Source: Acidobacteriota bacterium
GTDB taxonomy: Bacteria; Acidobacteriota; Vicinamibacteria; Vicinamibacterales; SCN-69-37
Assembly (NCBI GenBank): GCA_020853395.1
Contig: JADYYY010000011.1
Coordinates: 248,001 to 312,000, forward strand
DNA: 64,000 nucleotides
Direction: 5' to 3'
Part shown: positions 1-64,000 of the stretch, piece after piece
Position numbering within the stretch: the stretch's first letter is position 1
Layout of the letters: every line of letters begins with the position of its first letter
Program-made: the position numbers and the translations under genes
Notes under the pieces: model-generated
Database searches by the model: none
The model's input: the letters and a program-made list of their open reading frames with translations, nothing else
What the model was told of the DNA's origin: nothing

Positions 1-296
1 TTCTGCGGCGCCGCGGACCTGACGGCGTCGCCGCCGAGCTCGCCTGGCTGGGCCGGCCGTCGCGTGTGCTCGCGTCGCTCGCGATCGCCTGGGAGACCGA
101 TCCCTGGTCGCGCGGTGGCTACGCGTACTTCGACGCTGGCTTCGATCCAGCCTGGCGCGACTGGCTGTCGCGCCCGTTCGGCCGCGTGGTGTTCGGCGGC
201 GAGCACACGAGCATCCGCTGGCAGGGTTACATGAACGGCGCGATCGAGAGCGGACGGCGGACAGCCAGGGAAATCGAGGGATTGAAGACGCTCTAG
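1..296 (+). CDS. flavin monoamine oxidase family protein, C-terminal part
   Basis: The reading frame is open from base 3, so the gene starts outside the window and only about 97 C-terminal residues are seen. The end reads FGGEHTS..WQGYMNGAIESGRR, the signature of the FAD-binding C-terminal segment of flavin-containing amine oxidases (the GEHT motif contacts FAD, and WxGYMxGAxxSG forms the wall behind the active site). The family oxidises amines to imines or aldehydes with H2O2 release. The substrate cannot be told from this fragment. The stop overlaps the stop of the convergent amidase by 4 bp. Confidence 0.85.
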   Translation, partial: LRRRGPDGVAAELAWLGRPSRVLASLAIAWETDPWSRGGYAYFDAGFDPAWRDWLSRPFGRVVFGGEHTSIRWQGYMNGAIESGRRTAREIEGLKTL

Positions 297-1666
297 TCGA
301 GGAGCGCGGCAACCGCGAGCAGCGCATCGTCTCGGCCCGGGGCCGCGGCGAGCTGCACGCCGATGGGCAAGCCGTCGCGATCCGCGCCGGCCGGCATCGA
401 GATCGCCGGCGTGCGCGCGGCATTGAACGGCCACGTGTTGCGCAGGATCAGCGCGGCATCGATCGGGCCCGCGATTGGCGGCGCCGTGATCGGCACCGTC
501 GGCGTCAGGATCACGTCCACCTCGTCGAACACGTCGGTCACCGCGGCCTGAAACACGGCGCGCGCGCGCCGGGCGCGCGCGATCTCCACGAGCGATGGCG
601 GCGGCGTCGCGAAGATCGCCGCGAACGCGGGCGAGAAATCCTGCGGCCGTACTTTCCATGCCGATCCGTACCGCGACCAGATCTCTTCCGCGACGATCGG
701 ATCGAACACGCGCGCCATCGTGTGATCGTCGAGCGGCAGATCGCGATCGACCATCAGCGCGCCCCGTTCGCGCAGCCGCTCGACGACGCGCGTCATCGCG
801 GATTCGACGTCGGGCTGCAGCCGTTCGAAGAAGAAGCGCCGCGCGATGCCGATGCGCGGCCGGCGGGGCGCCGGGCGCGATGCTGCGCCGCCGACGACCG
901 CGCGGAAGATCCACGACGCGTCCGCTACCGATCGGGTCAGCAGGCCCACGTGGTCGAATGTCGGACACGCCCCGAGCAGGCCCTGCGTGCTCAGCCGGCC
1001 ATAGCTCGGTTTGAACCCGACGCAGCCGCACAAGGCCGCGGGGATCCTGACGCTCCCGCCCGTGTCGCTGCCGGTCGCGGCCGCGGCGAGGTGCGCGGCG
1101 ACCGCAGCCGCGGATCCGCCGCTCGAGCCGCCGGGAATCCGCAGCGGATTCGCCGGGTTACGCGTGGTGCCGTAGAACGGGTTGAGCGTGGTGACGCCGC
1201 CGCCCAGCTCGTGCGTGTTGGTCTTGCCGAGCATCACCGCGCCGGTTCGCGCCAGGGCGGCGACGATGGCGGCGTCGCGCGCGGGAACGTGGGCGCGGTA
1301 AAGGCGCGAGCCCCCGGTCGTCAGCACGCCCGCCGTCTCGAACAAGTCCTTGTGCGCGATCGGAATACCGCGCAGCGGTCCTCGAAGCGGAGCCTGCGCG
1401 TCGCGCCGCGCGCGGTCGGCGGTCACGGTGATGAACGCGTGGAGAACCGGATCGCGCGCGGCGATGCGCTCGAGGTACGCATTGGTGAGCTGGAGCGGCG
1501 TGACGGCGCCCGACGCGAGGCGACGCGCGGCCTCCACCGCGTCGAGCGCCGTCAGATCCGTCGTTCGCGTGGTCCCGGCGCGTGCATCGAGCCGCACGCC
1601 AGCTGCACCGAACAGCAAGGCCGCGAGCACATCGCGCCGGCTCGGGCAAGGAGAGTCCGCGATCAT
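293..1666 (-). CDS. amidase-signature enzyme with Tat-like signal
   Basis: A 457-residue amidase signature (AS) family hydrolase. The Ser-cisSer-Lys triad is visible as Lys106 in AHKDLFE, Ser181 in GGSSGGS and Ser205 in DTGGSVR; the 24-residue spacing of the two serines is that of GatA-type enzymes. The N-terminus (SRRDVLAALLFGAAG) looks like a twin-arginine signal, so this copy is probably exported and is a catabolic amidase rather than the GatA subunit of the tRNA amidotransferase. The reading frame continues upstream to 1837, but that extension reads through a GTACGACGG-type repeat as a VVP repeat and is not part of the gene. The ATG at 1666 was therefore chosen. The amide substrate is unknown. 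Confidence 0.9.
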   Translation of the reverse strand: MIADSPCPSRRDVLAALLFGAAGVRLDARAGTTRTTDLTALDAVEAARRLASGAVTPLQLTNAYLERIAARDPVLHAFITVTADRARRDAQAPLRGPLRGIPIAHKDLFETAGVLTTGGSRLYRAHVPARDAAIVAALARTGAVMLGKTNTHELGGGVTTLNPFYGTTRNPANPLRIPGGSSGGSAAAVAAHLAAAATGSDTGGSVRIPAALCGCVGFKPSYGRLSTQGLLGACPTFDHVGLLTRSVADASWIFRAVVGGAASRPAPRRPRIGIARRFFFERLQPDVESAMTRVVERLRERGALMVDRDLPLDDHTMARVFDPIVAEEIWSRYGSAWKVRPQDFSPAFAAIFATPPPSLVEIARARRARAVFQAAVTDVFDEVDVILTPTVPITAPPIAGPIDAALILRNTWPFNAARTPAISMPAGADRDGLPIGVQLAAAPGRDDALLAVAALLD

Positions 1667-1710
1667 CGCCCGTAACTTTATGCCGGAAGCCGCCAGAGGC
1701 GATGTGGTGT

Positions 1711-1803
1711 GTTCGGGTACGACGGGTACGACCGGTACGACGGGTACGACAGGCGAGAGGAACGAACTGACGCGGGTCACCTTCGTTGGTTCGGGTGCGA
1801 CGT
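1711..1803. repeat. dispersed intergenic repeat, single copy
   Basis: About 90 bp consisting of four to five GTACGACSG units followed by a GAGAGGAACGAACTGACGCG block and a GGTTCGGGTGCGAC tail. The reverse complement matches the tandem array at 4213-4446 block by block (CTGACCCGCG, AGTTCGTTCC, GTCGTACCG units, GAACCAA). This copy is thus in inverted orientation to that array. It sits directly upstream of the exported amidase gene. Confidence 0.75.
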
Positions 1804-1807
1804 GAGC

Positions 1808-2140
1808 ATGACGGCTTCGATGGCGACCACTGTTCACAACTGGATTGGCGCCGCGAACGCAGTCTACCGGGGAGATTGTGACGAGGCTGGATATGGCATT
1901 CCGTCCAACCTCAGGGCCAGCTTCCCGCGACTGCGGAGCTTACTGATGGACCTCGACTCATGGCAGCGTTGGAAGCACTGGGCAACGCCTGGTAGGCGCC
2001 ACACTTCGGCCCGTCATGACAAGCTGTTTCCGGCAGAACGTGCCGCGTTCGGCGAGATGCTGAAGGGACCGTTCATGTTGGCGCAGGAACGAATCTCTCC
2101 TGTTGCCGCCGCGGATGCAATCGGGAAGGCGGTCCAGTAA
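1808..2140 (+). CDS. hypothetical protein, doubtful
   Basis: A 110-codon open frame (ATG at 1808; in-frame GTG at 1802) in the only gene-free part of 1667-2194. Its codons have a noticeably lower third-position GC than neighbouring genes. The predicted protein is rich in Arg, His and Trp and has no family I recognise, no signal peptide and no membrane segment. It starts inside or just after a dispersed repeat and has no convincing Shine-Dalgarno. It may be a remnant of a larger foreign gene or no gene at all. Confidence 0.25.
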   Translation: MTASMATTVHNWIGAANAVYRGDCDEAGYGIPSNLRASFPRLRSLLMDLDSWQRWKHWATPGRRHTSARHDKLFPAERAAFGEMLKGPFMLAQERISPVAAADAIGKAVQ

Positions 2141-2194
2141 CCCCCTCGTCCGATTTGCTCCGACATCCGGCAATCTGGCGCCTAGGAGGCACTG

Positions 2195-3118
2195 TCACCG
2201 TGCACTGTCGTAGAACCTCCTCATTTCCGTGAGCGTCTCTGCGCCTCTGCTCAGATAGAAGTAGTGATCAGCCCCTTCGAAGGTGACCATTTTCGCCTGC
2301 GGCACTTGCTGTTGAAACGTGGCGATCCAACGCTCCTTCAACGGAACGATAGCCGTTCGCCAGTACTCCTGGGCTCGGCTACGAAGTTCTGCGCTCGCAT
2401 CCGGTGGAATGTCAGGACGCCGCCCTTCGAGCGCAGTGATCGCCAGCGTGGGTGACTTGACCCTTTGAAAGTTCACTGAGTGGCCACTCCACCAGCGATT
2501 GATCTCAGCCCAGACTGCGCCGGTCGACGGCGTCTGGTTGAGCGGATCCTTCTGAAGAACGGCGTGTGCCGAGGCCGGATCTGCGATCGCGTCCAGATAC
2601 ACGAGTGAGCGGACACGCTCGGGCCAGCGCGATGCGATCTCCGTCATCTCGAGTCCCGCGATCGAGTGCCCGACAAGGTGCACTCGCGCAAGCTGCTTGG
2701 CATCGAGAAACGCGATGACATCGGCGACCAGCATCTCGAGTTCGTATCCACTGGCAGGCACCGCCGACGGTGCCATGCCGCGACGTGTCAGCGCGTAAAC
2801 GTGAAAGCGATCACGTAGGCCAACGGCCAAATCGCCGAAGGTATCGGCCGGCGTGCCGAAGCCGGTCAGAATCACCAGCGGCTCGCCCTGGCCGCCCCAG
2901 TCGAGGGAATGCAGCTTCACGCCGCGCGACTCGATGAAGTGTTCGGAGTAGCCGCTGCCCGAAGGTGCTTGGCCGAAGACGGCGGTTAAGGGAACCGTCC
3001 CAGTGATGCGCAACGCGAGAGTCACGATGGCAACGGCTGTGACGGCGGCGGTTGGCCACAGTCGCCGGCACGGGGAACAGGTAACCTGATTCGGAGCCTT
3101 GCGCATGTCCACACCCAC
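2195..3118 (-). CDS. alpha/beta hydrolase, membrane-anchored or secreted
   Basis: A 307-residue alpha/beta hydrolase. The N-terminal hydrophobic stretch (residues 22-48) is a signal peptide or anchor. The fold then shows the oxyanion strand with ILTGFGTP, the nucleophile elbow GHSIAG with Ser152, and the C-terminal GADHYFYL supplying the catalytic His. The start may be the GTG at 3118 or the ATG at 3106; both leave the signal intact. The gene lies 27 bp downstream of a co-oriented PD40 gene and its codon use is less GC-rich than the surroundings. Substrate unknown; epoxide hydrolase, esterase and lactonase families share this layout. Confidence 0.85.
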   Translation of the reverse strand: MGVDMRKAPNQVTCSPCRRLWPTAAVTAVAIVTLALRITGTVPLTAVFGQAPSGSGYSEHFIESRGVKLHSLDWGGQGEPLVILTGFGTPADTFGDLAVGLRDRFHVYALTRRGMAPSAVPASGYELEMLVADVIAFLDAKQLARVHLVGHSIAGLEMTEIASRWPERVRSLVYLDAIADPASAHAVLQKDPLNQTPSTGAVWAEINRWWSGHSVNFQRVKSPTLAITALEGRRPDIPPDASAELRSRAQEYWRTAIVPLKERWIATFQQQVPQAKMVTFEGADHYFYLSRGAETLTEMRRFYDSAR

Positions 3119-3130
3119 CGAGTCGTACCC

Positions 3131-3180
3131 GACGCACCCGATGAATCATCGACTGACCCGCGTCACCTTCTTCGTCGCGA
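3131..3180. repeat. possible degenerate copy of the dispersed repeat
   Basis: The stretch keeps the order GTCGTACCCG, CGCACCCG, then CTGACCCGCG and TTCTTCG seen in the 4213-4446 array, in the same orientation. It covers the 3' end of the PD40 gene, whose last residues (VTRVS) resemble the read-through of the copy at 1711. The match is short and could be chance. Confidence 0.35.
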
Positions 3181-4090
3181 CCTCGAGCATGTAGATGGCG
3201 TATGGTTGCGGCGCGCCCTTTGGCGCGTTGTCGACTTGCGGTACGTAGACGAAGGCGATGTGCGTACCGTCCGGCGACCAGCGGGGATCCATGGCGCTGC
3301 CGCCCGGCATCGAGAGCAGCAGGTCTTGGTTCGAGCCGTCGACGTCCGTCGTGAACAGCTCGAGCCGCGCCCGGCGGGTGCTCGCGAAGGCGAGCCGCGT
3401 GCCGCTGTTCGACCAAGTCGGCGACATGCCGTTCTGCGGATCGTAGGTCAGCCGCCGCCGCGCACCGGTCGCGACCGCGATGAGGTACACGTCCCGGCCG
3501 CCCTGCGCGGCGATCTCCGTGCCGTTCGGGCTGAATTGCGGCGCCCAGTACTGGCCCCCGTCCGTCAAACGGCGCACGCCGCTGCCGTCAGCGTTCATGA
3601 CGTACACATCGCGGGCATCGCCTCCCGATCGTTCCGAGACGAACGCGAGCATCCGGCCGTCCGGCGACCAGGCCGGCGCATGATCGCCGGCCGGATGCGA
3701 CGTCAATCGCCGCATGCCGCTGCCGTCCAGGTTCATGACGACGATGTCGACGTTGCCGTCGAGGTCGGTCTCGAACGCGATGCGCTTGCCGTCGGGCGCG
3801 ATGGCCGGCGACGTTTCCTGCGACGACGTCTCGAGGAGCGGCGCCCGGCCGCTGCCGTCCGCGTTCATGATCCACACGTCCGATTGCGCGCCGCGCTCCA
3901 CGGCGAAGACGATGCGGCGGCCGTCGGGCGACCAGGCAGGCGCACCGTCGAACGACGGGTCGCTCGTGCCCAGCGTCCAGAACACGGCGCCAATACCCAG
4001 CCCTGTCGCGAGCATCAGGCCGACGAGCCAGCGCCGCATCCGCTGTGCTCTCCGGCCGGCCGGGTCGATCGCACGACGAGGTGATGTCAT
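3146..4090 (-). CDS. TolB-like PD40 beta-propeller protein, membrane-anchored
   Basis: A 314-residue protein with one N-terminal transmembrane segment (residues 20-42) followed by six PD40/WD40-like repeats of the form PxWSPDGxxIxF (PAWSPDGRRIVF, PAIAPDGKRIAF, PAWSPDGRMLAF, PQFSPNGTEIAA, PTWSNSGTRLAF, PRWSPDGTHIAF). This is the TolB C-terminal propeller type, usually a periplasmic protein-interaction scaffold. It has no amidohydrolase or DNA-binding domain, unlike larger acidobacterial members. The ATG at 4090 has a weak AAGGC upstream; an internal ATG at 4039 would also leave the membrane segment. It precedes the alpha/beta hydrolase gene in what may be a two-gene unit. No specific role is evident. 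Confidence 0.85.
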   Translation of the reverse strand: MTSPRRAIDPAGRRAQRMRRWLVGLMLATGLGIGAVFWTLGTSDPSFDGAPAWSPDGRRIVFAVERGAQSDVWIMNADGSGRAPLLETSSQETSPAIAPDGKRIAFETDLDGNVDIVVMNLDGSGMRRLTSHPAGDHAPAWSPDGRMLAFVSERSGGDARDVYVMNADGSGVRRLTDGGQYWAPQFSPNGTEIAAQGGRDVYLIAVATGARRRLTYDPQNGMSPTWSNSGTRLAFASTRRARLELFTTDVDGSNQDLLLSMPGGSAMDPRWSPDGTHIAFVYVPQVDNAPKGAPQPYAIYMLEVATKKVTRVSR

Positions 4091-4212
4091 CGAACGCGCC
4101 TTCGTAGCGCACCGGCGTGTCCGCAGCCGCGCGTGCCGTTATCGTGGCGAACGAATCACGTTGGCCATCCGACTCGACGTTCGAAAACGTCTCGCCGCCA
4201 TGCGGAACGAAG

Positions 4213-4446
4213 CTGGCCAGCACCCGCTCATTCCTATCGCCTGTCGTGCCCGTCGTACCGGTCGCACCCGTCGTAACCTGAACCAAGAAAGCTGACCCGC
4301 GCCAGTTCGTTCCTGTCGCCCGTCGTGCCCGTCGTACCGGTCGCACCCGTCGTACCTGAACCAAGAAAACTGACCCGCGCGAGCTCGTTCCGCTCGCCCG
4401 TCGTGCCCGTCGTATCAGTGCCTACCTTGAACCCGTCGTACCCGTC
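4213..4446. repeat. tandem array of a ~78-bp dispersed repeat (three copies)
   Basis: Three direct copies with a period of 78-79 bp. CTGACCCGCGCS begins at 4292 and 4370 (the first copy is degenerate), and each unit then carries AGTTCGTTCC, TCGCCCGTCGTGCCCGTC, GTACCGGTCGCACCC and GTACCTGAACCAAGAAA. Most of the gap 4091-4421 between the PD40 gene and rdgB is this array. The last copy supplies the final codons (TGTTGSR) and stop of rdgB. An inverted single copy lies at 1711-1803. Confidence 0.85.
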
Positions 4447-5027
4447 AGATACCGCCGAAACGCCCGGAACGCCTTCCCGCGGTGCGCAACGGTGAGCTTC
4501 TGCTCGTCGTCGACGTCGGCCAACGTGCGGCCGTAGGGAGGATAGAAGAAGATGGGGTCGTAGCCGAAGCCGTTCGTTCCGCTCGGCCGAGTCGCAATCT
4601 CGCCCTCCACGGTGGCCTCGTCGGTGAAGACGATCCGCGCCGACGACGCGGCGGATCGTGGTTGGGCATAGGCGAGCGAGCAGACGAACCGCGCCATCCA
4701 CGGGCGCGGGTGTGGGGCCAGCTCGCGATACAGGTTGGCGAACCGCTCAGGGTAGTCGCGTCCCGGGTAGCGCGCGCTCTCGACGCCCGGGCGTCCGAGC
4801 AGGGCGTCGACCACGAGCCCTGAGTCTTCCGCAACGGTGGGCAGTCCCGAAGCTTCCGCATACGCCAGGGCCTTGATCGCGGCGTTTTCGGCGAACGTCC
4901 GGCCGGTTTCCTCGGGTGCCGGGATGGGCGGGATGTCCTCGAGCGTGCGGAGATCGAGCGGGAGGTCGCCGAGAACTTCACGGATTTCCCTGATCTTGCC
5001 GGCATTGGTGGTGGCGACGAGCAGCAC
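4422..5027 (-). CDS. rdgB: XTP/dITP diphosphatase (RdgB/HAM1 family)
   Basis: Hydrolyses non-canonical purine triphosphates (dITP, XTP) to monophosphate and pyrophosphate, keeping them out of DNA. The 201-residue protein begins [14 protein letters not shown], the family's phosphate-binding TTNxGK motif, and continues with AEDSGL and [13 protein letters not shown], the substrate-base motif. The GTG at 5027 was chosen because the motif must be near the N-terminus and a TAGAAT -10-like box ends 7 nt before it; the open frame beyond would run into the divergent metalloprotease. The last seven residues are encoded by the repeat array, so the original C-terminus has been replaced or extended. In many bacteria this gene follows gerM and rph, which lie at 7.8-9.2 kb here. 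Confidence 0.93.
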
Positions 5028-5034
5028 GGCGCCG

Positions 5035-5060
5035 ATTCTATCCCGTATACTTTTTACGGG
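5035..5060. promoter_or_regulatory. divergent promoter region of rdgB and the metalloprotease
   Basis: Between the two divergent starts lie TAGAAT on the minus strand (5040-5035, 7 nt before the rdgB GTG) and TATACT on the plus strand (5046-5051, 33 nt before the metalloprotease ATG). The second box is inside an inverted repeat CCCGTA (5042-5047) / TACGGG (5055-5060), which could be an operator. No good -35 is visible for either. Confidence 0.4.
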
Positions 5061-5083
5061 TTCGTCTCTCCAGGGAGCGGGGC

Positions 5084-7807
5084 ATGGCAGCGAAGCGCAC
5101 CATGCCGGGCTGGGTGCTCGGCGCGGTTTCGGCGGCAGCATTCGTAGTCGGCACGTCGGCGCAGGGCCCGACCGTCGGATCGCAGGGCGTCGTCACGCCA
5201 AGCGATCCCATCTTCGCGGTGCAGGATCCGTCTCCGGCACCGTCACCGGCGCCCGCCGAGCCGGCGCCGGCCGGCCAGGACAACTCGTCCGCGCAAGCGC
5301 CAGCCACGCCGCCAGGCGGCCGCGGAGGACGCGGCGGCGGACCGCGTCCCTTCAACCAGGTCATCACGAGCGAGGCGCGGACCGACGACGGGATCTTCAA
5401 GGTGCATCGCGTGGGCGACACCGTCTACTACGAGATTCCCAAGAGCGAGCTCGGCAAGGACTTCCTCTGGGTCACGCAGATCAAGAAGACGACGCTCGGC
5501 GCGGGGTACGGCGGCCAGGTCATCGACGACCACGTCGTCCGCTGGGAACAGCACGGCAACCGCGTGTTCCTCAAGCTCGTGCACTACGACGTCGTGGCCG
5601 ATCCGGCGAAGCCGATCGCACAGGCGGTCGCCGACGCGAACAACCCGGCGATCCTGCGCGCGTTCAACGTCGCGGCGATCAGCCCGATCGGCAACCTCGT
5701 GATCGACGTCACGTCGCTCTTCACCGCCGAGCTGATGGAGTTCTCGCCGCGGCAGGCGCTCGGCGCACGCGGCATGGATCCGAGCCGCACCTACATCGAG
5801 AAGGTCGTGTCGTTCCCGCAGAACATCAACGTGCAGGTCACGCAGACCTACACCGGCATCACCGACGGGGGCGGGCGCGGCGGGCCGGGCACGAGCGGCA
5901 CGATCGTGCTGTTCCACAGCATGGTCAAGCTGCCGGAAACGCCGATGACGCCGCGGCTGTTCGATCAGCGCATCGGCTACTTCACCACGGGCACCTTCGA
6001 CTTCGGACGGGAAGAGAACAAGGTCGCGGAGCGCGAGTTCCTGTTGCGCTACCGGCTTGAGAAGAAGGACCCGACGGCCGCGATCTCCGAGCCCGTGAAG
6101 CCGATCGTCTACTACGTCGATCCGGCGACGCCCGCGCGGTTCGTGCCGTGGATCAAGAAGGCCATCGAGGACTGGAACCCGGCGTTCGAGGCCGCGGGCT
6201 TCGAGCACGCCGTCGTCGCGAAGGAGGCGCCGTCGAAGACGGAGGACCCCGATTGGGATCCGGAGGACGTGCGCTACTCGGTGATCCGCTGGCTGCCGTC
6301 GACGATCGAGAACGCGTCGGGGCCGAACATCCACGATCCGCGCAGCGGTGAGATCCTCGAAGCCGACATCCAGCTCTACCACAACGTGCTGAACCTCGCG
6401 TCGATGTGGTACTTCACGCAGGTCGGCCCGCTCGACCCGCGCGCGACGTCGCTGCCGCTGCCCGACGATCTGATGGGCCGGCTGGTGGAGTTCGTCGTCG
6501 CGCACGAGCTGGGGCACACGCTCGGCCTGCGGCACAACATGAAGGCCAGCTCGCTCTACTCGCTGGCGCAGGTCCGCGACAAGAACTGGGTGAAGGAGAA
6601 CGGTCACACGCCCAGCATCATGGATTACGCGCGCTTCAACTACGTCGCGCAGCCGGAGGACGGCATCGCCGTCGACGATCTGATCCCGAAGATCGGACCG
6701 TACGACCGGTGGGCGATCGCCTGGGGTTACAAGCCGGTGCCGGGTGCGTCGATGCCCGACGACGAGAGGAAGACGCTCGACCAGTGGGCCCGCGAGCAGG
6801 ACACGACGCCGTACCTGCGATTCATGACCGGCGGCACCTCCGAGCTCGACGCGTTTCCGTTCGATCCGGGCCAGCAGCGCGAATCGGTCGGCGACGCCGA
6901 TCCGGTGCACGCCACGGAGCTCGGCCTGAAGAACCTGCAGCGCGTCGCCGACATGCTGATCCCGGCGACGACGCGGCCGGGCGAGTCGTACGACGACCTG
7001 CGCGATACTTACGGGCGGCTCGTCGCGCAGTGGCGCCTCGAGGTCGGCCACGTGGCGAACCTGATCGGCGGGGTGGAATCGCGCGAGGTCTATCCGGGGC
7101 AGACCGGCGCCCGCTACACCATCGTGCCGCGCGCCCGGCAAGCCGACGCGCTACAGTTTCTGCTGAAGAACGTCTTTCGCGCGCCCGCCTTCCTGACCAG
7201 CCGCGAGATCCTCGCGCGGATCGAGCCGGTCGGCACGGTCGCCCGCGTTCGCACGGCGCAGACGTCGCTGCTCAACGCGCTGCTCCAAGTACCGCGCCTC
7301 GACCGGATGGCCGAGCAGGCCACCGTCGCGCCGGGCGCGTACGCGCCGCTCCAGTTCCTGAGCGATCTGCGCAACGGCCTCTGGTCCGAGCTGCAGAACC
7401 CGGCGCAGCCGATCGACATCTACCGGCGCAACGTGCAGCGCGCCTACCTCGACACGTTCGACAACCGGCTGAACATCGGCCCGCCGCCGGTCGACGAGAT
7501 CCGCGCGATGCTGCGCGGCGAGCTGCGCGCGCTCGATGCGCAGATCGCCGCGGCGCTGCCGAGGGTGACCGACACCGCGTCGCGGCGCCACCTGCAGGAC
7601 GCGCGCGACACGATCGCGACCGTGCTCGACCCGCGGGCGATGCGCACGCGCACCACGGGCCTGGGCATCCTGTTCGGCGGCGCGAGGGGCGCCGGCGCCG
7701 CGCCTGCGGGCGCGACGCGCGCGCTGTCGAGCGCCGGCTACGACTTCGAACACGACCCGTTCCTCGAACCGTCGGCGGCGTGCTTCGTGGACTACGTCGT
7801 CAACTGA
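5084..7807 (+). CDS. exported zinc-dependent metalloprotease (DUF5117/DUF4953 type)
   Basis: A 907-residue secreted metzincin-like protease. After a signal peptide (cleavage near AQG) comes a Pro/Ala- then Gly/Arg-rich linker (residues 45-90), a DUF5117-like domain (about 95-330) and the catalytic domain. The zinc motif is H474[10 protein letters not shown]484, the full HExxHxxGxxH, with a Met-turn-like [10 protein letters not shown] about 60 residues later. The C-terminal 300 residues match the helical DUF4953 part of the family. Such proteins are common in Acidobacteriota and Bacteroidota and are exported to the periplasm or outer membrane; their natural substrates are not established. The ATG follows a GGGAG Shine-Dalgarno. 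The gene faces against its neighbours on both sides. Confidence 0.93.
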
Positions 7808-7828
7808 CGCCGGGCCGAAGAACGACGG

Positions 7829-8569
7829 TCAGTACTTCAGGATCTTTCCGACGGCGCCGCGCTGCTGTTCGATCAACGCGCGGATGCCCATGTCGGCCAG
7901 GGCGAGCAGCGCGTCGAGTTCGGCGCGGCTGAAGGGCTTCGACTCAGCCGTGCCCTGCACTTCGATGAAGCGGCCGTCCGAGGTCTTGATGACGTTCATG
8001 TCCACCTCGGCCTTCGAATCCTCGGTGTAGGCGAGATCGAGCAGCGGCGTGCCGTCGACCACGCCGACGCTGGTCGCCGCGACGTAGTCAGTCACCGGCA
8101 CGCGGGCGAGCGTCCCCTGCTCGCGCAGGCGTTCGAGCGCGAGCACGAGCGCGACGAAGCCGCCCGTGATCGACGCCGTGCGCGTGCCGCCGTCGGCCTG
8201 CAGCACGTCGCAGTCGATCCAGATCGTCCGCTCGCCGAGCTCGGTCTGGTTCACGACCGAGCGGAGCGAGCGGCCGATCAGCCGCTGGATCTCCTGCGTG
8301 CGGCCGCCCACCTTGCCCGTCGTCGCCTCGCGCGTCGTTCGAGTGGACGTCGCGCGCGGCAGCATGCCGTACTCCGCCGTGACCCAGCCCTTGCCGGATC
8401 CCCGGAGAAAGGGGGGCACGCGCTCCTCGGTCGACGCCGTGCACAGCACGCGCGTGAGGCCGACCTCGATCAGCACGGATCCTTCGGCGTGAATCGACAC
8501 GCCAGTCGTCAGTTTCGTCGGCCGCACCATGTCGGGAAGACGGCCATCCAGTCGGGGCATCGGGCTCAT
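7829..8569 (-). CDS. rph: ribonuclease PH
   Basis: A 246-residue phosphorolytic 3'-5' exoribonuclease that trims tRNA 3' ends. It shows the family features in order: [17 protein letters not shown], the loop rich in Arg ([19 protein letters not shown]) that binds t[17 protein letters not shown], the phosphate site [12 protein letters not shown], and the C-terminal [16 protein letters not shown]. Length matches the family (about 240). The ATG at 8569 overlaps the stop of the gerM-like gene by four bases (ATGA), so the two are translationally coupled. Confidence 0.96.
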
Positions 8570-9249
8570 GGTCCTTTCCGCACCCACTCGAGCGCCTTGC
8601 TCAGCGGGTATCTCAGATCGAGGTGGCCGGCCAGCGTGTCCACCTGCTGGCCGTCGATGAGGATCTGCACGGCGGTCACGCTCGGCAGGTTCACCGTGAG
8701 GGCGTTGACGATCGCGTAGGCGGCCAGCGCTTCGTCGAACGATCCGCCGGTGTGGCCCGTGCGGATCGCGCCGCCGAGATCCACGTACGCGCGGCCGTCC
8801 TGCGTGAGGAACACGGTGCGGACGGTCGTGCCATCCGGAATGGCGGACCGTTGGCCGCTCGGCGGCGCCTGCACCTGCGCGACGACGATCTGTCTGGCCT
8901 GTTCCTCGGGGGTCGCACCGTAGAGCGCCGTGCCCCGCGTCGCCACGAGGCCGTAGCCGTCGTCGGCCACGTAGTACAGCGTCGCGAGAATACGCCGGCC
9001 GTCGTGGCTCGAGACCGGCGCCTCGGCCGCAGGCGCGCCGCTGGCGGCCGAGCGATGGAGCAGGGCCGGCAGCTTGGCCGTGACGAGCCAGACGCCGAGC
9101 GCGAGCACCGTCGCGCCGGCCAGGCCGGCCGCCCACAGGTGCGTCCGCGAGATCCGCACGACGGCGCGAGCCTGACCGTTCTGGCTCTCCGCGGCGGCGG
9201 TGCCGGCACGCGCGTCGTCTGGCGGATCGCCGCGGCGTACTGCCGTCAC
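8566..9249 (-). CDS. GerMN-domain protein, membrane-anchored
   Basis: A 227-residue protein with a short cytoplasmic N-terminus, a transmembrane segment (about residues 32-50, [17 protein letters not shown]) and one GerMN (sporulation/spore germination) domain, ending in [11 protein letters not shown]. The GerMN core is seen in [15 protein letters not shown] and [28 protein letters not shown]. The domain is found in GerM of Bacillus and LpqB of actinobacteria and is thought to act in the cell envelope; its biochemical role is not known. The GTG at 9249 overlaps the stop of the amidase gene (GTGA) and the stop overlaps rph (ATGA). Spore formation is not implied. Confidence 0.88.
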
Positions 9250-10775
9250 GGCCGCGCCCCGGGCAGCGGCGGCGGAAGGGGCGCACTCCGCCGAAGTTCC
9301 TCCACCGTGGCGATCACCGCCTCGACGATCGCGCCGGGCCGGTCGGCCCGATTCAACGCCGCCTCCTCGTCGCCGTTGGAGAGGAAACCCATCTCGAGCA
9401 TGACGGCGGGCATGTTCGCCGACACGAGCGGACGCAGCGGCAGATACGCCGGGTCGTCGCTCAAGAGCGGCACCTGATGCGCCTTGAGCTGGCGCGCCAG
9501 CGTCGCGGCGACCGCGACGGACCGATCGACGAACGGCAACTGCGCGAGATCCCACGGCACGAGATCGATCGCGCGCGTTCCTCCGCCAATCACGGGGACA
9601 GGCGGCTCGCTCACTTCCGATGTGCCGGTGCGGTTCGCGTACTCGGCCGCGTTGAGCGCGAGCACCTGCGCGCCGCGCGTCTCCTGGCGCACCGAGGCGT
9701 TGAGGTGCAGGCTGATCAGAAGATCCGTTTTGTCGTTGTTGGCGATGGCTGCCCGGCGATCCAGCGGCACGGCCTCGTCGGCATCGCGCGTCAGCACGAC
9801 CCGCAGCCCGATGCGCGTTTCGATCGCCGCCTTGAGCCGTCGCGCGAACTGCAGGACGTAGTCCTTTTCCTTCGTGCCCCCCGGCCCACGCACGCCGTCA
9901 TCGTCGCCGCCATGCCCGGGATCGAGCACGATCGTGTCCAGGCCGGTGGAACGGCCGGTCGTGCCAGGGTCGGGCGCAGCGGCGCGGGCGACCGGCACGG
10001 GCGGCGGCGCGGCCGGCGGTGCCCCGGGCGCGAGCAGATCGATCGTCACGCGCGCCGGGTCCGAGTCGTCCGCGCGATAGTTGGCCGCGGACGGACCGAG
10101 ATCGACCACGACGGTCGTGCCGTCGGCGTGCACGGCCGGCGCGAACTCGTCGGCTTCCCCTTGCACCGGCGCGAGATCGACGTCCACGGCGTCGAACCGC
10201 ACGAGCAGCCGGTTGCCCTCGCGGGTGACGCGATGCGGCGCCGGCGACTGCAGCTCGAGCGTGACGCGCGCGTTGGGCGGCACGCGGTCGATGCGCGCGG
10301 TGATTTGCGGCAGGCGCACGTCTCCGAACAGGACCGTGCGGGCGGGCCGCCGGATCTCCACGCGTTGGCCGAGCGCAGGTCCGAGCGCGAGCCGCAGGAA
10401 GTCGATCGGCACGAGCCACGTGTTGCGATCGCGCTGGAGGGCCGCCGGCAGCGCGACGACTTTGCCGGGTCCGATCGAGGCGAACGACTGCCCCGGGATC
10501 AGGAGGATGGTCTGGCCGCTGCCCTGGACCGTGAGCCCGCCGACGAGCGTGTCTTCCGTGATGCGCAGCTTGAAGATCGACGCGAGCTGCTCCAGCGAGA
10601 CGAACTCCGCGCCGCCGAGCGTGCGCACGGTGAGCTGATGGCGCGCCTCAGGCGTGTAGAGCACGAAGGCTCCCGGCGTCTGAGACGACGCGGTCGCGAC
10701 GAGCGACAGCACGACGGCGGCCGCAATGCAGGCCACCGCCGGATAGGACGCGACGCGCGAGATCCGGGAAGACAA
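9246..10775 (-). CDS. amiC: AMIN-domain N-acetylmuramoyl-L-alanine amidase
   Basis: A 509-residue periplasmic peptidoglycan amidase that removes stem peptides from MurNAc, usually during septum splitting. Order of parts: signal peptide (1-34), a beta-rich copper-amine-oxidase-N-like region, an AMIN domain (about 150-260) that targets the septum, a Pro/Ala linker, and an Amidase_3 domain. The zinc ligands are visible as the His of [11 protein letters not shown], the Glu of TKEKDY and the His of LISLHLNAS; the catalytic Glu is in MLEMGFLSN. The start was placed at a TTG at 10775, because this gives a signal peptide with arginines in its n-region and lies 6 nt after TATGAT on the minus strand. 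It heads the amiC-gerM-rph unit. Confidence 0.9.
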
Positions 10776-10781
10776 CGACCA

Positions 10782-10787
10782 ATCATA
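10782..10787 (-). promoter_or_regulatory. -10-like TATGAT before amiC
   Basis: Reads TATGAT on the minus strand and ends 6 nt before the TTG start, one of six such placements in the window that suggest a leaderless transcript. No clear -35. Confidence 0.4.
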
Positions 10788-10824
10788 GCAATGGGCTGAG
10801 GCCGACGGCCCGTGATCGCGATCG

Positions 10825-11214
10825 TCAGCGCGGTGTGAACACGAGCCGATCGGTGACGACGAAGTTGGCGAACGCGCAGGCCGTGACGGCGCCGGCGTTG
10901 GCCGCCACGACGCCGATGGGCAGGTTGGCCACGAGCAGCGAGACAATCGCGACGTTGCCGACGAGCGAGAGCGCACCCGTCGCCACGACGAAGCGCACGA
11001 ACGGCGCCGCGCCGGGCGAGCGGCCGGTGCGATCGCGCCATGTCCAGCGCCGGTGCCATTCGTACTTGTGGACGATGGCCGTCGCCACGCCGAGCGCCGT
11101 GGCGACGGCATGCGGCACGCCAGCCAGGACCGTGCACGACCAGACCGTCCCGATCTGCACGGCGAAGCCCAGCGCGCCCACCGCGACGAACGCCACGCCC
11201 CGGCGTGACGTCAC
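10825..11214 (-). CDS. GtrA-like membrane protein
   Basis: A 129-residue protein with four predicted membrane helices in the GtrA pattern: FVAVGALGFAVQIGTVWS, VATALGVATAIVHKY, FVRFVVATGALSLVGN and AAN(A)GAVTACAFANFVVTDRLVF. GtrA proteins are proposed to move polyprenyl-phosphate-linked sugars across the membrane during cell-surface polysaccharide modification. The HxxxW and NFxxxxxxVF segments typical of the family are present. Its start overlaps the stop of the CDP-alcohol phosphatidyltransferase gene by 4 bp, so the two are coupled and probably serve one envelope task. Confidence 0.85.
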   Translation of the reverse strand: MTSRRGVAFVAVGALGFAVQIGTVWSCTVLAGVPHAVATALGVATAIVHKYEWHRRWTWRDRTGRSPGAAPFVRFVVATGALSLVGNVAIVSLLVANLPIGVVAANAGAVTACAFANFVVTDRLVFTPR

Positions 11215-11933
11215 GAGCGTTCAGCTCCGGGAAGCGGCTCGAGCCGATACAACGCGCGCGTGTTCCGCGCGGCAGAGTAGAGCAGCGTGACGAGCAGGCC
11301 AGCCGCGCCAATCGCCCCGCCGACGTCGAACACGGGCAGCGTGGAGCCGAGCACGTTCGCGGTGGGATGCCAGACAGCCACGGCGTTTCCTGCGATGAGC
11401 AGCAGCCGCAGTTCGGTCGGTCCGACTTTGAAAAAGCTCATCCGGAACCGGCCGAGCACGTGCGTGGCGAGGAAGACCTCGATGCACAGCATGAAGTACA
11501 CGACCATCAGGGCGATGGCCACCGGAGGGCTCATGTAGCCAGAGAGCGCGAGCCCGCCGAGCAGGAACGCGACGCCGAACTCGTCCACGACGTGATCCAC
11601 GTAGAAGCCGTACCGCGGCCGTTGACGATCGCGCACGCGGGCGAGTGTGCCGTCGAGGCTGTCGCCGAACCAGTTGACGACGAGGCACAGCGAGGCGAGC
11701 CAGAGACCTACGGGCGTCGTGCTCGCCAACCAGTACGACGCTCCGGCCCCAGCCATCGCGACGAGCGCCAGCGCGGTGAGATGGTCCGAGTGGATCGCGC
11801 GCGGGATCCGGCGCGCCATCCAGATCAGCGCCTTCTTCTCCCACGCGGCGGTCAGGCTCCTGAGATCGCGCGTGGCGGAAGGAGCGGGCTCGGTCCTGGA
11901 GAACTGGGACGCAGTCAGCGGCGTGGTGGCCAT
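11211..11933 (-). CDS. CDP-alcohol phosphatidyltransferase family protein
   Basis: A 240-residue integral membrane enzyme that transfers a phosphatidyl or phospho-alcohol group from a CDP-linked donor. The motif D-x2-DG-x2-AR-x9-G-x3-D-x3-D is intact in DSLDGTLARVRDRQRP and GFYVDHVVD, giving the two-metal active site. About six hydrophobic segments follow the family pattern. An N-terminal tail of about 40 residues (TAAWEKKALIWMARRIP) precedes it, as in phosphatidylinositol-phosphate-synthase-like members. The ATG at 11933 was preferred to that at 11954. The acceptor alcohol cannot be deduced. It is coupled to GtrA downstream. Confidence 0.88.
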   Translation of the reverse strand: MATTPLTASQFSRTEPAPSATRDLRSLTAAWEKKALIWMARRIPRAIHSDHLTALALVAMAGAGASYWLASTTPVGLWLASLCLVVNWFGDSLDGTLARVRDRQRPRYGFYVDHVVDEFGVAFLLGGLALSGYMSPPVAIALMVVYFMLCIEVFLATHVLGRFRMSFFKVGPTELRLLLIAGNAVAVWHPTANVLGSTLPVFDVGGAIGAAGLLVTLLYSAARNTRALYRLEPLPGAERS

Positions 11934-12070
11934 CGGCAGTTGCCCTCCATCCACGTATGCGCGAGGACGCGCGTCGGCGGCTCATTCGCCGGCGGCTCAT
12001 TCGATCGTCCGACCGTGCGACCCACGCCGCGCTGCGAGCCGGTTCGGTCGTGCTTCGCGCTTACGCAGGC

Positions 12071-12907
12071 ATGAGCTCCGCTGTGAATCGTCGAGCCGTC
12101 CGTGTGGTGTTGGCGCTGGCCGTGCTGGCCATCTCGCCAACCAGTTCGCTCCGTGCCGCAGGGGCCGGCCCCGGCCCGGCGACGCTCTCGGGATGGCAGC
12201 GATACGTGGCGGCGACGGAGCACCGGCGACACGTGGACACCGCGCACGCCGGGTCGTTCCTCGTGATGGACGCGGAGCCAGGCGGACGGGTCGATCGGCG
12301 CGACGTCCTCGCCGGGCAGATCCTCGTGCGAGCCATGCAAACCGCCGAGGACGGCGATGGACCGGTCGAGGTCCCGGACGCGCTCGTACACCACTGGCGC
12401 GGCGCCGTGCTCGTGCCGAACGTCACGGTGCCGGATCTCATCGCGTCGATCGAGCGCGCCGATCCGCCCGTGATCCAGGACGACGTCCTCCGATCGGCGA
12501 TCCTCGAACGACGGCCCCGATCGGCGCGGGTGTTCCTGAGGCTGCGGCGCCAGAAGATCGTCACCGTCGTCTACGACACCGAGCACGACGTCACGTTCAG
12601 CCTCCTGGGCGCGACGCGCGCCTCGAGCGAGAGCCGGGCCATCGCGATCGCCGAGTTGCGTGCGCCGGGCACGCCGCAGGAGCGGCGGCTCGGCCCGGGT
12701 GAAGACCGGGGGTTTCTCTGGAAGCTGAACGCGTACTGGCGATACGAGGCGGTGCCCGGCGGCGTCATCGCCGAGTGCGAGTCGATCAGCCTGAGCCGGG
12801 ACGTGCCGTTCGGGTTGCGCACCGTGCTCGCGCCGATCGTTGCGTCGACCGCCCGTGAATCGATGTCGATGGCGCTCGTCGCGTTGCGGACGCGGTTTGC
12901 GCGCTGA
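12071..12907 (+). CDS. exported START/SRPBCC-like hypothetical protein
   Basis: A 278-residue exported protein with a signal peptide (VVLALAVLAISPTSSLRA). The body looks like a helix-grip START/SRPBCC fold: the C-terminal part YWRYEAVPGGVIAECESISLS, then a proline-containing hinge and a long C-terminal helix (TARESMSMALVALRTRF) is typical of acidobacterial members. No catalytic motif is visible; lipid or other hydrophobic ligand binding is possible but inferred. The internal ATG at 12071 was chosen because it begins the signal peptide. It ends 33 bp from the convergent kinase gene. Confidence 0.65.
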   Translation: MSSAVNRRAVRVVLALAVLAISPTSSLRAAGAGPGPATLSGWQRYVAATEHRRHVDTAHAGSFLVMDAEPGGRVDRRDVLAGQILVRAMQTAEDGDGPVEVPDALVHHWRGAVLVPNVTVPDLIASIERADPPVIQDDVLRSAILERRPRSARVFLRLRRQKIVTVVYDTEHDVTFSLLGATRASSESRAIAIAELRAPGTPQERRLGPGEDRGFLWKLNAYWRYEAVPGGVIAECESISLSRDVPFGLRTVLAPIVASTARESMSMALVALRTRFAR

Positions 12908-12940
12908 ACCGTGCCGCGCGCACCTCGGCGCTCGTCCGTC

Positions 12941-14476
<1,536 letters not shown>

Positions 14477-14477
14477 C

Positions 14478-14999
14478 TCAGGAGGCGGCCGTGAGCGCGC
14501 GCAGCAACCAGGCGCGCGCCACCGTCCAGTGGCGCTTCACGGTCGCGGGCGAGATCGCGAGCGCGGCGGCCGTTTCCTCGATCGACAAGCCGCCGAAGTA
14601 CCGCAGCTCGACGATGCGCGCCTGCGCCGGATCGAGCGCGGCAAGCTCCGCGAGCGCGCGATCGAGCGCCACGAGATCCACGGCATGGCTCGGGTCGTCG
14701 CCGACGAGCAGGCGCTCGTCGAGCGTCACCTGGACGCGGCGGCCGCCGCGCTTGGCCGCGCCGCGCGCTCGCGCGCGTTCGACGAGCAGCCGTCGCATCG
14801 CGATCGCCGCGATGGCGAGGAAGTGCGCGCGATCCGTCCAGGGGGTGCCGCCGTCCTTCGCGAGGCGGAGGTACGCGTCGTGGACGAGGTCGCTCGCCTG
14901 CACGCTGGCGGCGCGTTCGCGCCTGATGTACCGCGCGGCGACGCGCCGCAGCTCGACGTAGACGTCGTCGACCATGCCGTCGACCGACTGGCGAGACAC
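14478..14999 (-). CDS. ECF-type RNA polymerase sigma factor (acidobacterial SigK/ECF-kinase-linked type)
   Basis: A 173-residue sigma-70 family ECF factor. Region 2 is VDDVYVELRRVAARYIRRER through ASDLVHDAYLRLA; region 4 is AELAALDPAQARIVELRYF and the helix-turn-helix SIEETAAALAISPATVKRHWTVARAWLL. The family in which the ECF gene is fused in an operon to a PknB kinase instead of an anti-sigma factor is widespread in Acidobacteriota and Planctomycetota. The GTG at 14999 lies 6 nt after a perfect TATAAT; an ATG at 14975 is the alternative. The upstream in-frame extension covers the divergent RND promoter and is not coding. Confidence 0.92.
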   Translation of the reverse strand: MSRQSVDGMVDDVYVELRRVAARYIRRERAASVQASDLVHDAYLRLAKDGGTPWTDRAHFLAIAAIAMRRLLVERARARGAAKRGGRRVQVTLDERLLVGDDPSHAVDLVALDRALAELAALDPAQARIVELRYFGGLSIEETAAALAISPATVKRHWTVARAWLLRALTAAS

Positions 15000-15005
15000 T
15001 CTCGG

Positions 15006-15011
15006 ATTATA
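15006..15011 (-). promoter_or_regulatory. -10 box TATAAT of the sigma factor gene
   Basis: Perfect TATAAT on the minus strand, 6 nt before the GTG start, so transcription would begin at or next to the start codon (leaderless mRNA). The -35 region is not recognisable. Confidence 0.5.
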
Positions 15012-15120
15012 GAGTCCCGCCGCCGCGGTGCGCGCCGTCGTGTAGTGGCCGAACCCAACGTGTTTGATAACGTATAGGGTTTGCGAGCCTTGTCCCCTGG
15101 CTCGTCTGGTCGTGGACTCT

Positions 15121-16323
15121 ATGCCTTCATCACAATCGAGATCCTGGCTGCCGGCGTTCGGCCGATGCGCCGTGCCCGTCTGGATGGCCGCGCTGCTCGT
15201 TGCGGCCGGTACGATCGCGGCCTCGTGCACCTCCGGCCCGGAGGCGGGTACGCCGCCGGGTGCCGCAGCAGGCGGCGGTGTCGGCATGCCGGTTGGCGTC
15301 GTCGCGCTCGCCGAGAAGCCCATCGAGGAGAGCGGTCTCTTCGTCGGCGTGCTGAAGTCGCGCCGCTCCACGCGTATCCAGCCGCAGGCCGAGGGCTTCA
15401 TCACGAAGATCCTCGCCACCGCGGGCGATCGCGTCTCGAGCGGCACGCCGCTCTTCGAGATCGACGCGAACGTGCAGCAGGCGGCGGTGGCCAGCCTCGA
15501 GTCGATGCGGATCGCCCGCGACGCGGACGCGTCGTTCGCCCGCCAGCAAGCGGAGCGCGCCAAGGCGATGCTCGACATCGGCGCGATGAGCCGGCAGGAG
15601 TACGAGCTGGCCGTCACGCAGCAGCGCACCGCGGAGGCGCAGCTCGAGGCCATCCAGGATCAGATCCGCCAGCAGCAGGCGGAGCTGGCCTACTACCGCG
15701 TCGTCGCGCCGACCGCCGGTGTCGTCGGCGACATCCCCGTGCGCGTGGGCGATCGCGTGACGAAGGCCACGCCGCTCACGACGGTCGAGGACAACTCCGC
15801 GCTCGAGGTGTACATCAACGTGCCGGTGCAGCAGGCCGCGCGCCTGCGTATCGGCCTGCCGGTTCGGATCCTCAGCGACGCTGGCGAGGTGCTCGCGACC
15901 GAGCGCGTGACGTTCGTCTCGCCGACCGTCGACGATGAGACGCAGACGGTGCTGGTCAAGACGCCGCTCGACGCGCGCGGCGGCCGCTTCCGCACCGACC
16001 AGACCGTGAAGGCCGCCGTGATCTTCGACACGCACCCGGGGCTCACGGTGCCGGTCGTCTCGGTCACGCGGATCAACGGCCAGTTCTTCGTGTTCGTCGC
16101 CGAATCGAGCGGCAGCGGACTCATCGCCCGCCAGCGCCCGGTCTCGCTCGGCGACGTCGTCGGCAGCGAGTACGTCGTGCGATCCGGGCTCGCGCCCGGC
16201 GATCGGCTGATCGTCTCGGGCACGCAGAAGATCGGCGACGGCGCGCCGGTCACGGCGATGCCGGCCGCGCCGCCGCCTGCGGCGGCCGGCGGTCCGGCGG
16301 GCGCGAAGACGGGAGGCGAGTAG
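15121..16323 (+). CDS. RND efflux periplasmic adaptor (membrane fusion) lipoprotein
   Basis: A 400-residue HlyD/AcrA-type adaptor linking the inner-membrane pump to the outer-membrane channel. The signal peptide ends in a lipobox (TIAAS-C), so it is anchored by a lipid. It then has a lipoyl half (PQAEGFITKILATAGDRVSSGTPLFEID), an alpha-hairpin rich in Gln/Glu/Arg (about 125-185), the second lipoyl half (YYRVVAPTAGVVGDIPVRVGDRV), a beta-barrel and a membrane-proximal domain, ending in a Pro/Ala/Gly tail. The ATG at 15121 gives the correct signal peptide. The stop codon TAG shares its G with the GTG start of the pump gene. Confidence 0.93.
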   Translation: MPSSQSRSWLPAFGRCAVPVWMAALLVAAGTIAASCTSGPEAGTPPGAAAGGGVGMPVGVVALAEKPIEESGLFVGVLKSRRSTRIQPQAEGFITKILATAGDRVSSGTPLFEIDANVQQAAVASLESMRIARDADASFARQQAERAKAMLDIGAMSRQEYELAVTQQRTAEAQLEAIQDQIRQQQAELAYYRVVAPTAGVVGDIPVRVGDRVTKATPLTTVEDNSALEVYINVPVQQAARLRIGLPVRILSDAGEVLATERVTFVSPTVDDETQTVLVKTPLDARGGRFRTDQTVKAAVIFDTHPGLTVPVVSVTRINGQFFVFVAESSGSGLIARQRPVSLGDVVGSEYVVRSGLAPGDRLIVSGTQKIGDGAPVTAMPAAPPPAAAGGPAGAKTGGE

Positions 16324-19300
16324 TGCTCTCGGCCTTCTTCGTCCGCCGTCCGATCCTCGCGACGGTCTGCTCGCTGCTGATCATCCTGGCCGGCGCGATC
16401 GCGATCCCCTCGCTGCCGATCGCGCGCTACCCGGATCTGACGCCGCCGACCGTCACGGTCTCGTCGTTCTACACCGGCGCGAACGCGCAGGCGGTCGAGA
16501 CGGCCGTGACGACGCCGCTCGAGCAGGCGATCAACGGCGTCGAAGGCATGATGAACATCCGCTCGTCGAGCACGAGCTCCGGGTTCAGCAGCATCACGGT
16601 GACGTTCGAGATTGGCCGCAATCCCGACCTCGCGGCCGTCGACGTGCAGAACCGCGTCAACCAGGCGCTCGGCCGGCTCCCCCCGGAGGTACGGACGAAC
16701 GGCGTGACGGTCACGAAGCAGTCGGCCGGGTTCCTCGGGGCCGTCGGCTTCTTCTCTCCCGACAACCGCTACGACTCGCTGTTCATCAGCAACTACATCG
16801 ACGTGTACGTGCGGGATGCGCTCAAGCGCATTCCGGGCGTCGGCAACATCATCATCTTCGGCGAGCGCAAGTTCGCGATGCGGCTGTGGTTGGATCCGGC
16901 GAAGCTCGCGGCCCGCCGGCTGACGGCGAGCGACGTCGTCGCGGCGCTTCGCGAGCAGAACGTGCAGGTCGCGGCCGGCAGCATCGGCGAGTCGCCGGCC
17001 TCGTCCGACCAGATGTTCCAGCTCAGCGTCCGCGCGCAGGGCCGGCTCTCCGAGATCCCGCAGTTCGAGGGCATCGTCGTCAAGGCCGGGGAGGACGGCG
17101 CGCTCGTGCGCGTGAGCGACGTGGGACGGGTCGAGCTGGGCGCCGAGAGCTACTCGTCGCGCCTGCGCTTCGGCGGGCTGGAGGCGTCGGGCATCGGCAT
17201 CCAGCCGCTGCCGTCGGCGAACGCGATTGCCGTCTTCGACGCCGTCCAGGCGGAGCTGACGCGGCTCCAGCGCAACTTCCCGCCGGGCCTGCAGGCCGTC
17301 GTCGCCTTCGACAACGTGCAGGTCGTCCGCGAGTCGATCCGCGAGGTGCTCGAGACGCTCGCGGAGGCGATCGTGCTCGTCGTCCTCGTGATGTTCCTGT
17401 TCCTGCAGAACTGGCGCAGCACGATCATCCCCGCCATCACGATCCCCGTGTCGCTCGTCGGCACGTTCGCGTTCGTGAAGCTCTTCGACTTCTCGATCAA
17501 CACCCTGACGCTCTTCGGCATCGTCCTGGCGACCGGCATCGTCGTCGACGACGCGATCGTCGTGATCGAGAACGTGGAGCGGCACATGCGCGAGCACGGC
17601 AAGAGCGCGCGCCGCGCCGCGATCGACGCGATGCAGGAAGTGTTCTCGGCCGTCATCGTCATCGGCCTCGTGCTGATCGCCGTGTTCGTGCCGGTCGCGT
17701 TCTTTCCGGGCACGACCGGCCGGATGTACCAGCAGTTCTCGCTGACGATCGCGTTCGCGGTGCTGCTGTCGGTGTTCAACGCCGTCACGTTCACGCCGGC
17801 GCTGTCGGCGCTGCTGCTCGACAAGGAGAGCCACACGCACGGCTGGTTCTTCACCGGCGTCAACCGCGTGATCGACGGCGCGACGGCCGGCTACGTGCGC
17901 CTGATTCGCGTGCTGGTCGGGGCGCGGGCCGCGATGCTCGGGCTGTTCCTGCTGGCGCTCGGCGCCACGTGGCTCGTCTACCGGGCCGTGCCGTCGTCGT
18001 TCTTGCCCGACGAGGACGAGGGCTACTTCATCACGATCCTGCAGGCGCCGTCCGGGGCGTCGCTGGAGTACACGACGAACATCGCCCGGCAGGCGGAAGC
18101 CATTCTGCTCAAGCAGCCGGAGATCGCGAGCGTCTTCTCGGTCGGCGGGTTCAGCTTCAGCGGCGCGGCCCCGAACCAGGGCCTGATGTTCGTGAAGCTG
18201 AAGGACTTCGAGGAGCGCCGCGGCGCCGACCACTCGCTCGGGGCCGTGCTGGCCCGGCTGCGCGGCATGCTGTTCGGCGCGATTCCGGGCGCGCTCGTGA
18301 TCCCGACGGCGCCGCCGGCGATCCAGGGGCTCTCGTCGTTCGGCGGCTTCCAGTTCGAGGTGCTCGATCAGGCCGGGAGCGACACGAACACGCTCGCGGC
18401 CGTGACGGGCCAGATGATCGCGAAGGGCATGCAGTCGCGGCAGTTGACGAACATGTTCAGCAGCTTCACGGCGAACGATCCGCAGTTGCTCGTCGAGATC
18501 GATCGCGATCGCATCCGCAGCCTCAACGTGCCGATCCGCGAGGTCACCGACGCGCTCCAGGTGCTGCTCGGCTCGCAGTACGTCAACGACTTCGACTTCA
18601 ACAACCGCGCGTACCGCGTCTACGTGCAGGCCGACCAGCGCTTCCGAGCCGATCCGTCGAACCTGCGGCAGTACTACGCGCGGTCGGCGAACGGCCAGAT
18701 GGTGGCGCTCGACTCCGTCGTGCGGCTCACGGAGTCGACGGCGCCCGCGGTGGTCAGCCACTTCAACCTGTTCCGATCGACGGAGATCACCGGCGGGCCC
18801 GCTCCTGGCGTCAGCTCGGGGGAGGCGCTCGCGGCCATGGAGCAGCTCGCCGCCGAGACGCTGCCGGCCGGCTACGGCTTCGAGTGGGCGGGGCAGGCGC
18901 TCGAGGAGATCAAGGGCGGGGCGCAGGCGATCTACATCTTCGGCCTCAGCCTGCTCGTCGTCTACCTCGTGCTCGCGGCGCAGTACGAGAGCTGGGTGCT
19001 GCCGTTCATCATCCTGCTCGGCGTGCCGCTCGCCGTGTTCGGCGCGCTCGGCGCCCAATGGATGCGGGGGCTGTCGAACGACGTGTTCTGCCAGGTCGGC
19101 CTCGTGATGCTCATCGGGCTCGCGGCGAAGAACTCGATTCTGATCGTCGAGTTCGCCGAGCAGCTTCGCGAGCAGGGCCAGTCCATCGTCGAGGCCGCGG
19201 TCGAGGCGGCGCGGATCCGGCTGCGGCCGATCCTGATGACGTCGTTCGCGTTCATCCTGGGCGTGCTGCCGCTCGCGCTGGCGAGCGGCGCGGGATCGGC

Positions 19301-19463
19301 CGGCCGCAACTCGGTGGGCACGACCGTGGTCGGCGGCATGCTCGCGTCCACGTTCCTCTCCATCGTGTTCATTCCCGTGCTCTACGTGCTGATCCGGACG
19401 GTGGCGCCGGGCCGTGCCGTTCGCGGCGGCGACGCGCCCGACACAGGAGTCGCGCATGCGTAG
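16323..19463 (+). CDS. RND multidrug efflux transporter, AcrB/HAE1 type
   Basis: A 1046-residue proton-driven inner-membrane pump, full length for the HAE1 family. The N-terminus FFVRRPILATVCSLLIILAG is helix TM1. Helix TM4 carries the proton-relay aspartates in GIVVDDAIVVIENVERHM, and the C-terminal half has the matching GLAAKNSILIVEFAEQ. Two large periplasmic loops form the porter and docking domains. GRNSVGTTVVGGM near the end is the usual TM11-12 motif. It is the middle gene of a complete adaptor-pump-channel operon; substrates are probably amphiphilic drugs or metabolites but cannot be told from sequence. Confidence 0.95.
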   Translation: MLSAFFVRRPILATVCSLLIILAGAIAIPSLPIARYPDLTPPTVTVSSFYTGANAQAVETAVTTPLEQAINGVEGMMNIRSSSTSSGFSSITVTFEIGRNPDLAAVDVQNRVNQALGRLPPEVRTNGVTVTKQSAGFLGAVGFFSPDNRYDSLFISNYIDVYVRDALKRIPGVGNIIIFGERKFAMRLWLDPAKLAARRLTASDVVAALREQNVQVAAGSIGESPASSDQMFQLSVRAQGRLSEIPQFEGIVVKAGEDGALVRVSDVGRVELGAESYSSRLRFGGLEASGIGIQPLPSANAIAVFDAVQAELTRLQRNFPPGLQAVVAFDNVQVVRESIREVLETLAEAIVLVVLVMFLFLQNWRSTIIPAITIPVSLVGTFAFVKLFDFSINTLTLFGIVLATGIVVDDAIVVIENVERHMREHGKSARRAAIDAMQEVFSAVIVIGLVLIAVFVPVAFFPGTTGRMYQQFSLTIAFAVLLSVFNAVTFTPALSALLLDKESHTHGWFFTGVNRVIDGATAGYVRLIRVLVGARAAMLGLFLLALGATWLVYRAVPSSFLPDEDEGYFITILQAPSGASLEYTTNIARQAEAILLKQPEIASVFSVGGFSFSGAAPNQGLMFVKLKDFEERRGADHSLGAVLARLRGMLFGAIPGALVIPTAPPAIQGLSSFGGFQFEVLDQAGSDTNTLAAVTGQMIAKGMQSRQLTNMFSSFTANDPQLLVEIDRDRIRSLNVPIREVTDALQVLLGSQYVNDFDFNNRAYRVYVQADQRFRADPSNLRQYYARSANGQMVALDSVVRLTESTAPAVVSHFNLFRSTEITGGPAPGVSSGEALAAMEQLAAETLPAGYGFEWAGQALEEIKGGAQAIYIFGLSLLVVYLVLAAQYESWVLPFIILLGVPLAVFGALGAQWMRGLSNDVFCQVGLVMLIGLAAKNSILIVEFAEQLREQGQSIVEAAVEAARIRLRPILMTSFAFILGVLPLALASGAGSAGRNSVGTTVVGGMLASTFLSIVFIPVLYVLIRTVAPGRAVRGGDAPDTGVAHA

Positions 19464-20787
19464 CAAGAACGGTCCGCCGTTCGAGGTCCGTGGGGCCCGG
19501 TTCGCCGGGCGAGCGAAGCGGAGCGGCCGGCTGACGTTGTCCGCGATGTTCGCGATCGCGTGGGCCGCGACGGCCTTCGCACAGGCACCGCCGGCGGTTC
19601 GGCGTGTGGAGTTCGACGAGGCCGTGCGGATCGCGATCGAACGGAACCCGTCGGTGGCGACGGCGGCGACGGCCGTGTCGGAGGCCGACGCGCGCCTCCA
19701 GGTGGTTCGCGCCACGACGCGTCCTCTCGTCAGCGCGTCCGTCTCGAACACCACGCTCGACGGGTCGCGCGGGTTCAGCGGCGGCGTCACGCAGCCGCAG
19801 AACCAGTTCGCCTTCGGTGCCACCGCGTCGATGCCGCTCCTGGCGGCCGTGCCCTGGGCGCAGGTCTCGCAGGCGCGCGACGAGATCACGGTCGCGACCG
19901 AGACGGCGGCCGACGTGCGCCGGCAGGTCGCCGTCGCCGCCGCGCAGGCCTACCTCGCCGTCGTCGCCGCGCGCCGGCAGCTCGACGTCGACGAGCGCGC
20001 GCTCGAGAACGCCCGCGCGCATCTCGACTACGCGGAGAAGCGCCTGGCCGGCGGCGTCGGCAGCCGCCTCAACCAGTTGCGCGCGGCGCAAGCCGTGTCG
20101 GGCGACGAATCCCGCCTCGAGAACACGCGCCTGGCCCTGCGGCGCGCGCAGGAGGCGCTCGGCGTCGCGCTGGCTGAAGACGGCCCGATCGACGCGGCCG
20201 GCGTGCCGGCCTTCGAACCGCCGCCGTCGGGCGCGGCGGAGGAGTGGATGACCAGGCGCCCCGACCTGCGCGCGCAGACCGCGGCCATCCAATCCGCCGA
20301 GCACGTGATCCGCGACGCCTGGAAGGTCTGGGTGCCGACGGCCTCGGTGGCGTTCACGCCACAGCTCGTCGCTCCAGCGGGGTTGTTCCAGCCGGCGCGC
20401 ACGTGGCGGCTCGCGTTCTCGATCTCACAGCCGGTGTTCGACTCGTCGCCTCGCGCCCAACTGGCGCTGCGCCGCATCGCGCTCGACCGCGCGCAGCTCG
20501 CGCGCACGACGCGCGAGATCGAGGTCCGGGCGGAAATCCGCGTGGCCGAGGAGGCCGTCGCGAGCCAGGAGCGGGCGCTCGAAAGCGCACGGCGGGCGGC
20601 CGACCAGGCCAACGAGGTGCTGCGGATCAGCACGGCCGCCTTCGAGGTCGGCGCGACCACCAACATCGAGGTGATCGACGCGCAGCGTTCCGCCCGCGAC
20701 GCCGAGACAACGGCCGCCATCGCGGAAGATGCCCTTCGACGAGCCCGTCTCGACCTGCTCGTCGCCGTCGGCCGGTTCCCTCAGTAG
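19456..20787 (+). CDS. TolC-like outer membrane efflux channel
   Basis: A 443-residue outer membrane efflux protein (OEP family). After a signal peptide (MFAIAWAATAFAQ) the protein has the two internal repeats of the family, each with long helices (RRVEFDEAVRIAIERNPSV; SQARDEITVATETAADVRRQVAVAAAQAYLAVVAARRQLD), and the second-half markers RRPDLRAQ and EVIDAQRSARDAE. The ATG at 19456 overlaps the pump stop by 8 bp. It completes the tripartite RND system. Confidence 0.92.
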   Translation: MRSKNGPPFEVRGARFAGRAKRSGRLTLSAMFAIAWAATAFAQAPPAVRRVEFDEAVRIAIERNPSVATAATAVSEADARLQVVRATTRPLVSASVSNTTLDGSRGFSGGVTQPQNQFAFGATASMPLLAAVPWAQVSQARDEITVATETAADVRRQVAVAAAQAYLAVVAARRQLDVDERALENARAHLDYAEKRLAGGVGSRLNQLRAAQAVSGDESRLENTRLALRRAQEALGVALAEDGPIDAAGVPAFEPPPSGAAEEWMTRRPDLRAQTAAIQSAEHVIRDAWKVWVPTASVAFTPQLVAPAGLFQPARTWRLAFSISQPVFDSSPRAQLALRRIALDRAQLARTTREIEVRAEIRVAEEAVASQERALESARRAADQANEVLRISTAAFEVGATTNIEVIDAQRSARDAETTAAIAEDALRRARLDLLVAVGRFPQ

Positions 20788-20805
20788 GTCGTCGCCTCCC
20801 AGAAA

Positions 20806-20836
20806 AGTGCAGCCTCGGTGCTTTTGGGGCTGCACT
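20806..20836 (+). terminator. hairpin after the RND operon
   Basis: A perfect 9-bp stem, AGTGCAGCC (20806-20814) and GGCTGCACT (20828-20836), with a 13-nt loop, 18 bp after the channel stop. No U-run follows, so it is either a weak terminator or a 5' element of the thioredoxin gene. Confidence 0.45.
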
Positions 20837-20901
20837 CCGCTTCCACGGGTCTTATCATTGTCATGACGTTGGCAAGCGTTCGACCGCAAGGAAGCAAGTT
20901 C

Positions 20902-21735
20902 GTGGCACTACTGGCTCAACGCGTTCTCCGCCCGCTCCTCCTGGTTCCGGCACTGCTGATCCTCGCTGGTTCCCAGGCTCTCGCACAAACGGCGCTCTCG
21001 TTCGACGTCCCGCGAGACGTCCCGATGACCGTCAAAGCCTTCACCGACCGGCAAGTGGCCGAGAGCCTCGTCGCGCTCGACACCATGCTGGCCGGCGAAA
21101 CCGATCCGGCGAAGTGGGCGCCGCATGCCGAAACCGTGCTGTGGCAGTTCGCGCGATACGTCCAGACTAGACGTCTCAGCGCCTCTCAGGAGCAGCGGGT
21201 GCTGCGCAAGCTCGACGCGCTGGCCGCGGCGCGCCCCGGGCATGCGAGGCTCGTTGCCGGTCCGCGGTTCATGATCAGCTCGCTCACGGTCGGCAAGACC
21301 GCGCCCGACATCGCCGGCAAAGATCTCGACGGCGTGGAGTTCAGGCTCAGCGACTACCGCGGCCGGATCGTCGCGCTCGTCTTCTCCGCCGAGTGGTGCG
21401 GGATCTGTCGCAGTCTTTTCCCGTACGAGCGCCTCATGCTCGAGCTCTACAGGCAGTGGCCGTTCGCGCTGCTCGGCGTGGAGACGGGGTCCACGGCGGC
21501 CGCAGCGAGGCAAGCCAAGGCATCGGAGTCGCTGAACTATCGATCGTGGTGGGACGCGCCGGGGCCCGACGGCCGCGGGCCGATCGCCTCGACCTGGAAT
21601 GTGGGCGGCTATCCAGCCGTCTACGTTATCGACGGCAGCGGTGTGATCCGCTTCGTCGATCTCCGCTACGAGGATCTTCTCAAGGGCGTCCGCCAACTGC
21701 TCTACGAACCGACCGTCGTCGCGAAGAAGCAGTAG
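20902..21735 (+). CDS. TlpA/thioredoxin-like exported protein
   Basis: A 277-residue periplasmic thioredoxin-fold protein. Signal peptide: LRPLLLVPALLILAGSQALAQ. An uncharacterised helical region (about 30-130) precedes a TlpA/AhpC-type domain with GKTAPDIAGKDLDG, the active site EWCGICRS (CxxC), the cis-Pro-containing GGYPAVYVIDG and IRFVDLR. Likely role: thiol-disulfide exchange in the envelope. The GTG at 20902 was chosen because it directly begins the signal peptide and has AAGGAAG 7 nt upstream; an ATG at 20863 is the alternative. A TATCAT -10-like box is at 20853-20858. Confidence 0.8.
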   Translation: MALLAQRVLRPLLLVPALLILAGSQALAQTALSFDVPRDVPMTVKAFTDRQVAESLVALDTMLAGETDPAKWAPHAETVLWQFARYVQTRRLSASQEQRVLRKLDALAAARPGHARLVAGPRFMISSLTVGKTAPDIAGKDLDGVEFRLSDYRGRIVALVFSAEWCGICRSLFPYERLMLELYRQWPFALLGVETGSTAAAARQAKASESLNYRSWWDAPGPDGRGPIASTWNVGGYPAVYVIDGSGVIRFVDLRYEDLLKGVRQLLYEPTVVAKKQ

Positions 21736-21791
21736 GTCTGGCTCGTCGGCGGCCGTGGCGTGACCGCTCGGAACGGTGCGATCGTACGGCC

Positions 21792-21840
21792 GTTCTGAGC
21801 GGCGGGTATCGAAGCATTGCCTCGAACCGCCGCTCAGAAC
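21792..21840. terminator. bidirectional terminator hairpin
   Basis: A perfect 14-bp inverted repeat (GTTCTGAGCGGCGG, 21792-21805; complement 21827-21840) with a 21-nt loop that itself has a TCGA/TCGA pairing. It lies between the convergent ends of the thioredoxin-like gene and the small exported protein gene. No U-run on either side. Confidence 0.7.
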
Positions 21841-21875
21841 TCACCTCACACCAACACGCACACCTCGAAGCCGTT

Positions 21876-22514
21876 CTAGTCAGCCGACGAGCAGGTGTCG
21901 CTGATCTTCGTCACGCTCTTCGCCGTCAGGCGCGCGAGCTTGCTCTCGTCGTGATGCGCGCTCGCGGAGCTGGAGCTGCTCGAGCTCGGCGCGCTCATGC
22001 TGCCCGCGCTGCTCCCGGGATTCGCGCTGCTGCTCCCTGCGCTGCCGTATCCGGCGCCGGAGCTGCTGGGCGATCCGATCGAGCTGCCCGCGGCCGATGC
22101 CACGGTTCCGATGATCGTCACCTGGTGGTTGACCTGCGTCTTCAGGTTCAGCGAGGTCGCTCCATCGATCACGTACGTCTGACCCGCACTCGCCACCGAC
22201 GACATGCTCGACGAGCTCGCGCCAGGCTGGCTCGCCGATCCCGATGACGGCCGGGCAGACGATGAGATGGAGCCACCACTTGACGTCTTGGCGTTCTCCA
22301 GCAGGAACGTATCAGGGTTGGAGCCCTGGATGAGACAGCCCGTGACCGTCACGTTCTGCTCGCGCTCCGCCGCTGATGGCATCGCTGGCTGCTGAGAGGG
22401 TGACGAGGACGGGGACTGCGCTGACGGCGACCCGGACGAGGGGGACCCCTGTGCGGCCACGAGCGTTCCGGCAATCGCCACGCTGGCCAACACGCCAAAC
22501 AGGTTCCGCTTCAT
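21876..22514 (-). CDS. small exported Ser-rich protein, acidobacterial OB-like domain
   Basis: A 212-residue exported protein with signal peptide (LFGVLASVAIAGTLVAAQ). Two conserved stretches, NVTVTGCLIQGSNPDTFLLENA and TYVIDGATSLNLKTQVNHQVTIIGTV, form an OB-like beta-barrel pattern seen in small acidobacterial secreted proteins (DUF5818-like). They are interrupted by a Ser/Pro/Gly linker at three places, including a run of Ser near the C-terminus. No enzyme motif. The start has an excellent AAAGGAG 6 nt upstream. Function unknown. Confidence 0.75.
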   Translation of the reverse strand: MKRNLFGVLASVAIAGTLVAAQGSPSSGSPSAQSPSSSPSQQPAMPSAAEREQNVTVTGCLIQGSNPDTFLLENAKTSSGGSISSSARPSSGSASQPGASSSSMSSVASAGQTYVIDGATSLNLKTQVNHQVTIIGTVASAAGSSIGSPSSSGAGYGSAGSSSANPGSSAGSMSAPSSSSSSSASAHHDESKLARLTAKSVTKISDTCSSAD

Positions 22515-22728
22515 GACTTGCTCCTTTTGAACACACCACGAGCCGGGGAGCATGTTCTGAACAGTCCTGGGGAGTGCGACGGTGGGTTGAAGACCAAACG
22601 GCGTACCAGACAGGGCGCGCCTCGAAGGGACACGGCGCAGCCAGGCCGGTCCGCCATCGTGTAAGGGGTCCATGTAACTTGTGCCGGCGGCAGGTAAAAC
22701 CACCAGACCGGCGGCGGGCCGCTTTGTG

Positions 22729-22734
22729 TATCAT
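22729..22734 (+). promoter_or_regulatory. -10-like TATCAT of the coiled-coil protein gene
   Basis: TATCAT preceded by TGTG and ending 6 nt before the GTG start; suggests a leaderless transcript. Confidence 0.45.
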
Positions 22735-22740
22735 GCGCGC

Positions 22741-24090
22741 GTGGAGCCCGGCACCATCGATCTTCACGGCCAGATCGACCAGATGAACGCCGCGCTGCGC
22801 GAATGGCGTCAGGCCCAGCTCCAGTTGGAACCGCTCGAGGCCAGGCTGAAGCTGCTCACCGAGCGTGGTGCCGAGCTGCTGGACCGGTGGGCCGCCGTCG
22901 ACCAGCGTCACGCCCAGGCCATCGCCGACGTCGAGGCGCGACTGCGCGAGTTTCGGGACGTCGAGAGCCGGCTCCAGCACGAAGCGCTGGACCGGCTGCG
23001 CGGATTCGAGCGCGCGATCCAGCACGAGTGGGCCGCCGTGCGCGACATGCACGAGGAGCCGCTGCGGCAGGTGCGGGCGCAGGCGCTCGCGCTCGCGGAA
23101 ACCTGCCGGGCCACGGCCGACCTGTCCCTGCGGAGCTACGAGCGCGCGGAGGCGCGGCTGGCCGCACTCGAATCGGACCTGCGTGCCGACGTCTCCGCGC
23201 TCACGCGCGAGGTGCGCACGGCGCTCGGCCTCGTACAGGGCGGCCAGGCGCTCGCGCCGCCCGCCGCGCCGTTTCCGCTCGACAGCGTGCTGAAGATTCA
23301 CGAGGAGGAACGCGAGGTTCAGCGAGGTCCCGTGCCTGTGCCTCGACCTCAGGCGGCGCTGCCTGCGGTCGTCGAGCCGGCCGCACCGCCGCCTGAACTG
23401 CCGCCGATCGACGTGCCCGTCGCGCCGTTCCGTTTGCGCGAAGTCCCCCGGCCCGAATCGCCCCACGCGGAGCCTCCGCCCGCCGATGCGGTCCGCAGTC
23501 TCTTCGGCCGTCGCGTCGCTGCCGGCGGCGTCGTGCTCGTTCTTGCGATCGCCGCGTGGGGCGGCACCGTACTGGTTCGACAACTGAGAGAGACGGCGGA
23601 GCGCGCAGCCAACGCCGAGCGTACGGCTGCCGCGATGGACGCCCAGTTGACCGCGGCCCGCGCCGAGCTCCAGCGGCAGGGCGATGCCGCAGCTCGCGCG
23701 ATGGAGCGCGCCACGCTCCTCGGTGACGTGCTCGCGGCACCCGACCTGTTCCGATTCCCGCTCGTCGGCACCGAGGCGGCATCCGGCGCGTCCGGCCACG
23801 TGATCTGGAGCCGGTCCCGCGGAATCGCCGTCAGCGTCTTCGGGCTGGCGTCTCCGGGCGCGGGCTCGACCCATCAGGTCTGGTTGACGTCGCCCGAAGG
23901 CGCCGTGCACGTGGGCCAGCTCGTGCCGGATGCCAACGGCGCATCGCTCGTGACCCGCAACCCCGCGTCGCTGCCTCGGCCGGTGACCGGCGTGCAGGTC
24001 ACGCTCGAGCGAGCCGACAGCATCGGCCGCGTCCCGGCCGGACCGCTGCTGCTCGCGCGGGCGCCGCAGCCCGCTCCCGCCAGCGAATGA
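22741..24090 (+). CDS. coiled-coil membrane protein with RskA-like C-terminal domain
   Basis: A 449-residue protein of unusual layout. Residues 5-165 are a long Glu/Arg/Leu coiled coil; 180-240 a Pro-rich linker; about 255-278 a single membrane helix (GGVVLVLAIAAWGGTVLV); 280-320 a second short coiled coil; and 325-440 a beta-rich domain resembling the extracytoplasmic part of anti-sigma-K factors (RGIAVSVFGLASPGAGSTHQVWL, GAVHVGQL). No zinc-binding anti-sigma motif is present at the N-terminus, so it is probably not a classical anti-sigma factor. The GTG at 22741 lies 6 nt after TATCAT. It overlaps the next gene by ATGA. Confidence 0.7.
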   Translation: MEPGTIDLHGQIDQMNAALREWRQAQLQLEPLEARLKLLTERGAELLDRWAAVDQRHAQAIADVEARLREFRDVESRLQHEALDRLRGFERAIQHEWAAVRDMHEEPLRQVRAQALALAETCRATADLSLRSYERAEARLAALESDLRADVSALTREVRTALGLVQGGQALAPPAAPFPLDSVLKIHEEEREVQRGPVPVPRPQAALPAVVEPAAPPPELPPIDVPVAPFRLREVPRPESPHAEPPPADAVRSLFGRRVAAGGVVLVLAIAAWGGTVLVRQLRETAERAANAERTAAAMDAQLTAARAELQRQGDAAARAMERATLLGDVLAAPDLFRFPLVGTEAASGASGHVIWSRSRGIAVSVFGLASPGAGSTHQVWLTSPEGAVHVGQLVPDANGASLVTRNPASLPRPVTGVQVTLERADSIGRVPAGPLLLARAPQPAPASE

Positions 24091-25250
24091 CTCTGTCGCT
24101 CAGCCAGTTGCTCCTGCTGCTCGGGCGGCTCGACGACGATCCGGCGTTCGACAGCGCCACGGAGCGGCTGCGACGATTTCTGCGGGAATACGGACGTGAC
24201 GCCGAGCTGGTGCGCGGGTGGATCGCGCAAGCCCGGCACGTGCCCGGCGAACAGTACGAGCGCGTGTTGCGGGACCTCGTCTGTTGGCTGGGGCATGCGC
24301 TGGGGTTCGACGTGACGTTCCCCGACACGAGCGGACGGTCGGGCGCGCTTCGATGGGGCCGCTGGCGATCCCCATCGTCCCACGAGCTCGCCGTCGTGGT
24401 GCAGTCTCCCTGGAGCGGATCGCCGACGCCGGTGGAGGTGCAGCACGTGCTCGAGGCCGGCCGGGAGCTCGCGAACATCGCGGCACCGTTGCTCGTGCGG
24501 TTGACGCCTCCGGCCGAGCGGGCACCTGGCGCGCGTCCCGACGTCTACGGGATCTCGGTGATCGATCTCGAGTCGCTGCTGCGGCTGTCGGACCTCGTCG
24601 CGCGCGGCGCCCTACCTCATGCTGACGTGCTGGCCGTGCTCGAGGCTGGGGTCCCGCTCAATCGGATCGTCGACGCGCTCGACCGCTCAGTGGATCGACA
24701 CGAGGCCGCGGCCTCGGACCGCGCCGAGCCGGCTGTCGATGCCGGCGTGAAGCCGCCGCGGTACTGGGTTGCGGGCGTGGTCCCGGACATCGGCATGACG
24801 TCCGAGGAGTTCCTGAAGATCGTGGTGGCCGGGCGGCAGGTGGTCGGGCTCGGCGAGAGCTCTGACGGTCAGCGCGTCAGCCCGGGCGACGGTCTCTGCT
24901 TCTTCGTGCCGCCCAAGGGCGTCGTCGGTCATGCCACCGTGACGTCGGAGGTCGGCGCGGCCGTGTTGCGCGACCATCGGCGCTTCCGGCAGGTCGTCGA
25001 GCTGGAGCAGATCGACCTGCACGTCTCCACGCCGGCGCCGCTCGATTCCGAGACGGTGCTGCGTGTGCGCCGCGCCACGCCGGTGGGCCGGTCGGCGCCG
25101 ATGCTCGTGCCGATCTCGTTCGACAGCTATCTCATGCTGACGTCGACGGTAGGCGCCCGGACCGGGCCGGGCAACGGGCTTCGCGAGCGCGATCTCGACG
25201 CGCCGGCCGCGTCAACGCGACGGGGCGAGGATGATCGGGACGTCCTTTGA
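24087..25250 (+). CDS. hypothetical protein with EVE/PUA-like domain
   Basis: A 387-residue cytoplasmic protein. Residues 1-60 are helical. Residues 65-140 (GFDVTF..HELAVVVQSPW..VEVQHVLEAGRE) have a restriction-endonuclease-like beta-alpha pattern but no sure catalytic PD-(D/E)xK. Residues 225-320 begin RYWVAGVVPDI and run through EFLKIVVAGRQVVGLGE and PGDGLCFFVPPKGVVGHATV, resembling EVE/PUA-like domains that read modified bases. Both assignments are by pattern only. It is coupled to the coiled-coil gene by ATGA and its 3' end overlaps the convergent TonB-C-like gene by 39 bp. Confidence 0.55.
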   Translation: MTLSLSQLLLLLGRLDDDPAFDSATERLRRFLREYGRDAELVRGWIAQARHVPGEQYERVLRDLVCWLGHALGFDVTFPDTSGRSGALRWGRWRSPSSHELAVVVQSPWSGSPTPVEVQHVLEAGRELANIAAPLLVRLTPPAERAPGARPDVYGISVIDLESLLRLSDLVARGALPHADVLAVLEAGVPLNRIVDALDRSVDRHEAAASDRAEPAVDAGVKPPRYWVAGVVPDIGMTSEEFLKIVVAGRQVVGLGESSDGQRVSPGDGLCFFVPPKGVVGHATVTSEVGAAVLRDHRRFRQVVELEQIDLHVSTPAPLDSETVLRVRRATPVGRSAPMLVPISFDSYLMLTSTVGARTGPGNGLRERDLDAPAASTRRGEDDRDVL

Positions 25251-26126
25251 GTACCTGACCGGCGTGCCGGCCTTCGTCGCAGGCCGGAACACCCACTGTT
25301 TCGCGGCGTCCAACAGCAGCGGATCGTAGCCGCCGCCGATCGGCTCGGCGAGCGACGCCGATTCCACCTGGCCGCCCTCGTTGATCGTCAGCCGCAGGAT
25401 GCCGCGCAGTTCGCGTGCCGCGAACGCGGCGTTCGGCGGTCGCCACGGCGGCAGACGGCGGCTGACCTCGACGGCGGGGATCACGTCGGCGTCCGCGATC
25501 GAGTAGATCTCGGGCGTGCCGGGTGCCCGAGCCGGCGTTGGCGCAGCGGCAGCGACCGCCGGCGGCGACGCGCCGCTCGGCGCCGGCTTCTTCGTGGCGA
25601 GCTCGGCTTCGGCCAGCTTGAGGAAGCCGTCGGCGAGCATCCCGAGGTCCGTCATGCCGTTCGCGGCCTGATCCATGTCCTCGTCGGTGAGCAGCCGCTG
25701 CAGGATCTTGAGGTCCGCCGCGGCGGCCTCGAAGTCCTTCTGATCGAAGCTGCGCTTCGCGCGGACGTACGTCGTGCGCGCCGTTTCGGGCAGCACGCGC
25801 TTCCGCACCGCGTGGAACATGGTCACGAGCCGCGGCGAGACGTCCGCTTCCGACATCCTGAAGAGCGGGCGGCGCTTCACGAGAGATTCGAGCGACTGCT
25901 CGGTCTCCGTCGTCCGGCCCAGCGCGAGCAGGCACAACGCGCGGTACTGATCGGCTTCGTCGACCGCGGCGAGATCCTCGATCGCCGAGAGCTTCGCGAG
26001 CGCTTCTTCATACGACCCCGCGGCGTACAGCGCCTTCGCCTCCGTGAGGTCCGCGCCGGATGCGGCACGCTCCTGCGGCGCCGCGCCGAGCGCCAGCCAG
26101 ATCAGCAGCCCCCATGCGGCGATCAT
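25212..26126 (-). CDS. exported TPR-like protein with TonB C-terminal domain
   Basis: A 304-residue exported protein: signal peptide (MIAAWGLLIWLALGAA), tetratricopeptide-like helices (residues 25-175; ALYAAGSYEEALAKL, ALCLLALGRTTETEQSLESL), a Pro/Ala linker, and a C-terminal TonB-like domain (LRGILRLTINEGGQVESASLAEPIGGGYDPLLLDAAKQWVFRPA, broken here across two motif halves). It lacks the N-terminal anchor and long Pro-rich spacer of a real TonB, so energy transduction is not certain. Its ATG overlaps the stop of the pseudokinase gene (ATGA), so the two are made together. Confidence 0.75.
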   Translation of the reverse strand: MIAAWGLLIWLALGAAPQERAASGADLTEAKALYAAGSYEEALAKLSAIEDLAAVDEADQYRALCLLALGRTTETEQSLESLVKRRPLFRMSEADVSPRLVTMFHAVRKRVLPETARTTYVRAKRSFDQKDFEAAAADLKILQRLLTDEDMDQAANGMTDLGMLADGFLKLAEAELATKKPAPSGASPPAVAAAAPTPARAPGTPEIYSIADADVIPAVEVSRRLPPWRPPNAAFAARELRGILRLTINEGGQVESASLAEPIGGGYDPLLLDAAKQWVFRPATKAGTPVRYSKDVPIILAPSR

Positions 26127-28123
26127 TTCGTGAGATCCACCACGACTCTCACGGGAGTTCTCGCGTGCACGACGACGGCCTGGCGACGTTCGCCGAGCTG
26201 CGGATGTCGCCAGATGACGTCGTGCTGGCCGACCGGCACCGCCACGTTCGCCACTGGCGTCGTGCCGAGCGGCTGATTGTCGAGCCAGACGTTCGCCCAG
26301 GGCAGCGCGTTCAACGACAGCGATCCGTTCGGCACCGGGACGCGCGCCGACACCGTCTTGCCGGCCTCGACGTCCACGGTCAGCGTGTCCTGGATGCCGA
26401 GCTGCGGGCTGCTGAGCTCGAGCCGGTGCGTGCCGGCCGGCAGCATCAGGCGGCTCGCCTTGGTCGTGCCGAGGAGGCTGCCTCCCTCCGAGACCTGCAG
26501 ATCCAGCGGCGTGTCGAACGCCACCCATCCGCCAGCCGACCCGAGCGCGCCGAGCGAGACCATCAACGTAGACGTCGAGCCTGACGCCACGTTGACGGTG
26601 CGTCGCGTGACCGTGGGACCTGACGTGAGGACGATGCCGTGTTCGCCGGGCGGCAGCGTCAGGGTCAACGGCGTGGTGCCCCGAGGGCTGCCATCGATCG
26701 CGACGCGTGCTCCCGACGGGTCGGACGTGATCTCGAGCCGCCCCGTCGTTGCCGCAGCGGCCGGGCCGGTCACCGCGGCGGATGCTGCGGGCGACGCAGG
26801 GACGGGCGTCGTCTGCGGCGCCGGCGTCTGGACGACCGGCGTCACGTGCGTCTCGGCGGTCTGCGGCGGTGCCGGTGTCCGCCAGGCGCGCACGAGCAGC
26901 GCGCTCAACGCCACGATCACGAGCGCTTCGACGACGGCGACGGCGGCGAGCAACGGCTGCCGGCGCGCGCGAGGCGCCACCGGCGGCGCGGCCGGGATCG
27001 TCGCTGGTGCCGCGGTGCGGATCGGCGCCGGGCTCGTAGGCGCGACGGGCGCGGTCGCGACCACCTGCTCTGGCGGGAACGCCTGCGCATCGCGATCGCG
27101 GCGGTCCGGGACGACGCTCCCGAAGTCGAACTCGTCTGGATCCGGAGACGCTGGCGGCGGCTCGGCATCGTCCGGCTGGGTGTTCGCGTCGGGGTTGATC
27201 GGAACGACAGTGGGACGAGGCGCGTCTGCAGACATGAGCGTGAGGGGTTTGATGTCAGCGGCCCGAACGCGCTTCTGGCGAGAGCCGCCCGCCAGCTCGC
27301 CGCTGGGCCAGGAGTGAACGACTTCGGCCGCTTCGGCGGCGGTCTCGAAGGGGGTGGCGAGCCGGAGCGCCCGGTCGAGCCAGGAGCGCAGGTGCGGATA
27401 GGCTGGGCCCCACGGCATTGCCGACTGCTCGTCGAGCAGCGCGGCGAGCTCGGCGGCCGGCGTGTTTGCAGCGACCGGCCGCCCGACGAGCAGGCTCAAT
27501 CCGAGCAACCCGAGCTGCATGAGATCGAGCCGCTGATCCAGCCGGCCGTCGTCACCGACCGCCAGCCCGAACTCCGTGCGCAGACGCTCGGCAGGGAACT
27601 GGAGCGCCGACAGACCGCCGCCGAGCGCGCACTCGGCGATCACCAGCCGTCCGGCCGGCGTGACGAGCACACGGCCGGCGCTGAGCGTGCCATGCGCCAG
27701 CCCGGGCCCGTGCGCGTGCAGGTCCGCGAGAGCCGGCGCGAGCTGGCCCAGCAAGTCGGCCGCGAAGCCGGCACCTCTGGCTTCGGTGAGCATCTCCGAC
27801 AGCCGCCGGCCCATCACGTGCGTCGACACGAGGGCCAGACCGTCGTCGTCGCCGAGCCGCCTCACCGACCGCGCGCCGGCAAGATGCTCGTGATGCAGCG
27901 ACCGCAGCACCTCGACGCGGTCGCGCAGGGCCGTTTCGAAGGCGGGCGCATCGAAGCCGCTGCGGAATCGCAACAGCTCCAGGTCGCCGGCCGTCGTGTT
28001 GTCGAACATGAGGAGCCGGTCGCCGAACGCGTCCGACCATCCGGGCGTGTACCAACTGGCGACCTCTGCATGGCCGCCGGGCACCCGGGTGGGCTGGAGA
28101 CCGAACAGGGACGAGCGACTCAT
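26123..28123 (-). CDS. membrane pseudokinase with PEGA domains
   Basis: A 666-residue protein. Residues 30-280 keep the outline of a Ser/Thr kinase, but the catalytic loop reads HGTLSAGRVLV instead of [10 protein letters not shown] and the DFG position reads IAECAL, so phosphotransfer is unlikely. A Pro/Asp-rich linker, a membrane helix (about 393-415, AVVEALVIVALSALLV) and three PEGA-type beta-domains follow (TTGRLEITSDPSGARVAIDG; WVAFDTPLDLQVSEGG; NGSLSLNALPWANVWLDNQ). PEGA domains are surface or periplasmic beta-sandwiches. A scaffold that links a cytoplasmic signal to envelope PEGA domains is a reasonable inference. Confidence 0.82.
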   Translation of the reverse strand: MSRSSLFGLQPTRVPGGHAEVASWYTPGWSDAFGDRLLMFDNTTAGDLELLRFRSGFDAPAFETALRDRVEVLRSLHHEHLAGARSVRRLGDDDGLALVSTHVMGRRLSEMLTEARGAGFAADLLGQLAPALADLHAHGPGLAHGTLSAGRVLVTPAGRLVIAECALGGGLSALQFPAERLRTEFGLAVGDDGRLDQRLDLMQLGLLGLSLLVGRPVAANTPAAELAALLDEQSAMPWGPAYPHLRSWLDRALRLATPFETAAEAAEVVHSWPSGELAGGSRQKRVRAADIKPLTLMSADAPRPTVVPINPDANTQPDDAEPPPASPDPDEFDFGSVVPDRRDRDAQAFPPEQVVATAPVAPTSPAPIRTAAPATIPAAPPVAPRARRQPLLAAVAVVEALVIVALSALLVRAWRTPAPPQTAETHVTPVVQTPAPQTTPVPASPAASAAVTGPAAAATTGRLEITSDPSGARVAIDGSPRGTTPLTLTLPPGEHGIVLTSGPTVTRRTVNVASGSTSTLMVSLGALGSAGGWVAFDTPLDLQVSEGGSLLGTTKASRLMLPAGTHRLELSSPQLGIQDTLTVDVEAGKTVSARVPVPNGSLSLNALPWANVWLDNQPLGTTPVANVAVPVGQHDVIWRHPQLGERRQAVVVHARTPVRVVVDLTK

Positions 28124-28452
28124 GGCAAATGACGCCGGCTAACGTGCACTTTCGGCTGTGGAGGTGACGATCCAGGCCGCGGGACAGAGAGCTCCGGCGG
28201 CGGGTCCATTGTCCACGATCGCCCCCACGAGTCAAGGATTAGATCGCACCGATTCGATCGCACCGGCGGTGTAGGTTCCGGCCGTCGTGGCCGGCGCCGC
28301 GGCGGCCTTTCTCAGGGTCGCCTCGACCGGCCCTCGACGGCCCAGCCCCGGCCCGCGCACGCCCCGCCGCCGGCGCGGCTGGCGGTTTGCTCCGCGCTGG
28401 TCTATAAAGGTGCCGCTCGTCAGTCTCATCTGCCCTGTCTGCGGGAGGCGTC
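28124..28452. other. intergenic region between divergent genes
   Basis: No gene is seen. It holds a direct repeat GATCGCACCG at 28242-28251 and 28256-28265 (14-bp spacing), a GC-rich stretch, and a TATAAA -10-like box at 28403-28408 about 45 nt before the isomerase start; the -35 is weak. Confidence 0.4.
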
Positions 28453-29391
28453 ATGCAGCGTCGAGAGTTCCTCGTGGGGGCCGTCGCCGCGGCCGGCCTC
28501 TCCCGTCGCGCCGCGGCCTCCACCGCCGCCCGCCGTGCCGCGCAGGATCGCATCGCGATCATGACGCTGAACTTCATGGCGCTGCTGAAGCTGCCCGGTC
28601 AGCCGCCGAGCCCGGAGCGTACGCTCGAGGTGCTCGATCTGCCGGAGATGATCGCCGACACCTACGGCGTGCACAACCTCGAGTTCCAGCACTACCACTT
28701 CCCGTCGACCGAGCCGTCGTACTACCGCGACGTGAAGGCGCGTGTGGACAAGGCGAGGTCGCGAGTCTCGCAGGTGGTGATGGAGTTCGGCGGCCTGAAC
28801 ATCTCGGCGCCCGATCACAACTTCCTGCCCAGGATCCAGGCCATCGATCTGACGAAGGTCTGGATCGATCGCGCCGTGATGCTGGGCTGCCCGCGCGTCA
28901 TGGTGAACCAGGGACAGCCGTCGCCCGAGAATCGCTCGTACGCGGTCGACACGCTGCGTGCGATGGTCGCCTACGGCACCTCGCGGGGCGTGCGGGTCTC
29001 GCTCGAGCCGCGCGGTGGCGGCGCGGGACGAGGCGGCGCGCCGCCTTCCGCCCCCTCCGCCGCGCCGATGCCGCCGGCGCCGGCCGTCGCGCCTGCGCCC
29101 GCGCAGCCGGCTTGGACGCTGCTCGACGAGATCATCAAGGCCGCCGGCGCGCACTGGAACATCGACCTCGGCGGGATCGGTGCGGCGACGCAGGAGGAAC
29201 TGCACGCGGCGCTTCGCGTGATGCTGCCGAGCAGCCACGACAGCATGCACATCAAGCGGAGCGCGAACTGGGACGTCGCGACCGCCGTCGGGTTCATCCG
29301 CGAGAGCGGCTACGCGGGACTCTACTCGATCGAAGCGCGCGGCCACGACGCGACGCGCGACATCTTCAACGTCCTGATGGCCACGCTCTGA
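28453..29391 (+). CDS. exported sugar phosphate isomerase/epimerase-like TIM barrel
   Basis: A 312-residue xylose-isomerase-like TIM barrel (AP endonuclease 2 superfamily). The N-terminus MQRREFLVGAVAAAGLSRRAAA is a Tat-type signal, so a cofactor- or metal-loaded protein is exported. Barrel strands include HNLEFQHYHFP, CPRVMVNQGQ, GVRVSLEPR (metal Glu position), WNIDLGGIG, HIKRSAN and GLYSIEARG. A Gly/Ala/Pro-rich insert of about 35 residues sits after the fifth strand. Family members act on sugars or inositols, and some as lyases on 3-keto-glycosides. GGGAGG precedes the ATG. A PQQ-type gene follows 43 bp later. Confidence 0.85.
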   Translation: MQRREFLVGAVAAAGLSRRAAASTAARRAAQDRIAIMTLNFMALLKLPGQPPSPERTLEVLDLPEMIADTYGVHNLEFQHYHFPSTEPSYYRDVKARVDKARSRVSQVVMEFGGLNISAPDHNFLPRIQAIDLTKVWIDRAVMLGCPRVMVNQGQPSPENRSYAVDTLRAMVAYGTSRGVRVSLEPRGGGAGRGGAPPSAPSAAPMPPAPAVAPAPAQPAWTLLDEIIKAAGAHWNIDLGGIGAATQEELHAALRVMLPSSHDSMHIKRSANWDVATAVGFIRESGYAGLYSIEARGHDATRDIFNVLMATL

Positions 29392-29434
29392 CGCGTCGCG
29401 TCGCGGCGCATCGGCGTTCGCCGAAGGAGGCGAC

Positions 29435-31261
29435 ATGCAAGGCCCTCGACTTGCTGGCGTCCGACAGCCTCTCCTCATGAGCGTCGGCGTCCTGGCGGCG
29501 CTCTTGACGCTCGCACCGCCGGTGCGGCTGGCCGGTCAGCGCGCGGGGCAGGCGCCGCCGGGACGCGACTTCCCGCTCGTCGGCGGCGACCTCGGCAACC
29601 GCCGCTTCTCGACGCTGACCGGCATCACGCCCGAAAACGTTCGTCGCCTCGGCGGAGCGTGGCGGCTGCACCTCGAAGGCGGCAGCGCCGCGGCCGCCAT
29701 GCAGGCGGCACCGGTCGTCGCCGATGGCGTGATGTACGTCGCGTCGGGAAGCGGCGATGTGGTCGCGGTCGACGCCGCGACCGGCGCCGTACGGTGGAGA
29801 TACGAGTCGACGTTCGGCGCACAGACCAACCGCGGCGTGGCGATCGGCGACGGCAAGGTGTTCACCGGTCAAGCCGGCAGCCGGCTCGTCGCGCTCGATC
29901 AGCGCACCGGCACCGTCGCCTGGACGACGACGCTGGCGGAGCGCGGACCGACGCCCGCGCCGCCCGTCTACTTCGACGGCCTCGTCTACATGGGCATCGC
30001 CGGCGGCGAAAGCGGCGTGCGCGGGCAGTTCGGTGCGTACGATGCGGCGACCGGCCGAGAGGTCTGGAAGTTCTACACGCTGCCCGGCCCCGGCGCGTTC
30101 GGACACGAAACCTGGGAGGGCGACTCCTGGAAGTACGGCGGCGGGCCGGTGTGGACGCATCCGGCGCTCGATCCGGATCTCGGCCTGATCTACATCGCCG
30201 TCGGCAACGCCGGACCGGACAACGACGGCACGAAGCGCGGCGGCGACAACCTGTTCACGGTGTCGATCGTCGCGCTCGACGTCAGGACCGGCGCGTACAA
30301 GTGGCACTTCCAGGAGGTGCACCACGACATCTGGGACTACGACAACCCCACGCCGCCGGTGCTCGCTGACGTGCGCGACCAGGGCGGGCCGCGCAAGATC
30401 CTCGTTCACACCGGCAAGACCGGCATGCTGTACATCCTCGATCGCGCAACAGGCAAACCGCTCGTCGGGATCGAGGAACGCGACGTGCCGCAGGAACCGC
30501 GGATGAAGACGGCGCGCACCCAGCCGTTTCCGGTTGGCGATCCGGTCACGCCGCTCTGTCCGGAACCGGGCAGCGTGCCGGCAGGCTACGCGAGCGCCTG
30601 CATCTTCGGTGCGTACTGGGACCAGCCGGTCGTGATGGCGCCGGGCACTCTGGGAGGCGCGAATTGGGCGCCGATGTCGTTCAGCCCGCTCACCGGTCTG
30701 GTGTACGTCGCCGGATCGATCCTGCCGTCGGCGCACGGTCTGCGCCGGCAGGACTTCAACGAGCAGGCGCAGCGACTGGAGAACGTCGGTGAGGGGATCG
30801 GCTTCTTCCGGCCGGGCGGCGTGCCGCGTGCCGGCACGCTCTCCGCGATCGACCCCACCACCAACCGCATCGTCTGGCAGAAGCGCACGACGTATCCGAT
30901 CAGCAACGGGAGTGGCCTGTTGAGTACCGCGACCGGCCTGCTCTTCCACGGCGAGCCCGATGGACGGATGGGCGCGTACGACATCCGCACGGGAGACGTG
31001 CTCTGGCAGTTCCAGACGGGCGCAGGCGCGGACGCGCCGGCCGTGACCTACGAGGTGGATGGCGAACAGTACGTCGCGATCGTCGCGGGAGGGAACAGCT
31101 TCATGTCGAGCCCTCGTGGCGACAGCCTGTGGGCGTTCAAGCTCGGCGGCACCGTGCCGGAAGATGCCGCGCCGCCGGCGCCTCCCGTCGTGACGCCGGA
31201 GCGCGGCCGTGGAGCGGGCGGCCGCGGATCGGCCGCCGTGCCGCCGGCGCGCGGACAGTAG
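29435..31261 (+). CDS. PQQ-binding-like beta-propeller dehydrogenase (quinoprotein)
   Basis: A 608-residue exported quinoprotein, family of membrane-free glucose/alcohol dehydrogenases. A signal peptide (SVGVLAALLTLAPPVRLAG) is followed by an eight-bladed propeller with tryptophan-docking repeats: AVDAATGAVRWRY, ALDQRTGTVAWTT, AYDAATGREVWKF, ALDVRTGAYKWHF, AIDPTTNRIVWQ and AYDIRTGDVLWQF. The segment HDIWDYDNPTPPVL is typical of PQQ sites. No cytochrome c domain or CXXCH is present, so a separate acceptor is needed. A Gly/Arg/Pro tail ends the protein. Together with the isomerase-like gene it could oxidise a sugar in the periplasm and pass it on; this is inference. AAGGAGG precedes the ATG. 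Confidence 0.88.
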   Translation: MQGPRLAGVRQPLLMSVGVLAALLTLAPPVRLAGQRAGQAPPGRDFPLVGGDLGNRRFSTLTGITPENVRRLGGAWRLHLEGGSAAAAMQAAPVVADGVMYVASGSGDVVAVDAATGAVRWRYESTFGAQTNRGVAIGDGKVFTGQAGSRLVALDQRTGTVAWTTTLAERGPTPAPPVYFDGLVYMGIAGGESGVRGQFGAYDAATGREVWKFYTLPGPGAFGHETWEGDSWKYGGGPVWTHPALDPDLGLIYIAVGNAGPDNDGTKRGGDNLFTVSIVALDVRTGAYKWHFQEVHHDIWDYDNPTPPVLADVRDQGGPRKILVHTGKTGMLYILDRATGKPLVGIEERDVPQEPRMKTARTQPFPVGDPVTPLCPEPGSVPAGYASACIFGAYWDQPVVMAPGTLGGANWAPMSFSPLTGLVYVAGSILPSAHGLRRQDFNEQAQRLENVGEGIGFFRPGGVPRAGTLSAIDPTTNRIVWQKRTTYPISNGSGLLSTATGLLFHGEPDGRMGAYDIRTGDVLWQFQTGAGADAPAVTYEVDGEQYVAIVAGGNSFMSSPRGDSLWAFKLGGTVPEDAAPPAPPVVTPERGRGAGGRGSAAVPPARGQ

Positions 31262-31416
31262 CACCAGCCTGACCCCGTCGGCCCATCGCTGAACGCGACA
31301 CCGCCGATCAGACCGTATCGCACGGCCTTTGCCGCGCGCGCGTCAGGTCCCAACGCAATCGTCACCATGACGAGCGCGTTGTCCGTGCTGACGGCAACGG
31401 GGCGTGAGGCGGCGCG

Positions 31417-33675
31417 TCAGCCTGCAGACCTGAGCAGGTCCGTCAACACCTCGGGGCTGACCGGCTTGACGAGATGTCGATCGAAGCCCGCCTCGGCAGA
31501 CCTGGCGCGATCGGACGGCAGGCCATAGCCGGTGAGCGCGACGAGCACCGGCCGCGATCGGCCTGCGGGCGCGGCGGCGCGGATGCGCCGCGCGAGGTCA
31601 TAGCCCGTCATTCCCGGCAGCCCGAGATCGATCAACGCGAGATCCACCCGCTGTTCGTGCAGGCGCGTCAGCGCCGTCTCGCCGTCGCGCGCGACGACCA
31701 CGTGATGGCCGTCGAGCCTCAGCAGATCCTCCAGCATCTCGCGCGCATCGTCGTTGTCTTCGACGACGAGCACGGTGCGCTCGAGCGGCGAGGTCCCGCG
31801 TGCCGCCGCCGGCGCGCGGGCTCCAGACGCGGCGATGGCCGGCAGGTCGATGGTGAACGTGCTGCCCGCGCCAGGCCCGTCACTGGCCGCCGTCGCCGAT
31901 CCGCCGTGCAGCTCGGCGAGCCGGCGCACGAGCGTGAGACCGATGCCGAGCCCCCCGTGCGCGCGATCCAGGCTCCGCTCGCCTTGCACGAACGGCTCGA
32001 AGACGCGGTCGACCAGATCCGATGGCATGCCTGCTCCCGTGTCGGTCACGCGGAGCACCGCCCGGTCGGCATCCCGGCTCACCGTCACGGTGATGGTGCC
32101 GTCAGTGGGGGTGTACTTCGCCGCGTTGCTGAGCAGGTTCTCGATCATCTGCGCCAACCGGGTCGCGTCGGCATTCACCCACGCCGGTTCCAGCACGGTG
32201 ACGACGTGCTGCGCGAACTGTCTGGAGCTGACGACGTCGGCGGCCGCCGCGGCCAGGTCGATCGGCTGGCGCTGCAACATGATCTTGCCGGTCATGGCCC
32301 GCGCCGCGTCGAGCAGATCATCGGTCATGCGCGCGAGATGATCGACCTGCCGCCGGATGATCGCCCGGGCGCGAGTCGAGGTCTCCCGCGCCGCCCGCGG
32401 ATCGTCGAGCAGGCGGCTCGCGTTCGAGATGGCGCCGAGCGGATTGCGGAGCTCGTGGCCGAGCATCGCGAGGAACTCGTCCTTGGCGCGGTTGGCGGCC
32501 TCCGCGATCTCGCGCGCCTGCTGCTCGCGCGCGAGCAGGTCGTCGCGCTGCCGATCGCCCTGCGCGCGTTCCGTCGCCGCGCTCGCCAGCGACTCCGCGA
32601 CTTCGTCCAGCTCCTGCACGCCGGTGGACGGCGGGGTGAACGGCTCCCGCCGGCCGAGCGCGACGGCGGCGCGCCGGAGCTGCGCGATCGGCCGCGTGAC
32701 GCTCCGCGCGATCAGCAGCGCGACGATGGCGCCGATCACGATCGAGAGCACGATGCCGGTGCCGTACGTCGCGAGCGACGCGGACGCGCCGGCTTCGGCC
32801 GCCGACCGCGGCATGCCGATCGCGACCGTCCACCCGGTGACCGGCGAACGGCTGAACGCGGTGTAGACCTGTTCGCCCTCGAGCGTCGAGGTGAGCCCCG
32901 ATCCCTCGTGATCGAAGCGGGCGACGAGGTCGCGGAGCGTCGGAGCGGGACCCGCGCCGAGAAACGCTTCGTGCTGCCGCGACCGCGCCACCCGCTGCAG
33001 CCGTTCGTCGAACACCGAGATGATCCAGTCGTTCGGCAGACGCTGCCGCGCGATGACGTCCAGCATGCTCGATGGCAGCAGGACCGCAGAGAGCACGTAG
33101 CGCACGATGCCCTCCTGCACGATCGGCAGGCTGACAGGGAAGGCGAGCGCACCTTCCGGCCCGCGGGTCAGGTAGCCGATCTGTGGCTTGCCGGTGGCGA
33201 TTGCCAGCGCCAACGTTTCGGGTTCCGACACGCCCGGCGCCCGGGTGCCGAGCTCGCTCCGGGTGCTGAGGACCACGTGTCCCGCCGCGTCCTGCAGCAG
33301 GATGCTCTGCCAGTGCGATCGCGTTGCCGCGACGCGCCGTGCGAGCTCGTGGAATCCGCGCAGCTCGCCGGCTTCGAGTAGGGGAGAGGTGCCGAGTGCC
33401 TCGAGGACCGATACCGAGCGCATCAGCTCGCCGTCCACCGCGGTGGCGAGGGCGCGGGCGATCTCAGTGCCGGCACGCTGGGCCTGCTGGCGCTGTGAGC
33501 GCGTGAGCGCCGAGAGCGCGAGCCCGGCCATGATGGCCAGCGGCAGGATTGCCGCGGCCGTGAGCAGGAACAGCCGGCGGCGCAGCGGCACCGCGCCCTC
33601 AGGCGCGCGCGTCGCGGGGGCGTCGCCGCTCCGAGCTGGCGTGCCGTTCTCCGCGGACGAATCAATTGTCGTCAT
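31417..33675 (-). CDS. hybrid sensor histidine kinase/response regulator
   Basis: A 752-residue membrane sensor. Order: TM1 (RRRLFLLTAAAILPLAIMAGLAL), a large periplasmic Cache-type sensing region (about 55-305), TM2 (GTGIVLSIVIGAIVALLIA), HAMP linker (ARSVTRPIAQLRRA), a short coiled coil, HisKA with His407 in MLGHELRNPLG, HATPase_c (NLLSNAAKYTP, DTGAGMP, GLGIGLTLVRRL), and a C-terminal receiver domain with the phospho-Asp in LALIDLGLPGMTGYDLARR. The ligand is unknown. The ATG at 33675 was preferred to the one at 33711. It is an orphan: no target response regulator is nearby. Confidence 0.92.
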   Translation of the reverse strand: MTTIDSSAENGTPARSGDAPATRAPEGAVPLRRRLFLLTAAAILPLAIMAGLALSALTRSQRQQAQRAGTEIARALATAVDGELMRSVSVLEALGTSPLLEAGELRGFHELARRVAATRSHWQSILLQDAAGHVVLSTRSELGTRAPGVSEPETLALAIATGKPQIGYLTRGPEGALAFPVSLPIVQEGIVRYVLSAVLLPSSMLDVIARQRLPNDWIISVFDERLQRVARSRQHEAFLGAGPAPTLRDLVARFDHEGSGLTSTLEGEQVYTAFSRSPVTGWTVAIGMPRSAAEAGASASLATYGTGIVLSIVIGAIVALLIARSVTRPIAQLRRAAVALGRREPFTPPSTGVQELDEVAESLASAATERAQGDRQRDDLLAREQQAREIAEAANRAKDEFLAMLGHELRNPLGAISNASRLLDDPRAARETSTRARAIIRRQVDHLARMTDDLLDAARAMTGKIMLQRQPIDLAAAAADVVSSRQFAQHVVTVLEPAWVNADATRLAQMIENLLSNAAKYTPTDGTITVTVSRDADRAVLRVTDTGAGMPSDLVDRVFEPFVQGERSLDRAHGGLGIGLTLVRRLAELHGGSATAASDGPGAGSTFTIDLPAIAASGARAPAAARGTSPLERTVLVVEDNDDAREMLEDLLRLDGHHVVVARDGETALTRLHEQRVDLALIDLGLPGMTGYDLARRIRAAAPAGRSRPVLVALTGYGLPSDRARSAEAGFDRHLVKPVSPEVLTDLLRSAG

Positions 33676-34300
33676 CGACCTACTGCCGCACGCAACCCGG
33701 GAGCAGGACATTATCGCTCATGGGGTACAGGTCTTGCTCACGTTCTGGTCGGAGCATGCCGATGGAGAAGCGTCGCACCCAGAAGATCCCGACGGAGCGC
33801 CACCGAGCCACACCAACCGATCTCGACGACGCGAAGAAGCAGCCGGCTGTCGAAGAGAACCGCGGCGACGGCACGGACAGCGGCGGCAACGGGATCGACG
33901 ATCGTGACGATCGTCCGCAGCCGTCCGGTCTTCCGTCCCAGCCAAGCCAGGGCGGGTACGGCCATCGATCCTCGCGGCGCGGCCATACGACGCCGGTCGG
34001 CAGCGGCCGGAATCAGCCCGGGACGGAACCTCGATAGCGAGGACCTGCGCGCCGAGAGCGGCGCAGTGGCGCGAGATTGTCAGTGGTGGGTTGTGTGTTC
34101 GAGCGCGGCCGGGGATGACGCTCGAGACGCTCGGCTTTGAGGTCGACGCTGCTTCTGTTACCGATGCGCTTGGTTTCGTTCATCGGCGTGCGGCCAGTCG
34201 TTTGTGAGCGCGGCGCGCCTTCGCAGCGTGGAGGCAACCGCGCACGACGGCAGGCCGCCGCATTTGAGCGGAAATCAGACCGCGTGAGCGGCCTCCGCGA
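33676..34300. other. 625-bp stretch with no supported gene
   Basis: Several short frames exist on both strands. The most protein-like, on the minus strand near 33738-33938, has two hydrophobic segments but no start signal or family. A perfect inverted repeat GACGATCGT-G-ACGATCGTC lies at 33897-33915 and could be an operator. The right part (34040-34260) has lower GC than its surroundings. No RNA gene is recognised. Confidence 0.4.
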
Positions 34301-35257
34301 TCAGGAGCGAAGGCCGGACAAATACCCGACGGCCGCTGCCACCTCGTCCACCGCCGGCCGCAGGCCCGGGAAGTCGTAGTCGACCAGCGCTGGCGGCGAC
34401 GAAGGGGCGGCTGCGAGCGTGTCGAGGACGGCGGCGATCGGTGTGTCGCCGTCGCCGAAGGGTTGGCTGCTGCCGCCATGCCGGCGGCGATCCCTTACCA
34501 CCACGTACGAGACGCGCGGCAGATGTGCGCGCAGGACGGCAACCGGGTCTCCATCGTCGGCGGTGACGTTGCCGATGTCGAGCTTCAGCGTCAGCGCGGG
34601 CGAGAGCGCGAGCGCCGGGCCGAGGCCGATCGTGTCGATGCGCCCGCTTCCCTCGACGTCGTTGTGAATGGCGACCGAGACGCCATGGTGCTCGGCGACC
34701 GGCGCCACGCGCCGTGCCGTTGCGAAGGTCATCGGCGACCCGACCACGCGCACGCCGAGCGCCTTCACCTGGCGCAGCGTCGCGTCCAACTCTTCGTCCG
34801 TGAACGAGTCGTCGAACGCGAGCGCGCACGCGTGGATCCTGAGACCGGCGCCCGCGAACGTCGCGCGTAGTCGTTCGAAGTGATCGGTCGGCGTCGAAAG
34901 CCGCCAGGCACGCAACGCCGTACGAGCGGCGGCGTTGGTCGACGCGATCTCTTCCGCCGAGAGCACGATACGGCGCGGGTACGCCGGTGTGCCGCCGAGA
35001 AAGGGCGCCGTGCTGGGCGGCGCGGGTTCGATCGTCGACAAACCGAGCTCGACGTCGGCGACGCGCGCCGCTTTCAGCGCGCGAATCACGTCTTCGACGT
35101 TGTCGCGGCCGGTGACGCGCGGCAGATCGCGGAAGCTGGACGTCGTCGCGCCGAACACGACGCCACCGGCCGCGCCGAGCCGGCGCGCCGAGGTGACGGC
35201 CAGCGGGATGCCGGCCAGCACGACCTTGCCGAACTCACGTCGCGAGCACGCAGTCAT
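34301..35257 (-). CDS. exported sugar phosphate isomerase/epimerase-like TIM barrel
   Basis: A 318-residue TIM barrel with a Tat-type N-terminus (CSRREFGKVVLAGIPLAV). Barrel elements: VADVELGLSTIEP, RIHACALAFDDSFTDEELDATLRQVKALGVRVVGSPM, HHGVSVAIHNDVEG, LKLDIGNVTADDGDP and VRDRRRHGGSSQPFGDGDTPI. The IHND and DIGN positions supply the usual metal-binding His, Asn and Asp. A GAAAGGA precedes the ATG. It is divergent from the single-CXXCH protein gene; shared regulation is possible because only about 65 bp separate the starts. Confidence 0.85.
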   Translation of the reverse strand: MTACSRREFGKVVLAGIPLAVTSARRLGAAGGVVFGATTSSFRDLPRVTGRDNVEDVIRALKAARVADVELGLSTIEPAPPSTAPFLGGTPAYPRRIVLSAEEIASTNAAARTALRAWRLSTPTDHFERLRATFAGAGLRIHACALAFDDSFTDEELDATLRQVKALGVRVVGSPMTFATARRVAPVAEHHGVSVAIHNDVEGSGRIDTIGLGPALALSPALTLKLDIGNVTADDGDPVAVLRAHLPRVSYVVVRDRRRHGGSSQPFGDGDTPIAAVLDTLAAAPSSPPALVDYDFPGLRPAVDEVAAAVGYLSGLRS

Positions 35258-35309
35258 GATCGGTCCTTTCAGGGTCCGTGCTTTCAGGCGCCGCGGGGAT
35301 GTCGGCGAT

Positions 35310-35315
35310 TATAAT
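35310..35315 (+). promoter_or_regulatory. -10 box TATAAT of the CXXCH protein gene
   Basis: Perfect TATAAT followed by 7 nt and then the GTG start at 35323; suggests a leaderless transcript. No -35 recognised. Confidence 0.5.
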
Positions 35316-35322
35316 CCGCGTC

Positions 35323-36681
35323 GTGTCCATTCGCGCCGGCGTGGCGGCCTGGCTGACCGGCCTGGCGGTGCTGTCGATGCTCGTCGAGCCGCGCGCCGTG
35401 CGGCAGCAACCGCCGGCGGCGGCCTGTGCCGAGCGGCCGGCCGCGGTCATCTCGGCGCAGATTCCTCCGGACGTGTGCATTCCAGACGGATTCGCCGGAA
35501 TTGCCGTCGACTACTTCGACGACTACTCCTGGCGCGCGTTCGCCGCGCTGGTCTGGCCGGCTGCCGCCGGACGGCGCGGGCTGCCAGCCGACGACCGGCC
35601 GGTCACGGCGCCCGGGCCGCGGGTGTTCGACACCTACAAGCCGCTGTGGGAGATCTTCCACGCGGATGGATCGGCGCCGGCGCCCTTCAACGAGTACGAG
35701 GGATCCACGTACAACCCGTGCGGCGAGGCTGGCGCCGGCGATGCGATGACGATCGGGTCGGCCTCGGGCATCGACGACATCGGGCAGGCCGGCGGCGGCG
35801 TGCTGGACGGGCCGCTCGTGGCGCAGAACGGACGCTACGTGCGGACGCTCACGTCCTTCAACCGGATCGCCTTCGATCACATCGTCCGTCACCGGTTGTA
35901 CCTTCGAAGCGCGCTGCCGGAAGTCCCTCGCCCGAGACCAGATCGGCCGGTGACCGAATTCCCCATCGGATCGGTGGCCATCAAGAGCGCGTGGGTGAAC
36001 GTCGAAGGGCTGCCCGCCGGATTGGTGAAGCGTCTCTATACGCGCGCCGCGACGGTCAAGCGCGCGACGGGCCAAGGGTGCGCGCGCGAGACGATGGGGT
36101 TGATCGGTGTGCACATCGCGCAGAAGACACCGAGCCGGCCGCAGTGGATCTGGTCGTCGTTCGAGCAGAAGGACGCGGTGCCGCCGGCCTGGCCCGACTC
36201 GCCGGGCGCATTTCTGCTGCACGACGGCAGCCAGACGCCGATGCCCGACGCCAATCCGCTCGCGCTCACGCCGCTCGCGCCGGAGCCCGTGCGGCCGTTC
36301 AACGTAACGCGCAGCCGGGATGCGCCGATTCTGACGCCGACCGATCTGACGAGCTTCGAGTACCAGCGCCGGCTCGCGGGCACGCCGTTCCAGTACTACA
36401 AGCTCGTCGTCACGCAGTGGCCGCGGCTGGAAGGGAACCAGGCCGCGCCGATTCCGGCGACGTTGGATGGGACGCCGGCGAACACGTTTCCTGGTCTCGG
36501 CGCGTTCTCGGCGTTCGCGAACGTGACGATGGAGACGTTCAACCAGAAGAGCGTGCAGACGGGCTGCATGAACTGCCACAGCCGGGCTCGGCTCGCGACC
36601 GATTTCCTGTGGAGCGTCTTCGACCACGCCTATCCGGCGCAGCTCGGGCCGGCGAGAAGCCCGGTCGTGACCGCGCGCTGA
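35323..36681 (+). CDS. exported protein with single CXXCH heme motif
   Basis: A 452-residue exported protein. The N-terminus is a signal peptide (RAGVAAWLTGLAVLSMLVEPRA). The body (SWRAFAALVWPA, YKPLWEIFHADG, GSVAIKSAWVNVEG, QWIWSSFEQKDAVP) resembles a poorly described family of secreted proteins, and near the C-terminus is one heme-binding CMNCHSRARL motif, so a single c-type heme is likely. No catalytic assignment is possible. It could be an electron carrier or oxidase partner of the nearby quinoprotein. The GTG at 35323 was chosen from its position 7 nt after TATAAT and because it starts the signal peptide; an ATG at 35299 is also in frame but would precede the promoter. Confidence 0.75.
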   Translation: MSIRAGVAAWLTGLAVLSMLVEPRAVRQQPPAAACAERPAAVISAQIPPDVCIPDGFAGIAVDYFDDYSWRAFAALVWPAAAGRRGLPADDRPVTAPGPRVFDTYKPLWEIFHADGSAPAPFNEYEGSTYNPCGEAGAGDAMTIGSASGIDDIGQAGGGVLDGPLVAQNGRYVRTLTSFNRIAFDHIVRHRLYLRSALPEVPRPRPDRPVTEFPIGSVAIKSAWVNVEGLPAGLVKRLYTRAATVKRATGQGCARETMGLIGVHIAQKTPSRPQWIWSSFEQKDAVPPAWPDSPGAFLLHDGSQTPMPDANPLALTPLAPEPVRPFNVTRSRDAPILTPTDLTSFEYQRRLAGTPFQYYKLVVTQWPRLEGNQAAPIPATLDGTPANTFPGLGAFSAFANVTMETFNQKSVQTGCMNCHSRARLATDFLWSVFDHAYPAQLGPARSPVVTAR

Positions 36682-36819
36682 ATGCTGCATCGTTGGTTGG
36701 GCCGGTAGGCGCCGCCACAACCGCGGTGAGTCGTGACCCGCGTGCTGTCGCGCCTACGGCGGCGTGACGCGCCGGCATGGCGGTCGATGCCGACGCGGCG
36801 GCGACGTTGCGTTCTGGCA

Positions 36820-36848
36820 TTGCGGTGTCCGGCCGGAGCTGTCACAAT
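36820..36848 (+). promoter_or_regulatory. promoter of ssrA
   Basis: TTGCGG (36820-36825), a 17-bp spacer and CACAAT (36843-36848), ending 30 bp before the mature tmRNA 5' end. This is the best -35/-10 pair in the window and fits a housekeeping sigma factor. Confidence 0.6.
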
Positions 36849-36878
36849 CGAAGAGTAGTCGCGGTGTCTGATCTCTTC

Positions 36879-37234
36879 GGGGGCGAAAGGCTTCGACGGG
36901 GGCAAGGGGCCGCGGGATGCATGCCGAGCTCGTCCATCTCGCTCGTTAAACCGGTGGGCAACCAACGTAACTGCGGACACGCAGCTTGCGCTCGCGGCCT
37001 AACTAGGTACGCGACGTTCGCCTCTTTCAGCCGACGGATTGAGAGCGAACGCCATTTAGTCGGCTGGTCCCCGCACGCGCCTGGCGTCGCGCGGGACGAG
37101 ACTCATCCGGGCTAGCGGCCGGCGCATTCGCCGTTCTTTGTTGCCGGTCGCGAACTTTCAAGAGCGGCTACGCATGTAGAGTTCTGCGGCGACAGGCCTT
37201 TCGGACGCGGGTTCGACTCCCGCCGCCTCCACCA
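36879..37234 (+). ncRNA. ssrA: transfer-messenger RNA (tmRNA)
   Basis: A 356-nt tmRNA that rescues stalled ribosomes and tags the unfinished protein. The 5' end GGGGGCGAAAGG pairs with the 3' end CGCCTCC (one G-U pair), followed by an encoded CCA. GGCTTCGACGGGGGC is the standard 5' region. The T arm and acceptor read GGACGCGGGTTCGACTCCCG then CCGCCTCCACCA. The tag frame begins at the resume codon GCA (36958). Found by motif reading, not by a covariance search, but every universal part is present. Confidence 0.97.
36958..37002 (+). other. tmRNA proteolysis tag reading frame
   Basis: The frame GCA ACC AAC GTA ... GCG GCC TAA encodes the 14-residue tag ATNVTADTQLALAA. The ALAA end is the expected signal for ClpXP-type proteases. 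The choice of GCA as resume codon follows from the stop and from the usual Ala start. Confidence 0.85.
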
Positions 37235-37284
37235 CTTTTCTTCGATGACGATGGGCCTTCGGGCCCTCCGGTCCCGCCGCCTCC
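37218..37284. repeat. 13-bp direct repeat of the tmRNA 3' end (att-like)
   Basis: TCCCGCCGCCTCC occurs at 37218-37230, inside the tmRNA acceptor stem, and again at 37272-37284. A duplicated ssrA 3' end is what site-specific integration leaves behind. The short length makes chance possible in GC-rich DNA. Confidence 0.45.
37253..37266 (+). terminator. UUCG hairpin after ssrA
   Basis: GGGCC-TTCG-GGCCC, a 5-bp stem closed by a stable UUCG tetraloop, 18 bp after the tmRNA 3' end. No U-run follows. Confidence 0.5.
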
Positions 37285-37308
37285 TCTATCTCTCCACGGC
37301 GGCGGACG

Positions 37309-37593
37309 TCATTTCTGTTCCTGTCTCCAGCAACCTGATCGCCGCATCGATCGCGACGTGTTGACGAACTTCAGTCCTGCCTTCTTCAGTAGGAACGGCT
37401 CGGGATTGACGCCGGCCTTCTCCCGAAGCGCGAGTCCTGCCATGACGGCCTTCTTCGTCGGCGCCAGCACGCAGTCCAGTCGTCTCAGCACCGTGAATGG
37501 CAGGATGACGCGCCCGTACTCGGACTGCTCGTGGTCGCCTCGGAGCAGGTCGGCGACAGACCAGATGAACGAGGAGAGGTTGATATCGGTCAT
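37309..37593 (-). pseudogene. hsdM: type I restriction-modification methylase HsdM, N-terminal remnant
   Basis: The first ~80 codons read as the N-terminal helical domain of HsdM (LSSFIWSVADLLRGD, YGRVILPFTVLRRLDCVL, LKKAGLKFVNTS). A complete HsdM has about 500 residues, with the methylase NPPF motif. Here homology stops near 37350 and the last codons are unrelated sequence up to a stop. No HsdR or HsdS gene follows. The ATG directly follows the hipA stop, as if the two once formed one transcript. It is non-functional. Confidence 0.8.
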
Positions 37594-38573
37594 CTACGTC
37601 GTGAGCGTCCTCGCGATCCGTTCGGCCCGGGAAGCGATGAGCGCGGCGTATGCCCTCAAGGCTGACGCGTCCAGGCCGGCCAGCGGTGTTCCGTCGGCGG
37701 TCGAAGGCACCTGAGCCGTCACGGCGTCGGAGAGTTCCCTCACTCGCCGACGAACGAATGAGGCCACCAGGCCGATGTCCTCCGCGAACGCCGTCCACGT
37801 GGTAGGCCCGATCTCCTCAATCGTCGCCCGCTTGGCGATCTTCATGGCGAGATTCGGTGACAGATCCGGGTAGGCGACAGTCGAGAGGAGGTCGTAGAAC
37901 GGGGCAAGGCTCACGCCGGCGGACTGGTACAGCAGGCTGAAGTTCTTGCCATGCGCGTCGGCAACCCTACCGCTGCGGCCAGGGTCATCGCCAGCGCCTC
38001 GTTCTCCGTGGTGTGCGGGAACCGCTCGATGGCTGGCTTCAGAATGTGCGTCGTCGGCTGTCCCGGGGCGGGTAGCGCCACGCGGTCGTTGACCAGCACG
38101 ACGGGCAACTTGGTCTGAGCACCAGCGAGGGAGAGCCGCAGCCCCTCGCGGCCGGCAAGCAGCGGGCGCTTCGGGAGCGTGTCCAGCACGTCGACCAGTT
38201 CCTCGTCGCTGAGTGGGCGCGGCGTGCCCGTCGGTTCCGGTGCTGGCGGCACCTCGCCTTCGGGCCAGAGAGACAGGGCGCCCGCGACATCGCCTCCGAG
38301 CGCTTCGAGGAACGCGAAGTCGTTGCCCTTGGAGATGCCGAGGGCTCCGGCGATCACGTCGCGCTGCGCCTCCTCCGGTAGGAGGCCCGCGAAGAACGGG
38401 CGGGACTGGCGCTGCGTGAAGGGCTGCTCCTGCTTGGGCAGCGAGAACGAGATCGCAGGCCGCGACGCGTCAGCCAGCCAGTCGGCCGCGTAGGTGAACC
38501 GCATCTGACCATGCTGGTTCATCTGCAGCGTGCCAACGACCACGCCGTCCCACCAGACGGATAGCCTCCGCAT
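37594..38573 (-). pseudogene. hipA: HipA-type kinase toxin, internal deletion and frame break
   Basis: HipA phosphorylates a tRNA synthetase to cause growth arrest. The N-terminal half is intact (LSVWWDGVVVGTLQMNQHGQMRFTYA broken across the fold; RPFFAGLLPE, LSLAGAQTKLPVVL, HILKPAIERFPHTTENEA). Near 37970 the frame jumps from LAMTLAAAVGL straight to VADAHGKNFSLLYQ, which carries the catalytic Asp and His, in another frame, and continues SLAPFYDLLSTVAYPDLSPNLAMKIA. About 80 codons, including the ATP-binding and activation-loop part, are missing, so the toxin is dead. The ATG overlaps the restored hipB stop (TGATG). Confidence 0.85.
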
Positions 38574-38798
38574 CAAACGTCACGTCCAGCCGGTACGGGC
38601 GGCGACGTGATCTCCAGACGACAGCCAAGCGCGCTCAGGACGGCAAGCACCAATGTCGAGGCGCACGGTAGGCTTCCCGCGCTCCAGTTCGACCAGGAAG
38701 CGCAGACCGACACCGGCAGCCGCAGCCAGCTGATCCTGGCGCAGGCCCTGCGCTAGGCGGACGTGCCGCACGACGATGGCGATCTCATCAATGGTCAC
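38573..38798 (-). pseudogene. hipB: HipB-type HTH antitoxin/repressor, frameshifted
   Basis: A Xre-type helix-turn-helix protein (VRLAQGLRQDQLAAAAGVGLRFLVELERGKPTVRLD), starting at a GTG at 38798. Near 38660 the frame breaks: read in the next frame the sequence continues LVLAVLSALGCRLEIT and PPVPAGRDV to a stop that overlaps the hipA start, exactly as in intact hipBA operons. A 1-2 base indel therefore explains the defect. The HTH half is intact and might still bind DNA. Three palindromes just upstream are the likely binding sites. Confidence 0.8.
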
Positions 38799-38804
38799 GA
38801 CACA

Positions 38805-38818
38805 TTCCCGATCGGGAC
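38805..38818. promoter_or_regulatory. hip operator 1 (TTCCCGATCGGGA)
   Basis: A near-perfect palindrome 7 bp upstream of the hipB start, covering the ribosome-binding region. First of three copies with centres 49-50 bp apart. Confidence 0.65.
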
Positions 38819-38854
38819 ATTCATGGCAGATCGCCCAGTGGATTTCCAGATGAA

Positions 38855-38868
38855 TTCCCGAACGGGAA
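38855..38868. promoter_or_regulatory. hip operator 2 (TTCCCGAACGGGAA)
   Basis: Second palindromic copy, extended to ATTCCCGAACGGGAAT; centre 50 bp from operator 1. Confidence 0.65.
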
Positions 38869-38903
38869 TATGCACGCTCGATTCACCGGGAAGAGGATCA
38901 ATA

Positions 38904-38917
38904 TTCCCGATCGGGAA
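38904..38917. promoter_or_regulatory. hip operator 3 (TTCCCGATCGGGAA)
   Basis: Third palindromic copy, perfect over 14 bp; centre 49 bp from operator 2. Lies upstream of the SIR2-like remnant as well. Confidence 0.65.
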
Positions 38918-38953
38918 CTCGCCCTCTCCTCCGGATTGGAGCGGCCGGCATAG

Positions 38954-39370
38954 CGTGCACCTCTGAGCTCGTCTTCCGCGCAGGTCGCTCGCCAATCTGA
39001 ACTGAATGATTCCGCCGACCGCCTGAACCCTCCACACACGACGGCCCGGACACACGAGCTGGACACCGACGCGGAAGCCGTCAAGAAGGACCTCACGCGA
39101 GCCTTCCAATCCGCGCACATCAACTTCATCATCGGCGCTGGCGCCTCGCAGCCCGCCATCCCGATCGCCGGTGGTCTTGAGCAGGAAACCGAACAGCTCA
39201 TGACGCAAGGCGACGAGACCGGCGCTCGCGCCAAGCTGTTCGATCTCCTCACGGCGAAGGTTGCCCACTGGAGCCTTGGCGAAGGTGGGCTGACTCAGTC
39301 ACTTGCGAGCTACGGTTGGCAAGCCGACGTTCTCGCCACATCGATCGCGGTCGAGCTCAGGCGCATGTAG
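38954..39370 (+). pseudogene. SIR2-like domain protein, startless remnant
   Basis: An open frame of 138 codons with no ATG, GTG or TTG start before the conserved part. The core HINFIIGAGASQPAIPIAGGLEQ matches the N-terminal nucleotide-binding GAGAS loop of SIR2-like NADase domains found in antiphage systems, followed by a helical stretch (EQLMTQGDETGARAKLFDLLTAKV) and an unrelated-looking end. A complete domain needs about 250 residues. Judged a fragment of a lost defence gene. The family call rests on the GAGAS motif and its context. Confidence 0.5.
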
Positions 39371-39439
39371 CGCTGCGTGGTCGAGAGGTCCTGGTCCGGC
39401 CGCGCGAGGACCGTTCGCGAGACCTTCGCCATCGCCGCA

Positions 39440-39455
39440 TATGACAACCGTCATA
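39440..39455. promoter_or_regulatory. inverted repeat TATGAC-N4-GTCATA upstream of the chelatase-receptor gene
   Basis: A perfect 6+6 palindrome with a 4-bp spacer, about 105 bp before the GTG start. The layout is that of an operator for a dimeric repressor; a metal-responsive regulator would suit the gene but no regulator can be named. No cobalamin riboswitch is seen in this leader. Confidence 0.45.
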
Positions 39456-39558
39456 CCGGCTCGAACTCCGACCGAATATATCTCCTTTCAGACGCGTCGG
39501 CTTTCCGCCGGATATTCCGGCCGATTATCCCCGCAGCGCGCCTCGAAAGGTCGCTTCC

Positions 39559-42303
39559 GTGCGAGTCTTCCTTCCACTCATTTCCGCCTGTCGCCACGCC
39601 GCCGTTGCGGCTGGTCTCATCGTGTTCGCCTCCGCCCCCGGGTGGGCTCAGACCGGCGCCGGCATGCCGGATCACGTCGGCGTCGTGCTGGTGGCGCATG
39701 GCGCCGATCGCGCGTGGAATGCACCAGTTCACCAACTGGCGGCGCGCTTGCGCGCGACGCTTCCGGTTGAAGTGACCTTCCTGATGGGCGAAGAGGGCCG
39801 GGATGCGCGCGAGGCCTATGCCCGCCTGGTTCAGGCCGGAGTTCGTCGCGTTGTCGTCGTGCCGCTGCTGGTTTCGTCGCACAGCGCGCACGCCGAGCAG
39901 GTGCGCTTCATCGGCGGCCTGCGTGACGACTACCCGCACGCTGATCACATGACACTCCATCAGATCAAAGGCGACGTTCCCGTCGTCGGCGTGGCGTCGG
40001 CCCTCGACGATGACCCGATTCTCGGCGCGATTCTGGCGGACCGGGCGCAGGCGCTCAGCAAGGACCCGGCGAGCGAGACGCTCGTGCTCGTCGCGCACGG
40101 CCCCAACGAAGACCGCGAGGCGTCGCAGTGGCTCGACGCCATGCAGTCGCTGGCGCGCCAAATCGCCGCGTGCGTGCCGTTCCGCCACGTCGAGAGCCGC
40201 CTGCTGCGTGACGACGCGCCGGCGCCGGTCAAGGACAAGGCGCTGGCCGAATTGCGGGCCTCGGTCGAGGCGCACACGCAGCAGGGCCGTGTCGTCGTGG
40301 TGCCGCTCCTGCTGGGAGCCGGGCGCGTGGCGAACCAGATCCCCGATCTGCTGAAGGGTCTGCCCGTCGCCTGGTCCGGCCAGCCGATTCTGCCGGACGA
40401 TCGGATCGCCGAGTGGGTCTTGGCACAGGTGCGCGCCAAGGTCGGAGCGCAGGGCGATCGCGGGGCGTCGATTCCGCGGCGCCACGAAGAGGTGGTCGTC
40501 ACCGCCACGCGCACCGAGCAGCCCGAATCCACGGTGCCAGTGCAGACGGCCGTCATCGGACGCGACACGATCGAGGCGACCGGCGCGCGGTCGCTCGCCG
40601 ACGTGCTGTCGCGTGAGGTCGGCATCGAGGTGGTGCCGACGCTCGCGGGCGACGGCGTGCAACTGCAGGGAATCGACTCGCGCGGCGTGCTGGTGCTCGT
40701 GGATGGGCAGGAAGTGCTCGGCAAGGTCGGCGGATCGATCGACATCGCCAATCTGCTCGTCGCCGACATCGATCGGGTCGAAGTGGTGAAGGGAGCGGCG
40801 TCGGCGCTGTACGGCTCCGACGCGCTCGGCGGCGTCATCAACATCCTCACGCGCCGGGCGTCGCAGCCATTGACGTTCTCGGCCGAGCAGCGGTTCGAAT
40901 CGCTCGACGGCAGAACGACGCTGGTGTCGATGGGCACGCGGCAGGGCAGATGGAACCTCTCGGGATCGGCCAGCCGCGTCTCGCGCGACAGCTACGATCT
41001 CACGCCCGAAGAACCGAGCACCACGGGCAGCGCGTACACGAAACGGGCGGTGGGCGGCAAGGTCGCGTACGAGCGCGGCGCGACCGAGGTTTCCGTGGCG
41101 ACGCGGTACTACGGCGACGAGGCGGCCGACGTGACCGCCAGCCGCGGCGTGCTCTTCGACGACCTGGTCGAAGACACCCGTTGGCAAACGGTGGTGGAAG
41201 TCCGGACGAGGCCAGCGGCGCGCGACACGCTCGCCGTTCGCGGCCATCTGAGCCGCTACGAGCACAGCTACGACCAGCGCAATCGGCGGACGAGCACCGT
41301 GACACCCGATCTGACGCGCGAGCGGCTGGGCGAGATCGAGCTGCAGTACGACCGGACGATCGGCGCGCGACACCTGGTCACGGGCGGCGCCGAGTACGAG
41401 CGCATCGGCATGACGTCGGATCGCATCGAGCCGCACGACCGGCACCTCGACAGCGCGGTCGGGTTCGTGCAGGACCAGTGGTTCGTGCACGAACGGGTGA
41501 ACGTCGTGGCGGGACTGCGCTACGACCGGAGCGTCGCGTTCGGATCGGCGTGGAGTCCGAAAGCGGCCATGCTGGTGACGCCCGTCGAGGGCGTCCGGCT
41601 GCGCGTGTCGTACGGCGAGGGCTTCAAGGCGCCGGCGTTCAAGGATCTGTACTACCTCTACACGAATCGCACCGCCGGATACCGCATCGTCGGCAACGAA
41701 ACCCTGCGATCGGAAACGTCGCGCAGCCTCAGCGCCGGCGTCGACGTCGACACCCTCGCCGACCGCGTCAGCCTCGGCGTCACCGTGTTCCGTCATCGCA
41801 TCGACGACCTGATCGACTACGAGTTCCTCGGCTTCGATCCGTCTGTCGGCCTGACGACGCTGCGCACGTCCAACGTCGGCCGCGCCGGCACGAGCGGTGT
41901 CGACACGAACGTCACGCTTCGCCCCTCGCGCCGGGTGAGTGGGTCGCTGGGCTACTCGTATCTCGACGCCCGCGATCTGGAAGCCGACGAGCCGTTGACC
42001 GGACGTGCCCGGCACAGCGTCAAGGCGCGGGTGCGGGTGGACGTGGGCGAGCGCGGCCCGCGCCTCAGCGTGTTCGGCCGCATCAACGGGACGCGGGCGT
42101 TCGCCGACGCCGACGGAGACGGACACGTCGAGGACTACGCGCCGCGGCTGGCCTCGTGGGACGTGCGCGTCTCGCAGCGCATCGCGCAGTCGTTGGAGCT
42201 GATCGCCGGCGCCGAGAACGTGGGGAACGCGCGCGACGTGCGCTACTACCCGACCGCCGGCCGGCGGGCGTACGTCGGATTGACCATGTCGGTCTCGCGC
42301 TGA
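39559..42303 (+). CDS. CbiX/chelatase-like domain fused to TonB-dependent receptor
   Basis: A continuous 914-residue protein. Residues 1-30 are a signal peptide (AAVAAGLIVFASAPGWAQ). Residues 38-298 form two tandem lobes of the CbiX/SirB chelatase fold: lobe 1 with His47 in LVAHGAD and His108/His111 in LVSSHSAHAEQ; lobe 2 with His180 in VLVAHGPNEDR but GAGRVANQ where the second His would lie. Residues 308-430 are a TonB box (EEVVVTATRTE) and plug (SRGVLVLVDGQEVLGKVG, VEVVKGAASALYGSDALGGVINIL); about 440-914 are the beta-barrel. Chelatases put Co, Ni or Fe into tetrapyrroles; periplasmic CbiK homologues are linked to heme handling. A metal- or tetrapyrrole-uptake receptor with its own periplasmic binding or chelatase domain is the simplest reading, by inference. 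CGAAAGG precedes the GTG. Confidence 0.88.
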   Translation: MRVFLPLISACRHAAVAAGLIVFASAPGWAQTGAGMPDHVGVVLVAHGADRAWNAPVHQLAARLRATLPVEVTFLMGEEGRDAREAYARLVQAGVRRVVVVPLLVSSHSAHAEQVRFIGGLRDDYPHADHMTLHQIKGDVPVVGVASALDDDPILGAILADRAQALSKDPASETLVLVAHGPNEDREASQWLDAMQSLARQIAACVPFRHVESRLLRDDAPAPVKDKALAELRASVEAHTQQGRVVVVPLLLGAGRVANQIPDLLKGLPVAWSGQPILPDDRIAEWVLAQVRAKVGAQGDRGASIPRRHEEVVVTATRTEQPESTVPVQTAVIGRDTIEATGARSLADVLSREVGIEVVPTLAGDGVQLQGIDSRGVLVLVDGQEVLGKVGGSIDIANLLVADIDRVEVVKGAASALYGSDALGGVINILTRRASQPLTFSAEQRFESLDGRTTLVSMGTRQGRWNLSGSASRVSRDSYDLTPEEPSTTGSAYTKRAVGGKVAYERGATEVSVATRYYGDEAADVTASRGVLFDDLVEDTRWQTVVEVRTRPAARDTLAVRGHLSRYEHSYDQRNRRTSTVTPDLTRERLGEIELQYDRTIGARHLVTGGAEYERIGMTSDRIEPHDRHLDSAVGFVQDQWFVHERVNVVAGLRYDRSVAFGSAWSPKAAMLVTPVEGVRLRVSYGEGFKAPAFKDLYYLYTNRTAGYRIVGNETLRSETSRSLSAGVDVDTLADRVSLGVTVFRHRIDDLIDYEFLGFDPSVGLTTLRTSNVGRAGTSGVDTNVTLRPSRRVSGSLGYSYLDARDLEADEPLTGRARHSVKARVRVDVGERGPRLSVFGRINGTRAFADADGDGHVEDYAPRLASWDVRVSQRIAQSLELIAGAENVGNARDVRYYPTAGRRAYVGLTMSVSR

Positions 42304-42316
42304 CAACGAGCAGGCC

Positions 42317-42829
42317 ATGTCGTCACGACTGACACGCAGTCTCTGGATCGGTGTGGGCGTGCTGGCAGCCGCCGTGGTTGCCGCGGCCCAGGGCAGGGGT
42401 GGGAACGAGGCGGCCGGCGTGGAACGCGTCGTCGTCGCCTTCAATCGCGCCATCAGCGAACGGCGTATTGACGACGCGGCCAAGCTGGTGGCCGATGACG
42501 CGGTGCAGTTCGCCATCAGGCCGGCGCACGCCTTCACGGGCCCGAGCAATGGCGCAGCGCCCGCGCTGACGTCGGATCTCGAAGCCACGTGGCGCACCGT
42601 CGTCGGCGTGCTCTCGAGCGCGGTGCGGCGCTACGACCGCACGGTGCTGCGCATGGACACGCGAGTCGACGATCGGCTGGCGATGGTCTGGGCCACGATC
42701 CGTACGGAGACGGAGCCGCGCGATGGCGCGGCTCCGTCGATCACGGAGTTCGCCGAGGTGTATCTGCTCCGGGGAACGGAGGACGGATGGCAGATCGTCG
42801 GCACGGCGAACAGCCGTCCCACGCGCTGA
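42317..42829 (+). CDS. exported NTF2-like (SnoaL/DUF4440-type) protein
   Basis: A 170-residue protein with signal peptide (SLWIGVGVLAAAVVAAAQG) and an NTF2-like alpha-beta cone: VERVVVAFNRAISERRIDDAAKLVADDAV, a central variable part, and the beta strands LAMVWATIRTETE, EFAEVYLLRGTEDGWQIVGTANS. Such domains bind small ligands or act as scaffolds; no catalytic residues are evident. It starts 13 bp after the chelatase-receptor stop, so it is very probably co-transcribed and may help bind or process the same ligand. Confidence 0.8.
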   Translation: MSSRLTRSLWIGVGVLAAAVVAAAQGRGGNEAAGVERVVVAFNRAISERRIDDAAKLVADDAVQFAIRPAHAFTGPSNGAAPALTSDLEATWRTVVGVLSSAVRRYDRTVLRMDTRVDDRLAMVWATIRTETEPRDGAAPSITEFAEVYLLRGTEDGWQIVGTANSRPTR

Positions 42830-42981
42830 TCGGCATCGCGGCGTTGCGGATTCGCTCGCCCTCTCAAGTTCTCGACGGCGATTCCGCAACCTTCGTCGGG
42901 ACTCGACGAGCCCGATGGCCGCGTCGATCGCGGCATCCGCGCGCGCGGCTCACGGCGTGACGCGGGCGTGCGTCCGGCTGC

Positions 42982-42987
42982 TAGAGT
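42982..42987 (+). promoter_or_regulatory. -10-like TAGAGT before the cNMP/DUF1003 gene
   Basis: TAGAGT ends 7 nt before the ATG at 42995; fits the leaderless pattern seen at five other genes in the window, though it matches the consensus at only four of six bases. Confidence 0.35.
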
Positions 42988-42994
42988 GGCGGGC

Positions 42995-43906
42995 ATGACC
43001 GATGCCGTCGACTCCCGCACCCTTGCCGCCGTCCCGCTGTTCGCGCACCTGACCCCGGACGCCCTGGAGAACATGTCCGGGCTGATGGCCGCCGTTGCGT
43101 ACCGCGCAGGTGAGACCGTGTTCCTGGTGCGTGAACCCGGCGACGCGCTGTACGTGATCGAGACCGGGCGCGTGCGGATCTGGGTGCGCGACGCCGACGG
43201 CAACGACGTCACCCTGTCGGAGCTGGGGCCAGGCGACTTCTTCGGCGAAATGGCGGTGATCGACGGCGGCACCCGCTCGGCCAACGCCACGACGGTCGAT
43301 GACAGCACGCTCCGATGCCTGCGGCGGCAGGTCTTCGAGGACTTCCTGATTGCGCATCCGAAGGCCGCGCTGGACGTGATTCGCGGCGTCGGCGCGCGCC
43401 TGCGCCAGACGAACCTGCTCGTCTCCGAACGGGTCGCGCGCAACGCCAACGTCGTGCACGAGCAAGGCTTGAGCGTGCTCGATCGCGTGGCGATGATCGT
43501 CACCGACAAGATCGGGTCGGTGGGCTTCTTCCTCATCATCGCGACCTGGACCCTCGTGTGGACCGGCTACAACATGCTCGCGTCGCTCTTTCCCGGTCTG
43601 AACTGGTACGCGTTCGATCCGTTTCCGGCGTTCGTCGCCTACCTCCTGATGAGCAACGTCATCCAGATCCTGCTCATGCCGCTGATCATGGTGGGCCAGA
43701 ACCTGCAGGGCCGGCACTCGGAAACCCGCGCGGAGCTCGACTTCGAGATCAACCAGAAAGCGGAGAAGGAGATTACGGCCACGCTCCTTCACCTCGAGCG
43801 CAACACGGATCTGTTGCTGCGCCTGATGCGGCACCTCGATTGCCGGGTGTCGGAGAGCGAAGCGGCCAGTATCCGCCGCGGCGCGATCATCGATGCGGGC
43901 GCGTGA
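42995..43906 (+). CDS. cyclic-nucleotide-binding domain fused to DUF1003 membrane domain
   Basis: A 303-residue protein. Residues 8-130 are a cNMP-binding domain with the phosphate-binding cassette region LGPGDFFGEMAVIDGGTRSANATT, where the usual R-x-A after the cassette is kept as GGTRSANAT. Residues 165-290 are DUF1003: two membrane helices (GSVGFFLIIATWTLVWTGY; PAFVAYLLMSNVIQILLMPLIM) followed by a C-terminal amphipathic helix rich in Glu and Arg (NQKAEKEITATLLHLERNTDLL). This fusion is common in Acidobacteriota. No helix-turn-helix is present, so it is a membrane-bound effector or channel-like protein rather than a transcription factor. Confidence 0.85.
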   Translation: MTDAVDSRTLAAVPLFAHLTPDALENMSGLMAAVAYRAGETVFLVREPGDALYVIETGRVRIWVRDADGNDVTLSELGPGDFFGEMAVIDGGTRSANATTVDDSTLRCLRRQVFEDFLIAHPKAALDVIRGVGARLRQTNLLVSERVARNANVVHEQGLSVLDRVAMIVTDKIGSVGFFLIIATWTLVWTGYNMLASLFPGLNWYAFDPFPAFVAYLLMSNVIQILLMPLIMVGQNLQGRHSETRAELDFEINQKAEKEITATLLHLERNTDLLLRLMRHLDCRVSESEAASIRRGAIIDAGA

Positions 43907-44040
43907 CCTCGTGCGTCACCACGCGATGGCCCGCCGTCTCCACCCGCAGCATTCGCGGCTCCGGCGCGGCGATGCCTCGCCCGGCCGTGTTTCGTGCGGC
44001 GCGACCCTCCTGATTGCGCCCGACTCGGCCGGGGAGTAGG

Positions 44041-46362
44041 ATGGCAGCGCTGCCAGGTCCTGCCGTGAAGCCCGACCGATATCGCGCGTTCGGTCCGTTC
44101 GTGCTGGATACGCTGCGCGGACGCCTGTGGCACGATGGCACGCCCGTCGCCCTCACTCCCCGCGTCGCCGCCCTGCTGTCGACGTTCGTCGAGAGCCCGG
44201 GCGAGCTTCTGAGCAAAGACGACCTCATGCGCCGCGTCTGGGCCGGGGTCATCGTCGAAGAGAACAACCTCGCCCGCCACATCAGCACCATCCGCAAGAT
44301 CCTCGGCGAGCGGCCCGAAGAGCGCGAGTACATCGCGACGGTGCCGGGCGTCGGCTACCGCTTCGTGGCATCGGTCACGACGCTCGAGGAGCTCCCCGCG
44401 GTGTGCCGCGCGCCAGTCGCCGCACCTCGCCGCGACCTGTCATCGCCGATCGTCTCAGACCAGGCCGCCGCACCGCCCGTTCCGGCGCAAGTGCCGGGGT
44501 TAACGATCGATCGCAGGCGCGTCGGCTGGCGAGCTGCCGTCGCGGCCACGGTACTGGTGGCGGGCGCGGCCGCCGGGTGGTGGTTCGTCTGGCGGGATTC
44601 CGGCGGCGCGCCGCCAGCGGAACGCACGTTCAGGCAACTGACGTACGAAGGCGGCCTGCAGCAGGATCCGGTGTGGTCTCCCGACGGCACGCGCATCGCG
44701 TATGCGTCCGATCGACTCGGCAACGCCGACATCTGGATCCAGGCCGTCGCCGAGGCGACGCCGCCGGTCCGCGTCACGTCGTCCGCGGCGAACGACTGGC
44801 AGCCTGCATGGTCGCCTGACGGCCGGTTCATCGCGTTCCGGTCCGAACGCGATGGCGGCGGCCTCTTCGTCGTCGCCGCCGACGGCGGCGCCGAACGGCG
44901 CTTGACCGACTTCGGCACGCATCCGCGATGGTCGCCATCCGGCGATCTCATCCTCTTTTCCCGGGCCGGCGCCGAAACGGCCGGCGCGACGCGTCTTTGC
45001 CTGATCCGACCGGACGGAACAGGGCTCGCGAGCGTCGCCAGCCCGGCGCTCAGCCGCCTGACAGTCGTGAACGCGGCCTGGCATCCCGACGGCCGGCTCT
45101 CGGTCCTGGGACGCGATCAAGCCAACGCCTGGGCGCTCGCGACGTTTCGACCCGGCGGCGCCCCGGTCACGCGCTCCGACATCCCAGCCGCGGTCCAGGA
45201 ACAGTTGGCGAGCTCGGGCGTGAGCCTTCTCCAGTTCGTCTGGGCGCCGACGGGGCGGTTTCTGTTTCTCGAAGGGCGCAGCGAGGCCGTGCGCAATCTC
45301 TGGCGCGTTGCCGTGCGCCCGCGCACGCTGGCCTGGACCGGCGCGCTGGAACAGTTGACGACCGGACCGGGCAGGAACGCCGGCCTCTCGCTGTCGCCCG
45401 ACGGCCGTCAGCTCGCGTTCAGCGTCAGCACGCCGAGGCTGAGCTTCTGGTCGTACGCGTTCGACGCGGCATCGGGGAGGATCGTGGACGCGGGCCAGGA
45501 CGTGACGCCCGGCCAGGCCGACGAGCAGGACATGGACGCGTCGGCTGATGGACGGCGCCTCGTCTATCGATCGCTGCGGAGCGATCGCTTCGAGCTGTGG
45601 GAACGATCGTCGGTTGCCGAGGATCCCCGGCTGCTCGCGGCGACCACCGAATGGCGCTACTCGCTGCCGCGCTGGTCGCCCGACGGCACACGCGTCGCCT
45701 ACCAACGCACCCGGAGCGGCGGCGGCAGCCGTGCCGAGCGCGTGATCTCCATCCTGGCGGTCGACAACCGCGAAGAACGGCTCCTCGACGTCCCCGTGGA
45801 TACGACGATGGTGCCGGGCGACTGGCAGGCGGATGGCCGCGCCCTGCTCGGCGGCTGCCGGTTGCCGGCCCAACCCGCGATGGGGACCTGCGTCATGCCG
45901 GTCGACGGCGGCGAGGCGCGCCAGCTCGCCTACGATCCGCGCGCCGATCTCGTGCAGCACCGGTTCTCACCGGATCAGCGATGGATCAGCTTCGCGGCCA
46001 TCCCGCTGAACGATCGGAGCGTGTCGACTGTCTACGTGATGCCGGCCAGGAGCGGCGCGAGCTGGACGCCCCTCACCGACGGCCAGTCGTACGACGACAA
46101 GCCCCGGTGGGCGCCGGACGGCCGCACGCTGTACTTCGTGTCGAATCGCGGCGGACGTCCGGACGTCTGGGGGCGCCGCTTCGACCCGGAGACCGGCGAG
46201 CCGGAAAGTGGCGTCTTCCGGGTGACGTCGTTCGACCGCGGCCCGCGGATCCTGCCCACCTTTCTCCGTCAGCTCGGGATGGTGATCTCCACCAACCACC
46301 TGTTCCTGCCGATGTACGAAGCCACCGGTCACCTGTGGGTGCTCGACGGCGTCGACCGCTGA
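44041..46362 (+). CDS. CadC-like membrane transcriptional regulator with PD40 propeller
   Basis: A 773-residue one-component regulator. Residues 15-110 are an OmpR/PhoB-type winged helix (FVLDTLRGRLWHDGTPVALTPRVAALLSTFVE; the recognition part ENNLARHISTIRKILGE; YIATVPGVGYRFVA). A linker and a single membrane helix (about 160-180, AAVAATVLVAGAAAGWWFVW) lead to a periplasmic TolB-type propeller with at least six PxWSPDG repeats (PVWSPDGTRIAYAS, PAWSPDGRFIAFRS, LSLSPDGRQLAFSV, PRWSPDGTRVAYQR). Such proteins bind DNA from the membrane; the propeller probably senses an envelope signal. Targets are unknown; the exported cluster that follows is a candidate. Confidence 0.9.
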   Translation: MAALPGPAVKPDRYRAFGPFVLDTLRGRLWHDGTPVALTPRVAALLSTFVESPGELLSKDDLMRRVWAGVIVEENNLARHISTIRKILGERPEEREYIATVPGVGYRFVASVTTLEELPAVCRAPVAAPRRDLSSPIVSDQAAAPPVPAQVPGLTIDRRRVGWRAAVAATVLVAGAAAGWWFVWRDSGGAPPAERTFRQLTYEGGLQQDPVWSPDGTRIAYASDRLGNADIWIQAVAEATPPVRVTSSAANDWQPAWSPDGRFIAFRSERDGGGLFVVAADGGAERRLTDFGTHPRWSPSGDLILFSRAGAETAGATRLCLIRPDGTGLASVASPALSRLTVVNAAWHPDGRLSVLGRDQANAWALATFRPGGAPVTRSDIPAAVQEQLASSGVSLLQFVWAPTGRFLFLEGRSEAVRNLWRVAVRPRTLAWTGALEQLTTGPGRNAGLSLSPDGRQLAFSVSTPRLSFWSYAFDAASGRIVDAGQDVTPGQADEQDMDASADGRRLVYRSLRSDRFELWERSSVAEDPRLLAATTEWRYSLPRWSPDGTRVAYQRTRSGGGSRAERVISILAVDNREERLLDVPVDTTMVPGDWQADGRALLGGCRLPAQPAMGTCVMPVDGGEARQLAYDPRADLVQHRFSPDQRWISFAAIPLNDRSVSTVYVMPARSGASWTPLTDGQSYDDKPRWAPDGRTLYFVSNRGGRPDVWGRRFDPETGEPESGVFRVTSFDRGPRILPTFLRQLGMVISTNHLFLPMYEATGHLWVLDGVDR

Positions 46363-46495
46363 GCCTCGGGCCGAATTCAGGAATTTTCAGGACGATTCAC
46401 GCGTCCGCCTAGACGGCCTCGGCGGCTGCTCGCAGACTGTGTCGCACGTTCTTCCGGCGGCCGGCGGCGCGGCGCGCCGGTCGTTCGAGGCAGAC

Positions 46496-47683
46496 ATGCA
46501 GCGACGAGATTTTCTGTTGACCACGGCGGCCGCGGCGATCGGCGGATTCACCGTGACGCCGGCCGAAGGGCGCCGTCCGGCGCAGCCCGGCGCCTACACG
46601 CTCGTTCCAGGACCGCTCGGCAAGACGCTCAAGACGCCGGACGGCCGCGTCGTGTTCGAGTACCTGACGTCGAAGCCGGCCGAAACGGACATGAGCGCGA
46701 ACAGCGTCTGCTGCTTCGCGCCGCTCAACTCACCGGCCGGCGAGCGCCTGACGGTATTCGGCGCCGGGCATCGCCACTATCGCGGGGTCTTCTTCGCGTG
46801 GCACACCGTGGAGTTTCGCGAGCCGATTCCGGCGCCGGCACCGCGGGGCGGCGGGCCGCCGGGACGAGGGGGAAGCCGGGGCGAGGGCGGCCCCGGTCCA
46901 GGTGGCGGACGCCGCGGCGGTGGTAACGGCCTGGCGAGCGCCGCCGGGCAGGGGCCAGGCGGGGGACGTGCCGCCGCGCCGCCGCCCTCGCCGGAGGTTC
47001 TGGCGCGACAGAACCAGCCAACCCGCGGCAACGTGCTCGTGGGCGACTACTGGGGCTGGGGACGCTACGCGTTGATGGCCGGCCGTGTGATCAGGAACCG
47101 CAGCATCGAGCTCGTCAAGGCGGATCGGGCGGCCGCGCAGCTCGAGATCCAGAACGACTGGACGGTACACGACCAGGTGCTCATGCGCGAAACGCTCACG
47201 GCCGGCGTGCACGCCGTGCCGAGCGCCTACGTGCTCGACCTCACCTATCGCTTCACCCCGAACAACGTCGACGTCGTGCTGCCGGAGTGGTCCTTCGGAG
47301 GTTTCTGCGTGAGCGGCCGGTCGGACGCGCAGTCGTCGTCCTACGCCTCGCCCGACGGCAAGCTGGATCTCGGCAACCCGTCGATGGTCGACGGCAGCAC
47401 GTCCTGGCCCGACGCGCCGTGGTATGCGCGCACGCACGTCCTCGACGGCAAGACCGCCGGCTACGCCGTCATCAACCACGCGTCGAATCCGAGAACGCGC
47501 TGGTGGAATCCGCCGAGCACCGGCAACATCCAGCCGAGCATCGTGACGTACGGCGAGTACGCGATTCCGAACGGGCAGACGCTGACGCTGAAGTACCGCC
47601 TCGTCGCGTACGACGGCGAGTTCGGCGCCGATCGACTGAACCCGCTGGCCGCCGACTGGAGACAGGAGAACGGACGGGTGTAG
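46496..47683 (+). CDS. exported DUF6807 (PmoA-like) family protein
   Basis: A 395-residue protein with a Tat-type signal (QRRDFLLTTAAAAIGG). The body matches the DUF6807/PmoA family of bacterial sugar-utilisation clusters: YTLVPGPLGKTLKTPDGRVVFEYL, SAGERLTVFGAGHRHYRGVFFAW-like segment, RNRSIELVKADRAAAQLEIQNDW and NPRTRWWNPPSTGNIQPSI. The name PmoA is historical; no methane oxidation is implied. Residues 118-180 are a Gly/Arg/Pro-rich insert within the beta-sandwich. The ATG at 46496 begins the Tat signal. It opens the exported carbohydrate cluster that runs to 57.4 kb. Confidence 0.8.
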   Translation: MQRRDFLLTTAAAAIGGFTVTPAEGRRPAQPGAYTLVPGPLGKTLKTPDGRVVFEYLTSKPAETDMSANSVCCFAPLNSPAGERLTVFGAGHRHYRGVFFAWHTVEFREPIPAPAPRGGGPPGRGGSRGEGGPGPGGGRRGGGNGLASAAGQGPGGGRAAAPPPSPEVLARQNQPTRGNVLVGDYWGWGRYALMAGRVIRNRSIELVKADRAAAQLEIQNDWTVHDQVLMRETLTAGVHAVPSAYVLDLTYRFTPNNVDVVLPEWSFGGFCVSGRSDAQSSSYASPDGKLDLGNPSMVDGSTSWPDAPWYARTHVLDGKTAGYAVINHASNPRTRWWNPPSTGNIQPSIVTYGEYAIPNGQTLTLKYRLVAYDGEFGADRLNPLAADWRQENGRV

Positions 47684-47855
47684 GGAGGGCTGTGCAGTTC
47701 ACTCACAACTTCAACGCCAGCGGGCGCGGCCTGGAACGCGCGAGCGCTCGGCCAGGGGCCCGAGCCCACGCCTGGCCGGACGTTCACCGGTCGGCGTCGA
47801 TCGGCTGGCGCCGATTCCGGGTGCTCGTCGAAACGGTCAAGAGGGAGCCATCATC

Positions 47856-49841
47856 GTGATGTCGAAGCGTTTGTCGTTCGTTGTCGTCGCAAGCCTGGTC
47901 ATGGGTGTCACCGCCTACGCGACCGGCCCGACATTTCGGCCCGACGTGATCTTCACGGGGTCGTCGCTCGCCGACTGGACGATGCTCGGTGCGGCGGATT
48001 GGAAGGCACAGAACGGCGAGATCGTCGGCACACCGAAGACGCCGGCCGGCGGATGGCTCGTGCTGAAGCGTTCGTTCCAGGACGTCGGCGTGTTCTCGAA
48101 CATCACGTGTGACGCGGGCTGCAAGGCCGGCATCCTCATGCGCGCCGAGAAGACACCGGACGGCGGCATGCGCGGCGTGCTGCTGCAGGTCGAGAACGGC
48201 GAGCTGAAGTCGTTCGCGGTCACGATCGACGCGCAAGGCTCCGAGACCGGCCGTAACCTGCTACCGGCGCCCGCGGGGCGCGGTGGCGGCCGTGGCGGCG
48301 GCCGCGGCGGCCCGCAGGCTGGCGCGACGACGGGCGGTGGTATGCCGGCCGGACGCGCGGCGGAACCGGTGACGCTGCCGCCAGGCGTGAGCTTGCCCCG
48401 GCTGGCTCGGCAGGGCGGGGCGTATCTGCCCAATCAGGCGAACGCGGTCGACATCAACATCACCTACAACGGCTACACCGTGAGGCTGAACGGCGCGGCG
48501 GCCGCCGGCGCAGCCGGACAGTTGACCGATCAGGTCGGCAAGTACGGGCCGATCGCGCTCTACGTCGGCGGCACGGCGCCGGCGCGCTTCAAGGACGTCG
48601 CGTACCAGGACTTCAACGTGCGGCCCACCGAAGCGGAGAAGATCTCCTCGAACTTCCGCGTCCAGCGGCTGAGCGAGTTCTACTACTCCTACTCGGCCGT
48701 CATCGCCGACATCAACCGCGACGGCAACAACGACGTGGTCGCCGGGCCGTTCTACTACCTCGGGCCCGACTTCAACGGCGCGCACCAGATCTACCTTCCC
48801 GAGTCGTTCAACCCGACGAGCGAGTACGCGCTGCCGGCGATGGTGCAGCTCGCCTACGACTTCACCGGCGACGGCTGGCCCGACGTGTTGAACATGAGCG
48901 GCAACGCGGGCAACGGCCTCGGGACGCTGTTCGTCAACCCCAAGGGCGAGAGCCGCCGCTGGGACAAGTTCGAGGTCATGCCGCTGCCCGATCACGTGGT
49001 GGGCGGCGAAGAGACGCTGCTCGAAGATCTCGACGGCGACGGCAGGCCGGAGATCATGCACACCGGCGCGAACACCCTGCAGTACTCGAGGCCGGATCCG
49101 GCGAATCCGACCGGTGTCTGGGTCACGACCACCATCTCGGAACGCGGGCCCTGGGCCGGAACGTCCGCAGGGTTCCCGAACCTCAATCACGGCCTCGGGG
49201 CGGGCGACATCAACGGGGACGGCCGCGCGGACTGGGTGAACCCGTATGGCTGGTTCGAGCAGCCGCCGAAGGGCAGCGCGCAGAAGCTCTGGACGTATCA
49301 CCCGGCGGAACTGGGACGCAACGCGACCGGCGGCGCGGAGATGGGTGTCTACGACGTCAACGGCGACGGCTTGAACGACGTGGTGACCGGCCTCGAGGCG
49401 CACGGATTCGGCGCGGCCTGGTACGAACAGAAGCGGAACGCGACCGGGGCGATCTCGTTCGTCGAGCACATGATCTTCGATACCGCCATCGACAAGAACG
49501 CGGGCGGCGTGTGGTTCACGCAGCCGCACGGCAGCACGTTCGCCGACATCAACGGCGACGGCATCAAGGACTTCATCGTCGGCAAGCGGCACCACTCGCA
49601 CTTCGAGTACGGCGATCCCGACAACTTCAGCATGCCGGTGCTGTACGTCTACAAGGTCGTGCGCAACAAGCAGGCGCCCGGCGGCGCGGAGTTCGTGCCC
49701 GAGCTCGTCTCGAACCGAGCGGGCATCGGATCGCATGCCGACACCGGCGACCTGAACAAGGACGGCACGCCCGACATCGTGGTGTCGGCGGCGAGCGGCA
49801 CGTTCATCTTCTTCAACAACTACAAGAAGGCAGGGCGATGA
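47856..49841 (+). CDS. exported DUF1080-like domain fused to seven-repeat FG-GAP propeller
   Basis: A 661-residue exported protein. After a signal peptide (to about 23) residues 25-265 form a DUF1080/LamG-like beta-sandwich (FTGSSLADWTMLGAADWKAQNGEIVG, GWLVLKRSFQDVGVFSNITCDAGCKAGILMRAE, GPIALYVGGTAPARFKDVAYQD), split by a Gly/Arg-rich insert at about 145-170. Residues 275-655 contain seven calcium-loop FG-GAP repeats: ADINRDGNNDVV, YDFTGDGWPDVL, EDLDGDGRPEIM, GDINGDGRADWV, YDVNGDGLNDVV, ADINGDGIKDFI and GDLNKDGTPDIV, fitting a seven-bladed propeller. DUF1080 enzymes include 3-keto-disaccharide hydrolases. GGGAG precedes the GTG/ATG start. Confidence 0.87.
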   Translation: MMSKRLSFVVVASLVMGVTAYATGPTFRPDVIFTGSSLADWTMLGAADWKAQNGEIVGTPKTPAGGWLVLKRSFQDVGVFSNITCDAGCKAGILMRAEKTPDGGMRGVLLQVENGELKSFAVTIDAQGSETGRNLLPAPAGRGGGRGGGRGGPQAGATTGGGMPAGRAAEPVTLPPGVSLPRLARQGGAYLPNQANAVDINITYNGYTVRLNGAAAAGAAGQLTDQVGKYGPIALYVGGTAPARFKDVAYQDFNVRPTEAEKISSNFRVQRLSEFYYSYSAVIADINRDGNNDVVAGPFYYLGPDFNGAHQIYLPESFNPTSEYALPAMVQLAYDFTGDGWPDVLNMSGNAGNGLGTLFVNPKGESRRWDKFEVMPLPDHVVGGEETLLEDLDGDGRPEIMHTGANTLQYSRPDPANPTGVWVTTTISERGPWAGTSAGFPNLNHGLGAGDINGDGRADWVNPYGWFEQPPKGSAQKLWTYHPAELGRNATGGAEMGVYDVNGDGLNDVVTGLEAHGFGAAWYEQKRNATGAISFVEHMIFDTAIDKNAGGVWFTQPHGSTFADINGDGIKDFIVGKRHHSHFEYGDPDNFSMPVLYVYKVVRNKQAPGGAEFVPELVSNRAGIGSHADTGDLNKDGTPDIVVSAASGTFIFFNNYKKAGR

Positions 49842-49934
49842 GGATGGACCTGGGTTCGCCGGCCGGATCAGGGGTATCCTCGCACCTATCCTGAAGCAAC
49901 TCGTTGGATCACGGTGAGGCGAGGGAGGCCGGAG

Positions 49935-51098
49935 ATGGAGCATCGAGAGAGACCGCAGTACTCGCGGCGCGAGTTCACGAAGCTGGCACTGGCCGCGCTG
50001 CCGGCGGCAGGCGTGGCGGACCTGGGATGGGCCGCGTCGGCATTCGCGCAGGCGAAGCCCAATTCGACGATCGACGGCGTGCGGATCGGCACGATCACGT
50101 ACAGCTACCGCAGCCTGCCCGACCAGGGCGCGGAAGCCACGCTGAAGTACGTCGTGGACTCGGGGATCAGCCAGATCGAGTTGATGGGAGGCCCCGTCAA
50201 CGCGTACGCGATGGCACGCACCGGGTTCACGCCGCCCAACGCGGGTGGCCGCGGAGACGGCGCGCCGGGCGCCGGCGGCCGTGGCCGCGGAGGGCCGGAC
50301 CCGGCGACGCTGACCGCCGAGTGGAACGGCGTGCGCTGTGCGCCGGCTCAGCCGGGTGAAGACCCAGCTATCGGCCCCGCGGCAGGGGGGGCCGCGGGCG
50401 CACGCGCCGGTGGGGGCGGCGGCCGCGGGCAGCAGACGCCCGAGCAGATCGCCGCGGCCGAAGCCGAACGCAAGTGGCGCTCGGGCCTGTCGATGAGCAT
50501 CTTCAAGGATCTGCGGAAGATGTACAACGACGCCGGCGTCAGCATCTATGCCGTCAAGGACGTGCGGCAGGGAAGCGACGAGGATCTCGAGTACACGTTC
50601 GCGGTGGCCGAAGCGCTCGGCGCCAATCACGTGACGCTCGAGCTGCCGAGCGGCCCGAACGCGGCCGCCACGCTCAAGCGGCTCGGCGACTGGGCGATGA
50701 AGAAGAAGATCTACGTCGCCTACCACACGCACCTGCAGGGGAGCATGACCGCGTTCGACCAGGCGTTCGCGATCTCGCCCGGCAACATGGCGAACGTGGA
50801 CCTCGGCCACTTCATCGCGGGCGGCAGCCGCGGCGGGACGCCGATGGACTTCCTGAACAAGTACCACGGCCGCATCGCGAGCTATCACCTGAAGGATCGC
50901 ACCTCGCCCAGCCACTGCGCGCTCAACCTGGCGTGGGGGACCGGCGAGACGCCGATCAAGGAGATCCTCCAGCTCGTGAGAAAGAACAAGTGGACGTTCC
51001 CGGCCTCGATCGAGCTCGAGTACGACGTCCCAGCCGGATCGGACGCGGTGAAGGAAGTCGCCAAGTGCCTGCAGTACTGCCGGGCGGCGCTGGCCTAG
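49935..51098 (+). CDS. exported sugar phosphate isomerase/epimerase-like TIM barrel
   Basis: A 387-residue TIM barrel with a Tat-type signal (SRREFTKLALAALPAAGV). Strands include VRIGTITYSYRSLPD, GISQIELMGG, VSIYAVKDVRQ, GANHVTLELPSG, YVAYHTHLQG, ANVDLGHFIAGG, GRIASYHLKDRT and PASIELEYDVP; the Glu, His, Asp and Glu at TLELP, YHTH, VDLGH and IELEY are the usual metal site. A Gly/Arg/Pro-rich insert of about 60 residues (residues 98-160) follows the second strand. It lies between two DUF1080-FG-GAP genes and is likely co-transcribed with them. A lyase or isomerase step on a keto-sugar is inferred. Confidence 0.87.
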   Translation: MEHRERPQYSRREFTKLALAALPAAGVADLGWAASAFAQAKPNSTIDGVRIGTITYSYRSLPDQGAEATLKYVVDSGISQIELMGGPVNAYAMARTGFTPPNAGGRGDGAPGAGGRGRGGPDPATLTAEWNGVRCAPAQPGEDPAIGPAAGGAAGARAGGGGGRGQQTPEQIAAAEAERKWRSGLSMSIFKDLRKMYNDAGVSIYAVKDVRQGSDEDLEYTFAVAEALGANHVTLELPSGPNAAATLKRLGDWAMKKKIYVAYHTHLQGSMTAFDQAFAISPGNMANVDLGHFIAGGSRGGTPMDFLNKYHGRIASYHLKDRTSPSHCALNLAWGTGETPIKEILQLVRKNKWTFPASIELEYDVPAGSDAVKEVAKCLQYCRAALA

Positions 51099-51109
51099 CG
51101 GAGTGTGCA

Positions 51110-51144
51110 GCAGCGGGGCCGGTGCACCGGCCCGGCTCCGCTGC
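51110..51144 (+). promoter_or_regulatory. intercistronic GC-rich hairpin
   Basis: A 16-bp perfect palindrome (51117-51132) flanked by GCAGCGG (51110-51116) and CCGCTGC (51138-51144) gives a stem of about 15 bp with a 5-nt bulge. It lies between the isomerase stop and the next gene's Shine-Dalgarno (AAGGAGAG), so it could act as an attenuator or mRNA-stability element. Confidence 0.6.
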
Positions 51145-51157
51145 CAAGGAGAGCGGA

Positions 51158-53275
51158 ATGGCAACGAAGTACGGACAGAGACACGGACGGCGGGCGATGT
51201 GGGCGGCAGCGGCCGCGCTGGCCGTCGCGGCCATCCTTCCGGGGCAGGCCGCGGGGCCGACCTTCCGGGCGGACTATCGATTCACCGGCACCTCGCTCTC
51301 GGCGTTCACGCCGATCGGCCAGGCCGACTGGAAAGTGCAGAACGGCGAGATCGTCGGGACGCCGAAAGATGCGACCGGCGGCTGGCTGCTCGTGAACGGC
51401 GCGGCGCTGCAGGACCTCCAGATGTACGCCGAGGTCAAGTGCGTCGCCGGCTGCAAGGCAGGATACCTCGTGCGCGCCGAGAAGACGCCCGACGGCGGCA
51501 TGAAGGGCGTGCTCATGTCCCTCACCGACGGCGATCTCCAGCCCTACCTCGTGAAGATCGACGCGCAGGGTCGGGAGGTGGGCCGCGAGCCGCTGCCGGC
51601 CCCGACGCCTGCGGCTGGCCGTGGTGGTGGCGGCGGCGGTGCCGCTGGTGCGGGCGCGCGCGCGGGTGGCGCGGCTGCGCCGGGCGGCGGTGCCCCGGGT
51701 GGTGGCGGCGCGGGACAAGGCGCACGCGCCGGCGGTGGCGGCGGACGCGGGCCCGGGCCGGCGCCGGCGCTCGCGCCCGAGATCGCGGCGCGGTTGCCGA
51801 AGAGCCTCGCCGAGCGACCGACCGGCGCGTTCGTCGCCGGCGACTACAACACGGTCGAGCTGCTCGTCAGCGAGAACGCCCTCTCGCCGAAGTTCAACGG
51901 CGGCTCGCTCGGTGGCGGCGGCGGCGCGAATCGCGCGATTCCCGACAACGAGAAGAACGGCTTCGGCCAGATCGGCCTCTACGTCGGCGGCGCGGGCGAA
52001 GCGCGGTTCAAGAACTTCATGTACAAGGACGCGCTCGTGCGCGCGTGGGGGCCCGATCGCACGGGCCAGAACTGGCGCGCCGTCCGTCTCGACCCGCACT
52101 ACTACGCTTGGAGCGCGGCCGTCGCCGACTTCAACAAGGACGGCAATCAGGACGTCGTCGCGGGCGCCTACGCCTACTTCGGCCCGAACTTCGCGATCCA
52201 GCGGCAGGTCTACACGCCGCACTCGTTCAACCCGACGGCCGAATACCCGCAGCCGGCCATGGTGAACCTCGCCTACGACTTCACCGGCGACGGTTGGCCC
52301 GACGTGCTGTCGATGAGCGGCAACGCCGGCAACGGCATCGGCAACCTCTACGTCAACCCGCAGAACCAGTCGCGGCTCTGGCCGCACTACATCACCATCC
52401 AGCCGGTCGGCAACGAAGAGACGCTCTTCAAGGACATCGACGGCGACGGCCGGCCCGACCTGATCCACGCCGGCATGAATACGCTGCGGTACTCGACGTT
52501 CGATTCCGCCAAGTGGGATCCGGCGAACCCGACCGCGATGTGGACGACGCACACGATCTCGGAGCCGGGACCGTGGGGCGTCAACATCGGGCATGGGCTC
52601 GGTGTGGGCGACGTCAACGGCGACGGCCGCGCGGATTACCTCAACGCCTACGGGTGGTGGGAACAGCCCGCCAAGGGCACGCCCGAAGGGCCGTGGACGC
52701 ACCATCCGACGGCGTTCGGCCGGTGGGGCGCCTCGCAGGGCGGCGCCGGCGGCGCGGAGATCTGCACGTTCGACGTCAACGGCGACGGCCTGCTCGACGC
52801 GTTCGGCCCGATGGAAGGCCACGGGTTCGGCCTGGCGTGGTGGGAGCAGAAGCGCGACGCGAACCGCAACATCTCGTTCGTCGAGCACATCATCATGGAC
52901 AACTTCCTCACGAAGAACGCCGGCGACGTGACGTTCACCGAGCCGCACGCCGCGGCCTGCGGCGACGTCGACGGCGACCGCCTGCCGGATCTCGTGACCG
53001 GCAAGCGCTACATGTCGCACTTCGGCTACACGGATCCGGATCCGTGGGGGGAACCGGTCATCTACGCGTACCGGCTCGTCCGGAACAAGCAGGCACCGGG
53101 CGGCGCGGAGTTCGTGCCCGAGCTCGTGCACAACCGCTCGGGCGCCGGGTCCCACATGGTCATCGCCGACATGAACAAAGACGGCATGAACGACATCGTC
53201 GTCTCGGTCAACATCGGCACCTACGTGTTCGAGAACCTGAGGAAGAAGCCGGCCGCCGCGCCCGCGGCGCGCTAG
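51158..53275 (+). CDS. exported DUF1080-like domain fused to seven-repeat FG-GAP propeller
   Basis: A 705-residue paralogue of the protein at 47856-49841. Signal peptide, then a DUF1080-like domain (FTGTSLSAFTPIGQADWKVQNGEIVG, GWLLVNGAALQDLQMYAEVKCVAGCKAGYLVRAE; both with the conserved C-x3-C) with a very long Gly/Ala-rich insert (about residues 147-205). Seven FG-GAP loops follow: ADFNKDGNQDVV, YDFTGDGWPDVL, KDIDGDGRPDLI, GDVNGDGRADYL, FDVNGDGLLDAF, GDVDGDRLPDLV, ADMNKDGMNDIV. The start has AAGGAGAGCGG directly upstream. Gene duplication within the cluster is evident. Confidence 0.88.
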   Translation: MATKYGQRHGRRAMWAAAAALAVAAILPGQAAGPTFRADYRFTGTSLSAFTPIGQADWKVQNGEIVGTPKDATGGWLLVNGAALQDLQMYAEVKCVAGCKAGYLVRAEKTPDGGMKGVLMSLTDGDLQPYLVKIDAQGREVGREPLPAPTPAAGRGGGGGGAAGAGARAGGAAAPGGGAPGGGGAGQGARAGGGGGRGPGPAPALAPEIAARLPKSLAERPTGAFVAGDYNTVELLVSENALSPKFNGGSLGGGGGANRAIPDNEKNGFGQIGLYVGGAGEARFKNFMYKDALVRAWGPDRTGQNWRAVRLDPHYYAWSAAVADFNKDGNQDVVAGAYAYFGPNFAIQRQVYTPHSFNPTAEYPQPAMVNLAYDFTGDGWPDVLSMSGNAGNGIGNLYVNPQNQSRLWPHYITIQPVGNEETLFKDIDGDGRPDLIHAGMNTLRYSTFDSAKWDPANPTAMWTTHTISEPGPWGVNIGHGLGVGDVNGDGRADYLNAYGWWEQPAKGTPEGPWTHHPTAFGRWGASQGGAGGAEICTFDVNGDGLLDAFGPMEGHGFGLAWWEQKRDANRNISFVEHIIMDNFLTKNAGDVTFTEPHAAACGDVDGDRLPDLVTGKRYMSHFGYTDPDPWGEPVIYAYRLVRNKQAPGGAEFVPELVHNRSGAGSHMVIADMNKDGMNDIVVSVNIGTYVFENLRKKPAAAPAAR

Positions 53276-53298
53276 GCGCTCAGGCTGCAGCCACTCAC

Positions 53299-53326
53299 CC
53301 CGGGGCTTCCGATTGGGAGCCCCGGG
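53299..53326 (+). terminator. terminator hairpin after the DUF1080-FG-GAP gene
   Basis: CCCGGGGCT (53299-53307) pairs with AGCCCCGGG (53318-53326), extended inside by T-G and two C-G pairs to a GATT tetraloop, 24 bp after the stop. No U-run. Confidence 0.6.
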
Positions 53327-53493
53327 TCCGTGTCCCACGTTCGTCCTCCCGCCGCCGAGACTCGTCTACACTCTCGCTGTGCTCGAACGCCCGGTCTGCG
53401 TCGTGGCGACGCAGACGCCGGCCGCTGCGCGAACAGACATGCGCCGGGCCGCCCGGGTCCCTTGCGCGCGCCACAGAACGGTCAGGAGGTCTT

Positions 53494-53967
53494 GTGAGGA
53501 CTATCGTGAACAGCATTCGGCTCGCGCTGATGGCGGCATTCGTCTTCGGTATCGGCGCGGGTCACGTCGCCGCGCAGAGCGCACCGGCGGCCGTGCCCGC
53601 GACGCCGACCAACGTCGAGGCGTTTCTGGGCGAGTGGACGGTCTCGGCCAACGGCAACTACGGGCCTGCGACCTTCGACGTGACCTTGAAGGTCGTCGAC
53701 GGCAAAGTCGTCGGCGAAGTCGCCTCGTCGGCGATGGGGAAGTCGGCCGTGACCGATCTGTCGAAAGCCGGTCCGAGCCTCGTGCTGCGCTATGCCTTCG
53801 ACTATCAGGGCACAGCCGTCGGCGCCGTCATCACGCTCACGCCGGGAAACGACAAAGTCGACGCCTACCTGGACTTCGCAGACGGCGCCGCGCAGATGGC
53901 CGGCACGGCGACGAAGAAGACCGCCGGCGCTTCGTCCGCCGCGCCCGACATCCGCCCGGCCCGGTGA
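53494..53967 (+). CDS. small exported protein, lipocalin-like
   Basis: A 157-residue exported protein with signal peptide (LALMAAFVFGIGAGHVAAQ). The mature part is an all-beta pattern of alternating strands (FLGEWTVSANGNYGPATFDVTLKVVDGKVVGEVAS broken over two strands, SLVLRYAFDYQGTAVGAVITLTP, VDAYLDFADGAAQMAGTATKK) like small lipocalin-type barrels of Acidobacteriota; no ligand is known. The GTG at 53494 follows an AGGAGGT, the best ribosome-binding site in the region. No -10/-35 is obvious. Confidence 0.75.
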   Translation: MRTIVNSIRLALMAAFVFGIGAGHVAAQSAPAAVPATPTNVEAFLGEWTVSANGNYGPATFDVTLKVVDGKVVGEVASSAMGKSAVTDLSKAGPSLVLRYAFDYQGTAVGAVITLTPGNDKVDAYLDFADGAAQMAGTATKKTAGASSAAPDIRPAR

Positions 53968-54002
53968 ACCACGAGACGTGAACCTTCAGGACGCATGGAT
54001 GG

Positions 54003-54037
54003 GGTCGAGCCGGTGAGCTGACGCCTCCGGCTCGACC
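54003..54037. terminator. bidirectional terminator hairpin
   Basis: A perfect 11-bp inverted repeat, GGTCGAGCCGG (54003-54013) and its complement (54027-54037), with a 13-nt loop between two convergent gene ends. Confidence 0.65.
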
Positions 54038-54054
54038 ACCAACGGACCAGCGGG

Positions 54055-56034
54055 CTATCGGCCTCTTGCGGCCGGCCGCTGATTCCAGAAGATCCAGCCG
54101 CCGGTATTGGTCCCCACGATCACGTCGGGCGCGCCGTCCTTGTTGAGGTCGGCCGTCTGCACCATCGATCCGACGCCAGAGCGGTTGTGGATCAGCTCGG
54201 GCTGGAAGCGCGCGCCGCCCGGCGCCTTGGGATCGCGAATCGTGCGGAACACGTAGACGACGCCCGGCCCCATCGGATCGGGATCGACGTAGCTCTCCTC
54301 GTGCGCCCAGCGGCGCTTGCCGGTGACGATGTCTTTGATGCCGTCGCCGTCGATGTCGGCCGCGGTCAGCGCGTGCAGCTCGGTGAAGGTGACGCCGCCG
54401 GGGTTCTTCGCGGCGAAGTCTCCCATGATCACGTGCTCGACCCACGTGCGCTCGCCGCCGCTCGCGCTCTTCTTCTGCTCGTACCACGCGAGGCCGAAGC
54501 CGTGCGCCGCGAGCGACGTCACGATGTCGGGCAGCTTGTCGCCGTTGACGTCGAAGATCTCGAACTCGCCGCCGGCGTTGCCGGCGCGGCCGAAGGCTTC
54601 CTGGTGGAACGTCCAGGGCACGGTCGTCGGGCCGCTCGCCGGCTGCTCGTACCACCCGTGCGGCACGACGATGTCGAGCCGGCCGTCGCCGTTGACGTCG
54701 CCGCCGCCCACGCCGTGGATGCTGGCACCTGGCGGTCCAGGCGTGGACACCACGTAAACCTTCCAGGGCGCCGTCGGATTCGCCGGGTCGGGCGCGATCC
54801 ACTGCACCACGTTGCCGCCGGCGAAGATCGGGTTGGCTTTGCCGTCGCCGTCGACGTCCTTGAAGGCGATCGCCTCCGAGGTCACCGCTGGCGAAATCGC
54901 GTAACGCGTCCAGCGGCGGCTCTCGCCGCGCGGGTTGACGTACAGCACCGGCGGCCGCGATTCGACAACGAGGATGTCGTCCCAACCGTCGCCCGTGTAG
55001 TCGGCGGCGTAGTTGACCATGGCGGGTCCGTACTCCTTCGCCGGGTTGTACGGCTGGCCCAGGTACAGCTCGCGCGACTCCTCGAACTTCGGTCCGAGGT
55101 AGTAGCGGTTGCCGGTCGTCACGTCCAGCACGCCGTCGTGATTGAAGTCGCCGGCGGCCATCGACCAGCCGTAATAGAAGTCCTCGATGTGCTGCGCGCG
55201 GAAGCGGGCCGACACGTTCGGCGCCGGCGTGATCCGCCGGTTCAGATCTTTCAGGGCCAGGTGCCGGAACCGGACTTCGCCGGTGCCGCCGACGTAGAGC
55301 GCCACGGGGCCGTAGCCGCCGCCCTTGCCGTCGGTCGCCACGACGAGGCCGTTCGAGCCGTCGAAGTAGCCGGCGGGCCGGTAGGAATTGACGGCCACGC
55401 GGAGGATGTCGGCATCGACGATCAGCTCGAACTGGTTCCAGTCGTTCGGCCTGAGCGCGTCGGAGGGCGCCGGCGGGAACTTCGACGTGAACGGCATCGC
55501 CGGGGCTGGTGCGGCGCCGCCGCGGCCGCCGCCACCTCCGCCTGCGCGTGCACCGGCCGCACCGGGCTGGGGCGCCGGCGGCGCGAGCCGGTACTGCCCG
55601 GGCGCCGGACGGGTGAGCGGCTCGGGCGCGCCGATCGCACCGTCGGCGCCGACGACGATCGCCTGTGCGGCCCGCGCGCCGCCGGCGAGCACGCCGTAGA
55701 GCCCTTTCGTGCCGTCGGGCGCGGTCTCTGACCTGAGCATCACGCCCACCCTGCACTCGCCGCTGCACCTGAACTCACCGCCGACTTGCACGTCCTGGAA
55801 GCCGCCCGGCAGGAGCAGCCATCCGCCCGCTGGCGACGACGGCACCGCGACGATCTCGCCGTTCGTTGCCGTCCAGTTCGCCTGGCCGACCTGGCGCGTG
55901 CCCGTCAGCGCGGCGCCCGTGAACGTCCAGTCCGGAGCGAACGTGCCGATCTGCCCGTGCAGCGTCAGCGGCATCGTCACCCCTGCCGCCGCAGCCGTCA
56001 GTGCGAAAACAAAGATCCCGAGTCGTCGTCTCAT
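54055..56034 (-). CDS. exported DUF1080-like domain fused to seven-repeat FG-GAP propeller
   Basis: A 659-residue third paralogue, on the opposite strand. Signal peptide (LGIFVFALTAAAAGVTM), DUF1080-like domain (FTGAALTGTRQVGQANWTATNGEIVA, GFQDVQVGGEFRCSGECRVGVMLRSE with the C-x3-C), a Gly-rich insert (about 145-160), then loops GDFNHDGVLDVT, ADYTGDGWDDIL, KDVDGDGKANPI, GDVNGDGRLDIV, FDVNGDKLPDIV, ADIDGDGIKDIV and ADLNKDGAPDVI. The third and fifth loops lack one usual acidic or Gly residue. The ATG at 56034 starts the signal peptide; the frame continues upstream but is noncoding there. A GGGGGAC precedes the start. Confidence 0.87.
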   Translation of the reverse strand: MRRRLGIFVFALTAAAAGVTMPLTLHGQIGTFAPDWTFTGAALTGTRQVGQANWTATNGEIVAVPSSPAGGWLLLPGGFQDVQVGGEFRCSGECRVGVMLRSETAPDGTKGLYGVLAGGARAAQAIVVGADGAIGAPEPLTRPAPGQYRLAPPAPQPGAAGARAGGGGGGRGGAAPAPAMPFTSKFPPAPSDALRPNDWNQFELIVDADILRVAVNSYRPAGYFDGSNGLVVATDGKGGGYGPVALYVGGTGEVRFRHLALKDLNRRITPAPNVSARFRAQHIEDFYYGWSMAAGDFNHDGVLDVTTGNRYYLGPKFEESRELYLGQPYNPAKEYGPAMVNYAADYTGDGWDDILVVESRPPVLYVNPRGESRRWTRYAISPAVTSEAIAFKDVDGDGKANPIFAGGNVVQWIAPDPANPTAPWKVYVVSTPGPPGASIHGVGGGDVNGDGRLDIVVPHGWYEQPASGPTTVPWTFHQEAFGRAGNAGGEFEIFDVNGDKLPDIVTSLAAHGFGLAWYEQKKSASGGERTWVEHVIMGDFAAKNPGGVTFTELHALTAADIDGDGIKDIVTGKRRWAHEESYVDPDPMGPGVVYVFRTIRDPKAPGGARFQPELIHNRSGVGSMVQTADLNKDGAPDVIVGTNTGGWIFWNQRPAARGR

Positions 56035-56425
56035 GCGTCCCCCAACTGCTGCTCGGCGAGGATTCGAATCTCGCCGATGCCGTTCCCCCCATGCGCAACT
56101 CGATGCGCGGGCCTGCCGATGTCCGTGGATCGATCCATCGGCCATCCCGCTCGACCCCGTCACCTCGAACGCCGGGCTGCGGAAGGGCTCGAATGTCATC
56201 TGAATGGGGAACAGCATAGCCGACGAGGCGCTCATCCGGTCATGCAGCGCGCCGTCGTTCGGTTCGGCGAGGTTTCCGTGTCGAGATCGGCATTCGGCGG
56301 TCGCCGGCGGCGGCCATGACGGTAGTTCGAATCGGCTCCTCCCCGTCTCGAGCGGGACGTGCCGGACCGTTGCCCCCCTGGGGTGCGGATCCTGGACTAC
56401 AATCCTCCATTCGGAGGAGAGAAGG
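56035..56425. other. intergenic region between divergent genes
   Basis: No gene is seen. A stable hairpin GGCGAG-GATTCGAATC-TCGCC near 56055-56075 resembles a tRNA T arm but no other tRNA part is present. The plus-strand promoter of the isomerase-like gene is at its right end. Confidence 0.4.
56398..56417 (+). promoter_or_regulatory. -10 box and overlapping palindrome before the isomerase-like gene
   Basis: TACAAT (56398-56403) is followed at once by CCTCC-ATTC-GGAGG (56404-56417). The right arm is the Shine-Dalgarno of the gene (8 nt before the ATG). Depending on the transcription start, the palindrome is either an operator at the start site or an RNA hairpin hiding the ribosome-binding site. 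Confidence 0.45.
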
Positions 56426-57355
56426 ATGGCTGCAATCTCGAGACGTGAGTTCCTGGAGAAGTCGGCGGTCGGATCGGCGATGGCGGGCGTGCTGGCCGCC
56501 GGCGGCGCGCGGGTCGGCGCGAACCCGCTCGGCTTGCCCATCGGGAGTCAGACGTATCCGCACCGGCAGTTGATCGCCGACGGCAAGTTCGTCGACCTGC
56601 TCAAGCAGCTCAAGAGCATCGGCGTCGATCAGATCGAACTGTGCGGTTCCCTTCCGGGTGGCACGTTCTATCAGGAGTTCAACAGCCTGATGAGCGATCC
56701 CAAGGCCGTGCGCAAGCAGATCGAAGACAACGGTCTCAAGGCGATCAGTTGCCACTTCATGTTCACTGAGCTCCGCGACAACCTGCAGCGGGCGATCGCC
56801 TGGTCGAAGGACATGGGCCTCGAGCAGATCATGGTGCCGACGATCAAGAGCGCGATTCCCGGGCAGCCGATCAGTGGACCGAATCCGCTCGACGAGGCCA
56901 AGCAGCTCGTCGATCAGTTCCACAAGATGGCCGAGCAGATCGTCAGGGCCGGCATGCGCGCCGGCGCGCACAACGAGGCGTTCGACCTGGTGAAGCTGCC
57001 CGACGGCACGTTCGTCTACGATCACGTCATCCAGATGACCGATCCGAAGCTCATCGGCTTCCAGTTCCAGATGTCGACCTACAGCGTCGGGATGGTCGCG
57101 TCCGAGTACTTCAAGAAGCACCCGGGCCGGTTCTTCTCGATGCACGTGCAGGATCTCGACATCAAGGCCGGCCGGACGCCGGTCGTCAACGGCCGCGGCG
57201 GCGGCTACGCGCAGACGGCGGTGGGCCAGGGCGGGCTCGATTGGGCAGGGACGTTCGCGGCCGCGCGCACCGGCGGCGTGAAGAACTTCTTCGTCGAGCA
57301 GAACATGGAGATGACGAAGGCGAGCGTGGCCGCGCTCAAGGCGATGAAAAGCTAG
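56426..57355 (+). CDS. exported sugar phosphate isomerase/epimerase-like TIM barrel
   Basis: A 309-residue TIM barrel with a Tat-type signal (SRREFLEKSAVGSAMAGVLAAGG). Strands: PIGSQTYPHRQL, GVDQIELCGSLPGG, LKAISCHFMFTEL, LEQIMVPTIKS, MRAGAHNEAFDL, IGFQFQMSTY, FFSMHVQDLD and KNFFVEQNMEM. The CHF, HNE, Q-M-S and VEQN positions are the usual metal or substrate sites, but the classical Asp of the fifth site is Gln here. A GGRGGGYAQ loop precedes the last strand. It lacks the long Gly-rich insert of its paralogue at 49935. Family members act on sugars, inositols or keto-glycosides. Confidence 0.85.
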   Translation: MAAISRREFLEKSAVGSAMAGVLAAGGARVGANPLGLPIGSQTYPHRQLIADGKFVDLLKQLKSIGVDQIELCGSLPGGTFYQEFNSLMSDPKAVRKQIEDNGLKAISCHFMFTELRDNLQRAIAWSKDMGLEQIMVPTIKSAIPGQPISGPNPLDEAKQLVDQFHKMAEQIVRAGMRAGAHNEAFDLVKLPDGTFVYDHVIQMTDPKLIGFQFQMSTYSVGMVASEYFKKHPGRFFSMHVQDLDIKAGRTPVVNGRGGGYAQTAVGQGGLDWAGTFAAARTGGVKNFFVEQNMEMTKASVAALKAMKS

Positions 57356-57398
57356 AGCGCCAGCCCAGAGGGAGCCGGCGCTCCGGTACACGTCGGAT

Positions 57399-57422
57399 CC
57401 GCCCGGACGAGAGTCCGGGCGG
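57399..57422. terminator. bidirectional terminator hairpin with GAGA loop
   Basis: CCGCCCGGAC (57399-57408) and GTCCGGGCGG (57413-57422), a perfect 10-bp stem with a GNRA-type GAGA tetraloop, between convergent genes. Confidence 0.75.
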
Positions 57423-57427
57423 GCTGA

Positions 57428-57763
57428 CTACTTGCTGGTCTTGCCGGCGAGCGCCGTCGCGACGCGCTGGCCCTGTTCGAAGTAGTAGCTCACCGTCACG
57501 GTATCGCCGGCGCCGCACGCACCGGTCTTGGCCGTCCCCGGCGTGAGCTTGAACGGAACCTCCGTCTTCTTGTTCTCGGCCGGCACGATCACTGCCGTCG
57601 CATCGTCGACCGACTTGATCGTGCCGCGCAACGTCGACGTGCGGCGGGCTTCCTGCCCACGCGCCTCCAGCGTCGCCACCATCGGGCTCACCGGCCCTGC
57701 CATCGCCGTCGCAGCCACGAGGGCCACGAGCACTCCACCTGCCACGTTCACCATCTTCTTCAT
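57428..57763 (-). CDS. small exported beta-barrel protein (DUF1344/DUF5666-like)
   Basis: A 111-residue protein with signal peptide (VNVAGGVLVALVAATAMAGP). The mature part TLRGTIKSVDDATAVIVPA, TEVPFKLTPGTAKTG and DTVTVSYYFEQGQRVATAL is an OB-like small beta-barrel seen in DUF1344/DUF5666-type periplasmic proteins. One Cys (TGACGAGD) is present. GAAGGG precedes the ATG. Function unknown. Confidence 0.75.
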   Translation of the reverse strand: MKKMVNVAGGVLVALVAATAMAGPVSPMVATLEARGQEARRTSTLRGTIKSVDDATAVIVPAENKKTEVPFKLTPGTAKTGACGAGDTVTVSYYFEQGQRVATALAGKTSK

Positions 57764-58165
57764 CGTTTCCCTTCCTCGGCGTGCGCAATCCGCCACCGCA
57801 CGTGATGGGACCTGTGGTGGGTGAAGTCGGCGCGCAAGGCTCACGCAGCCTTCGGCAACACTCGGGTTGACGATGAACATCACGGCGCGCGACCCCGCAG
57901 CACCCGATGGGGACTCCAGGACACTGCTGGGTCAGCGGGATGTGGTTGCGGAGGACCGAACGACCGCGCAACCCACTGAGGTCACTTTGAAGCGTATCAC
58001 AGGCGGCCGGCGAACGCCGGAGCGCATGCTGTCCCGCGCGATCCGGAAGATGACCGCCCTGCGGCCATGCAGGGCGTGCGGGTGCCGGCGAGCGCGACGC
58101 GCGATTGTGCCGCGCTGCGCCGCCGTCGCCTGTCTGCTTGGCCGAAAGGTTGCAACTCGGGCGAT
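57764..58165. other. 402-bp stretch with no supported gene
   Basis: Divergent intergenic region between the small exported protein gene and the YihY-like gene. No recognisable RNA, repeat or strong promoter is seen; short frames on both strands are without start signals. Confidence 0.35.
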
Positions 58166-59173
58166 GTGCTCGCGTACTTCAAGACCTCGCTGAGCTGGAG
58201 CGAGCTGTTCAAGCGCACGGTGAGGGAAACGCAGGCCGACAACGGGCTCGGCCTGGCGGCCCAGCTCGCGTACTACTTCTTCCTGGCGCTGTTTCCGGCG
58301 CTGCTCTTCCTGATCGCGCTGGCAGGCCTCTTCGCCAGCGCCGACGTGATCAACCAGATCGTCGCGATGATGGGCGGCGCCGCGCCGCCAGACGTGATCG
58401 CCATCGTGCGCGAGCAGTTGCTGAAGCTCGCCGAGAGCGACCAGGGAGGCATCATGACGTTCGGCGCGCTGGCTGCGCTCTGGAGCAGCTCGGCCGCGAT
58501 GGTCGCCCTCATCGACGCGCTCAACCGCGCCTACGACGTCGAGGACGCACGCCCCTGGTGGAGACAGCGCCTCACGGCGATCCTGCTGACCATCGGCGTG
58601 GCGGCCTTCATCGTCCTGTCCTTTGCGCTGGTCGTCGCCGGGCCGGAGCTGGCCAGCAGCGTGGCGGATCGGTTCGGGCTGGGCACCGCCTTCGAGTGGA
58701 CCTGGACGATCCTGCAGTGGCCGATCGTGTTCGCGCTGGTGGCCTTCGCGTTCGGCCTCATCTACTACTTCGCACCCGACGTCGACCAGGACTGGGTGTT
58801 CCTCACGCCAGGTTCGGTGCTCGCCACGGCGCTCTGGCTCGTCGGCTCTCTGGGATTCCGGTTCTACGTCGTGAACTTCGGCTCGTACAACGAAACGTAT
58901 GGGGCCATCGGCGGCGTGATGGTCCTGATGCTCTGGCTCTACATCTCCGGGCTCGTCGTCGTCATCGGCGCCGAGATGAACGCGGAGATCGAGCACGCCT
59001 CGCCGTACGGCAAGGCGCCCGGCGAGAAACGCCCAGGCGAGCGCACCTGCATCGGACCACGAGCCGAACGGGAGTTCTTCGAGCGGCGGCGGCGAGCGCG
59101 GCCGGAGCCATTCCTCCAGCCGGCGGACCTCGGCCAGCCGGCGTCGTCTAGCTCGCGAGGTTCGTCTGGATGA
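58166..59173 (+). CDS. YihY/BrkB family inner-membrane protein
   Basis: A 335-residue integral membrane protein with six predicted helices. Family marks: LGLAAQLAYYFFLALFPALLFLIAL after an amphipathic N-terminus, ALWSSSAAMVALIDALNRAYDVE, PWWRQRLTAILLTI, PGSVLATALWLVGSLGFRFYVVNFGSYNETYGAIGGVMVLMLWLYISGLVVVIGAEMNAE (read in two motif parts). Once called ribonuclease BN, the family is not an RNase; a transport or envelope role is likely. A charged C-terminal tail (RAEREFFERRRRARPEP) follows. The GTG at 58166 was chosen because it begins the conserved part. Its end overlaps the convergent isomerase-like gene by 26 bp. Confidence 0.9.
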   Translation: MLAYFKTSLSWSELFKRTVRETQADNGLGLAAQLAYYFFLALFPALLFLIALAGLFASADVINQIVAMMGGAAPPDVIAIVREQLLKLAESDQGGIMTFGALAALWSSSAAMVALIDALNRAYDVEDARPWWRQRLTAILLTIGVAAFIVLSFALVVAGPELASSVADRFGLGTAFEWTWTILQWPIVFALVAFAFGLIYYFAPDVDQDWVFLTPGSVLATALWLVGSLGFRFYVVNFGSYNETYGAIGGVMVLMLWLYISGLVVVIGAEMNAEIEHASPYGKAPGEKRPGERTCIGPRAEREFFERRRRARPEPFLQPADLGQPASSSSRGSSG

Positions 59174-60062
59174 TCTCCGTCGCAGTCCGCGAGCCGCGCA
59201 CGATGTCGGCCGGCGGGCTGGTGATCTCGATCGAGTACTTGCCCCGGTAGCCGCCGCCTTCCACGAGGCGCACCAGCTCGCCGACGTCGTAGCCAGGCGC
59301 GTAGTCCGCGTCGAACCGATCGACCTTGGCCGAAATCAGCCCAGCGTGCGGGAGGAGCTTGCGCGTGAACTCGAGACGCTGCGCCTGGTTCTCGACCCGG
59401 AAGTTGCCCCAATCGACGATGGCCCGGACGCGCGGATCGACCGCCTTCATGATCGACACGAGCGTGTCGGGATCGCTGCTATGGCCGCCGTGGTTCTCTG
59501 GCATCGGCATGACGCCGATCGTCGCGCCGAAGTCGGCCAGCTCACGATAGGACTCGGCCGTGATCTTCAGATCCAGCGGCTCGCCCTGCCGGCCGCCCAC
59601 GTCGGCGCGCACCGTCGGCGCCCCGAGCGCCGCGGCGATCCGCATGCCCTCCTTGATCTCGGCGATCGACTTCGCGCGCACGGCCGGATCGGGCGCCGAC
59701 ATCTGCCCGCCGAGCTGGAAGTTGATGAACGCGACGCCCACCTTGTCGGCTGCGGAACGGACCCGTTCGGCATAGGCAATCGTCCGCTCGTCCAGGTGGT
59801 TGATGATGATCTCGAGCTGGCGAAGTCCGAGCTCCTCGCGCACGAACTTCGGCGCGTCGATCGCCGTCATCACCGCGCGTTCGGGTGCCGGGGCGTTCGG
59901 GCTGCGGCCCGCCGCGAGCAGGTGCCGGAAGCTCCAGGTCGCGATGCCGATCCGCGCGAGCGGGTCGGCCTGGCGGGCGGCGCTCGCCGGTGCGGCGGAG
60001 AACAACGGCGTAGCCAGGACGATCGACCCGCGCTTCAGGAAGTCTCGGCGGTGCAGGCTCAT
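59148..60062 (-). CDS. exported sugar phosphate isomerase/epimerase-like TIM barrel
   Basis: A 304-residue TIM barrel with a Tat-type signal (HRRDFLKRGSIVLATPLFSAAPASA). Strands: RIGIATWSFRHLL, LRQLEIIINHL, VGVAFINFQLGG, GAPTVRADVGG, IGVMPMPENHGGHSSDPD (His/Asn metal region), VRAIVDWGNFRV, LISAKVDRFD and GKYSIEITSPPAD. The WGNF and SIEI positions supply Asp/Asn and Glu of the metal site. A minus-strand TATAGT (60099-60094) about 30 nt before the ATG is a promoter candidate. Fifth exported member of this family in the window. Confidence 0.87.
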   Translation of the reverse strand: MSLHRRDFLKRGSIVLATPLFSAAPASAARQADPLARIGIATWSFRHLLAAGRSPNAPAPERAVMTAIDAPKFVREELGLRQLEIIINHLDERTIAYAERVRSAADKVGVAFINFQLGGQMSAPDPAVRAKSIAEIKEGMRIAAALGAPTVRADVGGRQGEPLDLKITAESYRELADFGATIGVMPMPENHGGHSSDPDTLVSIMKAVDPRVRAIVDWGNFRVENQAQRLEFTRKLLPHAGLISAKVDRFDADYAPGYDVGELVRLVEGGGYRGKYSIEITSPPADIVRGSRTATEIIQTNLAS

Positions 60063-60492
60063 GGGCGCCTCATCGGATGGACGTGGTGCGGGCACTATAG
60101 CAGCGCCGGACCGCTCGAGCACACCTCCGGCGTGGAAATCGCGAGCCGCCACGCAAACGGGCTGCATCGACGAACCCGGCCAGCCGGGAACGTCCAGCGT
60201 TCCATCCCGAGTGGCGCGCGAGTCGCGATCTCCCGCTCCCGCGGTGCCGACCGCGCCAGGAGCGTATCTCTCGACGCGCCCAAGGCGAGACGCGGCGAGC
60301 GGCAGAGGCGGCCTCGTCACCGCCGCGGTCAACTCGACTACGTAAGACATGGATACCGTGAGCGTCTGCGTGGCCGCGGACTGTGTCGTGGCGTGCCTCG
60401 CGGCGGCGAGCCGATAAGCGTCCGCGCGGTACGGCTTGTGCACTGATGTCGCGCATCCACTCCCCAGGCGGCATTGGACGCATGGAGGACAC
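60063..60492. other. 430-bp intergenic stretch
   Basis: Divergent region. It holds the TATAGT candidate of the isomerase-like gene on the minus strand and a GGAGGAC ribosome-binding site of the DUF4142 gene at its right end. No RNA gene or repeat is recognised. Confidence 0.35.
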
Positions 60493-61068
60493 ATGAAACT
60501 CGCACGCCACACGTTTCTCACGGCCAGCGCGATCATCGCAGCTATCACCGTCGGCGCAGCCGAGCAGCGCGGAGCACAGCCAGCGCCGGCAGAGCCGCCG
60601 CGCGCGACGCAGGCGACCGCCGGCCTGCCGCAGACGAGCGCCGAGTTCGTCGCGAAAGCGTCCGATGCGGGTGCGGCCGAGGTGGCCCAGGCCAAGCTCG
60701 CGATGACGCGCGCGTCGAATCCGGACGTCAAGGCATTCGCGTCGCGCATGGCGCAGGATCACGCCAGCCTCAACAGCGCGCTCATGGGCGTCGCCGCCCA
60801 GCAGAACCTCGAGGCGCCGGCCGCCCGTGCCGCGGAGAGCCGCGCCACCGAGAAGCTGGGCGGCCTGTCGGGTGCCGCGTTCGATCGTGAGTACATGTCG
60901 GGTCAGGTCGCGGCCCACATGGACGCCATCCGGCTGTTCGAGCACGAGGCCGAGCAGGGCAGCGATGCGGCGGTCAAGGCGTGGGCGCAGAAGACGCTGC
61001 CGGCGTTGCGAGATCACCTGAAGATGGCGCAGGACGTCGCCGCGAAGGTCTCGCAGCCTGCGAAGTGA
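60493..61068 (+). CDS. exported DUF4142 protein
   Basis: A 191-residue exported protein. Signal peptide (FLTASAIIAAITVGAA), then a DUF4142 four-helix bundle related to ferritin-like folds: AEFVAKASDAGAAEVAQAKLAMTRASNPDVKAFASRMAQDHASLNSALMGVA and AFDREYMSGQVAAHMDAIRLFEHEAEQGSDAAVKAWAQKTLPALRDHLKMAQ (both read across several helices). The conserved DH and HM positions could bind metal, but the family has no proven activity. GGAGGACAC precedes the ATG. Confidence 0.88.
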   Translation: MKLARHTFLTASAIIAAITVGAAEQRGAQPAPAEPPRATQATAGLPQTSAEFVAKASDAGAAEVAQAKLAMTRASNPDVKAFASRMAQDHASLNSALMGVAAQQNLEAPAARAAESRATEKLGGLSGAAFDREYMSGQVAAHMDAIRLFEHEAEQGSDAAVKAWAQKTLPALRDHLKMAQDVAAKVSQPAK

Positions 61069-61210
61069 GCTGCGCGCGGCGTCGCGCGATGCGGCCGCGA
61101 GCTCCTCCTCACCGGATGGGCCCGCGGCCGTCGTCCGTACAGACGCTGGTCGACCGATGCTCCGGCTCGCATGCTGTACGCTATCCACCGGTTCGACGGC
61201 GAGGTGACGC

Positions 61211-62485
61211 GTGGCGATTGCGGTGTGCGGAATGCTGGACGAACGAGAAGTCGGGCTGCAGCTCATTCGAACGTACCTCGAGCAACGCGGGCACGAGGCG
61301 GTCGTCGTCGATTTCAGCATCGGGACCGGCGGTATCGCGCCGACGCTGCGCGCCGACATCACGTGCGACGACGTGGCGATCGCGGGCGGCACGACGAGCG
61401 CCGAGATCAGGGCCGGGCTTTCGAGCGAACGCGACAAAGTGACGGCCGCGATGGCGCGCGGGCTGGCCGCGAGGCTCGACGATCTCCACCGCGCCGGACG
61501 CCTGCAGGGCGTCATCGCCGTCGCCGGCATGACCGGCACGCTGATCTCGCTGCCGGCGTTCAAGGCGCTGCCCTTCGGGCTGCCGAAAGTGCTGGTGTCG
61601 AGCGCGGCGGCGCTGCCGCGCTACGCCGACTACTACGCGCAGTTCTTCAGCCTCAACGACATCACCGTGATGCACAGCGTCGTCGACACCGTCGGCATGA
61701 ACGGGATGCTGCGGACGATCCTGCGCAATGCGGCCGGCGCCGTGTGCGGCATGGTGGACAGCTACGAAGGGCCCGTCAAGGCGACGAAACCGGCCGTGGC
61801 GATCACCGAGTACGGGTTCGCCGAGCAGTGCGCGCACTACGTGCGGGAGCAGCTCGAGCACGAGTTCGATCTGGTGTCGTTCCATGCGCAAGGACTCGGC
61901 GACATGGCCTTCGAGCACCTCGTCGGGCAGCGCCTGTTCGACGGCGCGATCGATCTCGTGCCCTCGGCCATCGGCGAGTACATCCTCGGCGGCAATCGCC
62001 CGTCGGGGCCCGATCGTCTGGAGAACGCCGGCACGGCGGGCATCCCGTACGTGCTCGCGCCGTGCGGCTTCGACATCCTCAGCTCTGGGCCGATCTCCAG
62101 AAAGGACGGCAACGACCCGCTCTGGACGTCGCGCCGGCTCGCGGAGCGGAAGATGTTCCTTCAGGATTCCGCGAGAGTGCAGGTGCGCACGAGCGCCGAC
62201 GAGATGAAGCTCGTCGCGCGCACCGTCGCGGAGAGGCTGAACCGGTATCCGAACCGCGCGCTCGTCAAGTTCCTCGTGCCGACGCGTGGGTTCTCGACGC
62301 TGGGTGCGGCGGGCGGACCGCTCCACGAGCCCGACACCGATCGCGCCTTCGTCGACGAGCTGAAGCAGCTTCTGGATCCGGACATCGAGGTGATCGAGGT
62401 CGACACCCACCTCAACACGCCCGAGTTCGCGAGGGCGGTCGTCGCCGCCTTCAGGGCCGCGTGGGCGCTGCGAGTCGCACGCTGA
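61211..62485 (+). CDS. Tm-1-like ATP-binding domain protein (UPF0261)
   Basis: A 424-residue cytoplasmic protein of the UPF0261/Tm-1-like family. N-terminal Tm-1-like domain: VVVDFSIGTGGIAPTLRADI, DLHRAGRLQGVIAVAGMTGTLI, LPFGLPKVLVSSAAALPRYADYY; C-terminal part: FHAQGLGDMAFEHLV, FDGAIDLVPSAIGEYILGGNRPSGPDRLENAGTAGIPYVLAPCGFDIL, LVPTRGFSTLGAAGGP. The plant Tm-1 protein inhibits a viral replicase; bacterial members are often in catabolic clusters and are of unknown reaction. The GTG at 61211 follows GAGGTGA. Confidence 0.9.
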   Translation: MAIAVCGMLDEREVGLQLIRTYLEQRGHEAVVVDFSIGTGGIAPTLRADITCDDVAIAGGTTSAEIRAGLSSERDKVTAAMARGLAARLDDLHRAGRLQGVIAVAGMTGTLISLPAFKALPFGLPKVLVSSAAALPRYADYYAQFFSLNDITVMHSVVDTVGMNGMLRTILRNAAGAVCGMVDSYEGPVKATKPAVAITEYGFAEQCAHYVREQLEHEFDLVSFHAQGLGDMAFEHLVGQRLFDGAIDLVPSAIGEYILGGNRPSGPDRLENAGTAGIPYVLAPCGFDILSSGPISRKDGNDPLWTSRRLAERKMFLQDSARVQVRTSADEMKLVARTVAERLNRYPNRALVKFLVPTRGFSTLGAAGGPLHEPDTDRAFVDELKQLLDPDIEVIEVDTHLNTPEFARAVVAAFRAAWALRVAR

Positions 62486-62642
62486 GCCGAGGAACGCCGT
62501 CGCCACGGGTCGCCGAACATCCGTGCGACGAACTTCGCGATACCTACGACGCCGAACGACAGTTACTTCGGGCACCGCCCAGACGCGGCGCGCCAAGCGG
62601 ACACCGGCGACACCTCGCCGTCGCCGATAGCGCACGCGCTCG

Positions 62643-62660
62643 GCCGGCTGCAGAGCCGGC
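62643..62660. terminator. hairpin between convergent genes
   Basis: GCCGGCT-GCAG-AGCCGGC, a perfect 7-bp stem with a tetraloop, 18 bp before the end of the BNR lipoprotein gene; a weak terminator candidate. Confidence 0.45.
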
Positions 62661-62677
62661 GTCGCTCGCGACGCGTG

Positions 62678-63967
62678 TCAGCGGGTTGGCGGGGGCAATC
62701 GACGAGCGTGGATGCCGGGTGAGGTGGCGCTGCTCGCGGCCCATGCCGCGACGAACCCATCTCCCACCGCCGCGATCGCGGGATAGATGCCGTCCTCCGT
62801 TAGCGTGACCGGCGCCTGCGGGCCCGGAGCCCACCCATCGCGTTCGCGCTTCACGATGTCGCGGGTCCGCACCTCATGGCGGTCGTCGATGAGCGCTTCC
62901 CAGACCAGCGCGACGCGAGATCCCGCCACGGCGATCTGCGGATGCGCAGCGTGCCGGGCGCCAGGTTCGGCGTCGATTCGGACGCGAGGGGCGAAGGTCG
63001 CGCCCCGATCCGTCGAGACGCTGTAGAAGACCGCCTTGCGGCCCGTCCCTTCCTCGCCGGCGGCGTCGTGAACGAACGTCGGCCAGGCGATATGGACGGC
63101 GCCGTCGGCGCTGACGCCGATCGACGGACCATCTTCCGGGCAGCCGTCGATCTTCCAGCCATCCTGGCTGACACGCACCGGCGCGCCGAAGGTTCCGCCG
63201 CCGTCTGTCGAGCGCGCCACCGCGATGTCGCGGATGCTGCCGTCATAGACGTGCCGCCAGGCCACGTAGAGCGCGCCGTCCGGCGCGACGGCGACGCTCG
63301 TCTTGCAGCAGAAACAGACGTTCGTCGCCACGCGCGTCTCGATGCGCTCGCCGCCATCCTGCCAACGCGCGTGAAACAGATCCTGCCGCGAGCCGCCGGC
63401 GTGCGCGGCATGGCCGCCGCCGGCCGCCGCGCCTTCGTGCGCGTTGCGCCCGTCGAGCCACACCGCATGGACGGCGTGCGTGCCGGCGGCCAGCGACAGC
63501 CACCCGCGCGCTCCTGACAGCGCATCGTCGTGCACCGTCACAGACGGGCCGAAGGTGCGGCCACCGTCGGTGGACCGCGCGGCCCGCAGGCGCGCTCGCC
63601 CATCGGCCCGCGACGCCCATCCGACGACGATCGTGTCGTCGGCGAACGCGACGCGCGGCGGCTGTTCGCCGCTCACGCGCACGTCGCCGTTCACGTCGTT
63701 CACGCGTACCGGCGTCGCGAACGTCGTCCCGCCGTCGCTGCTCGCGGCGGCGAACGCGTTCGTCTTTCCGGCGGCCGTCGCCGCCCACACGACGACGACG
63801 CTCGCACCGTTCGCGGCAATCGACGCGCCGGCGTTGGACGCGTTCGGAGTGCCGAGCACGATATCGGAACGACCGGGCGTCGGCGCCGGCGCACAGGCCG
63901 CGAGCGCGACGACGATGCTGGCCGCCGCGATGCCGGCGCCGGTAGACGACCGTGAACGATGGGACAT
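62678..63967 (-). CDS. BNR/sialidase-like repeat lipoprotein with CFCCK motif
   Basis: A 429-residue lipoprotein (lipobox VALAAC, lipid Cys25). The body has at least four Asp-box (BNR) repeats of the S-x-D-x-G-x-T-F type (SSDGGTTFATPVRV, STDGGRTFGPSVTV, STDGGGTFGAPVRV, STDRGATFAPRVRI), forming a sialidase-like six-bladed propeller. The catalytic Arg triad of sialidases is not evident, so enzyme activity is doubtful. NVCFCCKTS (C218, C220, C221) and a nearby Gly/His-rich stretch (GGGHAAHAGG) could bind metal such as copper. It lies 2 bp downstream of a beta-barrel protein gene. Confidence 0.8.
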   Translation of the reverse strand: MSHRSRSSTGAGIAAASIVVALAACAPAPTPGRSDIVLGTPNASNAGASIAANGASVVVVWAATAAGKTNAFAAASSDGGTTFATPVRVNDVNGDVRVSGEQPPRVAFADDTIVVGWASRADGRARLRAARSTDGGRTFGPSVTVHDDALSGARGWLSLAAGTHAVHAVWLDGRNAHEGAAAGGGHAAHAGGSRQDLFHARWQDGGERIETRVATNVCFCCKTSVAVAPDGALYVAWRHVYDGSIRDIAVARSTDGGGTFGAPVRVSQDGWKIDGCPEDGPSIGVSADGAVHIAWPTFVHDAAGEEGTGRKAVFYSVSTDRGATFAPRVRIDAEPGARHAAHPQIAVAGSRVALVWEALIDDRHEVRTRDIVKRERDGWAPGPQAPVTLTEDGIYPAIAAVGDGFVAAWAASSATSPGIHARRLPPPTR

Positions 63968-63969
63968 GC

Positions 63970-64000
63970 TCAATACCGCACCCGCAAGCCCACTTGGAGC
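63970..64000 (-). CDS. outer membrane beta-barrel protein, last 9 codons
   Basis: The minus strand from the window edge reads LQVGLRVRY and a stop at 63972-63970. Alternating hydrophobic residues ending in an aromatic Tyr are the C-terminal signature of outer-membrane barrels such as TonB-dependent receptors. The rest is outside the window. Confidence 0.55.
   Translation of the reverse strand, partial: LQVGLRVRY

Follow-up and report, generated by a model that had tools for sequence, protein, structure and literature searches.

The IhtA-IhtB (FetB) system of P. gingivalis combines a TonB-dependent receptor with a CbiK-like chelatase-fold heme protein, for which the removal of heme iron has been proposed (PMC10913741), and FetB is reported to insert Mn into PPIX (PMC13402209). 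The HmuR-HmuS system of Bacteroidota (hmuYRSTUV) likewise pairs a heme receptor with a chelatase-type enzyme, which there removes heme iron; HmuS is membrane-bound and of class I (CobN-like). In receptors of the FecA/FpvA type, too, the signal peptide and the TonB box are separated by a further domain, the small STN domain, whose signalling partner is an anti-sigma factor. A chelatase fold is known from the periplasm as well, in the CbiK of Desulfovibrio vulgaris, whose site is located in the C-terminal half. This CbiK (2xvx/2xvz) is free-standing and is not fused to a receptor. No published description of a chelatase-receptor fusion was found in the literature searched.

The gene described here, from a soil bacterium, joins both parts in one polypeptide. 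The closest arrangement described is IhtA-IhtB, and the protein would most likely act like a covalent form of that pair. Nevertheless, IhtA and IhtB are encoded by separate genes and IhtB is a lipoprotein, whereas the fused protein is a single chain with a periplasmic chelatase domain and has no Cys near its signal-peptide cleavage region. In addition, IhtB is remotely related in sequence to the fused domain (profile E 0.17), and the ihtCDE-like ABC genes of that system have no counterpart noticed adjoining the fused genes. The fused domain also differs from HmuS in its class II fold, and from the STN domain in being a 260-residue chelatase fold.

The window, that is, the whole stretch of DNA analysed, comprised 64,000 nt of the forward strand of contig JADYYY010000011.1 (positions 248,001 to 312,000; assembly GCA_020853395.1). 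The fused gene occupies 39559-42303 on the plus strand, as do all of its parts given below, and encodes 914 aa from a GTG start to a TGA stop at 42301-42303, with no internal stop in its 914 codons. A simple scan revealed neither a sigma-70-like promoter nor a terminator for it. The protein begins with a signal peptide (residues 1-31, 39559-39651; pLDDT <50), followed by a two-lobed CbiX/SirB (class II chelatase) domain (residues 37-298, 39667-40452), assigned by Pfam, AF2 and structural match to SirB, and by a flexible linker (residues 299-309, 40453-40485; pLDDT <50). A TonB-box-like segment, EEVVVTATR (E310-R318, 40486-40512), is kept in the fused homologues and is recognised by analogy with BtuB, whose alignment to the fused protein starts at this segment; like the signal peptide, it was picked out by eye on the basis of the sequence and an alignment of the fused homologues. 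The plug domain (residues 321-437, 40519-40869) and the TonB-dependent outer-membrane barrel (residues 438-914, 40870-42300; Pfam and Foldseek) complete the protein.

All three Pfam families exceeded their curated cut-offs: CbiX in two stretches, the best at residues 47-139 (E 7.6e-14; 52.3 bits against a gathering score of 22), Plug at 324-426 (E 7e-21; 75 bits against 23.9) and TonB_dep_Rec_b-barrel at 512-888 (E 5e-39; 136 bits against 27). Plug, barrel and TonB box together identify the protein as a TonB-dependent receptor. The AF2 model of the whole protein, from an alignment of 55 sequences, had a mean pLDDT of 88.9, with values <50 confined to residues 1-34, the linker 299-309 and residues 897-899; the chelatase domain modelled separately (34 sequences) reached 95.2. 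The unbroken frame from signal peptide through chelatase lobes to TonB box, plug and barrel, as read in the initial annotation, is thus confirmed by ORF, Pfam and AF2. The motifs listed there are all present (VAHGAD at H47, LVSSHSAHAEQ at H108/H111 and VLVAHGPNEDR at H180), and the periplasmic location proposed for the domain is borne out by its position N-terminal to the TonB box.

The domain belongs to the CbiX/SirB class II chelatase superfamily by its Pfam score and its two-lobed fold, so that the original chelatase-fold call, for which structure modelling had been suggested, was correct. With VIA-align 2, the best structural match was SirB 5zt7 (Z 21.8, rmsd 2.5, 233 residues aligned), followed by the coproporphyrin ferrochelatases CpfC/HemH (about Z 20), the periplasmic Desulfovibrio CbiK (Z 18.3) and P. 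gingivalis FetB/IhtB (9b86; Z 17.6). The SirB/CfbA equivalog models were not reached (NF002090, 37.3 of 120 bits; NF033198, 26.9 of 120). The SirB/CbiX-L sirohydrochlorin chelatases have the same two-lobed fold, and the His of the lobe-1 AHG motif is in register with SirB His10; unlike SirB, the fused domain is exported, joined to a receptor, and has Met76 for Glu43 and His180 for Arg134.

SirB, a working two-lobed chelatase, holds its metal site (His10, Glu43, His76) in the N-terminal lobe only, the second-lobe equivalents being Arg134 and Leu200 (PMC11301274). In the profile alignment, His47 (39697-39699) falls on SirB His10, and Met76 (39784-39786) on Glu43 by counting along the alignment in the SirB numbering of PMC11301274. 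His111 (39889-39891) is the probable counterpart of SirB His76, which it meets in the sequence alignment only with a one-residue insertion. In lobe 2, His180 (40096-40098) lies in the AHGP motif at the position of Arg134 (PMC11301274). His47 was found in 80 of 80 rows with letters at that position and Met76 in 80 of 82 relatives; His180, Trp53, Trp191 and the RDDA motif (residues 217-220, 40207-40218) were near-invariant among the 82. His111 was present in 13 of the 82, comprising all 8 fused and 5 of 74 unfused sequences, most of the unfused having Val. From the lack of a second metal His in lobe 2, the initial annotation had concluded that binding rather than full catalysis was possible. This argument is not supported, since the SirB site sits in the N-terminal lobe and a second full site is therefore not expected in lobe 2; by analogy with SirB, the missing His is normal for the fold and no sign of lost activity. 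The more telling change, as far as the alignment shows, is the loss of the Glu ligand at Met76, the real departure from the biosynthetic chelatases. HmuS, which has a Met-rich insert, uses Met and His as ligands of the head/neck heme iron (PMC12583661), and Met76 with a His would allow a similar Met/His ligation of iron, as a parallel and not by homology.

A search for the same fusion in related genomes, as originally proposed, yielded seven further genomes, so that eight Acidobacteriota genomes including that of the window carry it, seven of them within the window's order. They represent six genera of this order in five families, plus one genome of the same phylum outside the order (G166). 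G045 (59% identity) and G047 (55%) have full-length fusions; in G018, G161, G086, G130 and G166, an open frame of >900 aa contains the fused domain. Given the same single-frame fusion in seven other genomes, chance or a frame error is excluded. Nor does the fusion represent a stop lost only here between two genes that are separate elsewhere, the contrary case raised at the outset; two-gene versions are nonetheless present in other relatives and elsewhere in the window's genome. In G051/L035, a 1186-aa open frame gave the impression of a fusion in the opposite order, with the receptor ahead of CbiX. It was rejected as an artefact of reading out of frame: the frame of the receptor shifts, and CbiX starts separately with a signal peptide of its own.

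In a maximum-likelihood tree of 82 CbiX domains, the fused ones group together in a single clade (support 100/99), which the five unfused sequences with His111 join in the 13-row set (98/94). Within the order, every copy found of the close CbiX clade, with domains 57-62% identical to that of the window, is fused. The receptors, in turn, fall in two clades: one with the window, G045, G047, G161 and L101 (0.99), and another in which G018, G086 and G130 group with the unfused receptor of the other pair of the window's genome (1.00). Barrel identity to the window was 50-55% in one receptor group and 28-29% in the other, with CbiX at 57-62% throughout; the outlier was L101 (48% and 35%). Even in the fusions with the diverged barrel, the CbiX domain was still 57-60% identical. 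One fused CbiX clade on two receptor clades indicates that the domain was either joined twice or moved onto a second receptor lineage. The second receptor type has an extra segment between CbiX and plug, CarboxypepD_reg-like by eye.

In most relatives CbiX and receptor are separate genes, with the secreted CbiX often directly behind the receptor. The neighbouring pairs that the initial annotation had suggested looking for thus proved common: a receptor followed on the same strand by a secreted CbiX gene was seen at L031, L032, L033, L034, L080, L082-L084, L094 and others, L031 (contig C19) being the unfused pair of the window's own genome. A receptor was immediately adjacent on the same strand in 29 of 73 unfused CbiX loci (26 upstream), a set thinned only of two near-copies, so that these counts are not independent. 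The farther flanks held 13 receptors in 481 kb, and from this density we estimated that chance alone would place a receptor next to about 2-4 loci, against the 29 observed. In Pyrinomonadaceae the unfused CbiX adjoins heavy-metal P-type ATPases, not receptors; at L117, L121, L129 and L130 (Pyrinomonadaceae-type), a secreted His-rich CbiX follows a YHS/HMBD heavy-metal P-type ATPase, which hints that unfused members have a role with metals. At L107 (2264-3877), L043 (6356-8122) and L093 (7824-9605), the CbiX proteins are longer (about 590-620 aa), and their CbiX lobes are duplicated or degenerate. Finally, a small protein, conserved and about 70 aa long, carries a C-x-H-G-x-x-H-L motif, has no Pfam match and is encoded directly beside fused or unfused CbiX genes (L037 8471-8689, 72 aa, downstream; L077 10490-10711; L101 10607-10819; L089 6212-6430; others). 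The 72-aa L037 protein had no match in the window's genome in a search run without a positive control.

With regard to genomic context, the window neighbours examined (a HipA-like piece, a SnoaL-like gene and a cNMP-binding/DUF1003 gene) include no iron or heme gene, and the iron reading therefore rests on relatives. Both the fused genes L036, L078 and L079 and the unfused pair L031 have a DtxR-type regulator (PF02742) and a ferritin (PF00210) alongside. L032 and other loci have PepSY_TM genes as neighbours. Upstream of the L101 fused gene, there is one exact GATAATGATAAT repeat, which forms part of a classical Fur site (0.01 expected). The shared upstream region of L078 and L079 contains a near-perfect palindrome (L078 about 7215-7234; L079 about 9212-9235, AGTGATTGACATGTCAATCACT), which is likely the operator of the adjoining DtxR-like regulator, whose gene is divergent from the fused gene; no DtxR-operator-like palindrome was found upstream of the window's fused gene. 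HmuY also adjoins unfused CbiX: in two Ignavibacteria the gene order is TBDR, HmuY (PF14064, E 3.6e-13 and 6e-11), CopD-like and secreted CbiX, the CbiX of these operons being a distant unfused form. The window's genome (99.9% complete) encodes FeoB, and neither the CobN family/HmuS (PF02514) nor heme oxygenase PF01126 was found in it. Its only CbiX proteins are the fused one and one other secreted copy, and a biosynthetic role for CbiX in this genome was rejected on that ground. Elsewhere in the window, positions 36879-38576 look like a decayed genomic island at ssrA, with a tmRNA gene (36879-37234, plus strand), a piece resembling a type I methylase N-terminus (37309-37593, minus strand, by eye) and HipA-like pieces (37594-38576, minus strand).

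A conserved leader of about 119 nt was identified upstream of the fused genes L036 (7069-7191), L038 (3052-3168), L078 (7289-7406), L079 (9042-9159) and L101 (7770-7867) and of the L031 receptor (12867-12977). It folds into a hairpin, a three-way junction closed by GUCG/CGAC, and a hairpin with an AUUGUA-type loop. Among 27 sequences, 24 of 32 pairs showed double-sided changes; none of 500 shuffles did as well, and slid controls scored far lower. The alignment had been fitted to the covariance model, which favours the structure. The covariance model detected the leader in 34 of 162 genomes of the order, including that of the window at C16:197735-197855 (L183/L215). Locus scans found none upstream of the window's fused gene or of those in G047 and G161, and the stretches scanned gave no Rfam 15 match. 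Nearly all examined genes downstream of the leader encode outer-membrane or envelope proteins: TBDRs (several with STN or CarboxypepD_reg), PepSY_TM, and a few porin-like and one multicopper-oxidase-like, the last two labels being given by eye. The leader is a candidate cis-regulatory RNA of an iron-uptake-type regulon, and it marks part of the same outer-membrane regulon.

Computational tools show the domain architecture, the fold, the conservation of the fusion, the linkage between the separate genes and, in relatives, an iron/heme context; we infer the ligand, the direction of any metal exchange, the cleft geometry and the steps of TonB entry, cleft uptake and hand-over or iron removal. With a probability of about one half, we consider the protein a TonB-dependent importer whose tethered periplasmic class II chelatase-fold domain receives an iron-tetrapyrrole (heme or heme-like) and possibly strips its iron. 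The initial annotation had suggested that such a receptor could bind, load or strip a metal-tetrapyrrole during uptake; of the possible metals, the context favours iron, in heme. The importer probably carries its own heme-iron tool, because relatives keep the fusion or the neighbouring genes beside iron/heme-uptake genes. The barrel would bind heme or a heme-like iron-porphyrin outside the cell, TonB would pull the plug, and the ligand would enter the periplasm. There the tethered domain would receive the tetrapyrrole in its interlobe cleft, in which His180 of lobe 2 may lie opposite three lobe-1 residues, His47, Met76 and His111. The domain would then hold it for hand-over or, as a reverse chelatase, remove the iron, in which case Fe(II) would pass to FeoB. 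A more specific version, which we put forward tentatively, is a transporter-enzyme with a built-in class II de-chelatase removing heme or porphyrin iron; this would be a second, independently evolved solution beside class I HmuS, with an unfused form widespread in Acidobacteriota, Bacteroidota/Ignavibacteria, Elusimicrobiota and Omnitrophota.

The alternative that best survives, although unlikely, is the handling of copper or another transition metal, in which the domain would bind free metal or a metallophore coming from the barrel and the CbiX fold would serve as a periplasmic metal chaperone. Met76 in place of the Glu ligand would suit this role, as would the His/Met-rich insert between the lobes of most unfused relatives, the position of the unfused CbiX genes of Pyrinomonadaceae, which follow YHS/HMBD P-type ATPases and lie close to an RND pump, and the CopD-like neighbour in Ignavibacteria. 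However, this insert is missing from the fused clade, which has DtxR and ferritin genes as neighbours and shares its leader with siderophore-type receptors and PepSY genes. Moreover, a Met-rich insert is found in the HmuS de-chelatases too (PMC12583661), and so it does not argue for copper alone.

The receptor half scored under every curated ligand-specific cut-off, with the B12 model first and heme receptors next (heme/hemoglobin receptor TIGR01785, 159.3 of 316.85 bits, below the subfamily cut-off), so the ligand is not readable from the barrel; the alignment of fused homologues showed no heme-ligand His in the FRAP-NPDL loop. In Foldseek, the best solved relatives of the barrel were Cir, at the top, BtuB and ChuA. 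Cir is a catecholate receptor, and STN/Plug siderophore-type receptors and PepSY_TM genes are preceded by the same leader as five fused genes, which would favour uptake of a ferric siderophore, the domain helping to strip or reduce iron or docking a periplasmic partner, with no tetrapyrrole involved. We regard this as improbable: no siderophore role is known for a porphyrin-chelatase fold, and the HmuY linkage points to heme. Import of a corrinoid (B12 or cobinamide), with the domain binding a cobalt-tetrapyrrole, appears more doubtful still. CbiX enzymes insert cobalt, BtuB is among the top folds and the B12 receptor model TIGR01779 is the best full-length profile of the receptor half (E 4.5e-60), but its 203.9 bits are far under the BtuB equivalog cut-off of 599.7, no cobalamin riboswitch was found in the six sources scanned (the window and five related loci), and iron genes, rather than btuFCD or cob genes, lie alongside. 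It is very improbable that the domain is a degenerate periplasmic spacer or signalling element without ligand chemistry, as its FecA/FpvA-like place before the TonB box and the lost Glu might suggest, given the near-invariance of His47, Met76, His180 and RDDA in 82 relatives, the constancy of CbiX where the barrel has diverged, and the lack of sigma/anti-sigma genes noted beside the fused loci.

The fusion is a natural 'Rosetta stone': it indicates that the secreted CbiX proteins, a large and uncharacterised family with kinship to cobalamin and siroheme enzymes, act together with TonB-dependent import. Should the domain bind or demetallate heme, environmental bacteria that possess neither HmuS nor heme oxygenase would have a separate route to heme iron, and the way in which IhtB/FetB-type partners act with their receptors would become testable in a single purified protein.

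Follow-up and report, generated by a model that had tools for sequence, protein, structure and literature searches.

Aldos-2-ulose dehydratase/isomerase (AUDH) is a fungal enzyme that dehydrates oxidised sugars: its propeller carries zinc, to which the intermediate ascopyrone M binds, elimination involves a histidine, and cupin domains and a lectin domain follow the propeller. AUDH is listed in the VCBS group in a section of PMC8023676. Routes that degrade sugars via keto-intermediates, with elimination in place of hydrolysis, have recently emerged as a theme (sections of PMC10628242 and PMC13273386). In portions of PMC9007349, 3-keto-glycoside hydrolase activity is reported or proposed for stand-alone PF06439 proteins; BT2157 and CCNA_01705 appear there as 3-keto-disaccharide hydrolases of this family, and THTE_1561 is the named xanthanase/lichenase. 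For TIM-barrel relatives, action on 3-keto-glycosides is likewise reported or proposed (PMC10628242, in part). The window analysed here, a stretch of 64,000 nucleotides from an Acidobacteriota genome (contig JADYYY010000011.1), contains three genes, coding for proteins A, B and C, in which a PF06439 domain is fused to a VCBS propeller.

Architecture of the three proteins

Proteins A, B and C are encoded by intact open reading frames (Table 1) and each contains PF06439, PF13517 and PF01839 above the Pfam cut-offs. E-values in the Pfam scan were 3.6e-12, 1.8e-7 and 3.7e-10 for PF06439 and 2.1e-22, 1.9e-23 and 4.1e-29 for PF13517 in A, B and C, respectively; the domain assignment is therefore far from chance. 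These data agree with an earlier note on this DNA, which had described three genes, two on the plus and one on the minus strand, each combining a propeller with a domain resembling DUF1080, which we take to be the former name of PF06439 (3keto-disac_hyd). Judged from their signal-like sequences, A, B and C are probably exported, to the periplasm or the surface.

Table 1. Positions of the genes, domains and motifs discussed, numbered from the first letter of the window
Feature	Position	Strand	Remarks
Regulator, Trans_reg_C winged helix and PD40 propeller	44014..46362	+	start 44014 or 44065
DUF6807 (PF14100) protein	46439..47683	+	start 46439 or 46496; Tat-like N-terminus; upstream of A, gap 175 bp
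Protein A, 660 aa	47859..49841	+	signal-like N-terminus (by eye), PF06439 domain, seven-bladed VCBS/FG-GAP propeller
PF06439 domain of A	47946..48599	+	Gly/Ala-rich linker inside the domain
C-x3-C of A (C84, C88)	48108..48122	+	
Propeller of A, seven blades, residues 263-658	48645..49832	+	AlphaFold2 model
TIM barrel, xylose-isomerase-like, between A and B	49914..51098	+	PF01261 29.6 bits, under the 31.1 cut-off; Tat-like N-terminus
Protein B, 705 aa	51158..53275	+	architecture as in A
PF06439 domain of B	51281..52021	+	
C-x3-C of B (C95, C99)	51440..51454	+	
Propeller of B, seven blades	52064..53251	+	position from alignment to A
Protein C, 659 aa	54055..56034	-	architecture as in A; alternative later start 55974
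Propeller of C, seven blades	54058..55212	-	AlphaFold2 model of the propeller alone
PF06439 domain of C	55249..55920	-	
C-x3-C of C (C90, C94)	55753..55767	-	
TIM barrel	56426..57355	+	PF01261 28.6 bits, below cut-off; divergent from C; Tat-like N-terminus
TIM barrel	59148..60062	-	PF01261 67 bits; further from C; longer open frame to 60749

Predicted fold of the propeller and its nearest structural relatives

The two AlphaFold2 models, of A and of the C propeller alone, display a closed seven-bladed propeller (pLDDT 86 and 90, respectively) with four-stranded blades and an Asp-rich loop between strands A and B, as in VCBS/FG-GAP propellers; the C propeller presents 28 strands, seven times four. 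With the relaxed motif D-x-[DNST]-x-D-[GKRN], exactly seven loops spaced by 48-69 residues are found in each propeller, the first Asp being at 284/334/390/450/499/563/631 in A, 324/374/426/485/539/603/671 in B and 296/345/393/446/495/560/629 in C. The models and the loop pattern thus bear out, as a prediction, the closed propeller of the earlier note, in which every blade carries a calcium-type loop. The count of exactly seven loops holds with the relaxed motif but not with the motif as literally given there, since even D-x-[DNS]-x-D-G finds only six (A), five (B) and five (C); loops are missed because loop 2 reads D-[FY]-T-G-D-G in all three proteins, loop 6 of B ends in D-R and loop 5 of C in D-K. 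Blade by blade, the relaxed pattern is kept in 47 to 51 of the 51 rows of a propeller alignment comprising the three window proteins and 48 others.

Structural comparison with VIA-align placed AUDH first for the whole model of A (Z 25.9, rmsd 3.5 over 336 residues; next non-AUDH structure 23.4, a lead over LGI1 of just 2.5 Z units) and for the C propeller alone (Z 27.1, rmsd 3.7 over 336 aligned residues, 18% identity; next 23.1). Ranking by Foldseek E-value gave a different order: CRTAC1 led for both models, and AUDH came 36th for A and 6th for the C propeller. In the PDB sequence searches, the propeller was matched mainly by calcium-loop segments in integrins, CRTAC1, ITFG2 and toxin propellers, and AUDH was absent among the matches listed. 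The likeness to integrin alpha heads suggested previously holds for the general fold, integrins, CRTAC1 and LGI1 all being strong fold matches to the models, but not for integrin-specific features: the integrin Cage/FG-GAP motif, which is structure-derived and meant for each of seven repeats, was found in 0 of the 21 blades of A, B and C with our own regular expression derived from a portion of PMC3192720, and AUDH ranks best in VIA-align. According to these models, the propeller resembles AUDH at least as much as an integrin.

Invariant residues of the propeller

All 51 rows share the same eleven propeller residues, E384, H444, W465, E467, H515, W521, E523, Q524, H557, K576 and H581, and this set is likewise invariant in a 14-row alignment that includes Planctomycetota and Verrucomicrobiota. 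E384, H444 and H557 each lie six residues before the first Asp of a calcium loop; at the equivalent place, blades 1, 2 and 5 vary and blade 7 has Ser or Thr. The conservation of His, Glu and Lys across three phyla suggests chemistry or a specific ligand.

The PF06439 domain

The PF06439 domain of the fused proteins differs from its stand-alone kin. A C-x2-3-C pair is found in 61 of 63 fused proteins and in none of 17 stand-alone PF06439 domains of the window's own genome. In the model of A, C84 and C88 flank a hairpin turn between strands 76-84 and 88-98; since the conserved cysteines sit on the two sides of this turn, a disulfide is plausible. The C-x3-C pair noted earlier is present in A, B and C and conserved, its disulfide being putative. 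One domain column contains Glu or Gln in 17 of 18 stand-alone domains against 0 of 15 fused domains, with Leu in A and B in a second alignment. The Asn of the NSG stretch (13 Asn and 5 Asp in stand-alone domains) is replaced in the fused domains by Lys (6), Arg (3), Thr (3), Ala (1), Glu (1) and Asp (1). A stand-alone copy of this genome matches solved structures of the 4jqt, 8rr2, 8tda and 8v31 type; a single-sequence search of solved structures with the domain of A found no PF06439 structure, and profile A2 matches 4jqt at 7.1e-12.

It is unlikely, although worth weighing, that PF06439 is nevertheless the catalyst, a 3-keto-glycoside hydrolase or lyase, and the propeller a calcium-stabilised, PVL-lectin-like glycan binder. 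The domain scores above cut-off in all three proteins, its stand-alone relatives have the reported or proposed activity cited above, the Arg of NSGxxxR is kept in 15 of 15 fused domains (12 of 18 stand-alone ones), and PVL lectins belong to the VCBS group (PMC8023676, in part). However, the Glu/Gln column and the Asn are lost in the fused domains, the residues that resemble an active site are the invariant ones of the propeller, and in other phyla the propeller occurs without PF06439.

Family size and phylogeny

The genome contains 15 copies of the fused family, and the other two window copies are 54% and 43% identical to A. In a quick tree (SH-aLRT 99-100 for these groupings), A pairs with C2:397737 and C with C15:134769, while B groups with C11:223273 and C3:72924; a single clade of A, B and C was rejected by the AU test (p 3.9e-55, two trees). 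The duplication suggested earlier therefore stands in that the genes are paralogues, but they are not local duplicates, each being nearest to a copy elsewhere. On this phylogeny, the window genes are members of a 15-copy family and not a local triplication. Three of eight other acidobacterial assemblies searched gave 11 to 12 matches, and the search of 39 relatives of this genome gave at most three.

Genomic context and redox linkage

The TIM-barrel gene between A and B is separated from A by 72 bp (93 bp with start 49935) and from B by 59 bp. H271, H273, D296, H325 and E367/E369 of its product occur in the order in which AtOGE has its metal ligands and its catalytic His, as taken from a portion of PMC10628242. 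The regulator is 42% identical to its counterpart beside the nearest paralogue of B; the TIM barrel adjoining that paralogue is a different one.

A quinoprotein gene directly adjoins the fused gene at 16 of 41 acidobacterial loci, and at 12 of the 41 it lies 0-113 bp downstream on the same strand. Quinoprotein genes account for 16 of 79 flanking against 11 of 368 other genes (Fisher p 5.9e-7) and PF01261 matches lie within 5 kb of 7 of the 15 copies (binomial p 4.6e-4), two values that overstate independence because the loci are interrelated and three of the seven PF01261-adjoining copies are one cluster, that of the window. In this genome, one of the 15 copies, located outside the window, has a quinoprotein gene as its direct neighbour; a second such gene lies a few genes away from the copy at C20:384. 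When eight quinoproteins were examined, none scored high enough to pass a curated cut-off for any known sugar or alcohol dehydrogenase, and each also resembles 'acido-empty-quinoprotein'. Linkage to redox proteins recurs in other phyla. The long planctomycete proteins fuse the propeller to TIGR02604 and TIGR02603 heme-binding domains (3 of 3 scanned), and in Opitutae, PSCyt/PSD1 genes are found at free-propeller loci, with a stand-alone PF06439 gene downstream of the propeller at four of the five loci with enough sequence; being near-identical, the Opitutae loci represent roughly a single event. The gene set is absent from two further free-propeller loci, L070 and L075.

The planctomycete fusion and the closely spaced downstream quinoprotein genes could also mean that the propeller is a partner or scaffold of extracytoplasmic dehydrogenases, serving electron transfer or substrate channelling and not a lyase; this is highly improbable, since A, B and C show no Pfam match to a heme- or quinone-binding family and 14 of the 15 copies here lack a directly adjoining quinoprotein gene. 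Among the 79 flanking proteins, matches to outer-membrane-barrel (10), CarboxypepD_reg (10) and TonB receptor (7) families, together with the strong fold likeness to integrins, CRTAC1 and LGI1, speak for two non-catalytic domains, an integrin- or lectin-like propeller that captures sugars or adheres at the surface and feeds adjoining enzymes and TonB-type transporters. The lack of the Cage motif, the invariant His, Glu and Lys and the recurrent redox link stand against such a binder, which we likewise judge unlikely, to the same degree as catalysis by PF06439.

Proposed function

Our tentative proposal, to which we give somewhat less than an even chance, is that these proteins are periplasmic keto-sugar lyases or dehydratases with the active site in the propeller, the chemistry and substrate being putative. 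It draws on the VIA-align rank of AUDH, the invariant residues, the redox linkage in three phyla, the PF06439 and PF01261 neighbours and the 3-keto-glycoside activity reported or proposed for PF06439 and TIM-barrel relatives; counted against it are the absence of AUDH among the PDB sequence matches listed, the first place of CRTAC1 in Foldseek, the small VIA-align lead for A and the single quinoprotein adjacency among 15 copies. A sugar or glycoside would first be oxidised to a keto-sugar by an extracytoplasmic dehydrogenase, cytochrome-linked or other. This keto-sugar would then bind to the propeller, at the end of the central channel farther from the calcium loops, where a presumed metal and histidine centre might eliminate water or the aglycone, as thought for AUDH. 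The N-terminal PF06439 domain, without the Glu/Gln of its stand-alone kin, may position the glycan, the calcium loops and C-x3-C pair would serve structure, and the adjoining TIM-barrel proteins might hydrate, isomerise or cleave the product. Many copies would then mean many substrates.

The broader version of this proposal is rather doubtful, if slightly less so than the binder or PF06439 catalysis. It envisages a new family of extracytoplasmic keto-sugar lyases/dehydratases with a catalytic centre in a VCBS propeller, present in Acidobacteriota, Planctomycetota and Verrucomicrobiota, in which glycan breakdown starts with oxidation by a cytochrome-linked dehydrogenase and proceeds by elimination; bacteria would thus have their equivalent of the fungal pyranose-oxidase/AUDH pair. 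In this genome, as in some other Acidobacteriota, the family would have expanded to at least 10 substrate-specialised copies. Should catalysis reside in the propeller, another protein fold and a large uncharacterised bacterial family would be added to the keto-sugar elimination route, which would be connected in this way with quinoprotein and cytochrome systems; if the propeller is a binder only, the family is still strongly multiplied. The invariant residues provide a concrete list for mutation.

Comparison with known systems

The N-terminal propeller of integrin alpha shares with the window proteins the seven blades and the D-x-D-x-D-G loop between the first two strands, but its calcium-type loops are restricted to three or four blades, while the window proteins have them in all seven. 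AUDH of Phanerochaete chrysosporium (PDB codes 4a7k, 4a7y and 4a7z) likewise has a seven-bladed VCBS-family propeller, a shared fold that by itself shows no function; the window proteins differ in carrying PF06439 before the propeller, which ends the protein, and the Pfam scan gave no cupin or lectin match in A, B or C. The propellers of Verrucomicrobiota and Planctomycetota are 33-38% identical to that of A over their best segments and share the invariant residues in aligned members, but have no PF06439 in the same protein; in Opitutae a separate gene of the cluster encodes this domain, and the heme-fused members carry TIGR02604/TIGR02603. AtOGE, a 3-keto-O-glycoside eliminase, is a TIM barrel like the protein encoded between A and B, the resemblance of their metal-ligand-like residues being one of residue order only. 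Finally, the PF06439 3-keto-disaccharide hydrolases have their Pfam domain in common with A, B and C, whose domains add the C-x3-C pair, lack the Glu/Gln residue, contain an inserted low-complexity linker and are fused to a propeller.

Architecture and genomic context of the three proteins

The three proteins, A, B and C, share one domain order, in which a hydrophobic signal-like N-terminal segment, recognised by eye, comes first, a PF06439 domain (3-keto-disaccharide hydrolase) second and a stretch of PF13517/PF01839 repeats last, with all matches to these families lying above the Pfam cut-offs. No NCBIfam model matched A, B or C above its cut-off; XAC2610 gave sub-cut-off matches in A and C and none in B. 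The pattern D-x-[DNST]-x-D-[GKRN] identifies exactly seven loops in each propeller, spaced by 48-69 residues. Thus, the seven regularly spaced loops per protein described in the earlier note are recovered with this relaxed pattern but not with the strict one, which finds 6, 5 and 5 loops in A, B and C, respectively.

Features of the window and of related loci in the same genome (L102 and L105 are extracted loci)
Feature	Position	Strand	Remarks
A	47859-49841	+	intact reading frame
TIM barrel	49914-51098	+	between A and B
B	51158-53275	+	intact reading frame
C	54055-56034	-	intact reading frame
One-component regulator, Trans_reg_C winged helix + PD40 propeller	44014-46362	+	window
Trans_reg_C/PD40 regulator	L105:11076-13448	+	locus of B's nearest paralogue; 42% identity to the window's regulator
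Quinoprotein	L102:6909-9218 (contig C3)	+	770 residues, cytochrome c match at 475-545; directly upstream of copy C3:59793
Quinoprotein-like gene	29477-31258	+	window, ~17 kb from A (phmmer 4e-58)
Small protein, ~157 aa	53494-53964	+	signal-like start, just past B
tmRNA gene	36879-37234	+	tag ADTQLALAA

A, the adjacent TIM barrel and B lie on one strand with intervening gaps of 72 and 59 bp, and thus probably constitute one operon. A DUF6807 protein, itself preceded by the Trans_reg_C/PD40 regulator, is encoded 175 bp upstream of this run. Twin-arginine-like N-termini characterise the DUF6807 protein as well as the TIM barrels at 49914, 56426 and 59151, so that the set, judged from these sequences, is probably periplasmic. 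In the barrel encoded between A and B, residues H271, H273, D296, H325 and E367/E369 follow the same order as the metal-binding residues and catalytic His that PMC10628242 reports for the 3-keto-O-glycoside eliminase AtOGE. The nearest paralogue of B, at C11:223273 (contig:position), also has a TIM barrel downstream, but a different one, and its locus carries a divergent regulator related to that of the window. Regulators of this type may control the PF06439-propeller genes.

PF01261 matches are located within 5 kb of 7 of the 15 copies of the fused architecture in this genome, three of the seven being the window cluster. The genome contains 41 PF01261 matches and, besides the 15 fused copies, 17 stand-alone PF06439 matches; these numbers, many for 4.28 Mb, suggest a broad keto-sugar metabolism. 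A LacABC-type dehydrogenase was rejected as local partner, as none of the four PF13618 matches in the genome is close to any copy. One of 19 Gfo/Idh/MocA matches lies directly beside a copy (C20:37717). Twenty selected neighbours, which include penicillin amidase, NTP transferase, FMN_dh, Nramp and ferritin-like proteins, revealed no common theme.

Copy number, phylogeny and distribution

The 15 copies in the source genome (4.28 Mb, 21 contigs) are all single open frames. In an 85-row tree, A groups with C2:397737, B with C11:223273 and C3:72924, and C with C15:134769, all of these groupings being starred (SH-aLRT). The tree left out 10 of 80 loci as fragments, split frames or ends (L035, L038, L056, L059, L064, L066, L067, L087, L090 and L091); proteins above 1000 aa were shortened to 480 aa and those of the source genome were trimmed so as to begin at an upstream Met. 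A topology holding A, B and C as one clade was rejected (AU p 3.9e-55). The window cluster thus brings together paralogues that diverged separately and did not arise by local triplication. The duplication with diversification proposed in the earlier note thus stands as far as A, B and C are paralogues (54% identity for A-B, 43% for A-C), but not as a local event.

Among 39 relatives of the source genome, the maximum was 3 matches at E 1e-40 (in 3 of the 39, the best 30 of more candidates were scored). At E 1e-100 presence is patchy: counting the source genome, the architecture was matched in 7 of 193 genomes from the class and in 8 of the 297 in a phylum sample; copy numbers here are lower bounds, as the best 6 and best 4 candidates per genome, respectively, were scored, and one genome of the best-4 survey carries at least 4 copies. 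Eight named acidobacterial assemblies, searched over the whole genome at the same threshold, gave 11, 11, 4, 5, 12, 5, 3 and 3 matches, some of them partial, and the idea that many copies are unique to the source genome was dropped. A search with short degenerate patterns, which is not exhaustive, found 80 loci. Sixty are titled Acidobacteriota and include every match extending into the PF06439 half, while the other 20, titled Planctomycetota or Verrucomicrobiota, match essentially over the propeller.

Divergence of the PF06439 domain and conservation of the propeller

The 15 fused PF06439 domains of the source genome were compared column by column with 18 stand-alone domains (17 from the same genome, 1 from Opitutae). 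The E/Q column holds E or Q in 17/18 stand-alone domains but in none of the 15 fused ones, where it is A (10), L (3) or R (2). At the Asn position of the NSG motif, stand-alone domains have 13 N and 5 D, and fused ones K, R, T, A, E or D, while the Arg after NSG is kept in 15/15 fused and 12/18 stand-alone domains. Placement of the fused residues differs between alignments: in a second one (A6), both A and B have Leu at the E column, and at the Q column A has Gln and B has Ser, whereas in the 15-versus-18 comparison all 15 fused domains have T, K, V or A at the Q column. A regular expression for the E/Q-x-Q stretch (8/17 stand-alone, 15/63 fused) was too loose, and the aligned columns were used instead. 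Since the E/Q and NSG-Asn columns are altered, the fused domain appears to have lost the stand-alone reaction. One main rival explanation holds that the PF06439 domain is the catalyst and the propeller is lectin-like; according to PMC9007349, enzymes with this domain have a reported or proposed action on 3-keto-glycosides.

In the propeller, E384, H444, W465, E467, H515, W521, E523, Q524, H557, K576 and H581 (A numbering) are unchanged in 51/51 rows; the alignment used 48 of the 80 loci, comprising 44 of the 60 acidobacterial ones. The same eleven residues are invariant in a set of 14 rows that also covers planctomycetes and Verrucomicrobiota; here, identity to the Opitutae row L071 is 36-47% for the acidobacterial and window rows. 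E384, H444 and H557 are located six residues ahead of the first loop Asp in blades 3, 4 and 6, where the innermost strand begins; by topology, this would be the face pointing away from the calcium loops. Such conservation is in keeping with an active site, but could equally be displayed by a site that binds a specific sugar. The other main rival explanation is a binding protein without catalysis.

The best-supported reading is that A, B and C are exported keto-sugar processing enzymes. The analysis shows their architecture, predicted fold, conserved residues, copy number and gene linkage, from which we infer the chemistry, metal, substrate and division of labour. Oxidation of the sugar to the keto-sugar would take place elsewhere, the PF06439 domain would position the glycan, the propeller would carry out the elimination and the TIM barrels would convert the product further.

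Redox proteins and separate halves in other genomes

Neighbours were counted in 41 of the 60 acidobacterial loci, picked by length. A quinoprotein (PQQ-type) gene directly adjoins the fused gene in 16 of the 41, and in 12 it is the next gene downstream in the same orientation, separated by 0-113 bp; such genes represent 16 of 79 flanking genes versus 11 of 368 other genes. Ten neighbours were profiled, including a TPR protein and a protein without any match. The remaining eight, all quinoproteins, have glucose/quinate/shikimate dehydrogenase as nearest model, yet fall far under its cut-off; all eight display 'acido-empty-quinoprotein' likeness and six a cytochrome c match (E 1e-10). In the source genome, a quinoprotein neighbour is found only at copy C3:59793, where it adjoins a nucleoside-type H+ symporter and scores below the cut-offs set for those curated quinoprotein models that it matched.

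Planctomycete versions of the propeller are joined to heme-binding domains (TIGR02604 and TIGR02603) in 3/3 proteins scanned (L078, L080 and L088; ~1600 aa, PVC-type heme-binding domains). In Opitutae, PSCyt/PSD1 and DUF1501 genes are followed by a free propeller and then by SGL and stand-alone PF06439 genes, as identified by Pfam in L072 and by tblastn in L073, L076 and L077, with the PF06439 gene of L073 ~8 kb distant from the propeller. This gene is missing from the available stretch of L071, the L074 stretch is too short to judge, and the gene set was not seen in L070 and L075, which belong to other groups. Elsewhere, the halves that are fused here are thus encoded separately within a single cluster, and in three phyla the propeller accompanies extracytoplasmic redox proteins.

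Predicted fold and comparison with known propellers

AlphaFold2 models were obtained for A (51 aligned rows; pLDDT 86.1, pTM 0.87) and for the C propeller alone (40 rows; pLDDT 90.2, pTM 0.91). The latter displays 28 strands (7 x 4), by our reading with the last blade closed by the first strand. The C-x3-C of A places one Cys on each side of a hairpin turn. A C-x2-3-C pair occurs within the first 290-310 residues of 61/63 fused proteins (15 from the source genome, 48 from the loci) and in 0/17 stand-alone PF06439 domains from the source genome. The closed seven-bladed propeller and the possible disulfide of the C-x3-C pair suggested previously are therefore upheld as predictions.

The proposed likeness to integrin alpha heads is not supported beyond the general fold, since a regular expression of our own, built on the account of the integrin Cage motif in PMC3192720, matched 0 of the 21 blades of A, B and C, and VIA-align ranks aldos-2-ulose dehydratase (AUDH) first. 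In the open-licence literature, no description of the PF06439-propeller fusion was found: DUF1080 with FG-GAP, or 3-keto-disaccharide hydrolase with VCBS, never occurred together, and from DUF1080, DUF1549, DUF1553, PSCyt and heme-binding CxxCH only DUF1549 and DUF1553 did. AUDH was absent among the matches listed in sequence searches of the PDB with A, B and C proteins or profiles. Foldseek placed CRTAC1 first for both models, with AUDH at rank 36 for A and rank 6 for the C propeller. By VIA-align, AUDH scores highest for both A (Z 25.9; LGI1 23.4; integrins 21.8) and the C propeller (Z 27.1; integrins 23.1). AUDH, according to what Claesson et al. reportedly described in 2012, carries zinc in its propeller and performs a histidine-assisted elimination of a keto-sugar. 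Both domains are already known, and VCBS propellers count a keto-sugar dehydratase among their members; PMC8023676 assigns AUDH, TcB toxin propellers and PVL lectins to the VCBS group, so the link is already in print at the family level.
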